Part shown: piece after piece, positions 1 to 64,000 of the stretch | Numbering within the stretch: position 1 is the first letter of the stretch | How the letters are laid out: each line of letters begins with the position of its first letter | Source: Isoetes taiwanensis | Taxonomy: Eukaryota; Streptophyta; Lycopodiopsida; Isoetales; Isoetaceae | Assembly: GCA_021234155.1 (NCBI GenBank) | Contig: JAJEKV010000131.1 | Span: 1,411,288-1,475,287 of the forward strand | Length of the DNA: 64,000 bases | Reading direction: 5' to 3' | The notes under the pieces: model-generated | What the model was told of the DNA's origin: nothing | Database searches by the model: none | The model's input: the letters and a program-made list of their open reading frames with translations, nothing else | Made by a program: the position numbers and the translations under genes

Positions 1-175
1 ACAAGAAGAAAGCATTACAGGATCTATTGGACATCTTGGAGTCCTTTTGTGAGGAGAAGACAATGCGAGTAAATACATCAAAATCAAAGATAATGGTTTT
101 TGGAACAAGGGACAGGCCAACATTTGTCTATCAGGGACAAGAACTAGAAACAGTGGAGAGCTATAAATACTCTCA
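1..175 (+). pseudogene. LINE reverse transcriptase C-terminal fragment
   Basis: This is the stretch after the catalytic core of a LINE reverse transcriptase. The readable frame (from about position 27) has an SKSKIMVFG motif followed by ESYKY, the usual LINE block just after YADD. The same block recurs at 2131-2270, where it continues as YLGLDF. Here it breaks at about 175, where the reading jumps to the linker between endonuclease and reverse transcriptase of another copy. The fragment enters from outside the window. Family assignment is by motif; exact clade is unknown. Confidence 0.7.
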
Positions 176-1355
176 TCTCATTCATCAAGCTGCAGGAGAG
201 GTATTTGGATACACGAAGAAACCTGTAAAGGATAGACCATGTAATGCTTGGTGGGATGCAGAATGTCATGTTGCAAGAACTTAAATTGCCATGGAATTGT
301 ATTCACAAACCGCTTGGTACAAGAATTTGGTCGAGGAATAAAAGCCAATTTTACGCAGACAAAAGCAAATAGAGCTTTAGTGAGCGCCCAAAAGAGCCCT
401 AAAACCTTTTTGGACATCATTTGAAGGGAAGAGCAGAAAAGCATACTTTTAAAAATAGAGGCATTGCTAAAATTGGTACATGATATCTATAATAAAGAGG
501 GCACGGTGTTGCATGCGTGTTTCAAACACACAAACGGATTTGTTTTTACAGAGATAGAGGTAGGAGATATTATTGTCGATATGGAAAATAACAAAGCACG
601 GATCTAGAAGGACTTTGTGTGGAATTGTTCAAATGGGGAGGGCGTAGGACGCATCTTCTCTTACAAGATCGCTAAATGGTTGCATCGCATAAGGATTGCC
701 CGAAAACTGAAGATGAGCCGTGGTCCACCCAATCCATAAATCGTGGGACAAGAAGGATGCAAGCAATTACGTAATCCATACTAATTGGGGAGTGTTTTTG
801 CCAAAATATTAGGCAAATTTTATTGAATGCAAATTGAGCACATGGGCGTAGGCAAATAACAACAAGCCTTTTGTCAAGGTGTTTTAGAAGAGGGCATAAT
901 ACACTTGACCATGCTCGACATTCGTGTAGTTCGCTGAGAGAGCTAAAAAGCCAAATAAGGTATTATATGTTGCATTTATAGATTTCGCCAAGGCATTTTG
1001 ATAATCGTCCCAATGGGTAAGAGAACTAGGCTAAAAGAATGGCACAAATTGAGTTCCAGAGAGATGAGCAAGAAGTATTTCACAGCTATATCAAGTGCTT
1101 ATCAAATTATCGTGTGATTTGGATACGGTAGTCAAGAATACCATAGGAGTGCATCGGGGTTGCCCATTGTCTCCAACTTTGTTTGGCCTCTTCATAGAAG
1201 AATTGGAAGAATGGATGCTGATCGCTTCTTGGTGAACAAAATTGGGTATGCATTTAATACAATTGTTATTGTATGTTGATGATGTGGTCTTGTTAGCAAA
1301 CAAGAAGAAAGCATTACAGATCTCTTTGGACATCTGGAGTCCTTTTGTGAGGAAG

Positions 1356-2130
1356 GAAGGAAGGAAGGTACTTTTTATCGCCATTTCGAGACCAATCGGC
1401 CTATGGGATCTAATACAAAAAAAGTCAAACAAGCGGATTACCGCCTCGATTAAAACCCTCACCAAGGGTTTTAGGAAAAACCGCGGGCAGCAATCACCGC
1501 CGACAAACCGCCCCTAACATATACAATGCAAAAAACACCCAATATATATACAACCATGCACCGCACCCAGAGTGCCCAATCGAGCAGCCAAAGTGGGCAA
1601 AGGTGACCTCGCAGGTCAAGCACCTCACAATGTACGAACCCGGCACGCACGATGGTGTGTCCATCAGAAAATGTAAGGGCAAGTCCTGGCCGTACGGGGG
1701 TTATCCTCGCCCGGATGTGACTGAACGCCGGGCAACTCGAAAGTGTGAGACTCATCCTCAATGGCACCCGCTTGACAAAGACCGATGAGCTCCTGCTCCG
1801 GCGGGCTCCTCAATCCACCTGCCCGCCTCGGCGCGTAAGATGGTGGGCACCTCGTAAATGGAGGCAATGAGTCTCCGGGCGCTTTTCGTGGGCAAACCGG
1901 AACGCACGTAGAGCCGCGGGACCCCTGCCAACACGGGTTGATGTGCTCCTTGTAATGGGGCCGCTTTGACCTGCTCTAGAGCCGGGGTCCCGTAGCTTGC
2001 CAAGGAAACAAGCGCCTAGGTACTCCCCCGCAGCCGCCACGACGTCACGGGTCCACCGCGACGCATTCAGGTCTCGCATGTTCCATCTAGCTAACCACCG
2101 ATGTCTCTACCCTCCAACAGCCCTAAGCCG
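1356..2130 (-). mobile_element. GC-rich insertion within the LINE, with (CCTT)n tail
   Basis: The RT block of the LINE is interrupted after ...CCTTTTGTGAGGA (about 1358) and resumes at GAGGAGAAGACAATGCG (about 2131), matching the uninterrupted version at 40-70. A short duplicated GAGGA flanks the insert. Its left edge is GGAAGGAAGGAAGG, which read on the minus strand is a (CCTT)n tail, so a minus-strand retroposed element is the likely origin. The insert is visibly richer in G and C than its surroundings. Short open frames exist on both strands, but none has a motif I recognise. Confidence 0.5.
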
Positions 2131-2948
2131 AGGAGAAGACAATGCGAAAGTAAATACATCAAAATCAAAGATAATGGTTTTTTGGAACAAGGGACAGCCA
2201 ACATTTGTCTATCCAGGGGACAAGAACTAGAAACAAGTGAGAGCTATAAATACTTGGGGCTAGATTTTTCGCAAAATATAATTGGAAGGAATGTATTAAG
2301 AGAAGAGTAACTGGAGGAAAATCTGCTCTATATATAGTATGCTTGTAAAATGCTCAAAGGCATCACTTTCCAGTTGGGGCTCAAAAGATCTTGTATAAGA
2401 CCTTAGTGCCACCGGTTTTGCTTTATGGAGCAACCAATTTGGGGGCCAAGTATCTCATCTAAGCTTTGGGGGGACGATTGAATCGGCGGCAAAAGTATTC
2501 ATACTGAGAGGAGTTAGGCATCAAGGCACGACACCATATGCAATAATGCTTGCGTAAACAGGGGATGTTCCCACTTGAGCTTGAAGCATTATTTCAAAAA
2601 TCAATTTTGTCAACAGGTGAAGAATCAAAAGCCGCCGATCGCGATATCATATCAAGCATTTGTGTCCACGGGTCAGCGAGGGATGGTTACATGATCCTGA
2701 AGAATTGGGCAAGTAAATGGGGGGTAAATCGATCTGAATTGGCGAGAAAATAAGGAAGACACAAGGACACCGCTTTTGAGCGACTTTCCATTGAACGCTT
2801 ATGGGCGCTTCCGGGCAGCCGCTAACACATTATATCATGTGTAAATTCAATCGGTGAGTATAAGAGTCAAGACTATATAAATGCTAACATGCCAAAATAT
2901 TTTAAGCGGTCATAGCCGAGACATCTGATTCACACACAGAGACTTGCA

Positions 2949-3188
2949 ATGGAGACAGGACGTTGGTATAAAATCCCAGTTGAGGAGAGGTTATGTAAAG
3001 TTTGTGAGTCAGATAGCATTGAGGATGAGCATCATGTTTTTACAGGCTGCCCCGCTTACAAGGAGATAAGAGACAAGTTCGACATTCAAGCACTTGATTT
3101 TAAATCTTTATTTCAGTTGTCACCTCTAATATTAGGTTCATATTTTAAGGCGGTAGATTCACACCGTTCTTTATTAGTGCAGTTGTAA
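2949..3188 (+). CDS. C-terminal zinc-finger-like end of the LINE ORF2 (fragment)
   Basis: This open stretch encodes 79 residues and corresponds to the last part of a LINE polyprotein, after the reverse transcriptase. It shows W-Y-K-I-P-V-E-E-R then C-x2-C, an acidic DEHH block and a further Cys before Y-x3-R. That Cys/His pattern is common at the C-terminus of LINE ORF2 proteins. The upstream frame is broken, so this is a surviving segment and not an independent gene. The stop at 3186-3188 lies about 60 bp before the (ACATT)n tail. Confidence 0.55.
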   Translation: METGRWYKIPVEERLCKVCESDSIEDEHHVFTGCPAYKEIRDKFDIQALDFKSLFQLSPLILGSYFKAVDSHRSLLVQL

Positions 3189-3250
3189 ATTGCTTAAACC
3201 TGTACTTGGAAGCTCCATGGTCTTTCAAGGCCCAAAGTGAGCTTGACTAA

Positions 3251-3273
3251 TACATTACATTACATTACATATT
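3251..3273 (+). repeat. (ACATT)n tail of LINE
   Basis: TACAT is repeated about 4.5 times immediately after the LINE 3' region. Pentameric tails instead of poly(A) are typical of some LINE lineages. The next bases already belong to Copia coding sequence, so this tail marks the junction of the two elements. Confidence 0.75.
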
Positions 3274-3275
3274 TT

Positions 3276-4006
3276 AAAAACAAAGTTTGAAATGACAGAT
3301 CTAGGGCAGCTAAAACAATTCTTAGGAATTGAAGTATGGAGGGATACAGAAAAAGGGGTTATTTCACTAAGGCAAAGTAAACATGTTGATAACATGCTAA
3401 GGAGATTCAATTTGGAGAAAGCAAAAATAGCTAAAACACCTATTGTACCAGGTCATAAGTTGACTGATCATGTGCAGGTTGAAAAGGTTATTGAAGATGT
3501 TACATATAGAGAGCTAATAGGATGCTTGAAAATACTATCTATCTATCTATCTGTCTAACAATACACGTCCTGATATAAGCTATGCAATAAATGTGTTGAG
3601 TAGGTATTGCAATATCCTACTAGAAAGCAATGGAAAGCAGGAAAACATGTATTGAAATACCTTAAAGGAACAAAACATCATGGCATCACATTTAACTCAA
3701 AAGATCTAACATTGACAGGGTTCAGTGATGCAGATTAGGCTGGAGATCTTGCAACAATAAAGTCAACATCTGGATATGTTTTTTTTCTTGGAGGAGGAGC
3801 TGTTATTTGGAGAAACAAAAAACAAAATTCAATTGCAATATCCTCTGCTAAAGCAGAATATATGTCCAGTTCATTGCTTGCAAAAGAAATTGTCTGGCTA
3901 AGAAGACTGCTCGAAGAACTTGGGTTTAAACAAGGTGAGCCAACATTAATTTACACTAACAGCATGAGTTGTATTGCAATTGTTAACCACTGGGCCTGAA
4001 ATTCAC
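3276..4006 (+). pseudogene. Ty1/Copia reverse transcriptase-RNase H (5' part, interrupted)
   Basis: This is the downstream half of a Copia polyprotein. It starts at KTKFEMTDLG and continues with LKQFLGIEV, the RT segment after the catalytic site, then DISYAINVLSRY and the RNase H region with SAKAEYMS and KEIVWLR. Damage includes a CTAT repeat expansion at about 3536-3557 that breaks the frame and a TAG in the RNase H motif near 3736 (DAD-stop-AG). Everything upstream of the RT end is missing at the LINE tail. The reading stops at SMSCIAIVN, the point where the 7.2-kb insertion begins; the rest is at 11277-11565. Confidence 0.85.
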
Positions 4007-4644
4007 CCATCCAGTGCACGTGGATAGGCTTTTCAGATCCACTAAAAACAAAGTTTAAAATGAAACGCACTTATTTGCTGCAAACGCACTTCAAAAGGAA
4101 TCTTTGAAAGATTCCCTAAAATTCCCTTAAAAATGCCCTTTTCTTGGTATATTTGTGACAAGTGTGACAATTTGAATATTTTAGGCACCATTTTTGGAGG
4201 GGAATTTGAACTCAGCTTTCATTCAAAATTGTTTGGTACCATTTTTTGGCCTCCTAGTTTGGTTTGAGAAATAGTAATATTTTTAAGGACAAAACAAAAT
4301 AGACATTGAAAAAAACAACAACAAGCTTAAGAGTGCCCAAAACGTATTTAGTTCAAAGTTTATGAATTCACTACAAAATTATGAACAAAATTGCAAAAAT
4401 GCAACACATTTTGATATTGCCTCAATGAAGCAAATATTGTCACCTTAAAAAGTATGCCTCACACGAGTTGAAGTTGAAGATGCTTGGCGCTTTGCTTTAT
4501 ACACTTGCTCTTATTTGCTCCTCCACTTGCTATAGACTTCAGATACCTGCATGATGGCGACGTATGTATCCAATCCGACTTTTTAAACTTTGTAATTTAT
4601 TTGTTCTCTCAGTAGTCCTTAGTTTCTTCCAAATAAATTTCAAG

Positions 4645-4912
4645 ATGGTATAAATTTATACCCCAATAGATAGTAATATGTGGATATAGTATGCTAGAGA
4701 GTTTGCATCAGATAAATTTATACCGGTGAAGACTTGAGCGTATAGATTTATACAACAAAAGAACTTTTGAGGTATAAATTTATACAAAAAGGGCGACTGA
4801 GCGGTATAAATTTATACCGAAGGACCCAAGCCGTTTAAATTTATACCGCAAGAGGACCCGTTTAATAAATTTATACCGCGAAGAGTTTTCTGTGATAAAT
4901 TTATACCAAAGA
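4645..4912. repeat. Cluster of GGTATAAATTTATACC palindromes
   Basis: At least seven perfect or degenerate copies of the 16-bp palindrome GGTATAAATTTATACC occur here at irregular spacing of roughly 30-45 bp, separated by unrelated short spacers. Two more lie near 5663 and 5689 and one near 10772, all in the same inserted element. The core TATAAATTTATA is self-complementary. Confidence 0.85.
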
Positions 4913-5284
4913 TATCTATCTACTCTATATATATGTTCTTATGTTTGTCGCCATTTATCCGACCGTCCATTGAGATCCGACGCTCACGTTGCTTTTGGGA
5001 CGATCCTACGCCCCGATGGCCCGGAGTTTAAATATAATATGTACCGTGGGTCCTACGGTCCAGATTGATTCGATCCCCCACCCTCCGGTCCAAGATCCGA
5101 CGCTCACGGGGTTTGGGACACACTGCACGGCCCACGTGGCTTTGGGAATTATATGTAATAGATCCTACTTGGCCATATTGCTTTTATATGGTGAGATCTT
5201 GATCGTTGATCGAGTCTAAGATCCTAAGGCTCATATTGAATGCTCGTTCCTTAAGCAAAGGCTTTTAAAAATTTTTATGTTATT

Positions 5285-5346
5285 GGGGGGATTCGAACCC
5301 TAGTCCTCAACCGCCCAAACCCCCCACTCTAACCACTAGATCAAGC
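5285..5346 (-). repeat. tRNA-like (SINE head or tRNA pseudogene) sequence
   Basis: Read on the minus strand there is an A-box-like block GATCTAGTGGTTAGAGT followed about 25 bp later by a B-box-like GGGTTCGAATCCC. This pair is the internal RNA polymerase III promoter of tRNAs and tRNA-derived SINEs. A full cloverleaf is not convincing because the middle is G-rich, so I call it tRNA-derived and not a functional tRNA gene. Confidence 0.5.
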
Positions 5347-5349
5347 ATT

Positions 5350-5750
5350 AATTCTATGAAAAATTTATGTTTCAAATATACTTAAGGGTAATGTTGTAAT
5401 TAAGATAAAATAGACTATAATATTCTAGGATGTTTTGAAAGTTTCAAAATGTTCCAGAAAGTTCTAAAATGTTCTAGAAATTTCTAGAATGTAAGGGAAT
5501 CCAGGAGAATTAAAGGGAATATAAGGACATGCTAAAACTGGAACAATGCGCCGTAGGACGGATTAATTTTCTTGTATATATATGTATATTATATAAATAT
5601 ATAATATATATATATAACATATATATTTATATATATATATCCGAAAAAAAAAAAGTCTTCGATTCATAAATCTATACCGAGACTTCTAATTGTATAAATT
5701 TATACCGTTTTTTTTTATATATACAAATATGTGAACGTTTTATATATTAA
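5350..5750. other. AT-rich non-coding stretch
   Basis: Inside the 7.2-kb insertion. It holds a short run of degenerate GTTCTAGAA(A)-type repeats at about 5436-5490, interrupted TA tracts at 5573-5640 and two degenerate TATAAATTTATA palindromes. No gene is visible. Confidence 0.6.

Positions 5751-5753
<3 letters not shown>

Positions 5754-5824
<71 letters not shown>
5754..5824. repeat. (TA)n microsatellite
   Basis: An uninterrupted TA run of about 70 bp. Reading frames through it are runs of Ile/Tyr and are not genes. Confidence 0.95.
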
Positions 5825-5826
<2 letters not shown>

Positions 5827-5999
5827 AGTTACGCACCGATGGGGTGGTGCAAAAGGGGGGCAGGCACAAGTTTGGTGTATTCGTAGTGGGTTTTGTGCTA
5901 TATTTAAGACAAAATGAAGCAAATTAAATGACCAATGGGGTGGTCTAAAGGAGGGTAGGCACAAGTTCAGGGTTTTCATAGTTTGTTTTTTATATGGTG

Positions 6000-8900
6000 C
6001 AAGTTTTGGCGGGCGCTAAAAGTCGCCACTTTTTGAAGTTGATTGCTCAACTATACTTAATTGACCAATCAATGCATATTAGTCAACTTCCAAGACATTC
6101 TAGAAAAAAATCTATATTTTCTAGGAATTTTATGTTCTCACTCTCAAACCTCCTATATTAACATGTCCCCGCAAGGTGGGAGATTGTTTGGGATTTCTTG
6201 AGTCTTATACCAAGGATTTATTATAATTACGGGTCAACACATATTGAGCATGCATATAAGAAATTTCGTTATTTAGGAATTATTTATGAAGGAAATATGT
6301 TTCTTTGGGTATAATTTATGTTGACATTATTTGGAAACAAAATATGTCCCATAGAATTCTAGAGCATAACACAAAAAAAAAGCAGATATGGGATTATTTG
6401 GAGATGATTCATAAATAAAATATCCATTTAGTTGTAAATTCTACATACAAATAAGTCCAAAGGTACACTTTGGATACTTCATATATGTGGTTCGAATCAT
6501 GGTTGTCTCCCATAAATGTCAAGTCGTTTTGACAATGAATAAATGTAGAGAGAGGCATTTGTCCGAGAGGCATTTGCTTAGAGGCATTTGTAAAGTAGGG
6601 ATAGATTATGGCACTACACCAAAAAATTGCCTTTTGGAATTAGCATGTGCGGTTTTGAGACAAATTGATTTGCATGCATTTAAATCTGACCATCATTCAC
6701 CTCCCTTGAAGCACCGGGTTGTATTGCTAAATGAGACAAATCTCATCGATTTAGAGTACCTTTGATATGCTTGGCATCACCTACATCACCTTGAAAATTT
6801 CTAGGGGCTTTATTTCCATACCCATAACTAGTAATCAAAGGATTTCATGAAACAACATTTGGGTTGGGCGGCTTGCTCCAAAATGTCAAATGTTAAGCCC
6901 AAGTAACCCCCGTTTGGTAGCAAGGTTCCTAGATATCCGCCAAGTTTCTAAACTCCTACTAATAATTGCCAAGCACATTTTTTCGAAGTGGTAAGGTCCT
7001 TGATACTCGGATGCAAGTTAGAAGACGATGTTCCAAAAAAATTGTATCCACTTATAATTTCCAAGGCAAGAAATGCCAACGAAGTTAAGCCATTTTGCTA
7101 AAAGAACTAGAAGATGCAAGAAGACAAATGCAAGCCTGCCAAAAGGGTGTGAAGATATGCATAGGGCAATATCAATGCCTAAGCTGGCCATGATCACGCA
7201 AGTGTTTCTACCCAAAAGGTGCTCCCTTTATCTAGTCTTTATTACTCAATGCAATTACCATGCCCAACACCAACTTTGGTTTGCTGGTTTAAAAATTTTG
7301 CAAGAAATTTCCCTCCCTCTCTACAACCTCATGCATAATCTCCGTTATACCACCACACAGACAAATAACAACATCGAGTAAAGTTAAAATTACCGGGCTA
7401 ATCTTTTTACATATTTTTTTTTTTAGCCATGACAACATTGAGAAGCATGAAGCATAACAAAGAAAACACTTAAAATATTGTGTCCAAGTATTGTCCATTA
7501 GATTTGCATCGGTGCATATCTCAACAGATGCCTCAATCTAAGAAATCCATGGTAGCTCAAAGTAACAAAAGTGTTAAGATCATGTCCACGAAGCAGCATG
7601 AAGGATTTTTACATCATAATTTTCCATCTCAAACATCAAGCTAAAGTAACTATGTCATCTTCTATCTTTTACATAATGCAAGAAAGAGCAAAGTGTCAAC
7701 ATCTAAAGCGAGGAGGAAATAAAATTGGCATAAACAAAGTACCTTCCTTTTTAAAGCTATATCGCTTGTTGTCTAAAAGCTAATCCACGCTTCCGGTGAC
7801 TCATTCCTACAAATAATCCGCCAAAGGCGGTATTTATAAGTGCATAACTCTTTTGCCATGTTTGTCAATATGAACTCACATTCGGTTTGAACTTACCGAA
7901 TGGCTATAATACTCAACCTCGGACCATAACATACACGCATGCAAGTTACATAACCACAATGGAATTTTGGATAGCCATCAACATGTTTGCTTATTTTACA
8001 GATTGAAGCCTGAGGAATAAATTCTCTCTTTTTTTTTTTGGCCGCCTAGATAATATTCTCAACCCGCACAAATGATCAACACGTCATCGGGATAGGAGCT
8101 CGGCTCCTTCTCATTCTTTAAAAGTCTGACAATACCACTTTGCAATAGCAGCATTTTTTTGCAACCTGCATCTCTCAAGTTTTGTTAGCATTACAACGTC
8201 GGAAGGAAGCTCAAATTCCATATCTTGATCACCCGTGATCCAACTGCGGTAAATATATGAGATTCCCGAAGCTAACAAAGATGACCAAGATATGAAGCAA
8301 AAAGAGCTGAAAAACTTTCAAAAAGTATTTCATGTGCCCCCAAGTTCAAAATGCCGTAACGCCATCCACGAAAAGCCAAAAGTATTTGAAGATTTATGAA
8401 GAGAAAGAATTGGCGTGCTCACGTTCAATTCTTTTAAGGGGAACATGAAAACTTGATTTATTTGTGTGTAAACTCAACATCGTCTTTGAATTTCGTGACG
8501 CCCAAAGGGTAAATGCCAAAAGTAGATTCAAAAGATACAGATTCCTTAGAATTGCAACTTTTACAACCATGTGAAAACAAAATAAGGCATATCGCCCAAG
8601 CTCAAAATCAATTGCCTTAAGGCAACCGCTATGTCACCACATTTGTTTGTTCCACTTTGAATCAATGTAATTCCAATCTCTCACCGGCAAGCATTTCAAA
8701 CATGTATGGAGACTTGAAGGATGGTTAAGAACATGCACTTAACCATTAATCGGAACTTTTTTTCTATCTATTGCGTGCAAAGATATGAGAGTAAATCGAG
8801 CTAGAGATATGAGAGCATATGAGAGCACCAAAGCGATATTTTTTCTATCTTCAAGTGATTGTGGCAGATCCCAATGGTAGAGAATAGCATATAGTTGAAG

Positions 8901-9940
8901 GCCCAAATTTGAAGACAAATCATTGAAGACATGCTAGAAGGGTACATCAAAGGGCCTTCAGAATAACTCGCAGTATTTACCCGCTTTTAAGGTGCATAAA
9001 CCTTCGTGATACTCCAAGGACTCCTTCAATGTCTTGTCAAGCTCTTGCTTCACCGTGGGATCTAGATCATTGTCAGAGAAACCCACAGAGCACCAATATT
9101 TTAGATTAGGAAAGGTTTAGTCTGCAGCAATATTATAAGATAATTTTATTCATGTCTAGATCAGAACATTCCAAACGAGGTGAGCAACCGGACTTTAGTT
9201 TCTTCCTATAAACAATGAGATGGGAATCAAGCTCTAATACAAACGGAAAAGAAATAGTGCCCATATTAGACGAACCTTGTAGAACATGTGCGGCAATGAC
9301 ATGATCTCCGGCCTGATAAGCTTTGCCACAATCCATCTTAACATTTCTCTACGCTTTACTCGGACCAGCCAACAACGAAAATTCCACACGGCCGGCCATA
9401 GCCGCCCTTTGAGCAAAGAAAGGGTAAAGATGAGAGAACTCGGGGGCTAGGTTTCGATCCATCCTGACGCCCCTGGAGCTGAAATCCACCGGGCAGTGTG
9501 TACATAGCGAAGATTATCGCCGACCCTATTTGAGCTTGAGAAGAAGAACTAAGAGGAATAAACACGCCTATAGCCTACTTGCCGACCTCTTAGAGCTTGG
9601 CTACTATTCAAGAACCGAGGGAATAAATGCGTAAAGCCCAGCTTTGGCCTCTTAGAGCTTGAGAAGAAGAGCTGAGGGGAAAATGGAAAATAAGAAGAAG
9701 AATCGAGCCTCTCGGGCATTTGGCGGCCGACTGGTGAAGCTTTTGTTGCCCTTATGCATTTTTCGGAGCATCGGCCAAGCTTGGCGCCAAAGAACTAATC
9801 AACAAATCATAGCGGGAGAAGCATGTCGCAAGAAAAAAAATTTAACCAACCCATCACAAAGAATCACCGGAGCATCGGCGTGACAACGGAATCAACAAAT
9901 CATAGCGGGAAGCATGTCACCTACAAAAATTAACCAAGCC
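6000..9940. other. Interior of the 7.2-kb insertion without a recognisable gene
   Basis: No reading frame here has a family motif I recognise. The longest are under 105 codons. At about 6172-6200 the string AAGGTGGGAGATTGTTTGGG resembles the purine-rich tract and LTR start of an LTR retrotransposon, but I could not find a matching LTR end. A T-run at about 8028 could be a retroposed poly(A) tail on the minus strand. Otherwise I see only mixed, non-repetitive sequence. Confidence 0.4.
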
Positions 9941-10038
9941 ATCACAAATATATATATTTTGCCACGTGGCAATTTAGAAGGCTCGGATGGCCCCAATTAT
10001 CGATGTTAGGCAGCCCTCTATAATAATATATATATAAG

Positions 10039-10039
<1 letters not shown>

Positions 10040-10122
<83 letters not shown>
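10040..10122. repeat. (TA)n microsatellite
   Basis: A second, about 80-bp TA tract in the same insertion, preceded by a degenerate AT tract from 10018. The Ile/Tyr reading frames crossing it are artefacts. Confidence 0.95.
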
Positions 10123-10127
<5 letters not shown>

Positions 10128-10572
10128 AAATATGTAGTCCAGGAGTATAAGTTTATATCGTGCAAAATCTTGTGGGGTCTTTCTTGCTCCCAAAGGTTTT
10201 TGCAACTTAATACTGTTGAAATAACACACTTAAGGGATAATTTTATGCGTTTTCTTAGTTTTTAGTTCAAAAGTTCTAAAATAGTTCTAAATTCTCTGAC
10301 CTTGTAATGCAATGTTAGAGCATAAATTAGTCGAATCCCGTTGTTATTTTTACTTTTTTTTCTCTACACACATGCTAACTTCACTTTAGGCAGCTCAAAA
10401 ACTGCTACTAAAGGCAAAGGACCCCAAAATGTTATGGAGACACATGTGTTCAACGAGAAGGAAACTTCGTGTTTGTCCATAGGGGTGCGGGAGTAGCAAC
10501 CCCAAAAAGTTTACCTATTTCTTTGCAAACGGACAAAAAAGCAAGATAGACAAATACTTCTCGTGGAGAAAT

Positions 10573-10812
10573 GTGCGATGGACGCTTGCTCTAGATGATG
10601 GAATTGTGCTGAAGACTCTCAACATTGACAAGGAGCTTGACTATCTTTTCAACATCACTATATTGTGGATTGGTATTGTGCAAGCCCAAAGACATGATAA
10701 ATACATCTCCGAGAACAACAAAAAAGGCCATGTAATCACAGAGCTTCACTACTTCAACTTCTGTTTCCTCGGTATAAATTTATACGGCATCGTCAGTTGG
10801 AACTTCAACTAA
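10573..10812 (+). CDS. Unrecognised short ORF in the 7.2-kb insertion
   Basis: A 79-codon ORF beginning MRWTLALDD. Coding-like sequence may extend upstream to about 10500 in the same frame (a stretch reading KFTYFFANGQKSKIDKYFSW), so this could be the end of a longer decayed gene. It carries a GGTATAAATTTATAC palindrome within its 3' part, so the repeat has spread into it. I recognise no domain. It may be chance. Confidence 0.25.
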   Translation: MRWTLALDDGIVLKTLNIDKELDYLFNITILWIGIVQAQRHDKYISENNKKGHVITELHYFNFCFLGINLYGIVSWNFN

Positions 10813-11276
10813 CTGCATGATCCATTTGTAATACCATATGATGCAAAAACAATAATTTTTCATTCAAGCAGTTTGTTCAACTGTCTCCCAATGTCTTTTA
10901 AGGTCAATTAGGATGTTTAGCCAAAATGGTTGTGAAATAACAAATTTTTTGTCTTCTATAACAGCCAATATAAATCTTCTAAGGGATAAGATACAAAAGC
11001 GTCTAATTTTATCATATGAGTTTGCCCCATAATAAATCTTTGGCTTTCGTAGTGGTCCTTTTCCCCTCTAAAATGAGATATTTTTCTTTGTTGTTCTTCT
11101 CCTTAATGTTAAGTCTTCCTAAAATGTCTGTTTTCATAAGCAGTTTTATAAATCTTTAGACACAAGATAGTAAAAGAGTCCTTTTTAGGGGTATTTTAGA
11201 ATTTTGTAAATTTTTAGAAGGAATCTTTCAAACGCACTTCTTAAATAAGTGCGTTTCATTTTAAACCTTGTTTAAA

Positions 11277-11565
11277 GCCATTTATGTCAGCAGAAGGTAT
11301 GACAAGCAGCACTCCTTGGAGATAGTGAACAGCATGATCGAAAATCCAGGGCAGGTGCCAAATCCTGTGCAGCATGAGAGAACTAAGCATATAGAAATTG
11401 ATGTACACTTTATTAGAGACATAGCAGAAAAGGGATATATTCGAATGTGTTATATCAGCACAGATTTGCAGACTGCAGACATATTCACAAAGGCATTGGT
11501 GGAAAGAAAATTTACAAAATTCAGAGATAATCTTAATGTATTTAAACTGTGTGCTGAGGAGGAGA
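11277..11565 (+). pseudogene. Ty1/Copia RNase H C-terminus
   Basis: The rest of the Copia polyprotein split by the 7.2-kb insertion. The diagnostic block is QHERTKHIEIDVHFIRD, then YISTDLQTADIFTKAL, the usual RNase H end of Copia elements. The roughly 90 bases before it (about 11277-11365) do not match the expected continuation, so a second small rearrangement lies at the junction. A purine tract GAGGAGGAGA at 11556-11565 directly precedes the LTR, as a polypurine tract should. Confidence 0.85.
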
Positions 11566-12239
11566 TGTTAATGTGTGAAGCATCACACAGTTTAAATCGA
11601 TAGTTCATTATACAGGCTCTTATAGGCACAGGTGTGATCATTGATAATCTCACAGGCACACGTTGGTGATCATTGCTATTATACAAAAATTATAACCTAA
11701 GGGTTATCATGATGAAAGTGCAAAGCCTATTGTTAGTGGTTCATACCATTGTGCAAAAGATATAACCTAAGGGTTATTATTTTAAAAAAGTTAAGTCAGT
11801 GGTTAATGGTTGAGGCAGTTAATGATTATTATCACATGTTGATAAGGTTTGAACTTGAAAATAGATCGCGGTTCAATAGAATGAAGGCAACTGTGATAGG
11901 AAAAACATAGCAGGTTCCCAACTATATGGAAACATGAAGCCACGCTATCCCAAGAGGTCGAGATCAGGCCGAAACGGCCGGATCCGATCCTATAAAGACA
12001 AGGAGTAATCTACTAGAGAAGTGCAGACAGTAAGGTGATTGAGTTCGGCTTCAAATATAACCATTGTGCACTGAATATTTGTAACAGTAAGTTATTCAAT
12101 TTCGTCTCAATGAGCATTATCTTCAAAGATAGCTTATTATTTGAATAACCAAGGTCTATACTAGAAGTTGAAATTTGAAATAAAGACTAAGTTCTTGTGC
12201 TTGTTGTCTTGATCTAATCATTAGTACCTAATTCCAACA
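11566..12239 (+). repeat. Copia 3' long terminal repeat
   Basis: About 674 bp running from TGTTAATGTG, right after the polypurine tract, to ...AATTCCAACA. The ends form the TGTT...AACA inverted termini expected of an LTR. The next base starts a truncated minus-strand LINE. The matching 5' LTR is not in the window because the Copia element is 5'-truncated, so LTR divergence cannot be used for dating here. Confidence 0.75.
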
Positions 12240-12432
12240 CACTTCCTCTTCCTATCTTAAAATCCTTGTCTTTCCAACACGTGAATAACCGGTATCCTTC
12301 CTCCTCTAGTAATCTCTTGACATTGTGCTCGCATGTTTCCACCAGACATATTATGTCGTAGTTATGAGCCTCCTCGAGTCTTTCCCCATCATCCCACGGA
12401 TACCCTGTGCAGTTCCAGTACCATATGGTCAA
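12235..12432 (-). pseudogene. LINE endonuclease N-terminus (truncated)
   Basis: The frame reads IWYWNCTGYP, then YDIICLVET and an acidic/EEEGY segment. This is the start of an apurinic endonuclease-like (exonuclease-endonuclease-phosphatase) domain: the N-containing first motif, then the ET motif with the catalytic Glu. The reading then runs into the Copia LTR at 12239, so only about 65 residues of the domain remain. Confidence 0.65.
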
Positions 12433-12876
12433 TGCCTCTTCCCTTTGGGCTGTTCCTTTAGATTCTCTGTTTGTTCTGATCCATTGGTTACCCTCCTGGG
12501 TCGTCCCCTATTTTTTGACGTTGAAACTGGGCCTATTTGCCCATCTCGGTGTACATGTTCCTCGCCGCCCCCGTTTCCTCTTCCCCCTTCTGTGCCTGGT
12601 TGTGTCACCGCGGGAGTCATCTCTATTGGTGCCACTCCATCCAATCCATATGTTGTCATTGTCGGGATATTGGCACTCCCCCCTTCCTGCCCCTTTGATC
12701 TTATGGCTTCCAGTCTCCCTGTGTTCTGGTTCTGTCCCAGGAGGCTGGTCCCTGATCCGCTTGTGCAGGTACACTTTTCCATGCCTGACTCATGCTTATA
12801 TCCCTGCTTGATTTAGTTCCCTGGCCTTGGCCAGTTCTTTGTGCAACCCCTGTCGCTGCATAACTGTTAGTGCTTC

Positions 12877-13470
12877 CTATACGTTGATTCGATTTCTCAA
12901 TCTGGATCCCATGCATAGTATTCGTTCCTTGGATGCCATGTCCCTGAGCGTTAGATTTATGTGTCTTGCTCGGCCCGAGCGTACTGCCTTGGCGATTATG
13001 CTTCGATGATCTTTGAAAACTATTTCCATTACCTCTGCAGTAACTCGATACGTATCTTCATTAGGTTTCTCTGCCACTCCTATCAGCCTAACATCATGTT
13101 TAATCCTATTTTGTTCCTCGAATTCCATGATGTGCGGTTTTATTTTATCAAAAGATTCCCATGTATCTAACTTTTCTAGGTCAACCAACCTCTGCATGAT
13201 CTTGGCTTTTTCTTCCTCGATTTCGTTTATCCTCCGTTGCATCTCTTCGCTCGTCCTCTCGACCCCTTGCATCCTGACATCCATGCTGGATATGGCTATC
13301 TTGTTGCGGTTAGCCGTTTCCGCCAATGTGTTGAGTGCCTCCATGCTTGGGATTCTGGTCTCTAGCTGTTTGTTCACCTGGGCCAAGAAATCCTTGAGAT
13401 CTTGCTGGCTCACTGGTGCCTTTGCTGTATCCCCTTTCTTCTGTTGGCTGTTGGCTGTGTATTCTGCCAT
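12877..13470 (-). CDS. LINE ORF1 protein (coiled coil plus RRM-like region)
   Basis: A 197-codon ORF. Residues about 20-105 are rich in E/K/R/Q/L with heptad spacing and look like a coiled coil. From about residue 125 the pattern HDVRLIGVAE and a later ARHINLTLRD resembles the RNA-recognition-like centre and C-terminal domain of L1/Tx1-type ORF1 proteins, which package LINE RNA as a chaperone. It lies upstream of the endonuclease remnant on the same strand, as ORF1 should. The frame is intact over its length but the element is cut downstream, so it is an orphan ORF1. Confidence 0.65.
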   Translation of the reverse strand: MAEYTANSQQKKGDTAKAPVSQQDLKDFLAQVNKQLETRIPSMEALNTLAETANRNKIAISSMDVRMQGVERTSEEMQRRINEIEEEKAKIMQRLVDLEKLDTWESFDKIKPHIMEFEEQNRIKHDVRLIGVAEKPNEDTYRVTAEVMEIVFKDHRSIIAKAVRSGRARHINLTLRDMASKERILCMGSRLRNRINV

Positions 13471-13788
13471 TGAATCTTGGGTGATGTGTGTAGCGGTGAC
13501 TTTCTTCCGGCTGCGGCTATGGAGCTAAGGATTCTACTCTGGTATCAAAGCCGCTTCATTTCCCAGAGTTTTATTTGTTATCATAACGGTACCTTTTTTG
13601 AAAAACCCATAATTATTCTGCCCATTTCTCTGTATTATTCGATTTGCTATTTCCGCAGTGCCCGTAAATTTGGTCTTTATTGCTTCCCGTCTGTTCTGAT
13701 AATGAGAATATTTGGGGTCGCCAATCTGCTAATTTTGTTGGTTGGCTCAGTCACCTTTTTTATTTGATTGTGGTGTATCTTTCCTGTC

Positions 13789-14450
13789 GACTCGTCAATC
13801 ATGCTGATGCATCTCACATGTACTGTACAGTGAGCCGTATAGTGAGCTATATAGCAGGGGTCGAGTTTATGGTGGTCCAGAATACCAATTGTTGGGTCTA
13901 GCCCTCGCTATCCTGGTGTATGGCGGAGGGTGGGCCTCTGTGTCCCGTATCTTACTCCGTCTGCCTTTTACTCGATATGGGAGATATCATTTTGCTACTT
14001 ACCTAGCATTTTAATCCTATGTCCGTAGTGTGATGTGGCCTTCTTGCTTGACGTGTCAATCATGTTGATGTGGATCATGTCCACTATACCACGAGAGTTC
14101 GAGCTTATGGTGGTCCGGGATACCAGTTGGTGGGTCTAGCCTTCGCTATCCTAGTGTACGGCAGAGGCTGGGCCTCTCTGTCCCGTATCTTACTCCGTCT
14201 GCCTTTTACTCGATATGGAAGATATCATTTGTTCCTTATTTGGAAATTTAATCCTCTGTCTATAACGTGATGTGGCCTTCTTGTTGACGTGTCAATCATG
14301 CTGATGTGGATCATGTCCACTATATCACTCGAGTTCGAGCTTATGGAGGTCCGGGATACCAGTTGGTGGGTCTAGCCCTCGCTATCCTGGTGTACGGTGG
14401 AGGCTGGGCCTCTCTGTCCCGTAATTTGCTCCGTTCCCCCTTCTACTCAT
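13789..14450 (-). repeat. Tandem 5' monomers of the LINE
   Basis: Three similar units start with (GA)CGTGTCAATCATG-like sequence at 13789, 14050 and 14286 (periods about 261 and 236 bp; the third is partial). They share long blocks such as GGGTCTAGCC, CTCGCTATCCTGGTGTA and ACTCGATATGG. They sit upstream of ORF1 on the minus strand. Tandem promoter monomers are known in some L1 lineages, so a promoter role is plausible but inferred. Confidence 0.75.
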
Positions 14451-14536
14451 CTGATGGGCAACATCCGTTCATTCTTTGGGTGTATCTATCGTGCTTTGTG
14501 TCGGGGGTTTCCCCATCTAGCATAGGATGTAGGCAC

Positions 14537-14539
<3 letters not shown>

Positions 14540-14567
<28 letters not shown>

Positions 14568-14602
14568 GTAGGTAGGTAGGTAGGTAGGTAGGTAGATAGA
14601 TA
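14540..14602. repeat. (GATA)n / (GGTA)n / (GATA)n compound microsatellite
   Basis: GATA units pass into seven GGTA units and back to GATA. It directly abuts the outer edge of the LINE monomers. Confidence 0.95.
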
Positions 14603-14798
14603 GAAGCCTCTCGTCGCAACGGGTCTTTTACCTTTGTTTTTGTTGTTTTATATCCCACCCGTATTTGTCAAGGCTTTTAATATCTGACTAGGCATCCTAT
14701 TGTCGACCTGGATTATATGGCCCTCCCCGTCGCTGTATTTTCTGCTTCCCACTTTTGCGATCGCCACCCGTTGATTTCATGTCATGTACTCCCTGTTG

Positions 14799-15040
14799 TC
14801 AACAATATGGTTTGTTTTTTTTTTTTTTTTTTTTTGAAGGACGACAAGCTTTATTCACCAACTAAGAACGAGAGCAACATAAAATGCAAAGACATGATTA
14901 TAACCCCAGTGGACAAACCGATCCAAAATGCAAAGACATGATTATAACCTGCCTATGCAAAAGAATGCATCTGAAGGTAAGTATGCCAGATCAGTACTTT
15001 CTTCTCTTGATCAAGAGAAGAACATCAACAATATGGTTTG
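14799..15040 (-). mobile_element. SINE-like insertion with a perfect 16-bp target duplication
   Basis: The insert occupies 14815-15024. TCAACAATATGGTTTG flanks it on both sides (14799-14814 and 15025-15040), an exact target-site duplication. The left edge is a T-run of about 21 bases, which on the minus strand is a poly(A) tail, so a retroposed transcript of about 190 bp was inserted in minus orientation. The body contains a 46-bp direct repeat (AAAATGCAAAGACATGATTA twice, at about 14882 and 14928). No RNA polymerase III boxes are obvious, so parentage is unknown. Confidence 0.8.
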
Positions 15041-15238
15041 TATTTCTCCCGCGTTACAATTGTCTAACCTTTATCTTTGGGAGCTTTGTTAAGGGTAACC
15101 TTTTCTACTTGCCTATCTATTCCGTAACGCATTATACAGTCTAACTACAACTCCTCATTCTCTCAGAATATCTTACCAGCATAAAATAATAATTTGTGTT
15201 CATATCACAAGCATACACTCTCCAGTCGGGAGATATAT

Positions 15239-16290
15239 TCATACTCCTCCACTAGATATATCTGAATCTGAAGATTCGGGATATTCATTTATTGGTGGGC
15301 CACTTGATTCATTAATCAGCAGCATGTTACCTCTCAGTAGGTGTGTAGGTGTAACAATAAAGCCTTCTTTTTGGAACAATTGCTTGGCTTTTTCTCTCCC
15401 TCCTTTTGGACTTAAAAGGACATTAGAGTTCTCTATTCCCTGGCCAATTGGACTTAAAGGGACATTAGAATTCTCCATTCCTTGGCCATTCGGATTTATG
15501 AGGACCTTTATCTGACTTGCTATCGTACATGCTCCTTCCTTTTCCGCCATTCATTCCTTTGAGTTTTCCGCTCTTTTTGTTCTTCTTTCTGCTTCCTCCT
15601 CCATTCTTTTGCTCTTTGCTTCCTTGTTTTCTTGTAGGCACTCCCATAGCTTGTGTCCAGGACTGTTCCACAGGTTTGGGATGTATCATCACTCCCTGAT
15701 ATAAAGGAGTTTTGTTGTTGTCCAGCTTGGTGTCAGGTCTCATCCATTTGCCCTGGCAAACATCTCCTCCACGCAGTCTTACACCACAGATATTGCAAGG
15801 AATAGGTAGTCCTTGCCATGCTAAATTGAGGCTCTTATTGTCTCTGAAGAAATCCTAGTATTCTAATTTTGTTGGGATATTTTTCAAAATATCCAGTTGT
15901 ACCCAAACTTTGAGAGCTCTTTCTGGTATTGCTTCACATCCAATATATTCCTCTATCCCCAAAAATAATGTTTGAAAGATCTTCTAATGCTAGTACATTG
16001 GACTTAACCCTGCTATAGATCATGAAGCCGGGTGGAAGAGTTGCTTCAGATCATTTGGGTCAAATTTTCCATTCCATTTCTAGAAGTAAATTTGGGTATT
16101 AGCTCTGTATATCGTGCCTTGTTTAAGGAGATATTGCACCAAGCTATTATTTTCACACTCCACCACGAAAAAGAAATCGTGACAATACATTCCATTTATT
16201 TCAAGTGTTTTGTCCATTTGTCGCAATATGCCCTTGTCGGGCCTTATCATTCTCCATACCAACCTCGGTTCGACTTAGGGTTCCATCTGC
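15239..16290 (-). pseudogene. LINE ORF1 (DUF4283/zinc-knuckle type) remnant
   Basis: Minus-strand coding remnants read in order: a region with SLVQYLLKQGT near 16120, then ALKVWVQLDILKNIP near 15900, LAWQGLPIPCNIC near 15800 and a basic, Gly/Lys-rich tail (15743-15465). This is the layout of plant L1-type ORF1 proteins: a DUF4283-like nucleic-acid-binding domain, the VWVQL motif, a Cys motif and a charged tail. Several stops break the first half. The final 92 codons are open but not an independent gene. No ORF2 follows. Confidence 0.55.
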
Positions 16291-16299
16291 TATAATGCT

Positions 16300-17130
16300 C
16301 CGATTGCGAAAATTTTATTCAAGTGTGATACCCCTATAAGATGCTTGAACAAATGGCTTAACATCCTGGGCAACTTCAAGGTAAAAGATTTGCAGTTGAA
16401 GGATTTGCTTGAAGTTGAAGGAAATGAAATTCAAATGAATTCCTTTAAGAAATATTGGTAGCTCACTTGGCAAAGGGGTGTGTATCGCAATTAAAAGTTG
16501 TTGAGTTCAAGACTTGCTTTGTGCAACTGCCTTTGGCGACCATCTTTATACATATACAAGTATAATACTCATATGATCGTCACAGCCAGGTTGCTTATAA
16601 CCAATTGGTATATCAACTTCAAGCAATCTCCTCAGTGACAGTCTAGCAACAACATCAGTTCGCCCACCGCAAAAACCCAGGTGGTCATAGAATATTAAAA
16701 ATACAAGAAATCGTTGAGTGCCACCACATAGACTGAACCAAAGATCAAAGAAAATGTAAACTTGCTTCCATGAAAATATTTCCTAATGAATCAAGAAAGT
16801 ACATGAAATTTGCTGATAATATTTGGTGTGGAAGATCATACGGAAGTTACAAACCAGGCAAAATCACTCTTTTCAAGATCAATAATCTAGACCTAGTACT
16901 CAGCTGTATTTCAACTTGCAATATTTTGATGATATTATTTAATTGTCACATACCTGTTAGAATCGAGATTTTGCTTAAAGTTTTGTTGTTACATTCTATT
17001 TGGAGACTTTTTCATTTAAGAAAATATTTTTTTGTTTCCGTGGCTACTTTTTGCTTGAAATATCTGTGTTGATGGCATTGTTAGATTATATGAGGCATGT
17101 TTTGGCTCCTTTTCGTTTTTGGCTTGAGTT
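16300..17130. other. No gene seen
   Basis: Mixed sequence of ordinary composition between a LINE ORF1 remnant and a poly-T insert. The longest frame (about 100 codons, 16770-17072) has no recognisable motif. Confidence 0.5.
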
Positions 17131-17141
17131 TCTAGGTCATG

Positions 17142-17345
17142 TTTTTTTTTTTTTTTGAAGGATATATATAATAAGTACAAGAAGAGCGATACTAGGGTGC
17201 CCCTGCCCACACTTGGGCGAGCACCCAAATGGCATGTATACCTACCTACGACTCAAGAAACAAACCTGCCAAAGCTGTCTACAATGAGAAGGGTCCTCTC
17301 CCATACGGCTGCCTTGAACTGCTCCTTACGAGGGCACGCCAAGTA
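17142..17345 (-). mobile_element. Possible SINE-like retroposed element (poly-T edge)
   Basis: A T-run of 15 bases at 17142 is followed by GAAGGA, the same junction as in the SINE-like insert at 14815. On the minus strand this is a transcript ending in TCCTTC-poly(A). The body is relatively GC-rich and unlike its surroundings up to about 17345. I did not find a clean target duplication, so the far boundary is uncertain. Confidence 0.35.
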
Positions 17346-17768
17346 AGAAAAGTTGCTTGGATAGTTTTTGCTAGAAACCTTTTTTTTTTTGCATTGATAT
17401 ATTATATTGGGCACTTGTTTTGACTCCTTTCATGAAATCCTTTTTGTTTACATTGCATAGTCACCATAGGTTATATTGAACCTCTTTTTTCGCATTGCCG
17501 TTGTGGTTTAACATTTGCGGCTCTATAGTTCTTGAAAGGGTTAATCAATTTAATCATGAATCCTTAAAAATTTTGTATTAGGCTTTAGGGCTAGTTTCTT
17601 GGGATGAAAATGTTTGACGAGGGAGAGATTTCACTTGCCGGGTAAAAAAAAGTGTAGCTCGACCTTATGACACTTACAACATTTAATATTGATAACTACA
17701 AATAGACTTTATAGGGACTGCATCTCCTGGACCCTGCTAAAATTGGAGGAAAAAGAAGATGAAGAGAA

Positions 17769-18800
17769 ACAAAGTTTAAATTGAAACGCACTTATTTGCT
17801 CCAAACGCACTTTAAAAGAAATCTACAAGATATTCCCTAAAATTCTCTCAAAAAGGTCCATTTTCGCGGTCTGTGCGTGACAAGTGTGACAATTTTGACA
17901 ATTCAGGTACCCTTTTTGAGGGGGTAATTGTACTTAGATGCCATGAAAAAATGTTCGTTACCACTTTTCAGCCCCCTAATTTGGTTTAAAAAATTAGTAG
18001 AAATTTCAAGAACTCCAAAAACTAAACATTGAAAAAAACAACAAGTGCATTGATGAGTCATCCTCTGACTCGTTCAGGCTATGATCACCAAAGCTATTTG
18101 TGTCCACTGCCCCACCATCAAAAGTGATGTTCCTCAACACTGTCCACTTATGAAACTTCATCATCATCTGTAACAAACTTTTTGGCAGTTTCACCCAACA
18201 CACATGTTGTCATTTGAGCCCTAAAATGTGTTTACGACTTGCCAAATGTTGGTCAAGTAACCATACAACATGGCTTTATGTTCTTTAGCTTTAGTTCGCA
18301 GGCTTTGATTTTTCCCACGTTATTGAATGGTAGAAAATCGTACTATACAAGAGCTTAGGAGGCTTTGCACCAAACGGTATGAGCTCAAGCGGTATAAATT
18401 TATACCGCATGAGCTCAAGTGGTATAAATTTATACCACGTGAGTTCAAGCGAGTGGTATAAATTTATACCGCTTGTGAACTCGAATGGTATAAATTTATA
18501 CCGATAGTGAACGCGAGTGGTATAAATCTAAAAATTTAAACTCGAGTGGTATAAATTTATACTGCCTGTGAGCTTAAGCAGTATAAGTTTATACCATTAC
18601 CCCACATGAAAACAACGGGAGGAGTATAAATTTATACTAGAATTGTTTTACAGCGTTTTCTTATAAATCCAATACAATTTTACACAAGGAAATTATATTG
18701 GATGGATCTTTATTCATGGTTTTAACGTGACAGGGCGCAGATATAACGGCTAAAACGTGGCAGATGCTTTTGACGGTATAAATTTATACCGAGGCTAGGA
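17769..18800 (+). mobile_element. Second copy of the palindrome-bearing element end
   Basis: It starts AAACAAAGTTTAAATTGAAA and stays alignable by eye with 4046-4340 for about 280 bp. Shared blocks are CGCACTTATTTGCT, GACAAGTGTGACAATTT, and CATTGAAAAAAACAACAA. Both copies have a GGTATAAATTTATACC cluster about 350-600 bp further in. The opposite end of this copy was not found before 19172. Confidence 0.6.
18388..18796. repeat. Second cluster of GGTATAAATTTATACC palindromes
   Basis: About eight perfect or near-perfect copies of the 16-bp palindrome, several extended to 18 bp as CGGTATAAATTTATACCG. They are separated by short spacers that often contain GAGCTCAAG or GAACTCGA. It parallels the array at 4645-4912. 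Confidence 0.85.
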
Positions 18801-19707
18801 AAATTCTCTGAGAGGAAAGTTTTAGGGTTTTGAAATCTAACGATGCCAGAGTTTCTAGGTGAAACACAAAGTTTCTTCGTGATGCATGAGGCTTCTAAGG
18901 CTCGGAAAATGAAGAAAAAAAAAACTGTTCCGGAATCTTGTTTTTAGGGTCTGGCCGATACTGCTTCCAAGTTTGATCTGTTGGCAAAAATCCAGATGAA
19001 TCTACTCGGATTCCATCTCTCCAAAGCCATCTCTTCAATTCCATTTCTTCATGTCCAATGAAACGCTTTGGCTATTGCAACCGGCTTGATTTGTCCACAT
19101 GTCCATTGTCGAATCTCCATGTCCACTTGTCGGATTTGTTCCGGATGTGAACAAGCTGTGTGCTTAGACAAAGGTAAAAGCACGCCGTGGTGTTCCAATT
19201 CGCCGTCCCCGTCCCCCAAAATGTGGCATTGCATCCACCACTTTTGTGGTATAAAAGTATAATTATGGCACCGCCAACCGCCGGTATTTAAGAATAGAGT
19301 CCCTCGCCAAATGGGGAAATTCTAATTTCAAAAACTAAAATTCAAATTCAAATTCCTATTCTTTGGCCCCTTCCTCGTTTCTTTGCCCTACGCCCCGTTC
19401 TTTGGCTCCCTCCTGCTATGAAGCTCCAATCCATTGTGGATATGGATGTTAATGAGGTAATCTGTACAACAAACGGGCATTTGGGATGTGAGAAACGAAG
19501 AAGAACCAAGGAACAAGAAATGTTGAAGAAAAGATGCCGAGGAAAAGAAGAAGAGAAGAAAATTGGAGCTTAAGTGAATTGGCGTAAGGATCCGGTTCAT
19601 CAAGAAGTGCAAGCAAGAAACGCCATTGTCCTTAGTTTGCTAACGTCTTTCCATAAAACGACCAAAAGAATGGAGGATGGCACGAAGAAAGAAATTTTAC
19701 TTGATTT

Positions 19708-20055
19708 TTGAGGGATAAAACATTGGAAAAATTCATAGGTGAAGAATTAAAGGATTTGGAAGCCAAGAGCATCGTTATAAGGAGCCTCTGGGACTCCATG
19801 CAGGCAGTCAAACTCTCTACCAGCAATGACTGCCTAGCAGCCAAGAATAGTCACCTTGCAATATCTATACCACGCCGTCAGGATTCTGAAACAAGTGACA
19901 AAATCAGCCAGCGAGATCTTGGAAAGGTATTAGATGTTCACCCAAGAAACCTGCAAAAGGCAAAGAAAAAGAGGGAAGAGATCGATTACAATGGTGGGAA
20001 ATGGGTTTCTTACAAGAGGGCTAAAAGATTCGATGCAATTTGGATGAACATATAG
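19708..20055 (+). CDS. Open N-terminal segment of the transposase-like gene
   Basis: A 115-codon open segment, mostly charged, with a helix-like block LGKVLDVHPRNLQKAKKKRE that could bind DNA. Coding continues upstream to about 19640 in another frame, so the ATG here is probably not the true start. Downstream it runs on in shifted frames to about 20180 (...KREEHAP), ending near a GT that could be an intron donor. Confidence 0.45.
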   Translation: MRDKTLEKFIGEELKDLEAKSIVIRSLWDSMQAVKLSTSNDCLAAKNSHLAISIPRRQDSETSDKISQRDLGKVLDVHPRNLQKAKKKREEIDYNGGKWVSYKRAKRFDAIWMNI

Positions 20056-20182
20056 AAAAGATTCAAAAATTTTGGATTGAGAACACGAGTGTCTCCTAAC
20101 ACAAAGGATGTTAGAACTAGAAGATTGGAGAGAAATGTAAAAGAGAAGAACATGCGCCCACTATTTGGAGGAATCACCAGGT

Positions 20183-21140
20183 TAGTTTATTTACATTAAT
20201 CATGTTTTCTTAGTTATGGTGCTTAGTATGGTGGTGCATGTGGTGGTTATTGTGTTGTACAGTGATTGTTGTACTGGATGCAGCATGTGAATTGTGTGTA
20301 GCTATAACTAATTGATCCTGAGATACAAATTTTTGTTGAATAAAGACAAGCTGTTGGAAAGTATGATATATTAAAAAGGATCTTACAAAATTTGGCTTTA
20401 CAAAATTTGGCTTTCCATTGAAAGCTCACTGCCAGAACTAAATTTACATGCATGATTTCCTAAGCAAATGAAATGTCGGTATGGTCTGCTCGAGAACTGG
20501 TGCATCCAAAATTATTGTTTTACGCACTAAAGCATCTAAGCTTTCTGCAAATATCCCGGAATTTAACAGATGAGGTTTGCCGTGCTTCCTGCATCCCCCG
20601 GTGGTAAATGCACGCAATCTCGCTAGTAAAGTCCTCACTGTTGTAGTCGAGGCGGACAAGTGACAGAGAACAAATATATCACCCCCTTGCGGCAGCATGT
20701 AACATAAAGCTCATGAACTCGCCTAAGAGCTCTCTTCTGTCCAATCGACTCAAAGCATAGCCATTGAAGGCCCAAAGATCCAAATTTGTATGCCTTTAGG
20801 TTGGATTCGAATCAGCAAAGAAGGTGGATTTAGGCATATCCACCTTCGAGATTTATCACGCGAGCCCTTTAACATGTGTTGAATGCCCTCCTCGCTCACC
20901 CTACAATAGCCCGTGAGTGATCTCTGAACATCCCTCCTACCATGTTGCCGGAATGAACTTCTTCGATTTGGCGCCAATTGGGAATGAAAGGCCAAAATCA
21001 GATCGTAGGAACGAGGATTTAGGACCCGGATCCTTTTCTAATGATTAGAAGAGGAATGTAATTATTATTAGGGTGTACTAAATTTCCAGAAGTGTTTATG
21101 AGAGCAAAAGGCATTTTTTATGTCCGGGACGAAATAGGAT
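20183..21140. other. Non-coding stretch inside the transposase-like gene
   Basis: No motif-bearing frame on either strand. It separates the N-terminal segment from the CAC/GTG array, and could be intron or later insertion. Confidence 0.4.
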
Positions 21141-21144
21141 AAAA

Positions 21145-21890
21145 GTGATGTGATGTGATGTGTGGTGTCGCGGATGGTGGTGTGGTGTGGTGTGGTGTGG
21201 TGTGGTGTGGTGTGTGGTGTGGTGTGGTGTGGGTTGCGTTATGTCCATGGTATCATGTGGGTGTGTGCATGTTAATGTATGATCCGGAGAATCTCCCCTC
21301 ACCCCACCACACCCCCATCTATCCCACCACCATAGACTACCACCACATCTTTTATGCACACACATCCCACCACATCCCCCACCACACCCCCCTCCACCAC
21401 CACCACCACCACCTCCACCACCACCACATCACACCACAATCCACAACACCACACCCACACCACCACCACTACACCCCCACCACCACACTCCCACCACCCA
21501 CACATCCACCACACACCACCACACCACCCCCACCACCACACTCCACCACACCACATCATAGCACCACACACCACACACACCACCACCACCACCACCACCC
21601 CCCACCACCACCCCCACCACCACGCCCCCACCACCACACCACCACACCACCCACCACACACCACCACCACCCCCCCACCACCACCCCCACCACCACCACA
21701 CACCACTCCACCACCCCCACCACCACAATCCACCCACCACCCCCCCCACCACCACCACCACCACCACCCCACCACCACCCCCACTACCACACACACCACC
21801 ACCACCCACCACCACACTCCACCACCACATGGTGTGTGGTGGTGAATGGTATGGTGTGTGTGGTGGGGTGAGGTGGTGGTGTGTGTAATG
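21145..21890. repeat. (GTG)n and (CAC)n compound microsatellite
   Basis: GTG/GTGTG units at 21145-21235 are followed by a long irregular CAC/CCA array at 21296-21832, then GTG again to about 21890. Because every frame is open, it yields His/Pro/Thr-rich and Val/Trp/Gly-rich frames of up to 238 codons on both strands. These are not genes. Confidence 0.95.
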
Positions 21891-24112
21891 TACACACATC
21901 ACTATTAAGGTGCTCGCTTGCAGGTGAATATGATGAGTGTGGGGCATGGTATGGTGCATGGTTTGGTGTGGTATACACATCCTAACAGTTTAGTGTTCAT
22001 TTCATGCGGATGCTATTGTTCAAGAGGTTTACGGACCAACATCCGAAAATTAAGATTAAATCTTGAGCTTTTGAGAAGCTAAAACCCTGGTTTGTTGTGA
22101 AATTGAAGGACTTCAATAGTTGCTGTTGCATTCATCACGTGAGGATGCAAATGCTAGTGGATGGACTCAATGGGATGAGAACCAAACATCCGAAGAATTG
22201 CACTTGCACCTGCGATGTTTGTAGATCACATGAACTTGGTCAATCAGGCACACCAGCATAAAATTGCAAGTACAGGAAGCTTGTGGAGATCTATATTGTG
22301 TCCAAAGAGTGAATTAGATGAGTTTCACAAGAAGGCGTGCATCCTTGGAAATTGTGAGCTGTGTGGAATCAAGAAGTTTCAGACCTGTCCCATGGAAGGA
22401 AGTGGCAGTAGGAAAGTGAAATGGGAGTACATTGACTATGAAAAGATAACGCCTCGAAGATTACGTAGGAGATCCGACTCATCGAGACAATGAGACGCCG
22501 ACCCAAGGAGCTAAAAGATAAACCGAAAGAGCGTCTAAAAATCTTTCCAATCGCATAATTTCAGGTACCAATGGCGAGCAAAAGCAGTTTAAGGAGCTTC
22601 CGGAGAATCTCCCAGCAGATGCATGTCTCGGGCAGTGGATTTTGCGAGAACTATACATTCAAGGAACAAGAGGAGGTGCAATCGATGCGCTGGGTCAATA
22701 ACCAGATTACCATTTTGGTTCAAATAACATATCAGTATGACTCAGTGGCAGATGAGATTATCAAGGAAACACATTACTATGTATCAAATGATAGGGAACC
22801 GCGATACTTTGTTGGGTGCAACACCGCTTCATGAAGCACCACAAATATCCGGAGCGAGAAAGGAAGGGTTCCAAAGAGACATTATGTGTTTTCAGATGGT
22901 GCAGCATCTCAATTCAAGGCTTCTAGACCATTTTACTTTGTGGCTAGGTACACAAACGACACTGATGTCTATATGATGTGGAATTTTTTTGGTTCTAACC
23001 ACGGGAAAGGTGAACACGATGGCAAAGTTTCCGAGTTGAAGAGATGGTTAAGACAACTGCAATTAAAATACAGCAGCATAAAATTGGGTAATGCTCATGA
23101 AGTGGTAGAAGTTGCCGAAGAGATGTTTACTTGTGGAACATCCGAGTGGATGAACACATCTGAAACCAGTAAGAGGAAGAATATAAAAAGGTTCTTTTGG
23201 GAAGTCAAGGTGGAGGATATAGATAGAAAGAAAGCATGGGGTGCAGAAAGGATTTTGGACACTAGGCAGATCCATTGTGTACATGCATTCAATCCACGAA
23301 TCTCCATTGCGGTTTACTCCGAGGAACTTTCATGCTTCTCGCAGCTCTTGCTTGGATGGCATGTGGGGCAATTGTGTGAACAAGCACTACGTTGATGATT
23401 GGAAACTTCAAGTTATTGTACCATCCTCCAATGTGCATCTTGACATTGAGGACCAAAATCCAGCAGGGTCCCTTGTTCTCCTCAATCCCACGATGTTAGC
23501 GAGAGGCACTTAGAGTTGGTGATAATTTTGCTTTGTTGTTGCTCGAAGGGAATGATGAGGGTTCTGAATTTTGGATTTTTCCGATGTGCACAAAACCAAA
23601 ATGGATAGTGGAGAAAAAGACTTCCAACTCAATGGAACATGGTACCTACGCCGGTGATAGTGTCATAGAAGGTATGTATTACAAGAAGGGCTTAAGATCA
23701 ACCGTCGGCTATGATCTTTGCAGTAAAGGCGCCTTAGGCATAGTATTCACAACACGGATCTGTGCAATCGGACTTCACATGCCACCAACTAAGCGTCAAA
23801 AGCGAGTTTGTATATAGGTCGGATCCTTTAGATGAGGAGAAAATTTTCGAAATTTACCCAAGTTCTTTCGATGATGATGAAATGTAAAACCATTACGTAG
23901 TTTTGGAACTCATGTGAAGTTTTTTGCTTCAACCGGTGAAAATGAGTTTGTTTTGATTTCTTTTGAAGATTTGAATTCTTCTGAAACACTTGATTCCTTT
24001 GTTTGTGAGATGAATTGAATATGAATTTTCATTGAAATGAATCGAGGTTACAATAACAATTATGTACATAAGAAAGATATACAGTGATTTAAGTACGAGG
24101 TGACTCATGCAC

Positions 24113-26325
24113 CTACATACTTCCCAATACATATGTTCCTCCTCGCCCAGCTTTTGTTGCTTCTAATCTTAAAACTTCAAGCATGAACACTCTAACATCA
24201 ACTAGATCCTGGTCTGAAATGTCCACAGCCTGCAGTTAACCACACTTTGTCAATAACAGAGTTTGGTTTGTCTGCTGCATTTAAGTTGACTTACTAGATC
24301 AGGCAACAATATATTCACTCCTTTTAAGTACCCCCTCACAAATTTGTGCATAAACGAACATAATGCGAGGAATACATGAATGACCATCGGTTTGAAGAGG
24401 CGTTACGGAAATTTTCACAACATCCGAGGTTGTAAAGCTGAAATTATTATGTCAAGCAATTCCAGGAACCTGCACTCAAAGTTTGTTGTCATTGTGCCAC
24501 AACAGCAAAATGCAATGAGCAAGCACTAACCTCTCAATATGTCTGCTTCTGCCATGCAAGCCCGAGCTATCAAAGTGATATATCCCTGGTTTATATCTCT
24601 GTGCGAGACACGCGTGGCTTACAATCAGAAAACAGGTCCAGTGATGTCCATCACAAGCAGGCAAAAACATGTACTGGCACTTATCCAGATTCACATGTTT
24701 CCTTATTGTTTTGTAACTATTTGTGTCCTTGGACAATGTCGAGTGAAAAAGAGGGTCAAAGAAATGAAAGGGATGGCTCATTCCTTGGAGAATCAAGTAG
24801 TATTCCATGTATCTGCAAACATATGCATATCATCTGGCACAATCCTGATGATCACAAATCAGATGAAAGTATCACCTTGAGAAGAGGAGGATCAATTGAT
24901 CATTGAACCACTGCGTATCAGCTTCCAAAATTTTGATGTCGGTGGAGTTAATCACGACAGTTTCAGTTCCACTCAGCACCACTTCCAGATGTGTATTTGG
25001 CTTTAGATAGTCAGGGACTGCCGAAGCTCTATCATCTCTAGTTCTAAACACACACGAGAACATTTGCTCACAATCCATTCAAATATTTTAAATTGAAAAA
25101 GTACAACACATATCATAGAAATTTTTTTTACTTATATTGACTTTCAAAGAGTTTTACAAGATTCATTTATGAAAATACTTGTCGAGCATTTTCATGCAGT
25201 TGCGTGACTCTTCAGAATCCCACATGTTCCACATTTGATGTTCCTTCACATAAGCTGGCACACTTTCTGCAGCCAGAAGTCCCTCCAGCCATGGTTTGAG
25301 TTGCTCCAAAAGGAAATTGGAATCCAACCTGTCGGGAGCAAAACTATTTGGACATATCATTGTGTTCGGCTGGTTGGCAGAACCCTTATATCTGCTGTCA
25401 TCTATCAACAATGTGTTTGTCACCTGGTATCTCCAAAATTTCTGGTACACTTTGGACAGATCCTTAAGGAAAATTGGCTTATTAACCACTTTTAATTTTG
25501 TGTTGGTGCAGTCATCCTGATTCCAAATAAAAAGAAATCTGCCCTTATATTCCTGCAGCAACTTTCTCGTCAACAAGTCAACATTACTCTTAGCCATGCT
25601 GGACCACAATGCAATCTCAAATTTTGAAAAACACCATTCTAAGAACTCCTGAAATCCAGGCCTGGAAACTGCGAACTTTTGATGGTTCAATTTCTGGATG
25701 GTCACTTCTGGCTCGGCCGATGCAGGGATCCTCTCTTTCAAGTCATAAAACTTGCCTAAAACCCCATTAAAATCCAGAACAAGGAGAATTTCAGTTAACC
25801 TCTTGGTTTTTGTTGGTTGAGGTTGTATTGGACTCGTTAGCGATCGCATCTTGTCCGAGGATCCGGGGGTTTCTTTGTCAACTTCATCACACACATCGCA
25901 TTTGGCTCATATTCACACCAAAACTTTTTACGGTGAAGGACCCGTCTGAGAATGAATCTCAAGGGAATTAATTTTCCCCCCTAAATCAGATGCACTAGGA
26001 ATCTCTTCGTCATGGCTTCCAGTTGCAGTAGCATTTATCTCTGCAACATAATTGAAATGAGGAAGACCACAGAAAAATACAAAAAAATAAATCATGTATG
26101 TGGCATCGGTACTTACTTGATACGACTACGATTCGATTGACTATCAAATTTCATTTTGGAGTCTCCATGCCGTCGGCAAATAGGATTGACTTTGGAGTAT
26201 CAAATGGGGTGAATTCTAGGTACAACCGGAGGTATCTTGCGATCTCATAGCCCGGTCGGCGTGGATAACTATTGGATATCCTTGGTCTCAAATTTACGCA
26301 ATTCTGCAAACACTAAGTCGATGAC
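24113..26325 (-). pseudogene. FCP1-like HAD phosphatase fused to Ulp1-like protease, multi-exon
   Basis: A minus-strand gene modelled from GT-AG borders that keep frame. Exons: 26325-26117, 26040 to the phosphatase, 25894-25179, 25043-24876, 24812-24504, 24437-24295, 24229-24113. Introns are 135, 63, 66 (doubtful), 65 and 76 bp. Counting from 25894, residues 37-47 read LLVLDFNGVLG (HAD motif I with the second Asp replaced by Asn), then LWSS (96-99), Lys144 and LIDDS (163-167). The Ulp1 part shows WFND, DGHHW, IYHFDSS and QTDGHSC, so His, Asp, Gln and Cys are all present. Damage: a stop and frame break near 26165-26270, unclear sequence near 25930, a frameshift right after the Cys, and two in-frame TGAs unless the 66-bp intron is real. 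A fusion is inferred; two adjacent genes are possible. Confidence 0.6.
25163..25894 (-). CDS. Open FCP1-like phosphatase domain segment
   Basis: A single long open stretch (about 243 codons) covering the whole FCP1/NIF-type HAD domain. Enzymes of this fold dephosphorylate phospho-serine on proteins through an Asp nucleophile. The nucleophile position (Asp41) is kept but the general acid position (43) is Asn, as in a plant FCP1-like subgroup whose activity is uncertain. The DDS motif and Lys144 are kept. The first codon is not ATG and coding seems to continue upstream, so the start is unknown. With the donor at 25178 the last five codons before the stop would be intron. Confidence 0.7.
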   Translation of the reverse strand: MCDEVDKETPGSSDKMRSLTSPIQPQPTKTKRLTEILLVLDFNGVLGKFYDLKERIPASAEPEVTIQKLNHQKFAVSRPGFQEFLEWCFSKFEIALWSSMAKSNVDLLTRKLLQEYKGRFLFIWNQDDCTNTKLKVVNKPIFLKDLSKVYQKFWRYQVTNTLLIDDSRYKGSANQPNTMICPNSFAPDRLDSNFLLEQLKPWLEGLLAAESVPAYVKEHQMWNMWDSEESRNCMKMLDKYFHK

Positions 26326-26341
26326 CTGCGGACAACATCGG

Positions 26342-26760
26342 TAAACATTAGTTAAGGCACTTGTTTGCGGCGAATCTATATTGTTTGCAAAAGAGACAAA
26401 CAAAAGAGACTAAGCCGGCCGGGATGGAAGAGATCACACCCGACCCCAATTTTGGACCACAGCTTGTTTTTTACTTGTACCAAGTGTTGTTTTATGCCAA
26501 AACAACACAAAATGGTCCCAAAAGTCCACGTGGCCCGCTTATCCGGATTTGCACAAAGAGACATGTGGTTTTGGCGGAAAATTTCCATTATGGTTTTTGG
26601 CGAAAAAATCCGCAGCGTAGAAAAAATTAACATAGTTTTGTGAATTTTTGTCAACGTGTACTTTTCGCCGATGTTGTTTTTGTGGAACCATGCGTTGTTT
26701 ATCTTTAAAATCGCCGCGCATAGGTTTTAAATTTTACTACACCCTGAAAATTAAATTACA
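26342..26760. other. No gene seen
   Basis: Short overlapping frames on both strands with no motif. The upstream exons of the phosphatase-Ulp1 gene would be expected from here on but are not recognisable. Confidence 0.45.
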
Positions 26761-27029
26761 ACACTAGAAATAAAGGACTACAAAGAAAAGAACACGTAGG
26801 AAATAGAAATATGATGTTTTCAAGTGTTCTTTTCCTCAATAACGACACGTCGTTTCAAGTGTTGTTTTTTGCAAAATTAAAAAATCACGCGCATGGCCTT
26901 TTTTTTATTTTATGAAACACTACATATGTTATTGAAATTTAGCTATTGTTTTCCTAAAATAAGGACATGTAAAAAAATAATATTATAACATGTAGAAAAA
27001 GCGTAAATTTCTAATGTGGTTATTTAACT

Positions 27030-27432
27030 AATGAGATATTGACCGCGTGGCATACTTTTTAAATAATAAAACATTATTCTAGCTAATCAAATATGGACAC
27101 ATGGCATACTTTTTAAATAATAAAGCATTATTACTACTACGTGGAAAAATAAAGTATTGTTTATAATATATCTTCTAACAAATCAAATGTTGACACGTGG
27201 CACACATTAAAAAAAAAAAAATATTATAGACCACAATTTAAAAGTTAATATATTATGATTTAAAAGCTAATATGCATTTTAGCAAATAGAATATTAACAC
27301 GTGGCATACTTTCAAAATTAAAATGCACCATTACAACGCATAGAAAAAAACACATTTCTAATATATCCCCTATCCTAGCTATCCTAGCTAATGATATATT
27401 AACACGTGGCATACATTGTAAATAAATGTGCG
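27030..27432. repeat. Degenerate array with CACGTGGC cores
   Basis: Five diverged copies of a block of the form AATCAAATRTTGACACGTGG followed by CATACTTTTTAAATAATAAA occur at about 27032, 27087, 27177, 27283 and 27387 (spacings about 55-105 bp). Three keep the exact CACGTGGC core, which equals a plant G-box/ABRE-type motif. The surrounding sequence is AT-rich. Whether the motif is bound by anything is unknown. Confidence 0.7.
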
Positions 27433-27479
27433 GCTCCATTTATTAAACATTGGTTATTGCAAAAGCGCAGTTTATTAAA

Positions 27480-29880
27480 CATTGGTTATTGCAGGTTTGC
27501 AAGAATAGGCCACTAAAACTACAGAAATCATGAAGGCTCATTTTAGAACAACTCGATCCATGTTATTGATTCATCAAAGATAAACAAATGGCTACAAATG
27601 ATTCATCAAAGATAAACAAGAATATTTAATAATAGAATGGCAGAATAGCTTGTTTGGGCTCTTGAAGACCCTTTACCTATATAATTTTGCCACAAGGAAA
27701 CCCTTGCTTTCTTTTTTCAGTTTAACAAGCTTCATAATAGAGATCCATCTGCTATAATAGAGATCCATCTGCTACAACAACATGATTGATTGGGCACATA
27801 CCATCATCATATTTTAAATCCACTACTACCTTATTCGAAATCTTATACGAAATGTGTTTGCTTCATGAAGCTTCTATCATTGCCTTGAAACCTAGTTTCA
27901 AAATATTATCCCAACCGCACATCCGGAGAGGGTTTTATTGCCATAGCCGCGAGAATGTATCACGATTTTCGGCTTCCATATGCGAGATCGGAAAATTTAT
28001 ATGTTTGATAACTAAAGCCACAAAAGCCATATTTGAAGCCACCGCCATTCGTCACAATAGAACAAATCGACCATCCGCCAAGAAAATTCGGCCATGCCAA
28101 GTTAGAACAATTATTTTTGTATCAGTTGTTGTTAGATGAGTTTTTCGGCCAAACTGGTCATAGAAAGATCTTGCAAGCCGAGGATCCGATCCGTCTTTGC
28201 TCTTTAGAGGGCCGCTCAGCGCCACAACGACTATCACAATCCCTCGTTTCAAATAAATAGCAAGATCTTGTGATTGATTTGAAACAAAAAAAATCAAAAA
28301 GCAACAAGAAAGGTAGAATCGAGGGGAAGAGCTACCCGGATGCTACGGCCATAATCGGAGAAAAGTCCAGCGCCCGGCGCCACTACGATTCTTTGGAAGC
28401 GCCATCGCCATAGCCATGCGCGGCCATAGCCATAGCGGGTCACGAAGTCCAAATGGCGCCATCATGCATAGCCATGCGAAGGCGATGACAGTTTCTTCAA
28501 AATTGTAGTTGCAGAGGCAAAAACTAGGTAAAGGGGCACAAAAAGCACAAAACTTAGGCGGAAAATTACAAGGGTTAAATGTGCCTTTACTCTAAGCCAA
28601 TAAGATTAAAAGGAGAGGGATCAAGATCTGTGGACGTTGATCTCGGTTGCCTTTAATCTCACCACATTAATTATCGAGCCAATAAAATCATAGGATGTGG
28701 ATCAAGATCCTTGCCGCTCATCTTTACCGCTTGAATAAATGACAAATTACTATGCATGTATAAAAATAAGTTGTTTTTCATCCTAAGGAAAATATAGCCC
28801 CTATTAGTATTTTTTATTTTTTATTTTTTTTCCTAGACATTCTAACTCCAACTCTCCATTTAGCTATAATGTACTTGTTGAATTCAAATGTTGCTCACGC
28901 GGAATGGCCATGTCGTCATGGGCATTCCCATGCTTACACTCTCAAGGGATGAAAATAATCATTTTGGTTTTGGTGATTACATCGCATGGTATTCCTTTTC
29001 GTGCCGTTTTTGCTCAAATCTTTGAGCATGAATATCTCGGTCGATTGAGCTCGGTTGGTTCGGATGACTTGTATGAGGGTTCTAATAAGATGGATTAGAG
29101 GAGGAGGTCATCCATGCAAACCAAAACCTGCTCGAGTGCCTATGGATTCATTCGGAGGGTAAGAAATTTCCCTCAAAGTCGAATTACTGTGTTCTTTGCA
29201 TAGTTTGGGCAAAATGATTCCATCGGACGAATTTCTTAATTGGTGATTCCACCGGAAGGAATACCATCTTGAAAGAATCATCAAAACTAGGGTACGCATT
29301 ATTTTCACCCATTTTTCAATAGTTGAATTCCATCCACAAGGAGTTAAGAATCCCCCAATTGCTCTATCCCTTAGGACTTCGAGTTTCTTAAGTCATGTAA
29401 TGGAACGAAATTCCATTTCCCCTGTTTTGATTCACATGGACGACTCGTGAAGGGAGTTGTTAAATTTCTTGAGTTGTTGAATCTCGTGAGTCCAAATTGA
29501 GAGCTTCTAACTTCTGTGACACTTGAACAAACTAGGAGGAAAGGAAATGAATATGAGAAGGTTATATGCATGTCCAATAATACGGCCATATATAATACAA
29601 GGTAAACTTGTGGGCCATGATATGATCAATCCTTGGTCCTTTGTACTTCTAAAACGATTCTCCTGGATAACCCTTGAAACATTGTTTATAAAGTCGGCCT
29701 ACAAACCCATAGGAAATAAATGCTAGAGGTATAATGGGATCTTGATGTCGTTACACTTTGCAATACAAGCAAAGAGCATGGAAAAGATGATGTGACCCTC
29801 CAATTGGTGACATGGCATGCTAAGTAAGCAAGGTCAAGTTTTGACTAGGCCACTAATGAAACGATGTACATCTTTGGTTT
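27480..29880. other. No gene seen; weak inverted repeat around 29100
   Basis: Short frames without motifs. About 28945-28995 and, inverted, 29250-29300 share TGAAAATAAT, TTTTG(G/A)TGATT and ATGGTATTCCTT, so a decayed inverted repeat centred near 29120 is likely. A small duplication ATAATAGAGATCCATCTGCT lies at about 27735-27775. Confidence 0.45.
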
Positions 29881-29919
29881 TTCGTGGGGTGACGTTGGCA
29901 AATTTGGGTGACATGGCGT

Positions 29920-31697
29920 GTGGGCTCCAACATGCCAGGTGGCCCAAACATGCCACCTAGGCTCAAATATGCCACCTTGTCTCTAACACGCCAAGGTGGC
30001 TCAACCATTCCCACGTGGCATCCAACATGCCAATATGGCTCAAACATGCCATTTAGGATCCAACATGCCAAGGTGGCTCAAACATGCCACCTAGGCTCCA
30101 ATACAACCGGCTCCAATACGCCGGGCAAGGCTCCAACATGCCAAGGTGGCTCAACCAACTCTGCGTGGGCTCCAACATGCCACTTGAGGCTCAACATGCC
30201 AAGGAGGCTCAATCCAACATGCCAAGGTGGCTCAACCATGCCATGTGGGCTCCAGCGTGCCAAAGGTGACTCAAACACACCACCTAGGCTCCAACATGCC
30301 AAGGTGGCTCAAACATACCACTACGCCTCCATGCCACATGCCAAGGTGAACCCAACATGCCGTGGCTCAAGCATGCCACCCACCCAGAAGCCAACCCTGG
30401 CATGTTGGAGCCTCATGTGGCATGTTGGAGCTCACGGGCATGTTGGAGCCTGTGTGGCATGTTGAAGCCTAGGTGGCATGCTGGGTGGCATGTTGGAGCC
30501 CACGGACATCTTTGAGCGTAGGTGGGTATGTTGGAGCCTAGGTGGCATGTTGGAGCCACCTTGGCATGTTGGAGCCTAGGTGGCATGTTGGAGCCACCTT
30601 GACATGTTGGAGCCTAGGAGGCATGTTAGAGCTCACGTGGGGTATGTTGGAGCTCGCGGTGGCATGCTAGGGTCGCATGTTGGAGCCCATGTGGCATGTT
30701 GGGCGTGGGTGGCATGTTGGAGCCTAGGTGGCATGTGGGAGCTCACGTGGCATATTGGAGCCGGGTGGCATGTTGGAGCCTAGGTGGCATGCTAGGTGGC
30801 ATATTGGAGCCTAGGTGGCACGTTGGAGCCAACTTGGCATGTTGGAGCCTATGTGGCATGTTGGAGCTCACGTGGCATGTTGGAGCCCGTGTGGCATGTT
30901 GGAGCCTAGGTGGCATGCTAGGTGGCATGTTGGAGCCCCGTGGCATGCTGGGCGTGGGAGGTGGCATGTTGGAGCCTAGGGTGCATGTTGGAGCCACCTT
31001 GGCATGTTGGAGCCTAGGTGGCATGTTGGAGCCACCTTGACATGTTGGAGCCTAGGTGGCATGTTAGAGCACACGTGGCATGTTGGAGCCTGGTGGCATG
31101 CTAGGGTCCATGTTGGAGCCCATGTGGCATGTTGGGCCTGGGTGGCATGTTGGAGCCTAGGTGGCATGTGGGAGCTCACGTGGCATATTGGAGCCCGGCA
31201 TGGCATGCTAGGTGGCATGTTGGAGCCTACGTGGCATGTTGGGCGTGGGCGTGGCATGTTGGAGCCTAGGTGGCATGTGGGAGCCACCGTGGCATGTTGG
31301 AGCCTAGTTGGCATGTTGGAGCCTACGTGGCATGTTGAAGTAGGTGGCATATTTGAGCCACCTTGGCATGCTTGAGCCTAGGTGGCACGTTGGAGCCCAC
31401 GTGGCATATTGGAGTGTAGGTGGCATGTTGGAGCCTACGTGGCATGTTGGAGCTGATGGTGGCATATTTGAGCCACCTTGGCACGCTTGAGCCTAGGTGG
31501 CATGTTGGAGCCACCTTGGCATGTTGGAGCCTAGGTGGCATGTTGGAGCCTAGGTGGCACGTTGGAGCCTAGGTGGCATGCTAGAGCTCACGAGGCATGT
31601 TGGAGCCCATGTGGCATGTTGGAGCCTACGTGGCATGTTGGAGCGTACGTGGCATGTTGGAGCCTATGTGGCATGTTGGAGCTCACATGGCATGTTA
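29920..31697. repeat. 19-bp minisatellite with an orientation switch
   Basis: The unit is GGCATGTTGGAGCCTAGGT, with common variants ending in CACCTT or CACGTG. From about 29920 to 30390 it is read on the minus strand, and from about 30390 to 31697 on the plus strand, giving a giant imperfect palindrome. As 3 x 19 = 57, it yields repeated 19-residue frames rich in W, C and H on both strands, which I regard as artefacts. Many units contain CCTAGG or CACGTG palindromes. A few units reappear at 34110-34155, beyond the palindromic element. Confidence 0.95.
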
Positions 31698-33791
31698 GAG
31701 GCCGGACCGAGGAGGCGGACATCACAAAGGTTCTGCGGCGGGCTTTCCTACAAGTGCTCCTCCTGTGAGGGCAAATGCCAATGCTTCCTTCCTTGAGCTC
31801 CTGGTTTCCCATCCGACCGTTGAATCCACTCTTTAAGTAACCTGCTTCAAGCAGGTTCAAAAAAATTCAAGATCTGTCCGGGAGAACATATCAAACCGCA
31901 AAGTGTTTTGCAGTCGACCATGTAGAAAGCCACGTGCTTTGTCGTTCGGGCAGTACAAAGGCTCCGGAATGGAGATTTGATTTCGCCATATCGTCCGAAA
32001 CAGCGAAATTACCCTAGGGACCAAGTTACACGGTCATTTTTTGCAGCAAAAGAAAGACGAACCCTCTACATGGCAGTATTCTGCACCCTCCGCTAAGGCC
32101 AATTCACTACGAACGTGTTGGACATGAGCTACTTTGGCGCTTCATTGAGCAGGGGTGGCCTTCTGCCCACGAAACTTGGCCTCCAGGGTAATGTCAATAT
32201 TTCGAGTCCGTTGGCAGAGTCAGATCACAGTTCCGGAGTGGGAGAGTTGCCCGTCCGTGGCCAGGGACCTTCCAGAGAGGACCTTTGAGTCGAACTGCTT
32301 CTGGAAGGTTTTAGAGCTCCGTCTTCTGGCATCAACGCCCTCCCACTACCTCATGACATTGTGCAAGATCCTGGTCCAATCTGGCTAGGGTATGGCCTCC
32401 AAGACGTAAACCATGTGCCTTGCCAGGTTATTGTAGGGTTTACGTTATGGAGGCCAAAACGTGGTCAGTTGCACTTGGGACCTGGTGTACCTTTTTCGAA
32501 CATGCATGCGGAGCCATGGCAACTGAAATAACATAGTTTGGATCTATTGGCGATCCCGAATTATTCCAAAAGAAATTGCTACTACAAAATGTGTTCTTGA
32601 CTTCTAATTGCGACACTGGGAGGAGGATAAATCCAAACCCCATTTCGTCAGTTTCTATTGCTTCTTGTTTTCAGCTGCAGCTTCTCGACCATGTCTCAAG
32701 TGCAACTGAATAAAACTCGACCTCCATAACGTAAACCCTACAATAACCTAGCAATGCACAGGGTTTACATTTTGGAGGCCAAAACGTGGTCGACTTCTTT
32801 GATAACTAGGTGAACCATTTCTAAACATGCATGGGGAGCCATGAGAACTGAAATAACAGAGTTTCAATCTATTGGCCAACCCGAGTGACCCCAAACAATT
32901 TTGCTACTGCATAAGGCGCTCTACACTTTTAATTGCAAAACTAGGAGGAGAATAAATCCAAACCCCATTCTTGCAGTATTTACTGCCTCGTGTTTTCAAA
33001 AGCATTTTGCTCGACCATGTCCCAAGTGCAGCGGACAAAGCCCGACCTCCATAACGTAAACCCTACAATAACACGGCAAGGCCGCGGGGTTTACATTTTG
33101 GAGGCCATACCCTAGTCGGATGGACCAGGATCTTGCACAATGTCATGAGGTAGTGGGGCGTTAAAGCCGTAATATCGAGCCCTAAAACCTTCCGAAATGG
33201 AGTTCGACCAAAAGGTCCTCTGGAAGGTCCACGGCCACCAGACGGGCAACACTCCCACCCGAACTGTGATCGACTCACGCCAACGGACTTGAAACATCGA
33301 CATTACCACGGAGACCAAGTTTAGGTAGGCAGAAGACCACCCCTGCCCAGAAGCCAAAGTAGCCCATGTCCAAAGACGTTCATAGTGAATTGGCCTTAGA
33401 GGAGGTCTACATGGTCGAATCTTTGCCATGTAGGGGGTTCGTGTTTCTTTTGCTGCAAAAAATGACCATGTAACTTGGTCCCTAGGGTAATTTCGTTGTT
33501 TTGGACGACATGGCGAAGTCAAATCTCCATTCCGGAGCCTTTGTACTGCCCGAACGACAAAGCACGTGGCTTTCTACATGGTCGACTGCAAAACACTTTG
33601 CAGTTTGATATGTTCTCCCAAACAGATCTTGAATTTTTTTGAACCTGCTCGAAGCACGTTACTTGAATGGAGAATTCAACGGTCGGATAGGGAAACTGGG
33701 CTCCGGGGTTTTCTCTCCCGTAGGAGCGCTGGCAGAAAATTGAAGGCTGCCTTGGTAACCTTTCTTTGGTCCGTCTCCTGGATCTGGCCTC
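31698..33791. mobile_element. 2.1-kb palindromic (foldback-like) element
   Basis: The left arm (31698-32412) and right arm (33088-33791) are inverted copies of about 0.7 kb. Long shared blocks include GTTCAAAAAAATTCAAGATC, TTTTGCAGTCGACCATGTAG, AGCCACGTGCTTTGTCGTTC and CTACCTCATGACATTGTGCA (each inverted on the other side). The centre holds two direct units. It sits within the 19-bp minisatellite, which continues on the far side at 34110, so it was inserted there. No transposase is visible. Frames of up to 136 codons in the arms match no family I know. Confidence 0.8.
32427..33072. repeat. Two tandem ~315-bp units with inverted ends
   Basis: Unit 1 (32427-32747) and unit 2 (32761-33072) are clearly related, sharing AACATGCATG, GAGCCATG, AACTGAAATAACA, AATAAATCCAAACCCCATT and others. 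Each begins (A)GGGTTTAC..T.TGGAGG and ends CCTCCATAACGTAAACCC, so each unit has its own terminal inverted repeats. Short GC-rich spacers of about 13-15 bp lie between the units and between units and arms; several contain CCTTGCC or its complement. Confidence 0.8.
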
Positions 33792-34330
33792 TTTTGTCTG
33801 TTGAGGAAGCTGCATAAAGTCCTTGCCTGGTTCGATTTGGGGAAGGGGGTCAGCACTTTAAATTCTTCAAGATCCTCTATTTTATCCCTTGCTGAACTCC
33901 TCTACCAAAAATTCGAAAGGGTATCATATTTCTTGCATGAAGGCCTAGTCATCATGTACACATCACCATCATCTAGCCATATCACCCAAAATTGGCCAAC
34001 ATCACCCGATGAAAACACCAAAGATGGACATCTTTTCATGTTTGGCCCAGGCAAAACGTGGGCTTGCTCAAGTGCCATATCCCCACTCGGAGTGCCTAGT
34101 AGGTGCCATGCCTGAGCCACATTGGCATGTTGGAGCCAACTTGGCATGTTGGAGCGTGGTTTAATGGTGTTTCTCTAATAATATCCAAAATGTTAGGATA
34201 TTGTTAGGATTTTGCGTGGTCCTATGACATTAATGCTTAGGGATTCACCCCCTCAAGGAATACAAATCAAATTCTTGATGGTTTTGTTATGCAAAAATAG
34301 GTGTTAAGTAATTGAAGTAGTTGAAGTAAC
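33792..34330. other. No gene; remnant minisatellite units at 34110-34155
   Basis: Unremarkable sequence, except two or three GGCATGTTGGAGC units (34110-34155) that continue the array interrupted by the palindromic element. Confidence 0.6.
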
Positions 34331-34339
34331 TTGTCTTAC

Positions 34340-34795
34340 ATGGAATACTAGTATAAGGACATGTGATCGTGCACGTGCATCACATGTAGCAAATCAAGTA
34401 CTCTGTCCTACCACTATAAAGACCCGTGATATGGGAGGATAGGACATGTAGAGAATCAAGTATTCTTTCCTACTTCTATAAAGACATGTGACAATAGAAG
34501 TATTATACGTGTCGTAATTCATGTATTCTTTCCTACAATGCCTTAGCAAATAAAGTGCTATGTCCTACTACTATAAAGACATGTGACATGGAAGCATAGG
34601 ACATGTAAAGAATCAAGTATTCTTTCCTACTTCTATAAAGACATGTGAACAGAAGTATAGGACATGTAGAGAATCAAATATTCTTTCCTACATCTATAAA
34701 GACATGTGACAATAGAATTATTAGACATGTAGAAATTCAAGTATTCTTTCCTACAGTGGATTGTATTATAAAATGACATGTCACAATAGAAGAAA
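34340..34795. repeat. ~63-bp tandem repeat
   Basis: About six diverged units of 61-66 bp, each with GGACATGTAGAGAATCAAGT, then ATTCTTTCCTAC and TCTATAAAGACATGTGACA. ACATGT anchors lie at 34444, 34601, 34662 and 34725, with weaker units before and between. Confidence 0.85.
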
Positions 34796-35444
34796 CTACA
34801 AAACAACAGTGGATGTTTTAGTCCACTGAAAAAAAAACACCATTATCGAACAAAACCATACCTCCACAAATCCACATGTAGGATTCTTTGAAAACAGGAC
34901 ATGTAGACCTACCAAAACTGATGTTTTCAACAGTGGACCAAAAACCGGGGTGAGTGTGAGACTAAGCCAGGATGAAAGAGACCTGAGTACAAGCATCGAG
35001 ACTTCCCAAACCTTGCTTTCACCCCTCTTTGGACTTACTTGTGTCTATTGGTTCTTGTGGTACAACTCGAACACCAAAAGCCAAAAGCCATGTCTCAGTC
35101 ATAATGTGGCCACAATTGGGGCTGCAGCAGGTTCTAGAGTGTCTGCAAAACAAATTCAATTAGACGAGGGTTAGAGATGATAATATTTACCTCAAATGGT
35201 GTGATAGACATGGAATGTGATAATCGGTGACTGCGGATTCCGCTATCTGGCGGCAAACATTTTACCCTCCCATTTCAGACAACGTCCACAAAATGGACAA
35301 CCTTCATCACCCTCTTCTTCTGCCTCAGGAAGCATTGGAAGTGCAGGATCTAAAGGAGTGTCATGACCACTACGCTCAGAAAAAATCTCAAATCTTTGCA
35401 TTCGAGGTAGCAGCTCCAGCAGTAAGTCTTCACATGCCTTTAGC

Positions 35445-35723
35445 TCAATTTCCCGCCACTTTATTTAATCGCTTCAGCCCATGCAACACTGTACCATTTA
35501 GCTCTTCATCCTTTAGTTCGCTTACAACCCGAACACCCTCTGCTGCTTTCGGATTTGCTGTCATGATTGATTGCCATCTGTGCAAATCAGCTCTAATTTC
35601 TGATGCTTTATGCTCCATCAACTCAATCTTTCTTTTGATATCATTTTTCCTATCCTCGTTTGCTTGCAATCGTTGTTTGCATCTATCAAACCTAGCTGAT
35701 GTTGCAGCCAACCATTCCTTCAC
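35445..35723 (-). CDS. Coiled-coil segment of the zinc-finger gene
   Basis: About 92 open codons, strongly charged (KR-rich and E-rich), with hydrophobic residues spaced as in a coiled coil (IELMEHKASEIRADLHRW). Coding continues past its stop in another frame as a helical, acidic region leading to CPFCGRC, so this is a central part of the gene above. Confidence 0.5.
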   Translation of the reverse strand: MKEWLAATSARFDRCKQRLQANEDRKNDIKRKIELMEHKASEIRADLHRWQSIMTANPKAAEGVRVVSELKDEELNGTVLHGLKRLNKVAGN

Positions 35724-35814
35724 AAGTCTGCCATAGTCTCAGAAAACAAAACACTACGTATATGTCGACCTCCTAACATAGTAAGCCACGTCTTCGATGG
35801 AAAACCACAATCAC

Positions 35815-36512
35815 ACACCACACAACAAAGGTAGTCTCTACACACCACCACACACCACACCACACACAACATCAGACAAGACACACCACACAAACACCGT
35901 GGTGGTGGTGGTGGTGTCTCCCGTGGTGGTGGTGGTGGTGGTGGTGGTGGTGGTGGTGGTGGTGGTGGTGGTGGTGGTGGTGGTGGTGGTGGTGGTGGTG
36001 GTGGTGGTTGTGGTGGTGGTGTGTGTGTGGTGGTGGTGTGTGGTGGTGGTGAGGTGTGGTGGTGGTGGTGGTGGTGGTGGGGTGTGTGGTGGTGGTGGAG
36101 TGTGGTGTGGGACATGGTGGAGTGTGGTGATGGAGTGTGGTGGTGGGGTGTGGTGTGGTGTGGTGGTGGTGGAGTGGGGGTGTGGGTGGTGGTGATGGTG
36201 TGTGGTGGTGGTGAGGTGTGGAGGTGGTGGTGGTGGTGGGGTGTGTGGTGGTGGTGGAGTGTGGTGGTGGTGGAGTGTGGTGTGGGGACATGGTGGATGG
36301 TGGTGGTGTGTGTGGTGGTGGTGGAGTGTGGTGGTGGTGGTGGAATGTGGTGGTGGTGGAGGAGTGTGGTGATGGTGGTGGTGTGTGTGGTGGTGGTGGT
36401 GGAGTGTGGTGGTGGTGTGTGGTGTGGGAGTGTGGCGGTGGGAGATGGTAGAGTGTAGTGGTGGGAGATCGTGGGGTGTGGTGTGGGACATGGTGGATGC
36501 CAACAACTCACC
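35815..36512. repeat. (CAC)/(GTG)n compound microsatellite
   Basis: CCACAC units at 35815-35890 are followed by a nearly pure GGT run (35898-36010), then irregular GTG units to 36512. It parallels the array at 21145-21890 in composition and in lying inside a gene of the 18-kb candidate. His/Pro/Thr- and Val/Trp/Gly-rich frames of up to 276 codons are artefacts. Confidence 0.95.
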
Positions 36513-36851
36513 ACCACCACACATACCTCATCTATCGTTCTGGCATCCATTGCGCATCATAGAGACACAACATGACAATACAGCCAACATGATGCAAAAT
36601 GGTAGTAGACATACCTGATTCTTGAAGTGGATTTGATGTTACCTTTTCTGTGTTGATAGAAACAATCTAGATCAAGCTTGAGATTTTTTTCTGTTGTAAG
36701 ACAACTAATAATTGAACATACCTGCAATGGCATGTTTTGGTCTCAGAACATTGCTTTCTTTGCTTTGATTGTGAGTTCAGATTGAATGTGTGGTCTAGAG
36801 GAACCCGATTTGGTTATTTCCCTATCATCTTCATCATCCCCGCCACTTTTA

Positions 36852-37247
36852 CTATTTTCCTCCTCGCCGTTGGATTTGCCTATGCTTTCTCTTGGGTCTA
36901 GAAGAACTCGGCCTCGGCTTTCTCATCTGAGTTTTATAATAATCCGGAAGCTCTTCCACCAACAGCCTCCCCTTTATATGCATAATAAGCCATCGCCTGT
37001 GTTCCGAGCCATTCCACCCCATGTATGTGGCTTCCACCATAATTCTTTTGTAAATTTGCATGAACTCTTTGTATTGTTCATTGCTCAGATTCTTCAACCC
37101 GCATAAGAAAAACATATGCCTTAATTTTTCAGTTTGAACAAAAACATTTGGGGAAAATACACGAGCTGATTTATTTGGAACTCTGTCACCCCAAAGCTTC
37201 TTTAGATCTTCGTGGGGCACAATCTCTTGTTTGAGGAGAGATTTCAT
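36852..37247 (-). CDS. Unknown N-terminal segment of the zinc-finger gene
   Basis: 131 open codons with a natural ATG start at 37247, about 235 bp inside the right terminal repeat. It is helical in character (YKEFMQIYKRIMVEATYMGW) and ends in a basic RPKRKHRQIQRR tract that could be a nuclear localisation signal. The stop follows a likely frameshift, since acidic coding sequence goes on in another frame. No family recognised. Confidence 0.5.
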   Translation of the reverse strand: MKSLLKQEIVPHEDLKKLWGDRVPNKSARVFSPNVFVQTEKLRHMFFLCGLKNLSNEQYKEFMQIYKRIMVEATYMGWNGSEHRRWLIMHIKGRLLVEELPDYYKTQMRKPRPSSSRPKRKHRQIQRRGGK

Positions 37248-37501
37248 CGTAAAACCGTATGCTTCAATTCACTCCATTAGGGTTCAATCGGCAAGAAGCG
37301 GCAAAAAAGGAGGAAGAGGTGATTCTTTCTTAATTCAAAAGGTGGACAATGGCGTGGCATAAAATTCAAAATAACCGACGCCATTAATTCGCACTCCCGA
37401 ATCTCCGCTTTCGGTATGCACCACCCGATTCTACCACAAAGGTGGTGCCAAAATGTGGCGTCAAAATGCACGTTTTTGATACACCACAGCGTGCTTTTAC
37501 C

Positions 37502-38940
37502 CACAACTTACTAGAAGAGCTCGACAGGTATGGCATCATTTAGCCGTCACCACAAAAACTCCTCGGTAGATCAGACCGCTCTCTTGAACGGATCCTCGGT
37601 AGATTACATTGAACCGCTCTCTTGTCCAAAGCTTTATGTATATTCGGATATATCCGTTATATGAGTTATCCGTGTACAAATGTTGATGATTTGCTCATGA
37701 TACAAATGAATACAAATTATGTGGGCTGAAAACCGTAAAATCAGAGTGTTTTTGTCATAAATTCTGGTGTTGGTCATGTAATTACTTCATTTGAAGCTTG
37801 TTTGTCTCTACAGACATCACAGAGGCGTCCCGGGCATTTGGACCGAGGGTTGGAAATGCCCCAATATGAAGGGTTTATCCAGCTGAAATGAGATGATTAA
37901 AGTTTGAAAATTGTTGTGGAGACACGCAAAAATCGAGTCTGGGAGTACTAGCAGCTCTATTTTCCATCTATTTTCTTCTCTCCAGCTCTAAATTTGACAG
38001 TGAGTGCATATTGTTGTTTATCCGTTGTTAAATGTAACTACTTACAATGTTAGCTAGGTTATTCTAGTTTATCTTTGATAGGTTATTTTACTCTATAAGA
38101 TTGGCAGTTCTACTTTATTAGAGAGATCAAATTCTACTTACAGTGTTAAGTAGATTATTCTAGCTTATCTTTTCTAAGTTATTCTACTCTATAATATTGG
38201 CAGTTCTACTTTATTAGGGAGATCAGATCCTGTGAAGTACATAGATCTTTCATGATTTGGAGGGTGATTTTTCTTATTAAACATAAGTTTCATGGATTTG
38301 TAAGTTTGAATTGTTGCTTGAATAACTTTGTTTGCCTTCTATCAGTTGTGATTTAGAAGGAAGTAAATCAGAAGGAATTTTTTCCTTGCAAGATGCCCCA
38401 AGTTGAATTTTAGCTGCTAACATAGTGTTCCAAAGCAGAAGTACAGTGTTGTAGCACTTTCGGTAAGAGACTCAATGTTTTTAGGTACCCTTAATTTTTA
38501 GCAAATGGGTTGGCTTAAATTGTCTCTGGCCGAAATTGTCTCGAGAAATGCATTCTAGTAAATATCTCAAAAGCCCCCTTTATATTTACATGCTGAAGTA
38601 AATTTTATCAAAAGCCCCTTTCATATTTACATGCTGACCATAAGCAAGTGTGATCAAGCTCTACGTAGTGGTGGTCAAGCTACACACATTTGCATAATAA
38701 CAACTTTTCTAAGCTCATGCCCAAACCATGTCTAAGGGTTTGATCATTCCTGTCAAAAGCATTCAAAAAATTTTGTAGAACAATGAACTAGAAACAACTC
38801 CAAATTAGATTTCTCACTTAGATAAATGCTATGTGCAAAATATAAATAAAATGATGTAGCCTCTTAAGTCTAAATTTCTCACTTAGATAATCTTCTTTGT
38901 GCAAAATATAAAACCAAGGATGTAGAATTAGAGGTTGAGG
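37502..38940. other. AT-rich sequence with short duplications, no gene
   Basis: It holds a tandem duplication of about 96 bp (38037-38132 and 38133-38228, sharing GGCAGTTCTACTTTATTAG), a second of about 58 bp (AAAGCCCC...TATTTACATGCTGA at about 38573 and 38620) and repeated AAATTTCTCACTTAGATAA (about 38810, 38872). No coding signal. Confidence 0.6.
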
Positions 38941-38965
38941 AATAGAATAGAATAGAATAGAATAG
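38941..38965. repeat. (AATAG)n pentamer repeat
   Basis: Five units of AATAG. The same pentamer, or its complement TTCTA, appears at 49919-49938 and 52397-52419, where it ends a LINE. Here it could be the tail of a minus-strand LINE, but no adjoining LINE body is recognisable. Confidence 0.7.
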
Positions 38966-39985
38966 TTTTTTTAACTACACTAATGGCATGCATCAATCAA
39001 ATGAAAGTACACCCATCCTTTTTTAGGCATTTCCATATTCGATAACCATAACACATTTACAGTATAGAAAATGAGACAATTCCACGATTAGGCACAAAGC
39101 TTTTGAAGTAAAGCTTGGTTTTTCAAATGGTAAACGTGTTCTCAACATGTCAACTCAAGAACATTTTTGTTTCTTTTAATAGTTCAAAAATAGTCCTTTT
39201 TATTTCACGTCTCTTACATTAGATAGATAGATAGATAGTAGTTTTAACGTCACGCCACTAGGCAGCATCCAACTGGACATGTGACCACACACCACACTAC
39301 ATTGCAGAAAGGCCTTATTGCATATAATACGTTTTGGTACAAAATTTAGTGTTTTTGAAATGAGTTGTCCTGTATGTGGTTGATTGCATATACGTTTTGC
39401 CACAAAGTTTTGCATTTTCGTAAAAGCTATCGGCTATAAAGGGGCACAATCATGGAGGGTCAAAGATGTTTTAACAACCTTGAAGTTACATCATGCAGGG
39501 TCTGACTGTGAGTCCAGTGTATAGTCAAGAGGATAGTCTTAAAGTCAATTATTCTACAATATTAATTTGTGTAAATAAGAAAGATTTATACAGTTCTGTG
39601 AAGAAACCAAGAGGGGTAAGCCATATGTTGGTTGTTTGTGAATTATAATAATCAGTTCCTTTATCTCTGAAATCCTTATTTCTAAAACCTTTCCAGATGT
39701 GTGGAAGTGGTGTGCTTGTGGCACCCTTGACCTATATATTTGAGGAAGAGCGTCCACGATGGCAGGCACTGGTTGAAACGTTGAATAAGTAATTTACTGC
39801 GCAAGAGTCTGCCAGGTGGTATTTAAGAATATTTATTAGCCATGGAGAAGATGGCACTATTTTTGGTCATCATGTATTTCAATTTCTACTGGTTCTCACT
39901 TTGCACACCGGTTTATTAATTTGAATGCCAACCTTTAGCTAGTATTTTGTATATTGTTCCTGTCGGAGCTATGGGCCTCCATTCT
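38966..39985. other. No gene seen; short (GATA)n at about 39221-39238
   Basis: Only a small tetranucleotide run and short frames lacking motifs. Confidence 0.5.
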
Positions 39986-39989
39986 AATA

Positions 39990-40320
39990 TGGATTAAGGC
40001 CTCTCCACCTGTAGAACACCCAAACACCCTTGATTGCTAGCAGCATATATTCCTTGAGCTTGTGCCAAAAGGAGGAATTCCGGTGGAAAACCGTCAGGGC
40101 TTGGTGTTTTCTCATGCGGCATGGATTCTAGAGTTCTATGAACCTCATCAAACGTAATGTTCCTAAGAAGGGCACTATTATCCTCTTAAGATTTCTCGGT
40201 TGAAGGGGGCGGTAGGAATCTTCTTGAAGGTCCATTTGATAGGTACTAGGCAAAGGCTTTTCAGCAAAAAGTTTCTCGTACTCTTGGAAGAAATATTCAA
40301 TAAAGATTGGCATCCATAAC
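39990..40320 (-). pseudogene. Plant L1-type LINE reverse transcriptase fragment
   Basis: On the minus strand, EYFFQEYEKLFAE at the start is followed, with a frame change, by TFDEVHRTLESMPHEKTPSP and DGFPPEF. This is the characteristic L1 RT segment ending in SPGPDGFPPEFY. Both ends are cut. It is a different lineage from the LINE at 40804-43240, whose equivalent motif reads GKALDATGLGAEMLKW. Confidence 0.65.
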
Positions 40321-40800
40321 TAATGTTATTCCATTGTTGATCAGTCTGTTTTCAGCCAGCCTAAAGAGCACTTTCGAACTTTCTTTATTTGCATGCTCAT
40401 ACCAATGAGCCTTTTCTTTTCTTTTCTATTGTCTAAAAGTACCAATTTCAAACTTTCAACTACGATTTAAGCTACTTCACAAAACATGTACATCCATTCT
40501 CTCCTTTATTACACTTCTCTTTTATGCTTCTCGCCATCCTAGTTCCATACCAAGCACCAAACACCAATACCTTTGCGCCAAATCCCAAAGTCCATATGTC
40601 CAACTACATCCTACTCCAACAACACCTCAACACCTAAAAGCGAGAACTTAGTAATGCAAATGCATACCAACACGCGTTCACAAAATGTCAATGTCTTAAA
40701 ATAGCAATTTTGATTCAAACACTCTATTGTCTACAACTACAACTTAAGCCACTTCACTCTCCGGCCATGCAGGGCAACCCTCCGTCTAAAGACCTTGTTT
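40321..40800. other. No gene seen
   Basis: Pyrimidine-rich sequence with no coding signal between two minus-strand LINE fragments. Confidence 0.5.
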
Positions 40801-40803
40801 TAA

Positions 40804-41886
40804 TCAGCGATCCATAGCTGCCCTAAGCGTCACCACCGGATGATCTATGGTAAATCGTCCAGGCCGAAAACCTGCTTGTCCCCTTGCCCTCACCTCTGTT
40901 CGTTCTGCCCATGAACTTATTCTTTGTTCTACAATTGTAGCAAATAGCTTTGCAAACAGGTTACTCACCATTATGATGCGGTAATTTCCTGGGTCATTTT
41001 GGCAACCCGGCTTTATGTATCGGTCTTCGCCTTTGTTTGTTTGCCATTCAGCAGGAAAGCCATCCCTTAGTGAAGCATTTAGCATTTTGGCTAGAATCTT
41101 CTGAACATCTTTTCCAGTCCATTTAAGCATTTCCGCCCCCAAGCCTGTTGCATCTAATGCTTTTCCTGTTGCGAGCTTCTGAAGTCCTTTCAGTACATCT
41201 ATTTCTGTGATATGCATTGACTCGTGATCTCTCATCATTATGTCTTCCACCCCTTCTATATGGTAGAGTTTGTCTAGGTGACCAATTAGAGCATGCGCGT
41301 CTAGTTTGTGAATTTGCCCTTTTGAATCTCTCAAGCGGTTCCAAAATTTTCTCGGATCCTTAACCAGCTCTTGCACCATTACTGCTTGTTTCAATTTCAG
41401 GAAACCTCTCTTCTTGCATCTTAGCATCTTGAAATACACCTTCCTGGCCGCGTGCTTACCTGGCCCTTTTGCTTTTTTGTACAACTCTCTTTGGCGCTTA
41501 CACTCCTCATCAAACCAAGCATGACATGGCAGCCCCTTAGCCCTCCTAGCGGATATGAAACATGCCTTTGCCTTATCAAGCAAGAATTCTGTCAGCATAT
41601 GGCTGATTTCAATAGCATTTTCTGGCCATTGTATCTCTTCTACTCCTTCCTCACACATCTTCTCATACATTTTTGCTTTTCTAAAATTTAGGCGCATGCC
41701 TAGATGGGGCTTGTTACGTTCCGTGCTTTGCCCATTGTCTTTTATCCTCAGCGTAATGGTTAGAGGAACATAATCAGATTCTGCCCTGCTCAATCCCACT
41801 ACAAATCCCTCTGTTGGAATGTTGGAGTATGTGTAATGGGCACACATGAAGAATGACTCAGTGGAGGAGTGTCGAAAGCCCATCAA
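40804..41886 (-). CDS. LINE ORF2 segment: end of endonuclease plus N-terminal RT
   Basis: A 360-codon open stretch, the longest surviving piece of this LINE. SRAESDYVPLTI is the last endonuclease motif (the SDH motif, here SDY). HAWFDEECKRQRELYKKAK is the linker typical of LINE ORF2. GKALDATGLGAEMLKW, DPGNYRIIMVSNLFAKLFA and RGQAGFRPGRFTIDHPV are RT motifs 0 to 2a. It ends in a stop just before the palm catalytic motifs, so it cannot reverse transcribe. The first roughly 25 residues derive from the tRNA-like insertion and its flank, so the ATG at 41886 is not a natural start. Confidence 0.8.
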   Translation of the reverse strand: MMGFRHSSTESFFMCAHYTYSNIPTEGFVVGLSRAESDYVPLTITLRIKDNGQSTERNKPHLGMRLNFRKAKMYEKMCEEGVEEIQWPENAIEISHMLTEFLLDKAKACFISARRAKGLPCHAWFDEECKRQRELYKKAKGPGKHAARKVYFKMLRCKKRGFLKLKQAVMVQELVKDPRKFWNRLRDSKGQIHKLDAHALIGHLDKLYHIEGVEDIMMRDHESMHITEIDVLKGLQKLATGKALDATGLGAEMLKWTGKDVQKILAKMLNASLRDGFPAEWQTNKGEDRYIKPGCQNDPGNYRIIMVSNLFAKLFATIVEQRISSWAERTEVRARGQAGFRPGRFTIDHPVVTLRAAMDR

Positions 41887-41887
41887 T

Positions 41888-41961
41888 GGGCCGGTAGCTC
41901 AGTGGTAGAGTACTTGGCTTGCAAGCAAGAGGTCCTGGGTTCGATCCCCAGCCTGTCCACC
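41888..41961 (+). tRNA. tRNA-Ala(TGC)-like sequence, probably a pseudogene or SINE head
   Basis: A cloverleaf can be drawn. Acceptor GGGCCGG pairs with CCTGTCC with one mismatch and one G-T. The D arm is GCTC-AGTGGTA-GAGT. The anticodon arm is CTTGG-CTTGCAA-GCAAG with one G-G mismatch and anticodon TGC. The T arm is CTGGG-TTCGATC-CCCAG. Discriminator A and then CC follow. A box and B box (GGTTCGATCCC) are good. No T-run terminator follows, and it sits inside a LINE endonuclease, so a retroposed tRNA or SINE remnant is more likely than a working gene. Confidence 0.6.
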
Positions 41962-42121
41962 CAATCATAGAAGGCTCATTTCTCAACACCCTCAATCTCA
42001 TGTAGTGCTTGCACATGTGCCAATACTACATCAACCACACTAGCCCCCCTTCCACCTAATCCAAGTGACGTGCATTTTTGTGTCCCATTAAACAAATGCA
42101 TCCCATTAAGCACTAACAGGC

Positions 42122-42433
42122 TTAGCCCACCGCACTAACAGGACTGCCTTGTGGTGTTACATACTTGTAAGTGTCATCAGTCACCCGGTCCCATTCTGCT
42201 AATTTAATTTCATCCTCTTCCATTCTCTCCATCCAGATAGGCTCTCCAAATGCACTGGTCATGTAGGCTTGTTTATCAGCAATTCTACCATTGAAGTCAC
42301 CCATAAAAATGATGTTGCCCTCTTCCAAGAGATCAAGCGCTGCTTGCTCCATGTGATGAAAGGGATCATCCCTATCCATGTCTGGCAGGTCGTAAGTAGG
42401 GGACTCCCTAGGTGGAAAATAGCATCCGAACAC
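42122..42433 (-). pseudogene. LINE endonuclease central segment
   Basis: An open segment with EGNIIFMGDFNGRIADKQAY, the GDFN motif of apurinic-type endonucleases that holds catalytic Asp and Asn. After a stop at 42122 coding resumes as LNGMHLFNGTQKCTSLGLGG and SVVDVVLAH, which normally precede the terminal SDH motif, and runs to about 41975. It joins upstream, after a frame break, to 42768-42505, which holds ICTWNINGLES and FFAETHEHEE. Confidence 0.7.
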
Positions 42434-43240
42434 AAAAGTGGGTTTTTGATGACTTGGTAATTCAATAACAATGAATTGCCGCTACATTTATCCCTTCTAA
42501 GCTTTTACCATTCCGTTAGAATTCTTCTCTTATTCCAAAACCTTTGTTTCTCCAACCCTTCTTGCCATTCAGAGTGAAACACTATATATCCCTCAATGTC
42601 TGGTAAACCGGATTCCTCATGTTCATGTGTCTCAGCAAAGAAAATAACATCCCAATGATTGAGAACATCTCCAACAGAGGCTATTTTTGTAGACTCCAAT
42701 CCGTTAATGTTCCACGTACAAATCCCGATGGTCTCAATTCCTATTCCCCGGTCTCCTTGATCCCGCACAACTACTTTCCCCTTCTTCCGAATGCCTTCTT
42801 TCCCGCTTGTCTTGCTTCTTTTCGTTTTTGGATCTCCAATTTGTGCTGTGCATATTGTATCTGTGTCATGTCTTCATTTATCCACACCCTCAGATCTTTT
42901 ACGTTCCTAAGGGACGGCTCTTTTTTCAAACCTTTGCTACTTTATGCTCTTTATTGTCAAATTTCACTATTATATTTACCCTTCCGTTTGGCTTTCCAAC
43001 CTCAGATGCTTCAACTACTCCGCTTTGGCTGATTCCCAAATGGTGTTCAAAGAATTCTATCATCCGTTCTTTAGTCCGCTCATCCTCCTTTTCCGTATTC
43101 CCCGCAATTCCGCTCATCCTCCTTTTCCCAGAGACATGTAGAAATCGAAATTCTCACTTTTACGAATGTTGTCGACCGACCGAACAAGAACTGCCACAGC
43201 TTTGTTGCCAAATAGCAAATTAAAATCCAAATCAGGTGAA

Positions 43241-43800
43241 TTTGTCGGCTTGATTAGATGCCCCGATGAGAACGATTTGCCAAGTGATCGCGAAATGTTT
43301 TTAAGAAGGTGAGATTCAGAGATGTTTTTGGCAAATTAAAAGCTAAAATCTGGTGAATTTATTGGCTTGAATAGACGCCCGATGAGAACAACCTGCATAC
43401 CAATGGCTTCGACTTGAATGGACTTGAATAGAGCTGCTTTGACTCACAAAACAGTCGGCCTAAATAGACCTGCTTCGACTTGCTTGATGAGTACGATTTG
43501 AAATCTGAGACCTAAGAATAATCTGAGCACCGCGAAACGAGAATAATCGAAATCGACCCAGAATCGACCAATTTCTGGAAAAAATTGCTTGAAATGACCT
43601 GTTTAAAAGAAACCATTAAAAGGGATGATCTGAGAAATGGACCCGCCGCGCGAATCCGACCTGCTTTGAAGCCCCTGGAATCGACCCCGCTTTTGAATTT
43701 GACCCGCTAAATCCAACCTGCTTTGAAGCTTGAAGAACCGCTTTGAAGCTTGAAGAACCGTCGAATCCAACCTACTTCTCATATTTGTGTTTGTTGATGC
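43241..43800. repeat. Degenerate short repeats upstream of the LINE ORF1
   Basis: Recurring GATGAGAACGATTTG/GATGAGAACAACCTG and CGACTTG(A/C) blocks pass, at 43640-43780, into repeated CCTGCTTTGAAGC and TTTGAAGCTTGAAGAACCG units, including a direct duplicate at about 43730 and 43750. This may be the 5' region of the LINE on the minus strand. No gene. Confidence 0.5.
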
Positions 43801-46800
43801 GCCTATTGCCGTTCTAGTTCCGACGGATGCGATTACAATTCTCAAGCCAGCTCTACACTTCCTCTTTTTCTTTTTTTACGGCTTATACCTTGGATTATGG
43901 CAAAGGAGGCAAATGATTGGTTATGATCTGTTGTCTTATTTTGTGGCAGGGGATTTCCCAGGAAGAAAATAAGACTTTGAGTTTATGGAATTGATTTAAG
44001 ACATGTCCTAAACGTTTTAGTGGAAAACTTATAGTGTCACATTTACTTATTTGGCCCAATCATATTGAGGTAAATTTAAGATATCTATGTCATGGAAAAA
44101 GGGCCTTAGAGTTGTAAAGTCTAGTATAGCAATTGTTGCCAAAAATTAGCAACATATCCTTATGCATTAACCGGACAAACAAGGAAGAGCATATGTACAT
44201 AAGCAACCCAAGAATGCGGAATGACATAATAAGCAATAATGAATTTGGGCCTAAGGAACTAAAGATAAGCATAGATTTGTAAGCAATTCACTTCAGAAGA
44301 GAAGAAAGAGTGAATAATGCTTAATTGGTCTTTTTCAACAATCAATTACACTAAGACTTTGACTCACTAGAGGCAGTAATGGGAATTCTAGAATAATGGG
44401 GTGCAAGTCTAATCACCAGAACAAAGTGGGAGTAAATTACTATTTCAATGTGGAAAAAATTATCTTTTATGGCTAGCAGTATTTCAAATCTAAGTTCCAT
44501 TTGGCCATATGGAAGAGGTGGAATACCCTCGTCTTTCATGAGGATCACGAGGAACACAACATAGTTGGGAAGACACAAAATGTTCAAACTAATATTTTTG
44601 AGTGAAGAAGCAAAACAAAGATAAAGTGATGGGGCACCTACCTAAAATTGCACTAGCTTATAGCAGATGGCAGAATAAGTTGATGCGATGTACTGTGGCT
44701 ATAGCGGCATTAAAGTATTTATATTGGCATTAAAGTGTGGCTATAGTGGCATCACTTTGTAGCTGAAGATATGTCTTCAGACCAACTATGTGAAATGATT
44801 CAAATAAAACTGAAAGAGAAACATATTTGTGTTCGACATATTAATGAATAAACCAAATTCCAGAGTCAATTCCAGAGTCTTTAGAAAAATCTCATGTTTA
44901 TAAGGTACTTGTAAAATTGTCCATACTATTCATTGTTCTTTCACTGTTTTTATCTATTTAGATTCTTCTAAAAATATATTTGAAATTTTAATATTTAAAT
45001 TTTCAAGTATTTCTGAGTGTTAACTTAAAATCCTCATTTAGCAAAGATACTTGTCAAATAAACAAGTTAAATTCTAACAATATTATAAAACTTAATTACC
45101 ATTCAAAAATTCATAATTTGATAACTAGTAGTTAGATAATGAAATAAACTATAAATTGTACATTATAAGCTATTTTATGTGCCTGACATGTTAAGCATAA
45201 AAGTATATATAAAATATACAAAATTAACATCTTAGAGTGGGTCGTAAGATTATAAGTAGCTCAAGTTTAAAAGAATACATGAAAGCCAACCATAAGCTAT
45301 CTTTTTAAGACTGATCACTTTAAAAAGATATAAAAGTATACAATAGCTCAAGTTTAAAAGAATACATGAAAGCCAACCATAAGCTATCTTTTTATCTAAA
45401 CGCATCAACTTCAAATTTGATTGATTGCTAAATACACATATAGTCAATGTTGATCAACAATTTATGTTTACACTCAGGATTTTCTTCATTCTTTTCTTTT
45501 TCAATTGAACAATGATTGAGATAGCATCTTGCATATCAATGAATGAACTTCTTAGACGAAGTCACATCCATACTATCTATTGTATTTATATGGATCACTT
45601 TGAAAAAGAGTTTCAAATTTAAGATTTCTTGTTAAAAACACATTTAATTATTTTGATGCTTAACAATACGTATTTTAAAGATTTGTTTCATTTAATTTCC
45701 TATAATTGAATAAGGAACGAGACAATATATCGTGTCGATATGCCATAGTGTTACCAATGAATGAACTTTGTAAATAAAATCATAAGCATACTCTCTAGTT
45801 TTAATACATACACCATCTTAGTGCATTTGTACAATCACAATAACGCAAACAAAGCAATAGTTTTCACTTTTAGTTCCTAAATATTGTTGAGTTAAAGTAC
45901 TTGCTTAGTTTAACATGATCATTTGCTTGATTTACTTCAAATACATTTGAATATAAAGAATATTTCACTTTTTCTTTTCTTTTCTTTTCTTTAATTACGT
46001 GTTTTATGATGTTTTTAGTAGTATTGTAAGATTTTCACGACAGTGACATTTCAAAGAACTATAGTTTTCAGAAAAGAATAAAGAGTATCCTTGATATATA
46101 GATGGCCTCCTCATATCGTTGCAATTGATTTGTCATCTCTCAATCATCACAGTTAGGTCAGCTGCTTCACCTACTAGCAATTTTTGCCATTATGGGCTCA
46201 AGGCTAATGTATTATATATATTAGAAGCTGAGACTTCGAAGCTAGACAAGGCTTGTTATTTTTTCTCTTATTTCAAATCTTTACTTCAGCGAGATCCTGG
46301 TAGTATTTCATTTTTTCTTATCAAGGGATTCTCGTTTTGGCATTGATATCTCTCTTGTTTTCTTTTCTGTTCCTTATTTCTTAGTTCTTTTGTAAAATCC
46401 TACATGGCGCTTTCAGGGGTCCTCGTAGAGGGCCATCTTGTGGGCTGCCCAGAACTCAGCCCAGACTCCAAACAATGGTAAGAAAATATGCGTGTAAACG
46501 AGCCAATAAATCACAGATTGTGCCTTCTCATAGTGAATTAAGAAGATGCAAATTAAAATAAATCATCGCATCAAAATTGAAAATTGTTGTTTGTAATTTA
46601 TTGCCCATACCTACATAGCTTACATTACTTGTATAATTTATGCGATCTAGTGGTCACAACTTGTGCAATTATAGTACAATCTTGTGGTGTCTAATAGTCT
46701 ATAATAATAATATATTTTACATCATATTCAGAGTAGAAAATTATCATATGCTTACACATGGGTACATGTACCTTTTGATTTGACTTTGTATGATACCTTA

Positions 46801-47365
46801 CACATGTTGCCAAACTATGTTTGAGTCAAAACTGAAAGGCTTGATTTCCAGCTAGGACATGCAATTAACACGCAAAGGTTCAAATATGTATAACATCGAA
46901 ATCAATTATCATGCATTGCATATGTAATAGGCTCTATGCTGCATAATGGTTTCTCATATCACGCATGCTTCAGCTCTAATATTCTCAAGCTCATTCTGTA
47001 TGAGGTATCTATACAAACAAGTTCATCGCAAAATGTATGGTCACTCTTCATCATGCCATGTGGCACATTTTTTAAGTACTATGCCGGCACTCTTGGCATA
47101 ACTTAAGGCCAGCTAAAGCTAGTCAAGACATTCCAACATATCATATGGCATGATACGGTTCACTTCGCACCCAACATTTTACGTGGAAGGGTTATACAAA
47201 CGTGTATCACGCTTTAAAGGTCATAATGACCTGCCAAGGAGGACTCACGCCAAGGGGTCATGACGTCCTCATGTTGAGGTATCCCTTTGTCTTTTCTTGC
47301 ATATTGCTAGAGACTTTGTGGCAGGGGCAGACCCTGCTATACCCTTGTTACAAGGTTCCTTTCCC
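43800..47365. other. Long AT-rich stretch without genes
   Basis: No frame with a recognisable motif on either strand. It contains an almost exact direct repeat of about 51 bp (45257-45307 and 45344-45394, period 87 bp, core GAATACATGAAAGCCAACCA) and a short (TTTTC)n run at about 45971-45990. Confidence 0.6.
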
Positions 47366-47370
47366 ATATT

Positions 47371-47830
47371 TCAGAATAGCCCTATAGCTTTGGCCACAAA
47401 ACTAACACTCTTCATCACTAAAAGACATTTGGGGTCTCTAGTGGAGAAAAATGTGGGCAAAACGTTTTTTGGAGGAAAACCTTCAACATGAGGAGCTTGT
47501 TCAGCATGGCTATGGTCTTTGCCAGAATAAACAGCAATTAGTTCATTTCTTGCCACAAGTATAGCAGAAGTAGAAAGTCCAACTGTTGTGTAAGCCGAGT
47601 TTCCAAATCCTGTAGTTGTTTATTCTGTTCAATAATTGTGTGGTGAAGTTTGTTGGCAATCCACATGGCATGATTAGCCTAAACTTGAGTGCTGCCAATT
47701 CAACATCCACATGTATCTGTTATGCAATTTCTTAGAGTTGGATCTCAAGGCCTGTGATGCTAGCATGAGCATTGATCTGCGTAGCTTCTAAGTGTGAAAT
47801 GCACGTCTAATGCATGACATTGGCATGTCA
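47371..47830 (-). pseudogene. Coding-like remnant with coiled-coil character
   Basis: On the minus strand, from about 47790, one can read SITGLEIQL, then QIHVDVELAALK, and in a shifted frame ANHAMWIANKLHHTIIEQNK with QLQDLETRLTQQLDFL, then another frame, VARNELIAVYSGKDHSHAEQ, which runs to 47371. Repeated frame changes and stops at Gln-like positions suggest a decayed coiled-coil protein. I do not recognise the family. It lies close to the MITE and to coding remnants at 48.9-49.7 kb, so it may belong to another old transposon. Confidence 0.4.
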
Positions 47831-47887
47831 AGTTCTGCCTAGGCCAAGATACTGGCCGCAATATTGTCCAAAACATTGTGCATACGC

Positions 47888-48237
47888 ACAATATGTATGC
47901 ATGGGTAAAAGCATGCTACGGTGTACCACTTTTGGAACCCTCAAAAGTACCTACACTGGGTACTTTTAAAACTGGTACTTTCTGTTTTTTCTTTCCATTA
48001 AAATCAATCAAAATTTTTTGAATTCAAGGTTACTAACATATCAATCTATAGTACTAAAGGATAATAATACTATTAGAGACTAAAATAAATGAACTAACTG
48101 TCAAACTTATTATTTATTGCGGCGTTTATGCAAGTTCCCAGTACCCAGCGATGGGTACTTTTCTGGGTAGTTTCGCACTCCCTAAAAAGTACTTTAGATG
48201 GTACACCCTAGCATGCTTTCACCCGCATACATTTTGT
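47888..48237. mobile_element. 350-bp MITE with terminal inverted repeats
   Basis: The left end reads ACAATATGTATGCATGGGTA then AAAGCATGCTACGGTGTACC. The right end, on the minus strand, reads ACAAAATGTATGCGGGTGAA then AGCATGCTAGGGTGTACC. Similarity extends inwards to the GTACTTTT-type blocks. There is no coding capacity. The end block GGGTAAAAGCATGC..GGTGTACC resembles the GGTAAAAGCACGC.GTGGTGT ends of the 18-kb candidate at 19173-37501. No clear target duplication was found. Confidence 0.75.
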
Positions 48238-48925
48238 AGAAGTATATATAAACATATTTTATATTTTTATTAGCACACTAGAACTACCAAGCTTACAACC
48301 TTTCTTGCAATTTTAGCCTATCCACGTATCAATTCCAAATCTATAAAATACATATGCATACGCTCGTTATATTTATTTATTTTTAATTGGTGTGTCTGAA
48401 GGGTTCTAAATTACTCAAACATTCAACTATAAAATGTTAGAAGGTCAAATTATTAGAACAAATAGGCATGAAGTACACTTAAAATATGAGATTATAAGTT
48501 CGTAATAGAAATTGTTATCTTCATTTAGCATTGCAATTGATTTTTAGTAGTTAGCCATCGTCCTCATCCACGCTTAGTATCCACTTGAATCCATCAATGA
48601 AGATTTTGGTTCGTCATCCTTCTCATCCTTTACAGGTCATCGTGATGGATGGAGTAGGCTCAAAGGTTGTGGAAATCATTATCAAAGATGCATGCTATAG
48701 TGCAACATGAGACCATTCTAAGACCACACTTGGCTAGCAAGACATGCGAGATGATGGGGCGCGATACCCTAGGTGATGAGGGGCTATTGCATGCGAGAGG
48801 TTCCAATTCGGAAAGCTACTTTTAAGGTCTCTATTTATCCTGGCGTCTATACTGATGTTCATGCTATGGCTAGTACTATAACCAACCAGCAACTTGCAAT
48901 TGCAAACATTGTAACCAGATAACAC
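48238..48925. other. No gene seen
   Basis: AT-rich flank of the MITE. A possible short coding-like stretch at about 48640-48700 is too weak to call. Confidence 0.4.
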
Positions 48926-48929
48926 CTTG

Positions 48930-49686
48930 ATGAGACAAAAGGCCTCAATTAGGAGACAGCCTTGGAGATATGCATAGAGGATGATATCCCTGATCATAAA
49001 CCCCTTTCAGATGCAATAGGAAGAAAAAGAAGCGTAAGCAACCGAAGATTTGGTCCAGGTGCTATTGCTAAGGTGCTGCATGAGCATTCTATCTCTGACA
49101 TGTTCGAAGAGGGAAAAAACCAGAGTGAAAGATTGCCAGTTTCAATACATATAGAGGGAGATATGTCCCTAATGCAATCTGTTATAATCCGGATAGATGA
49201 TATGGAAGTCTTACCTCAACTAAGAGGTAAGTATTTTGCCTTTTTCCACTAAAATTGTTCTTGTTTCAACGCATTACATAGTGCAACGTTAGTCAGCTTG
49301 TTGAAATCAATTGGTGGCCTAAGGGCACCATTGCTATGTTGGAATTTGGGTGGGAATGGAAATCTGTTTTTTGGGATTTTTGTCTTGGGAAACTTAAAGC
49401 TAGGAATGCTTTTGATCTATGGCATTATAGCTACATGGTATTTGGGAATGCAGCAGTACATCCCGTGGTTGAGAAAAATGAATGTAATAGAGGCTTAGGA
49501 GCTAAAATTCTTTCATGTAGGTAGTTTGAAAGATTCATATAGCAGCAACAGGCTTGTCTCTCTTGGCTAAAGAAAGAAGAGGACCTTAAGAGATATCTTT
49601 GTGAGAAATGCAATATGGACATAATGGCTGTAAAAAGGAAGAAAGGACAAACAAAAGAATGGTTGTTAAGGTTATGTACTGAATGA
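48930..49686 (+). pseudogene. Two coding-like exons of an unidentified gene
   Basis: The first stretch (about 48930-49227) reads LEICIEDDIPDHKPLSDAIG and further to IRIDDMEVLPQLRG, where it meets a good donor-like GTAAGT. The second (about 49285-49520) reads QLVEINWWPKGTIAMLEFGW and on to NRGLGAKILS. After two stops the same frame continues as SWLKKEEDLKRYLCEKCNMD and a basic end with a stop at about 49684. Composition is protein-like but I recognise no domain. It could be a host gene fragment or an old transposon gene. Confidence 0.4.
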
Positions 49687-49917
49687 TAATGATAACGATA
49701 ATGTAATTGTGCAATGTTGAGAAACTACAAGATGTCTCCAATAATAGATGTTACATTTTGGTGTCCTTTATGTGCCTATAAATCTATTTTCATTTGTATG
49801 CAACGGATCTGGATTGAAACATTGGTGCACTAAAACCTTGAAATTGTATGGGCTCTATCTTATTCCCTCCATAAGCTACTTGCTCCAAGCTTTTGTACCT
49901 CCTTATATCTCCATGAT

Positions 49918-49939
49918 GAATAGAATAGAATAGAATAGC
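49918..49939. repeat. (AATAG)n pentamer repeat
   Basis: Four units, matching those at 38941-38965; on the minus strand it is a (TTCTA)n tail like that ending the LINE at 52397. Confidence 0.7.
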
Positions 49940-49989
49940 ATCAATTGTGGATGTACCATAATGGGGATGGTATAATTGTGGAAGTAAGG

Positions 49990-52419
49990 GTTAAAAATAC
50001 ATAAGGTTACTAAAGAAGAAAAGATACAATAACACCTTTCAAAGACAATGGTACATGGGAAAACTGGCCGAGAAAACACCCAAGATTCGGAAAGGATTCA
50101 AAACAAAGGAGGGGGGTAGCAATGTAAAAGCAAGGGGACGAACAAGATGACATTGGAACCGAGGGATGGGAGACATATCCGACAAATTATATAAGATGGG
50201 GCGCCACCGGTACCAATACCAATACAAAGATGACCCGGACAAACCATGCTTCAATATGTTGGAAGTAATGCTAGCCCTAAACAAAATGGCTAATCACAAA
50301 GCACCAGATTTATACCGGCCGACCGTGGAATTGCTGAAATGCTTGGTACGTAAAATAGCGGGCAATTAATAAATGCACATTTTAACGGCATCATACATAC
50401 ACAAAATTCCCAGCACGGATGGACATACAACAAAGTCATACCCCTACATAAAAGGCGAGGAATAGAAAAGATCCAGGGAACTATAGGACGATAATGGTAA
50501 GCCTCGATTTTCGCGAAAATGGTTTGGAAAGGTACCGGATAACAAACTAAAGAAATGGGCGAGAGGAAGGAAATGTGAGAGCGCAAAAGGCGGTGGGGTT
50601 CGCACCGCAGCACTCAACCACGAATCATCTCGTGACCCTTCGGATACTAATAGAGCGAACAAAGCGCATGGAAAGAAAATAATCTGCTTTGCTTTGTAGA
50701 TTTGAAAAGCGTTCGGATCTGATCCAGAGAGAAGCCGCTAAAAAGACTAATGGATATGCAAGCCCCGAGAAGCATGGTAGGATCGATCGCAAAGACCGTA
50801 CCACAAGGTGTATGCAAAGATGGAACAGAAGGACAGCCCGATAATATGTGACACGTGTGTGAAGCGGGGATGCCCGTTATCCCCAAACTCGTTTGGAATA
50901 TACATAGATGCACTACAAGGGATACATAACGGATCAACAAGGGGACGAAAGTATGCCCCCACACCGAGACACTAAGGTACCAATAATGCTATATCACGAC
51001 GATCTTGGTATGATGGCAACAAAAACAAAGGAATGCATGTTTGCTCAAAAATTCGAACAATTTTGTGAAGATACAGGGCTAACAAAGGAACCTAGCAAAA
51101 ACAAAGATAGTGATCTTTGGACACAGTGGAACAGAGCATAAACCTTTTCAGATATAAAGAGAAGGAGATAGAGGAAGCAAATGTAATCTGAGATATCTAG
51201 GTTATGATGCACATGGCACGGAAGTGGGCCAAAGGAGCTAACGCCGATTCCAATCAGCTATAGGAAGTTACTTTAACATGAAAACTTCAGTAATAAGTCG
51301 AATAACCGATTGGGACATCAAATGCTACCTATTTAGTGCAAATGTAGCCACCACCTATGCGGAATGGAGCGTAAGCATGGGGGCCAATGTAAAGAAAACC
51401 GGGAAAAGCAGAAGGAATTTTAGACAATGGCACGCATGTGAATTCAGGGGTAAGGACAAACACGCCATCGACAATCATGGTCCTCAAAAGCAGGGCAAAG
51501 GCCAATGGAAGTGAGAGCATGGGAGAGAACCATAAGATACCGGCCGTAGACAACGCTGAGACATCCAAGGGAAACGCCCAAAGATTGCAATCACCGAATC
51601 AACAAAGTCACACATCCTTGAAGGCACCGGATGGTTCGGAGAGGTGGCAACATGGACCAGGGAAGATGGGGCCGAACCCAGTAACCCGATAGAAGAAGAG
51701 CGGTGGAATGAGGATTGGACGAGACATAGCGACGAGAGCATGGTCTGCAGAGACATACTGAGGACCCAAGACGGGACCGCTCGCACAAGTTTTAATCCGC
51801 ACCAACAGATGGGACACCACCAAAATTTCGATAACATATTGGGGAAGAAATGTAGGGACATACCGGGTCGATTCAGATGGGAAGCCACGATCTAAGAATC
51901 GAAAAGGACAGATGGAGAGGGATAGACAAGGAGGATAGGATATGCGTAATATGTGACGGGGGGAATAGAGGATGAAAACCATATGATTAACGACCGCCCG
52001 ATCTATGGGGACATCGAGGACGATATGGAAATATAAAGTGGGGAAACAATCCACGGGATGATGAAGATGACTAATCGTTACGGGATCCGGCGGATGCGAT
52101 CCAAAGAATGATGACCGCATACGAGAGAGGTACACAAAGAAAAGAGGGCTTGTAATATGATCTGCATAAATACGGGTCATATAGCCCCACCAAATTGCTC
52201 ACTAAAAGCCGATTGATAACGACGCATCACCGCACGCGGCCAAGAAGCCGAGGTAAAAGCGGAGGTCTTTGTATTAAAGGAAAAAAAGTCACCTTCCAAA
52301 AAGGCTACATTAAAAACAAATGATGTGCTAGTAGCACCCTTGTAGGAGCTCGCCCATGCTACACAAGTCCGGGGGCCTTACGGCACAAAGGACATAAATG
52401 TATTCTATTCTATTCTATT
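49990..52419 (+). pseudogene. Decayed LINE (RT to 3' tail)
   Basis: Recognisable pieces are MLALNKMANHKAPD (about 50250, the RT segment before DG), the RNYRTIMVS-like block after a frame change (about 50480), IICFVDL near 50685, VPIMLYHDDLGMMATKTKEC at about 50970 (the catalytic motif, here YHDD instead of YADD), and scattered RT/C-terminal pieces to about 51890. Stops and frameshifts are dense. It belongs to the same broad lineage as the LINE at 40804-43240 and ends in (TTCTA)n at 52397-52419. Confidence 0.65.
52397..52419 (+). repeat. (TTCTA)n tail of LINE
   Basis: Four to five pentamers closing the LINE body. The pentameric tail differs from the poly(A) tails of the L1-type copies further right. 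Confidence 0.75.
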
Positions 52420-52429
52420 CTAAAATATT

Positions 52430-53570
52430 GCTGAAATAGCACATCAATATGTGTTGATTAGGGGGGAATGGGGTGGGACAAAATTTAGTCTAAACAATGG
52501 GGCCAAAGTGCTAAAATGGGTGAATAAGTGGTATGGAAACTCTAAAGTATTATAAGACATATGGGTAAACGTAAATGTAAGGCTGGTTGGTTTGGTCATT
52601 AAAGAAAAATTTGTTCATATTAGGTCCAACGGATGCCAAAAAATTACTACTCCTTAGCAATAAGGGCAAATAATATATGTGATGGATTACAAATGTAATG
52701 AAGTGGGTTGGGGCTAGCCTAGCAAACTGGCCGACCAACTCTTCACCCTTATGCATGATCAAGTGCAGTTGTACTAAAATGGAAGGCGGGTTATGGGGTA
52801 AACTTAAAAGATACTCTATAAAAAAAGGTTGTTGTGTGTGGGTGGGTGTTTGGGGGGGGCATGTTAGAAGGGCAAGGTCATCCCCACACTAGTTGGAGAC
52901 GTACCAAGGGATTACTACTAATTCAAAAACCTAGATTTGCTAGAAATGGGTATTTGATTACTCTTGGCCTAGGTGATAGACCTAAAAATATCGTGAGAGG
53001 CACTCTTTGGGATTTGTGTTGTGGGTTCAGAGAAGTATCTCCAATCATTAATATAAACAAGAGGAATGATGGAAAAAATAACTTATATGGGCGGGTCCTT
53101 TGCCGAACAAAGGGACAAGAAAGATGTCGGGGAGGGGAGTCATAACGGTCCCCAACCACAAGACATTAATACCTATAAAGCTATAAAATGAAGAGCATGA
53201 TGTTTACTGGTATAGTTTGTTGTTCTAGAAAGGGGGGCCTCTGAATGAGGAGACTGTAAACATTGTACAATATGAAGATTATATCGTGGAATCTTCGAGG
53301 TATTAAGGGAGCTCTGAAGAGAGCTAGAGTTTGGTCAGCTATACAATCTATGAATGCAGATATTATACTCGTAGAGGAATATAGGCTTCCAGATTTTGAG
53401 GCTAGATCATTAGGTGGCTGGGTGGGTAGTCAATATTCTTCTCTCATCTATGCAGCTAGAGGCACCAAAGGGGGGTACAAGAATTATTTGGAAAGGGTTA
53501 TTATTACTCTTCAATATGTGGGGACAGATGGGAGATGCCATGCACCCAATATGAGAACACCAAATTGAAC
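52430..53570 (+). pseudogene. Outer L1-type LINE (A), 5' part: ORF1 end and endonuclease start
   Basis: The ORF1 end (about 52834-53145) is basic and frame-broken. ORF2 starts at ATG 53272 with MKIISWNLRGIKGALKRARV and NADIILVEE, the first endonuclease motifs with catalytic Asn and Glu. The reading reaches TLQYVGTDGR and is interrupted at about 53570 by a second LINE. The continuation (NGIQWGLINIYAT) is found at 59273 on the far side. The N-terminal endonuclease has one frame break after AARGTKGG. Confidence 0.75.
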
Positions 53571-54595
53571 CTGCTGAAGAACATGAGGAGCTACTCGATA
53601 CACTAAAAGTATCAAATTCCTTTGCCATTCTTGCGATTATGCCGATGATCCCGGGTCTTGATAAAATTGCAGATGAAATCTGTAATAGTCCCATTGAGCC
53701 AACCTCCCTTCACCCTCAACTTCAAAACACACCTACATATACATCCATCACACATCCCATCCAAAACATTGCATTACCATTTGAAACTGCACTTGACCCC
53801 CTTTCCTTATATGTTGACCTCTCTGAAACTTCTGAATCATCCTTACCCCCTACCAAGAATGCAGCCATTTCCCCAAAGATAGCTCAGCAATTGCAGGAAT
53901 TAATGACAGCCACTGAGGTATTGCCAGATCCTTCTAAACAGATGTCAATGGTCACAAAAGATAGGGATGAACATATCAGAAATATATCAAATGGTTGGGA
54001 ACACAATTTGCTGTACATAGATCATGAGCACACAGTAGCAACCGCAACAGCATATGATCAGCATCAATCAGAGGAAACAACAGGAAATAATACAGCATCC
54101 TCCCCACATCAGTTGAGATCTTCAAAGACACCACATTTGGAACAAGCTAATACCAGGCAAGATCTTTCCATTCTAAAAGTTGCAGATAATTTATCACTTA
54201 ACTGCTCTAATGTGGATAATAATGTGGATAATAATGTAATTACCCCCACAAACTCCACTGATCCTTCTTTAGCTGAGACTGTAGACCATGAATGTTGCAA
54301 ATCCAAATTCTGGCAGTGCTCTCACTCTAACATAATAGCTAAAGGAAATACCTTTGTAGCACCTAACTCTGACAAAGAAAATGCCCCTGACTTCCATATT
54401 TCAAACACTGATAACTTATGGGATGGAGATATTTATTTGCTTCCTCATCAAAACAATCCTACTGTTGACCACCCAACAATCCAATCCACCAAAAGAAATA
54501 GAAAGAAAAAGGGGAAAAACATTCTTGGCCAAATCCAAAACACTCCTGCAGCTAATACTCGACAAAAAACCAAAAGTGCTAACAAATTCCACTAG
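53570..54595 (+). CDS. LINE B ORF1 (C-terminal part)
   Basis: Open from the insertion point in the frame of the ATG at 53639, about 340 codons. It is Ser/Thr/Asn-rich and low in complexity, with an internal NNVDNNV repeat and a basic end (TKRNRKKKGKN...TRQKTKSANKFH). This fits the hydrophilic C-terminal half of plant L1 ORF1. The N-terminal nucleic-acid-binding domain is missing because of 5' truncation. The stop (54593-54595) is 34 bp before the ORF2 start, the spacing expected for a LINE. Confidence 0.6.
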   Translation, partial: PAEEHEELLDTLKVSNSFAILAIMPMIPGLDKIADEICNSPIEPTSLHPQLQNTPTYTSITHPIQNIALPFETALDPLSLYVDLSETSESSLPPTKNAAISPKIAQQLQELMTATEVLPDPSKQMSMVTKDRDEHIRNISNGWEHNLLYIDHEHTVATATAYDQHQSEETTGNNTASSPHQLRSSKTPHLEQANTRQDLSILKVADNLSLNCSNVDNNVDNNVITPTNSTDPSLAETVDHECCKSKFWQCSHSNIIAKGNTFVAPNSDKENAPDFHISNTDNLWDGDIYLLPHQNNPTVDHPTIQSTKRNRKKKGKNILGQIQNTPAANTRQKTKSANKFH

Positions 54596-54629
54596 CCATC
54601 TCCTTTTCTGCTTTATTCCTAAATTCTCC

Positions 54630-57600
54630 ATGAAGATTCTCAGTTGGAATCTCAGAGGTATCAAAGGCCCTTTAAAAAGAAGAAGGGCTATCTCTCAGAT
54701 TAGAAGTTATGATGCAGATATCATCCTTCTTCAGGAGCTAAGACTTCCTAGCTTTGAATGCTCAAACTTAGCAGATTGGATTGGCCCTGGCTTTTCATCC
54801 ATTTGGATTGAGGCCAATGGTACCTCTGGTGGCATTTGCATTATTTGGAGACATCTTATCCATAGCTATGTTCACACTAGCCCTTGCAGGTCCTGGCAAT
54901 CTGTCATCTACAAGCATAATGATCTCAGCTTTGGAATTATAAACATCTATGCTTCCACTGATTCAAGAATTAGAGCCAACACTTGGCCCATGGTTAGCAA
55001 TTTCATTGCATCTCAGACCTGTGACACTTGGATCATGGCAGGGGATTTTAATAACACACCTACTTGGGATATGAAGATAGGAAAAAATCTTAACATGTCA
55101 TCTGAAGAGACTTTACAATGGGATCAAATGCTTGATAGGCATTTCTTTCAGCATATCCCCTCCTCTACCCCTGCCTACACTTGGTCCAACAAGCAAGAAG
55201 GTAATAGCAGGGTATATTGTGCACTGGACAGGTTCTACATAAATAACACTCATAATGATATTTGGAATAACTGTCTAGTTAGTAGTGATGAGGCCACATC
55301 TATATCTGATCACCAGCCTCAATTTTTCACTATCAATTACACTCTATCTGTTAAGAGGCATGGCAATACCCCTTTTAAGCTGAACTGCTCCCTTCTTGAC
55401 TCTGATAATTTCTGCACAGATTGCATTGCCTTCTATGGAACTCTCCCCAAAGTTAGATCCACAAATTCTATGAAATCCTTTTATACCAACATAAAAGACT
55501 CCAAAACCTGGATCAAACAGTGGTCGAAGAATTTACATGATAGTAAGCAAGCAGAGAAAAGTGCCTATCTAAAAGAAATGAAAGAGGTAAGATTGCAGCT
55601 GCAGGAGGACCCCCTTAATGTTGAGCTTCATTGGCAAGAAGAAAATCTAGAAAGGGTTATCAAAACAGTTGAAGAGATGGAAGCAAAAGGAGCATCCATC
55701 AGATGCAAAATCAAGTACCTTTCCAACATGGACCATGGAAATTCCAAGTTCTTTTACAGAGTTGCCAAGTCTAGACTTCTAAAGAGTCAACTGACCACTG
55801 TCAAAGATGACAATGGTAATATCTACACAGATCAAAAAGAAATTTCCAATTTCTTTTGCTCCAATTATGAGAAAATCTTCTTTCAACCTATAGACAACTC
55901 TGTGCAAACTGTTGAAGCCAAATGTTTTACTGATCTCATTGAAAATAGTGGTCTCCATAGTAATCTGTTCATGTCCCCCTCCACAGATGCTATCCCCACT
56001 GCAGATAAGACTTTCTCTACCCTCAAGAGTCTTGCCAAAGGCAAAAGCCCTGGCCCTGATGGTCTTCCACCCGAATTCTACATTAGATTCTGGGATACTA
56101 TTAAAAATGATTTTATGCACATGATCAAAGGTTTTTGGAATTCCAACCATCTACATCCTGCTCTATCTTCTGGCCTTATCACTCTAATCCCTAAAGTTGA
56201 CAATCCTCAGACTTTCTCAGACTGGAGGCCTATCTCTTTAACAAACTCCACTTATAAGGTCTGTGCTAAGATTATAGCTACCAAGGTAAAAGCTCATCTT
56301 CAATAGATCATCAGTCAGAATCAATCTGCTTTTCTCCCAAACAGATACATCCTAGATAACTATATTGCAGCCATGGAGGGAATGCATTGGATCAATCTAA
56401 CTAAACAAAATTGCATCTTATTGAAGTTAGATTTTTCAAAAGCCTTCGACACTGTAAGGTGGAATTTCTTAGAGTACTCCCTGCAAAAACTTGGCTTCAA
56501 AGATTGAAAAATTATCAAGCTAATCTTGGGATTAAATTCTAGATCCCAATCAACTGTTCTTGTTAATGGCTCCCGAGGATATTTTTTCCCTCTAGCTCGA
56601 GGTGTCAGACAAGGCTGCCCACTAGCCCCTTATCTCTTTAAAAGGTAGCGAGAGATGCTCACTAGAGTGATCATTCATCATCAATGCTGTGGGAAACATA
56701 GTTGGTGCGAATCTTCCTGATAATACTTCCAATCTTTCCATTCTGCAATATGCAGATGACTCCTTCAGTTTCCTCAAGAATGAGTCAGGCATCATTGCCA
56801 ACTTCTTGAACACAATTCACATCTTTGGAGCTGCCTCTGGGATACATCTTAACAGAAATAAATGCACAATTATTGGGGATTTAGATGTTGGCGATTATTC
56901 TTGGCATCAAGTGCATCAAATCAACTGAGATAACCAACCTTTTGGGTATGCCTTTGTCCCTCAATCCCAAATCTCAAAGGATTGTCTCGAGAATCGAGAA
57001 AAAGCTAGGCAATTATGGCAATTGCCTTTCACTTGCGGAAGAACCATAATTGCCAATTGTTCTTCTTTGCCTCCCACATTTATTACTCCTCCGCCTGTTG
57101 GCTCCAAAATCCATCTATCAACAAATTGAGAATTGTTAGAAACTTCATCCGGAAAAATCACCATATGGTTAATCTGAAAACTGTTACTAGAAGCAAGAAG
57201 CGTGGTGGCATAGGATGCAAAAACTTGGCTCTTCAAGGTTATGCTTGGTTGGAAAATATATCCGAAATCCCTGTTCTTGCAAAAATAACCCAGCCACATT
57301 ATTTATCAAATATTGGCTTTCTTAGGATCATCCTAAAGGGCATCCCTCTATCGTCATGATTTGCCTTCTTGACTTTCACAACTCAAAACACACCAAACAT
57401 ATCTCCTCTTATGAGAGGCATTATCTGGCACGGAACAAAGTTCACATTAACTTTGAACATTCAAGTACTCAAAATAGCCACTTTCGAGCACAAGCATTTT
57501 TGGAATCCCAATCTTTCCATAGACAATAGTACTCCTTTGGCTATCAAACATCCTATACAAAAAAGTGGACCGGACTATGGTATTTCAAAGCTTGGTGATT

Positions 57601-58408
57601 TATGGGTTCAAACAAGATGGATTTCATGGACCAATCTGAAAAAATAGGATCGAGGCGACTCATCGATAAGCTTTTGTTTAGACTCATCGGGCAAAAACTT
57701 AGCAACATCAATCTCCTTGACAATCCACACACCGATGATTGGTTCATTATGGGTAAGCCTAGCTATAGTGTTTCCAAAGGTCTACACTGTCTAAATATGC
57801 CTCATCAGCCCTCCAAATCTAAACTTTATTGGGGGACTCTCTGATGATTATGAAAAAAGGCTTTTCAAGAATATTTGGAATTCATACTTGCCCCCAAAGA
57901 TTTCATATTTCATCTGGTTAATCGCCAACAAGAGCTTGCCAAATATGGAAACTCTAGCAAGACACTCGAATTCTTTAACAAATCCTGTGCATCCCAAATT
58001 TGCCCTCTTGCTTGCAAAGTAATCTTTGAATCACTTGAACATATCTTTGGTTGTGCTATTCTAAATTCCTTTTGGAGATGGTTTGAACTTACTTTCAATA
58101 TCACTTGTCCAGCTACTTTGCTTGAGTTCCTGATGAATGATGATGCCTTTAAAAATTCCTTATGTTACATTGCTTTGTGGAATGTATGGAAACATAGAAA
58201 TAGGTGTCTTTATGGTGGAAAGACACTTTCTATATTCTGGATTAAATCTCAAGTTATTAATGATATAGAAATGGTTGCAACAAGTCAGATACATCAACAT
58301 AAAGATTCCTTAGATTCTTTGGATAATAAATGGCTAAATATAGGGAATTTCTTGGGTGCCTATAAAATATTTAAGCTACATTGTCATGAAACTCTTACTG
58401 ACACTTAA
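54630..58408 (+). pseudogene. LINE B ORF2: endonuclease, reverse transcriptase, zf-RVT
   Basis: The ATG at 54630 opens with MKILSWNLRGIKGPLKRRRA. The endonuclease has ILLQELRLPS, GIINIYAS, IMAGDFNNTP and a final SDHQP (to about 55340). The RT has KGKSPGPDGLPPEFY, SDWRPISLTNSTYK, LKLDFSKAFDTVRW, RGVRQGCPLAPYLF and LQYADDSFSF, all canonical including YADD. The C-terminus has the zf-RVT pattern (PKISYFIWLIANKSLP, ESLEHIF). It is open to 56306. Then come a TAG (56304) and TGA (about 56504) inside the RT, a frame break near 56645 and others after 56900, so it is dead but recent. Confidence 0.9.
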
Positions 58409-58428
58409 TTTTTTTACTGGTAGATTAC

Positions 58429-58884
58429 ATGAAGAACCTAAGTAGGGAGATTGGCACTTCGGTTGAGCCTGCAGAATACAGACTGTTCCCAGGACAGAGG
58501 CTAGTTCATGATATACAGTATACATATGACATGTGGACAGGTCCAGTCAGGGGCATCACTGATATTGACATACCAGACATCCCTGATGATGAGCTTGATT
58601 GGGCTATGGAATTTTGCAGAAGCACATATCTCATGGTGCAATTATGGTGGTTTATGGAATGTAATAGCAGAAGAATGACTGACCAACAGTTTGAGAATTA
58701 TAGGGAATGTTACTACCACTACAGGGATTTGGCAGATGCATATGGCACACTAATCATTCTAATGTCCACCACAAATGCAGATAGGCTGATTATTGAGTTG
58801 AATTGGGGAAATGGTCGCACTCTTATACTCCAACCTCAGTTCCAAGCTCACTATGAATATCTCAGTTCCTACCATTTCCATTGA
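58429..58884 (+). CDS. Extra ORF downstream of LINE B ORF2
   Basis: An intact 151-codon ORF with ATG 58429, 20 bp after the ORF2 stop and before the A-rich tail. It is acidic (ITDIDIPDIPDDELDWAMEF) and rich in Trp and Tyr (LMVQLWWFMECNSRR, YRECYYHYRDLADAYG). There is no signal peptide, membrane segment or motif that I recognise. Plant L1 elements normally end with ORF2, so this is either a lineage-specific ORF3, a sequence captured by read-through of a neighbouring gene, or chance. Intactness beside a damaged ORF2 is suggestive but weak, because the frame is short. Confidence 0.55.
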   Translation: MKNLSREIGTSVEPAEYRLFPGQRLVHDIQYTYDMWTGPVRGITDIDIPDIPDDELDWAMEFCRSTYLMVQLWWFMECNSRRMTDQQFENYRECYYHYRDLADAYGTLIILMSTTNADRLIIELNWGNGRTLILQPQFQAHYEYLSSYHFH

Positions 58885-59252
58885 CATCCCCACTCTCTTC
58901 CTATCCGTTGAACTACACCTCACATTTTTGGGACCACATACTGATCTTCATATAATTGCAGCATTTCATTAGCACCTACTCTATTTTGCAGGATCTCATT
59001 TTGGACTGCTCTTTGACTGGTTTAAGGCAGATGTTACTGAACTCTTTCAACAATGTTCTCTTCAGTTGCAGCACAATAGATTTACCAGCTACTAATAAGG
59101 CTGAGTAATATTTTGGACACTACTATGTGCTTCTCACAGCACTTATCTTATTTGTATTTACTTGTATGCTTTTTTATGAGTAGCCTACTTATAAAGGCTC
59201 ACTCAATATGTTGTACCTTTTTCTATAATTAATGAAAAAAACCCCATTCACT

Positions 59253-59272
59253 CAAAAAAAAAATAAAAAAAA
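59253..59272 (+). repeat. A-rich tail of LINE B
   Basis: The sequence is A-rich (runs of nine A's around a single T) and preceded by AATTAATGAAAAAAA. It directly precedes the second copy of the target site. Confidence 0.85.
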
Positions 59273-62125
59273 ATGAGACAAATGGAATTCAGTGGGGGCT
59301 GATAAACATATATGCGACTAACAAACCTGCAGAGAGAGCAGTGTTTGGGAGAGATATTTAGGGATGTTTGTTTCATCAATCAGTGGATAATTGGGTTTTA
59401 GGAGGCGACCTCAACATGACAGACATGTGGAATCAAAAGATTGGATTACATAGGAATCTTTTGGGGGAAGAGCGGGTGGCACGAGACTCCTTGCTCAATA
59501 ACTGCGGATTTGTCCTTCTCCTACCATCTAATACACCATATTCATGGTCAAACAAGCAGAATGGTGTAGATAGATAGAGCCTATTGTTTCCTAGACAAAT
59601 TCTATTTGGCTAATAAATCAGCTCCCTTTATAGATAGATGCTTTGTGGAAGGGGATTTGGCATTCTCTCAGTCAGAACATGTGCCACAAAGCTTCACAGT
59701 TTGAGAACCTTCCATCCGCTAAAAGGCGGAGAGGGAATGTTCTCTTTCAATTCAATACTGAATCTCCTTGGGAAGGATGCATTCCGCAATGAAGGATGCA
59801 TTCCGCAATCCTTTTAGGAATTTTATTTTAGCTCAAGGGGAGGAGGAGCTCCCTCGTATGAAAGCATGGGTTCACAAAACTGCTCTAATGAAAGAGTGGA
59901 TAAAAAAAAGTTCCGTAGATCTAAGATTGACCTCTATGATCAAATTCGATTGGGTCAAGCGGGATATGATAATGAATCCATTTAACACTATCTATTAGGC
60001 GCTAGAGGAAGAACCCATTTGTTAGAGTCAAAGCCATGGAGGAGGAGGAAGCTTGTAGGGTAGTAGTTAGATCCAAAACTAAATGGTATCTTTGAAGTGG
60101 ACCATGAAAGCTCTATGTGTTTCTTGAGAATGGTAGGAGCTACATTGGCCGGAGAATAGTATTACCTCGATTATAGATAAGCAACATCAACTCTTGAGCG
60201 AAGAGATTGAAATTAAATCATTTTTCGGACTCGATATTCTACTCAATGCTCCCCATGGTTGCCCTCTCTCAAAGAGAATTCCAACGATCATGTGATGACA
60301 ATAGATCACTAGTCACGAGGCCCGGGCGTTGTAGAAATCTATAAGGCCCTTTGCCCTCTTGCCTCGGATAAATCCCCGAGGACGGATGGATTTCCACGAG
60401 TTTTATGTGGAAATTTGGGATATCTTAGGACCTTTCTTTACTAAGGAAGTTAAATGGGCTTGGGCTATAAAATATCTTCATCCGACCTTGGCATCTGGAT
60501 TTATCTCATTGGTTCTAAAAGTGAAGCGGAGACCTCGGGTCCTTAATGAATGGAGACCGATGGCTCACCAATGTTACATATAAAGTAATCATGAAGGTTA
60601 TAGCTGGCCATTATTAAGCCAATTTTGGCTCGGGTAATTAGATGCAAACAATCAACATTTCTACCGAAGAAACATCTTGGGCGACTACTTGGCGACTAGA
60701 GAGGGGCTCTCTTTGTAGTAGTCCTCTCATCAAAAAGTGTGTTATGCTAAAACTTGATGTTTGAAGAGCTTATGATTCACTTCCGGATGGTGCGATCTAA
60801 GAGGTCATATCTCACATGGGATTTGGCATTGACTTTATCAACCTAGTTATGGGTTTGAATAAGATGGCTTACGCTTCTATTTTGATAATCGGCCCGACCA
60901 TCCGGTCTTTTGAGCTCAGGAAGGTATTAGGCAAGGATGCCCCTAGCTCCATATCCATTTTTATTATGGCAAATCCCTCATTTGTATGATGAAGGAAATG
61001 GTGGCGAGGGAACACGCAATGGGCAAGTTCTACGCTTTCAAATGATAAAGTGGCGATTACGCGGTATACATATGATACATTTCTCCTCTTGAGATATGAC
61101 GGAGGAAGTTTCTTAGCATGTCGTGATGCTTTAAATTCTTTTTGATCAATATTAGGGATTGAATTAAATTATGCTAAGTGTGTGGTCATTTGGCCATTTG
61201 ATTGTGAAGTTGATGCAAGGGTTAAGGCTTGGAACCATCAAATAGTGACTTCCACAGAGACAATTAAACTTTTGGGAATGCTGTTGAATTTAGCAAAGAA
61301 TTTGAAGGGACTTTGGGCACCAATTGTAGAAAAGACCAGAAAAAAGATTAACCTATGGTCATGTAAGTCCCTTTCTACCATGGGGCGCATGACAGTTGCT
61401 AATGCTATTCTCAATGCCACTCATATCTATTATTCTTCAGCAACAGTGGCACAAAAATATATATATGATCAAATTCTAGTTATCATACGCAGGTTTATTT
61501 GGGGCAAAACAACTAGAGTTGCATGGACAGAAATGTACGGTGACAAAAGGGATGCTGGATTAGGATGTAAAGATTCATTGGTCCAAAGAAGAGTCTTAGC
61601 AGTTAAATTTCTATGGAGGGCCATCCAAAAGGAAAGATCCCCGGCTTTGGATTTTGTGCGTTACTGGCTTAAGCAGGGCAAGGTACGGGGAAGACCATCT
61701 ACCCCTAGGGATGAGATTGGTTCACACATCCCCTATAATGAGGAAAATATTAGGAGCTTGAGAGGAAGTACAAGATATTTTTGTACTAGCAGAAGCTCCA
61801 TGGGAGGCAGATAATCTGAGTTTGTTCTAGAATACACAAATATGGGAAAGAGATCTACTCTCATTGGCACTGGTTCACCCTCGAGTCCTTACTAAATGGC
61901 GTGGAGCAGGGGTTACCAAAGTGGGCCATTTGTGGATAAATGATCGTTGTATTTCTTGGACTAGATTCAAATCCATGGTACCAGGTGTTGGGGAAGGAGA
62001 TATGAGGATCCTTAACAAGATTATGGGAAATGTTAACATGCTCTCAGGGATCCTAGGGAATGAGGAAAATGGCTATGTGTGGATGAAGGAGTTTACAAAG
62101 TTAGAAAAATCTATGAGCCACTAAC
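59273..62125 (+). pseudogene. Outer L1-type LINE (A), 3' part: endonuclease, RT, C-terminus
   Basis: Continuation of the LINE interrupted at 53570: NGIQWGLINIYAT, then LGGDLNMTDMW (the GDxN motif) and PYSWSNKQNG for the endonuclease. The RT is badly broken, with TDGFPRVLCGN near 60380, PTLASGFISLVLKV near 60490 and an RQGCP-like relic near 60930. The best stretch is 61182-61814 (210 codons) with TIKLLGMLLN, LWSCKSLSTMGRMTVANAIL and NATHIYYSSA, which follows the RT in L1 elements. The last recognisable frame (61864-62124) has KVGHLWINDRCISW. It is older than LINE B. Confidence 0.75.
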
Positions 62126-62133
62126 GAATCGTT

Positions 62134-62157
62134 AAAGGAAGGAAGGAAGGAAGGAAG
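62134..62157. repeat. (GGAA)n microsatellite
   Basis: About six GGAA units between the end of LINE A coding and a following 62168-62425 frame that has no recognisable motif. The same tetramer forms the edge of the insert at 1356. Confidence 0.9.
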
Positions 62158-62159
62158 TT

Positions 62160-63580
62160 TATTTTAAATGAAGGGATGCACGTGGCTCAACATCTTTAAA
62201 CCTTTAGAAACTCAAACTAGAAATTCTCAAGGTGTTATGATTGGGTCTAAGGTCATGCCGCATGAAACTTATGCCAAAGTTACACAAATCCCCCTATATA
62301 CGAGCGAGTTGGCAAAGAGAAATGTTCGCGACAGCCTTGGCCACCGCGATAAATTTCTTGTATGTGATAACGAATTCTATCTATCCCTTATGGGGAATGT
62401 AAAATTTGTTATAAAATTAATATAAATATCTACCTTACCTTTAAAAAAAAAGTCAAAGAAAAAGAGAGCCCCAAAGAATGAGAAGATATACTTTTGAAAA
62501 ATGCATAGAAGGGTGAGTAAAATAACGAGGTTCCCTCCCTTGTTGGACCTATTAAAATGAGTCACCTATACGACTTAATGATACTCGCACAGTAGGTAGA
62601 TCAACGTAAACAAGGTGATAGGGTGTACCTAACAGAATGTTGGTCAGATGACAGAGCAGAACGCGTTCTATAATGCCATGTGAGGAAGGATTGCTTTGAC
62701 ATAAAAGTCAGAGCGATAAGCATGTCCATATATTATTAACAAAGGCAAGGAAAGTGAGGTAAATGCCATATGAGTGTAAGGAGCAACAACTTGCAATGAA
62801 AATGTAGTAAAGAACTGCAAGGGTCAGTTTCAATTTTGGGAAGGTCGGATATCAACATGGCAACATGGATCAGGAATCATGTTGGCAAGCTCTTGTGTGG
62901 TCTTTTCGAGGTTTTTTTTTTTTTTTTTTTTGGAAAGGGGGGGATTCACACAATGTTAAGGTTGGCAGTATAGGAAGAAACCCAGCCCCATTTGTAAATG
63001 AAAAAACTCAATGGTCCCCAAAAGCCCCATAGAAAACAAAAAATACTCAATGGTTCCACAAAATAGAGAGCGTGTGCGCGTCAATGTAAATGACACCTTG
63101 CTAAGAACTACGGCGACGCCGGCTCCTGGTTGACTCTGCTGTCGGAAAAAAAATAGGGCCTCCACGAGCATGACGAACTGGGAGAATTGTTAGCCTTTTC
63201 TTTACTTGAAGTTTTGTTCAGTATAGCCTTCCTCGGGAGTTTTTTCTCGCCAGGTTTTTCTCTTCAGATTCTGCTTTGAACCAGTCCAGCTCTGAATTCG
63301 TCTCTTTGATTGGTTCTGTCGAGCTTTTTTCTTTGGAATTGACTCATAGTGTGAAGCAGATGTATTGTCTTCAGTTCTGTGTTGTTTTCGACTGTATTTG
63401 TATTGAAACGTCATTCCAGTTGCAGGATAGCTTCAGATTCAACCGAATTCTGCGGGGCACATGAACACTATGGCACATGAGCAATATGGCTGTATACGTA
63501 GAAGCAGTTTGAGCGTAGAATTAATTTTGTAGAGTGGGGGTAGAGATATCGATTGTGAGCAAGAGTTTGGTTTCAAAATT
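62160..63580. other. LINE 3' end and intergenic sequence with poly-T tract
   Basis: An A-run at 62443-62451 may be the tail of LINE A. A T-run of about 22 bases at 62912-62933, followed by GGAAAGGGGGG, could be the tail of a minus-strand retroposed element. I found no target duplication. No gene up to 63580. Confidence 0.45.
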
Positions 63581-63584
63581 CGGC

Positions 63585-64000
63585 ATGAAGTTGTTGGACA
63601 GGATATTTAAGAAGGGCTCACAGAATGGATCTCCATGTTCATCCTTGCCATCATCCCCTGCTAAGCCCGGTTTCTTGTCTCGCCCATCTGGACCTCGGAG
63701 CTCTACTTCATCACCCCATGGTTCCAGCAAAGGTGGAAGAGCTGAAAAAGTAATTAGGTTATTGGGGGTTGAAACAGAGGATCAGGAATCAGAAGTTAGA
63801 AGGGTAATGGAATGTAAATCTGACTATTTTGGAGATTTTTCTTTGGAATCTGATGCCGATAATCAATCAGAAGAAGGCTCACCACGGGGGTTTCCACTTC
63901 CTTCAGATTCTTTTGATAAGAGAAGAAACTCCACTTCGAATGTAAGACCTCATCGGGCTTGTTCTGGCGAACCTATGGAAAGGGCTTATTCTGGGGAACC
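63585..64000 (+). CDS. Ser/Arg-rich ORF running off the window
   Basis: From ATG 63585 the frame is open to the last base (138 codons, incomplete). The previous in-frame stop is at 63522, so the start is well defined. It starts MKLLDRIFKKGSQNG, then is rich in Ser, Pro, Gly, Arg and Glu (SSPAKPGFLSRPSGPRSSTS, FSLESDADNQSEEGSPRG), and its last visible part repeats (A/R)CSGEP / AYSGEP. It looks intrinsically disordered. It could be the ORF1 N-terminus of another LINE or a host gene; nothing here decides. Confidence 0.5.
   Translation, partial: MKLLDRIFKKGSQNGSPCSSLPSSPAKPGFLSRPSGPRSSTSSPHGSSKGGRAEKVIRLLGVETEDQESEVRRVMECKSDYFGDFSLESDADNQSEEGSPRGFPLPSDSFDKRRNSTSNVRPHRACSGEPMERAYSGE

Follow-up and report, generated by a model that had tools for sequence, protein, structure and literature searches.

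A multi-copy quillwort transposon carrying phosphatase-like and SUMO-protease-like domains and a RING-finger protein

Passages of PMC10741241 describe Sola transposons as elements with 4-bp target-site duplications, a DDD transposase and variable terminal inverted repeats (TIRs), mostly 2–9 kb and in some cases more than 15 kb long, that are present in a moss. Passages of PMC3627910 describe Sola2 elements that carry Fanzor1 as an additional gene. For fungal transposons that carry TET/JBP genes, Zisupton/KDZ among them, parts of PMC12730594 report the proposal that the accessory gene helps the element to escape silencing, and give the Zisupton duplication as 8 bp. CryptonF and CryptonS elements encode a C48 (Ulp1) peptidase (passages of PMC3212892); the main text of this article does not contain the word RING, and its passages on these elements do not mention NIF. 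Our literature search returned no transposon described with a phosphatase (NIF)–Ulp1 and RING cargo, in agreement with the original prediction for the locus described here, which had called this combination unfamiliar. In the following, "the window" is the whole stretch of 64,000 nucleotides from Isoetes taiwanensis that we analyzed. With a probability of about 0.8, we read the locus inside it as a 9–10 kb TIR transposon with its own putative DDD/DDE transposase and with accessory NIF–Ulp1 and RING genes that probably act on host pathways.

The window contains 21-bp inverted sequences at 19173–19193 (plus strand) and 37481–37501 (minus strand), and a third site with three mismatches at 47904. 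Shuffled sequences predict zero such pairs, and a genome search located the end repeat at 727 places versus none in a reversed control, which excludes a chance inverted repeat. Comparison with other copies shows that the element extends one base beyond these sequences on either side, to 19172 and 37502 (GGGTAAAAGC...GCTTTTACCC), so that the bracketing repeats first predicted as 21 bp are real and measure 22 bp. At the left end of the window copy an A replaces the first G of the family end. The boundary is also visible independently, in the genome matches: among the 40 listed for the right end, 38 break off at query base 203–211 (203 is window position 37502) and the remaining two come from the window's own sequence and from a duplicate of this locus, and the 39 other matches listed for the left end start at base 69–81, mostly at 74 (window position 19173).

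19172–37502, no strand: window copy of the whole element, 18,331 bp, of which 8.5 kb are a nested insertion; delimited by TIRs, target-site duplication and the ends of matches from other copies
19168–19171, no strand: left target-site duplication, ACAA
37503–37506, no strand: right target-site duplication, ACAA
19172–19193, plus strand: left TIR, 22 bp, family form GGGTAAAAGCACGCTGTGGTGT
37481–37502, minus strand: right TIR, 22 bp
26434–34959, no strand: nested insertion from a different repeat family, foreign to the element, with imperfect inverted ends TCACAC...GTGTGA; junctions read
21177–21828, plus strand: left minisatellite array, mostly CCA/CAC-rich on the plus strand, in the presumed transposase intron
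35899–36424, minus strand: right minisatellite array, GTG-rich on the plus strand and opposite in orientation to the left one, within the presumed intron of the RING gene

The description of this locus as a giant element of about 18 kb had to be abandoned, because 26434–34959 is a nested insertion of another family and the core of the element spans only 9–10 kb. The first 500 bases of this insertion gave 40 scored genome matches, itself included, of 1106 candidates. Three copies without a large insertion measure 9659 bp (C974), 9049 bp (L055, the same locus as L046) and 9460 bp (L056); insertions are present in seven of ten aligned copies. Most copies are frameshifted. So is the window copy, by decay or by nanopore indel errors in repeats.

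Among 100 listed of the 727 end-repeat places, adjacent pairs less than 30 kb apart point inward in 21 cases (9.5–26.6 kb), outward in three and the same way in one. We found both ends for 12 copies, and 11 of these are flanked by perfect 4-bp duplications, all different (ACAA, AACC, GCAT, TCTT, TGTG, TACT, ACAT, ATGT, ATCT, CGTT and AGCT); the flanking 4 bp of the twelfth (L056) do not match. All 12 contain regions matching transposase, NIF, Ulp1 and RING inside the same ends, with query coverages of 0.52–1.0. The first nine were chosen for having both ends within about 23 kb and are therefore no sample of broken copies. L053 and L054, for which neither end was seen, lie outside the set of 12, and L054 matches the element only in parts. 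Three related 322-bp elements each carry a perfect 4-bp duplication; a fourth candidate pairing, without duplication, joins the ends of two different elements. These observations bear out the prediction of a single element with three genes between its ends, and neither of the contrary outcomes it had named was seen: the transposase-like and zinc-finger genes share the same ends in these 12 copies, and in the genome-wide search the 21-bp sequences proved to be the ends of one repeat family and not a dispersed short repeat. The left-side CCA-type array is also present in 12 of 12 copies. Array polarity is not fixed: both arrays are flipped in L053, where they are still mutually inverted, and C1031 has the right array flipped in part.

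The genes were located by tblastn with family members and by reading motifs and splice sites by eye. As originally claimed, the transposase-like gene lies on the plus strand, and the phosphatase, Ulp1 and RING-like regions, the last entering from the right, lie on the minus strand.

19456–20180, plus strand: transposase exon 1 region, N-terminal, frameshifted; tblastn with the family exon 1 and the uninterrupted L057 exon
21994–23817, plus strand: transposase catalytic exon, frameshifted; VVDFAENY ... SDGAASQFK ... HGKGEHDG; tblastn
24253–24829, minus strand: two-exon domain resembling Ulp1 (C48), with the residues H in GHHWTCF, D in FDSS, Q in LQTDG and C in HSC; tblastn
24813–25178, minus strand: predicted intron whose removal would fuse phosphatase and Ulp1 in frame, CAA/GTATTT ... 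TTTGCAG/ATACATGG, read by eye
25163–26125, minus strand: NIF-family phosphatase-like domain (LDFNGVL motif); Pfam NIF 3.5e-16; tblastn
35190–35772, minus strand: RING gene, section resembling a coiled coil, with the first half of the RING (in relatives CPFC ... CxHxxHxxC); tblastn
36852–37268, minus strand: RING gene, N-terminal exon, open frame; tblastn with the L053 exon at 37116–37268

The exon 1 region of the transposase is 42% identical to residues 84–230 of the uninterrupted L057 exon (tblastn) and ends at a predicted splice donor (CAG/GTTAGT at 20181, by eye). The catalytic exon is uninterrupted in L055 (526 amino acids) and L057 (674 amino acids), and three acidic residues, a candidate DDD triad (the D in VVDFAEN, DGAASQFK and HGKGEHDG), sit within blocks common to three families. 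No Pfam model matched above its cut-off (best E 0.0076 for L055, none for L057), comparison with solved chains in the PDB gave no significant match, and the AlphaFold model of the L057 exon reached a mean pLDDT of 31, too low to bear out the triad. Scans of prokaryotic (GTDB) and viral (IMG/VR) contigs, with two short peptide patterns apiece, returned 94 and 92 stretches, none of which tblastn confirmed as a transposase relative.

NIF-family phosphatases act through the catalytic motif DxDx(T/V). The NIF proteins of the window, L055 and L058 score 59.7, 60.5 and 72.4 bits against a Pfam cut-off of 21.8, but the element's proteins depart from this motif: the second catalytic Asp is replaced by Asn in all 19 NIF loci read (17 DFN, one DIN, one YFN). 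This change suggests binding or trapping of phospho-substrates more than hydrolysis. The best solved-chain match is UBLCP1 (3shq), weak at E values of 0.004 and 0.002. Like NIF/FCP/SCP-like phosphatases, the protein has a NIF domain (Pfam PF03031), and it differs from them in the Asn, in being mobile and, in the window family, in its fusion to Ulp1 by predicted splicing. A candidate NIF in L057 consists of one exon with a look-alike motif reading ELD; pairwise E values are weak (0.0002 to 0.06), Pfam NIF does not match, and its identity is doubtful.

Ulp1/C48 proteases use His, Asp, Gln and Cys residues, and all four are visible in the element's Ulp1 domain; in the window the frame leaves the family reading just after the Cys. 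The L053 protein passes the Pfam C48 cut-off of 20.7 with 22.5 bits, and the window piece falls below it with 17.1. We found no Ulp1 in L057 nor between NIF and transposase in L058, and of the genome's 52 C48 matches only two lie near a listed NIF. In the RING protein (Pfam zf-rbx1, 21.9 bits against a cut-off of 31), CPFC and CxHxxHxxC are present, and a further predicted exon supplies the last pair of Cys (CCxxxC). BRE1-type E3 ligases similarly have a coiled coil and then a RING-like motif, but the BRE1 match of the L057 protein (6.9e-6, 26.5 bits) stays under the Pfam cut-off of 27.9, coiled coils may match spuriously, and the L055 and L053 proteins gave no such match.

The order of these genes also holds genome-wide. 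A listed NIF lies no more than 12 kb away from at least 52 of 140 transposase matches, downstream and on the opposite strand in 51 of 52; by identity band these are at least 1 of 14 (57–65%), 6 of 31 (66–75%), 3 of 26 (76–83%) and 42 of 69 (84–100%). A RING match lies within 15 kb of at least 30 of 176 transposase matches (29 of 30 downstream and opposite), and in a distant group at least 18 of 150 transposases have a NIF within 15 kb, all 18 convergent. All counts are lower bounds because only best matches are listed. The last two used 89 of 151 matches of one search, with high-scoring host-like and several partial matches omitted, and the RING count also used 136 of 150 and 66 of 77 listed matches, from which extra pieces of one locus were dropped. 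No RING was found near the 150 listed matches of L058-type transposases. The distant relatives L057 and L058 are known from gene regions rather than ends, and do not show all three genes. Between sister families dN/dS is 0.18 for the transposase, 0.44 for NIF and 0.37 for RING, with dN at or above dS in 0 of 1000 bootstraps each; the two Ulp1 exons give 0.48 and 0.38, with 18 and 33 such bootstraps, which makes selection on Ulp1 marginal.

The best reading of the element's class is a cut-and-paste transposon, Sola-like because of the 4-bp duplications. In description it resembles Sola1–3 by these (11 of 12 copies), a putative DDD/DDE-type transposase, short TIRs and multi-kb size; the NIF–Ulp1 and RING cargo sets it apart. 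Membership in another superfamily, possibly an undescribed one, with 4-bp duplications by convergence, is less likely but plausible: it would accord with the transposase's lack of Pfam matches over cut-off and of relatives in the peptide-pattern scans of GTDB and IMG/VR and in the PDB, but duplications, a candidate DDD triad, variable TIRs, size and presence in a moss all fit Sola as portrayed in the passages of PMC10741241. Zisupton/KDZ and the TET/JBP transposons are likewise DNA transposons with an accessory gene, but this gene is a dioxygenase, and Zisupton makes 8-bp rather than 4-bp duplications; CryptonF and CryptonS encode an Ulp1-like protease but use a tyrosine recombinase. Mutator elements duplicate about 9 bp. 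The 4-bp duplications do not fit the earlier comparison with Mutator (Kaonashi) and Zisupton, and no MULE model is among the Pfam matches listed. piggyBac and Kolobok target TTAA, which is none of the eleven duplications, and Ginger has an integrase-type transposase, for which the listed Pfam matches contain no model.

Two further explanations concern the cargo. DNA transposons can carry pieces of host genes, and NIF, Ulp1 and RING might be captured passengers of a Sola-type transposon without a role in transposition, as would be allowed by Ulp1 not having been seen in all families examined and by its marginal constraint. We consider this rather unlikely, given that dN is below dS for NIF and RING in every bootstrap, that RING is retained in L057 at 30% identity (E 2.5e-21), and that two groups with NIF proteins of 27% mutual identity both have NIF next to the transposase. 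That at least two unrelated transposons, inserted into each other or lying next to one another, mimic one element is extremely improbable: the window copy does hold a nested element, and insertions are common in the aligned copies, but gene order is constant in all 12 two-ended copies, nearly all of these have perfect duplications, the insertion-free copies speak against it, and the genome-wide co-occurrence keeps a fixed orientation.

Under the preferred reading of one transposon with accessory genes, the element would be mobilized in a cut-and-paste manner by its own putatively spliced DDD/DDE-type transposase, with target cuts staggered by 4 bp. From its opposite strand would come a coiled-coil RING protein as well as an FCP/SCP-like HAD protein (NIF) that splicing joins to an Ulp1-type protease. 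Probable targets of these accessory proteins are host chromatin, transcription or SUMO/ubiquitin; most likely the proteins would work in trans on nuclear pathways (SUMO, ubiquitin, CTD-type phosphorylation) and so shield the element's expression, or else regulate the transposase. More tentatively, the element may belong to a large undescribed clade of 4-bp-duplication transposons in a lycophyte. A catalytically altered (Asp-to-Asn) NIF/CTD-phosphatase-like protein, encoded convergently to the transposase, would be the regular second gene of this clade, and together with a BRE1-like RING protein and a fused Ulp1 it would target chromatin marks linked to transcription and so counter silencing.

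The element is a real multi-gene, multi-copy quillwort transposon with a cargo for which our literature search returned no description. Transposons with their own tools against host control, such as TET/JBP or Ulp1, are few and informative, and this system is testable because many copies have defined ends. Two distant groups keep a phosphatase-type protein beside their transposase, and this protein is under selection in the one group tested; it may point to an unstudied route by which a plant transposon reaches transcription, SUMO or ubiquitin.

The 21-bp inverted repeats from which the original prediction delimited the large element (19173-37501; full extent, window 19172-37502) proved real in the window sequence. 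They were examined in a genome of 1,658,258,908 bases in 1110 contigs, where the window sits at G000:C943:1411288-1475287; the published account of the Isoetes taiwanensis assembly describes 1658.30 Mb in 204 scaffolds and 909 contigs, built from nanopore reads (PMC8566536). All 39 other listed genome matches to the left end start at or close to 19173, and 38 of the 40 listed for the right end terminate at or slightly beyond 37502. With up to two mismatches, the 22-bp end occurs at 361 + 366 genome places, versus 0 for the reversed control. Among 100 exact places listed, adjacent ends within 30 kb form 21 inward-facing pairs spaced 9.5-26.6 kb; other adjacent pairs face outward (3) or the same way (1). 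Nine additional copies were fetched because both their ends lay close together. Identical 4-bp flanks were found in 10/10 copies, window included (AACC, GCAT, TCTT, TGTG, TACT, ACAT, ATGT, ATCT, CGTT and ACAA). Four stretches were fetched later: L055 carries AGCT at both ends, L056 has both ends with non-matching flanks, and neither end was found in the sister family L053 or the partial match L054. Therefore, 11 of the 12 copies with both ends carry perfect 4-bp duplications. Terminal inverted repeats with 4-bp duplications are normally read as a sign of cut-and-paste transposition with 4-bp staggered cuts, and the element probably moves in this way.

The 12 copies measure 9.0-22.4 kb, and the excess over about 10 kb consists of insertions at positions that differ between copies. 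The window copy contains one such feature:

26434-34959, nested insertion with imperfect ends TCACAC...GTGTGA

The first 500 bases of this insertion have at least 39 other scored genome matches; a long 19-bp minisatellite lies within it at about 29.9-31.7 kb. Substitutions relative to the majority consensus amount to 3.1-5.2% per copy, with the window copy the most divergent. Window 35798-39113, which spans the element's right part and about 1.6 kb of flank, is duplicated at C974:17136111-17139361 with 89% identity, and a 90% match to the nested family lies about 12 kb from that stretch. Together these matches point to a probable duplication of the locus with both insertions already in place. 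A 322-bp element at window 47903-48224 has ends (GGGTAAAAGCATGCTACGGTGT) related to those of the large element and a perfect GCAT duplication. The C908 copy contains two more 322-bp elements with perfect duplications, one 90% identical to that in the window. A 364-aa open frame at 40804-41898 (weak reverse-transcriptase match, E 0.13) is perhaps LINE-like.

The genes also co-occur between the ends, as had been proposed. In 12/12 copies, matches were obtained to exon 1 and the catalytic exon of the transposase, to NIF, to Ulp1 and to two exons of RING; their order and strand do not vary, and they cover 0.52-1.0 of the query. The catalytic exon reads open for 526 aa in L055 and for 674 aa in L057, a distant family, and the blocks VVDFAEN, DGAASQFK and HGKGEHDG are invariant. 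NIF exceeds its Pfam cut-off (21.8) in the window (59.7 bits) and in the distant relative L058 (72.4 bits). For Ulp1 (cut-off 20.7), L053 passes with 22.5 bits and the window piece falls below with 17.1. Read by eye, a predicted donor at 25178 and acceptor at 24813 would join NIF to Ulp1 in frame (MLDK-YMEYYLILQG). The RING protein contains CPFC and CxHxxHxxC, with the final Cys pair on a predicted following exon; only in the L057 RING copy do matches to Pfam BRE1 (6.9e-6) and zf-rbx1 (2.1e-4) reach such levels, and the two remain under the Pfam cut-off. Two largely mutually inverted CCA/TGG minisatellite arrays (window 21177-21828 and 35899-36424) sit in presumed introns of the two genes that face inward from left and right, and all 12 copies have them. 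The right array is partly flipped in C1031, both are flipped in L053 with mutual inversion kept, and neither was found in L057.

Canonical NIF-family members carry DxDx(T/V). In 19/19 distinct NIF loci read, Asn replaces the second Asp of this first HAD motif (DFN in 17, DIN in L058, YFN in L054), a loss that should weaken hydrolysis with binding retained.

Constraint was estimated for L055/L056 against L053 with 1000 bootstraps. The dN/dS values are 0.18 for the transposase, 0.44 for NIF and 0.37 for RING, each with dN>=dS in 0/1000 bootstraps, while the two Ulp1 exons give 0.48 (18 of 1000) and 0.38 (33 of 1000). NIF pairs inside the family give 0.44-0.64. Since decay after insertion would move dN/dS towards 1, real constraint may be stronger than these values indicate.

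At least 52 of 140 transposase matches have one of the 150 best NIF matches listed within 12 kb, 51 of the 52 downstream on the opposite strand and mostly 2-3 kb away. Listed RING matches lie within 15 kb of at least 30 of 176 places (two transposase listings merged), 29 of these 30 downstream and opposite. A genome Pfam search returned many additional NIF loci, a large share at 65-80 bits and mostly open; of 89 checked, 0 have a window-type transposase (176 places) within 15 kb. At one of them, L058, a 347-aa NIF frame and a transposase similar to these (SLVDGCSSQFK...HGKGEHDG; 47% identity to L055 across 73 aa) face each other. At least 18 of 150 listed matches to this transposase have one of the 89 loci (17 involved) within 15 kb, always downstream and opposite (18/18) and in 16 cases at 1.5-2.1 kb. 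The NIF-transposase pairing is therefore present in two distant groups. No listed RING match lies near the 150 listed L058-type transposases, and no Ulp1 was seen between NIF and transposase in L058. L057 has transposase and RING; Ulp1 was looked for there and not found, and its NIF is doubtful, a single exon carrying a look-alike of the motif (ELDGVL), which does not match Pfam NIF and whose pairwise E values are 0.0002 to L053, 0.03 to L055 and 0.055 to L058. Clusters of strong NIF matches (142-177 bits) at C1018 22.9-26.8 Mb and C1078 2.0-2.2 Mb are apparently an expanded host NIF gene family.

Zisupton, Mutator, piggyBac/Kolobok and Ginger were each ruled out by duplication or domain. The 4-bp duplications, DDD-like transposase and large size match the Sola description in PMC10741241; the element is Sola-like in these features, and we do not assign it as a member. 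Accessory genes are on record elsewhere: Ulp1-like genes in some Cryptons (PMC3212892) and Fanzor1 in Sola2 (PMC3627910). Among the open papers listed for transposons with Ulp1, RING and phosphatase, C48 in transposons, NIF/transposon capture, Isoetes with Sola or KDZ with Ulp1, we met no such cargo; Repbase lies outside this literature, and an earlier description is possible.

All three accessory proteins resemble nuclear regulators, a likeness from which their roles may be read. That they regulate the transposase itself seems rather unlikely. An anti-silencing or host-regulation role is somewhat more plausible, and we hold it tentatively; for transposon-borne TET/JBP enzymes, PMC12730594 gives a proposal that they counter silencing.
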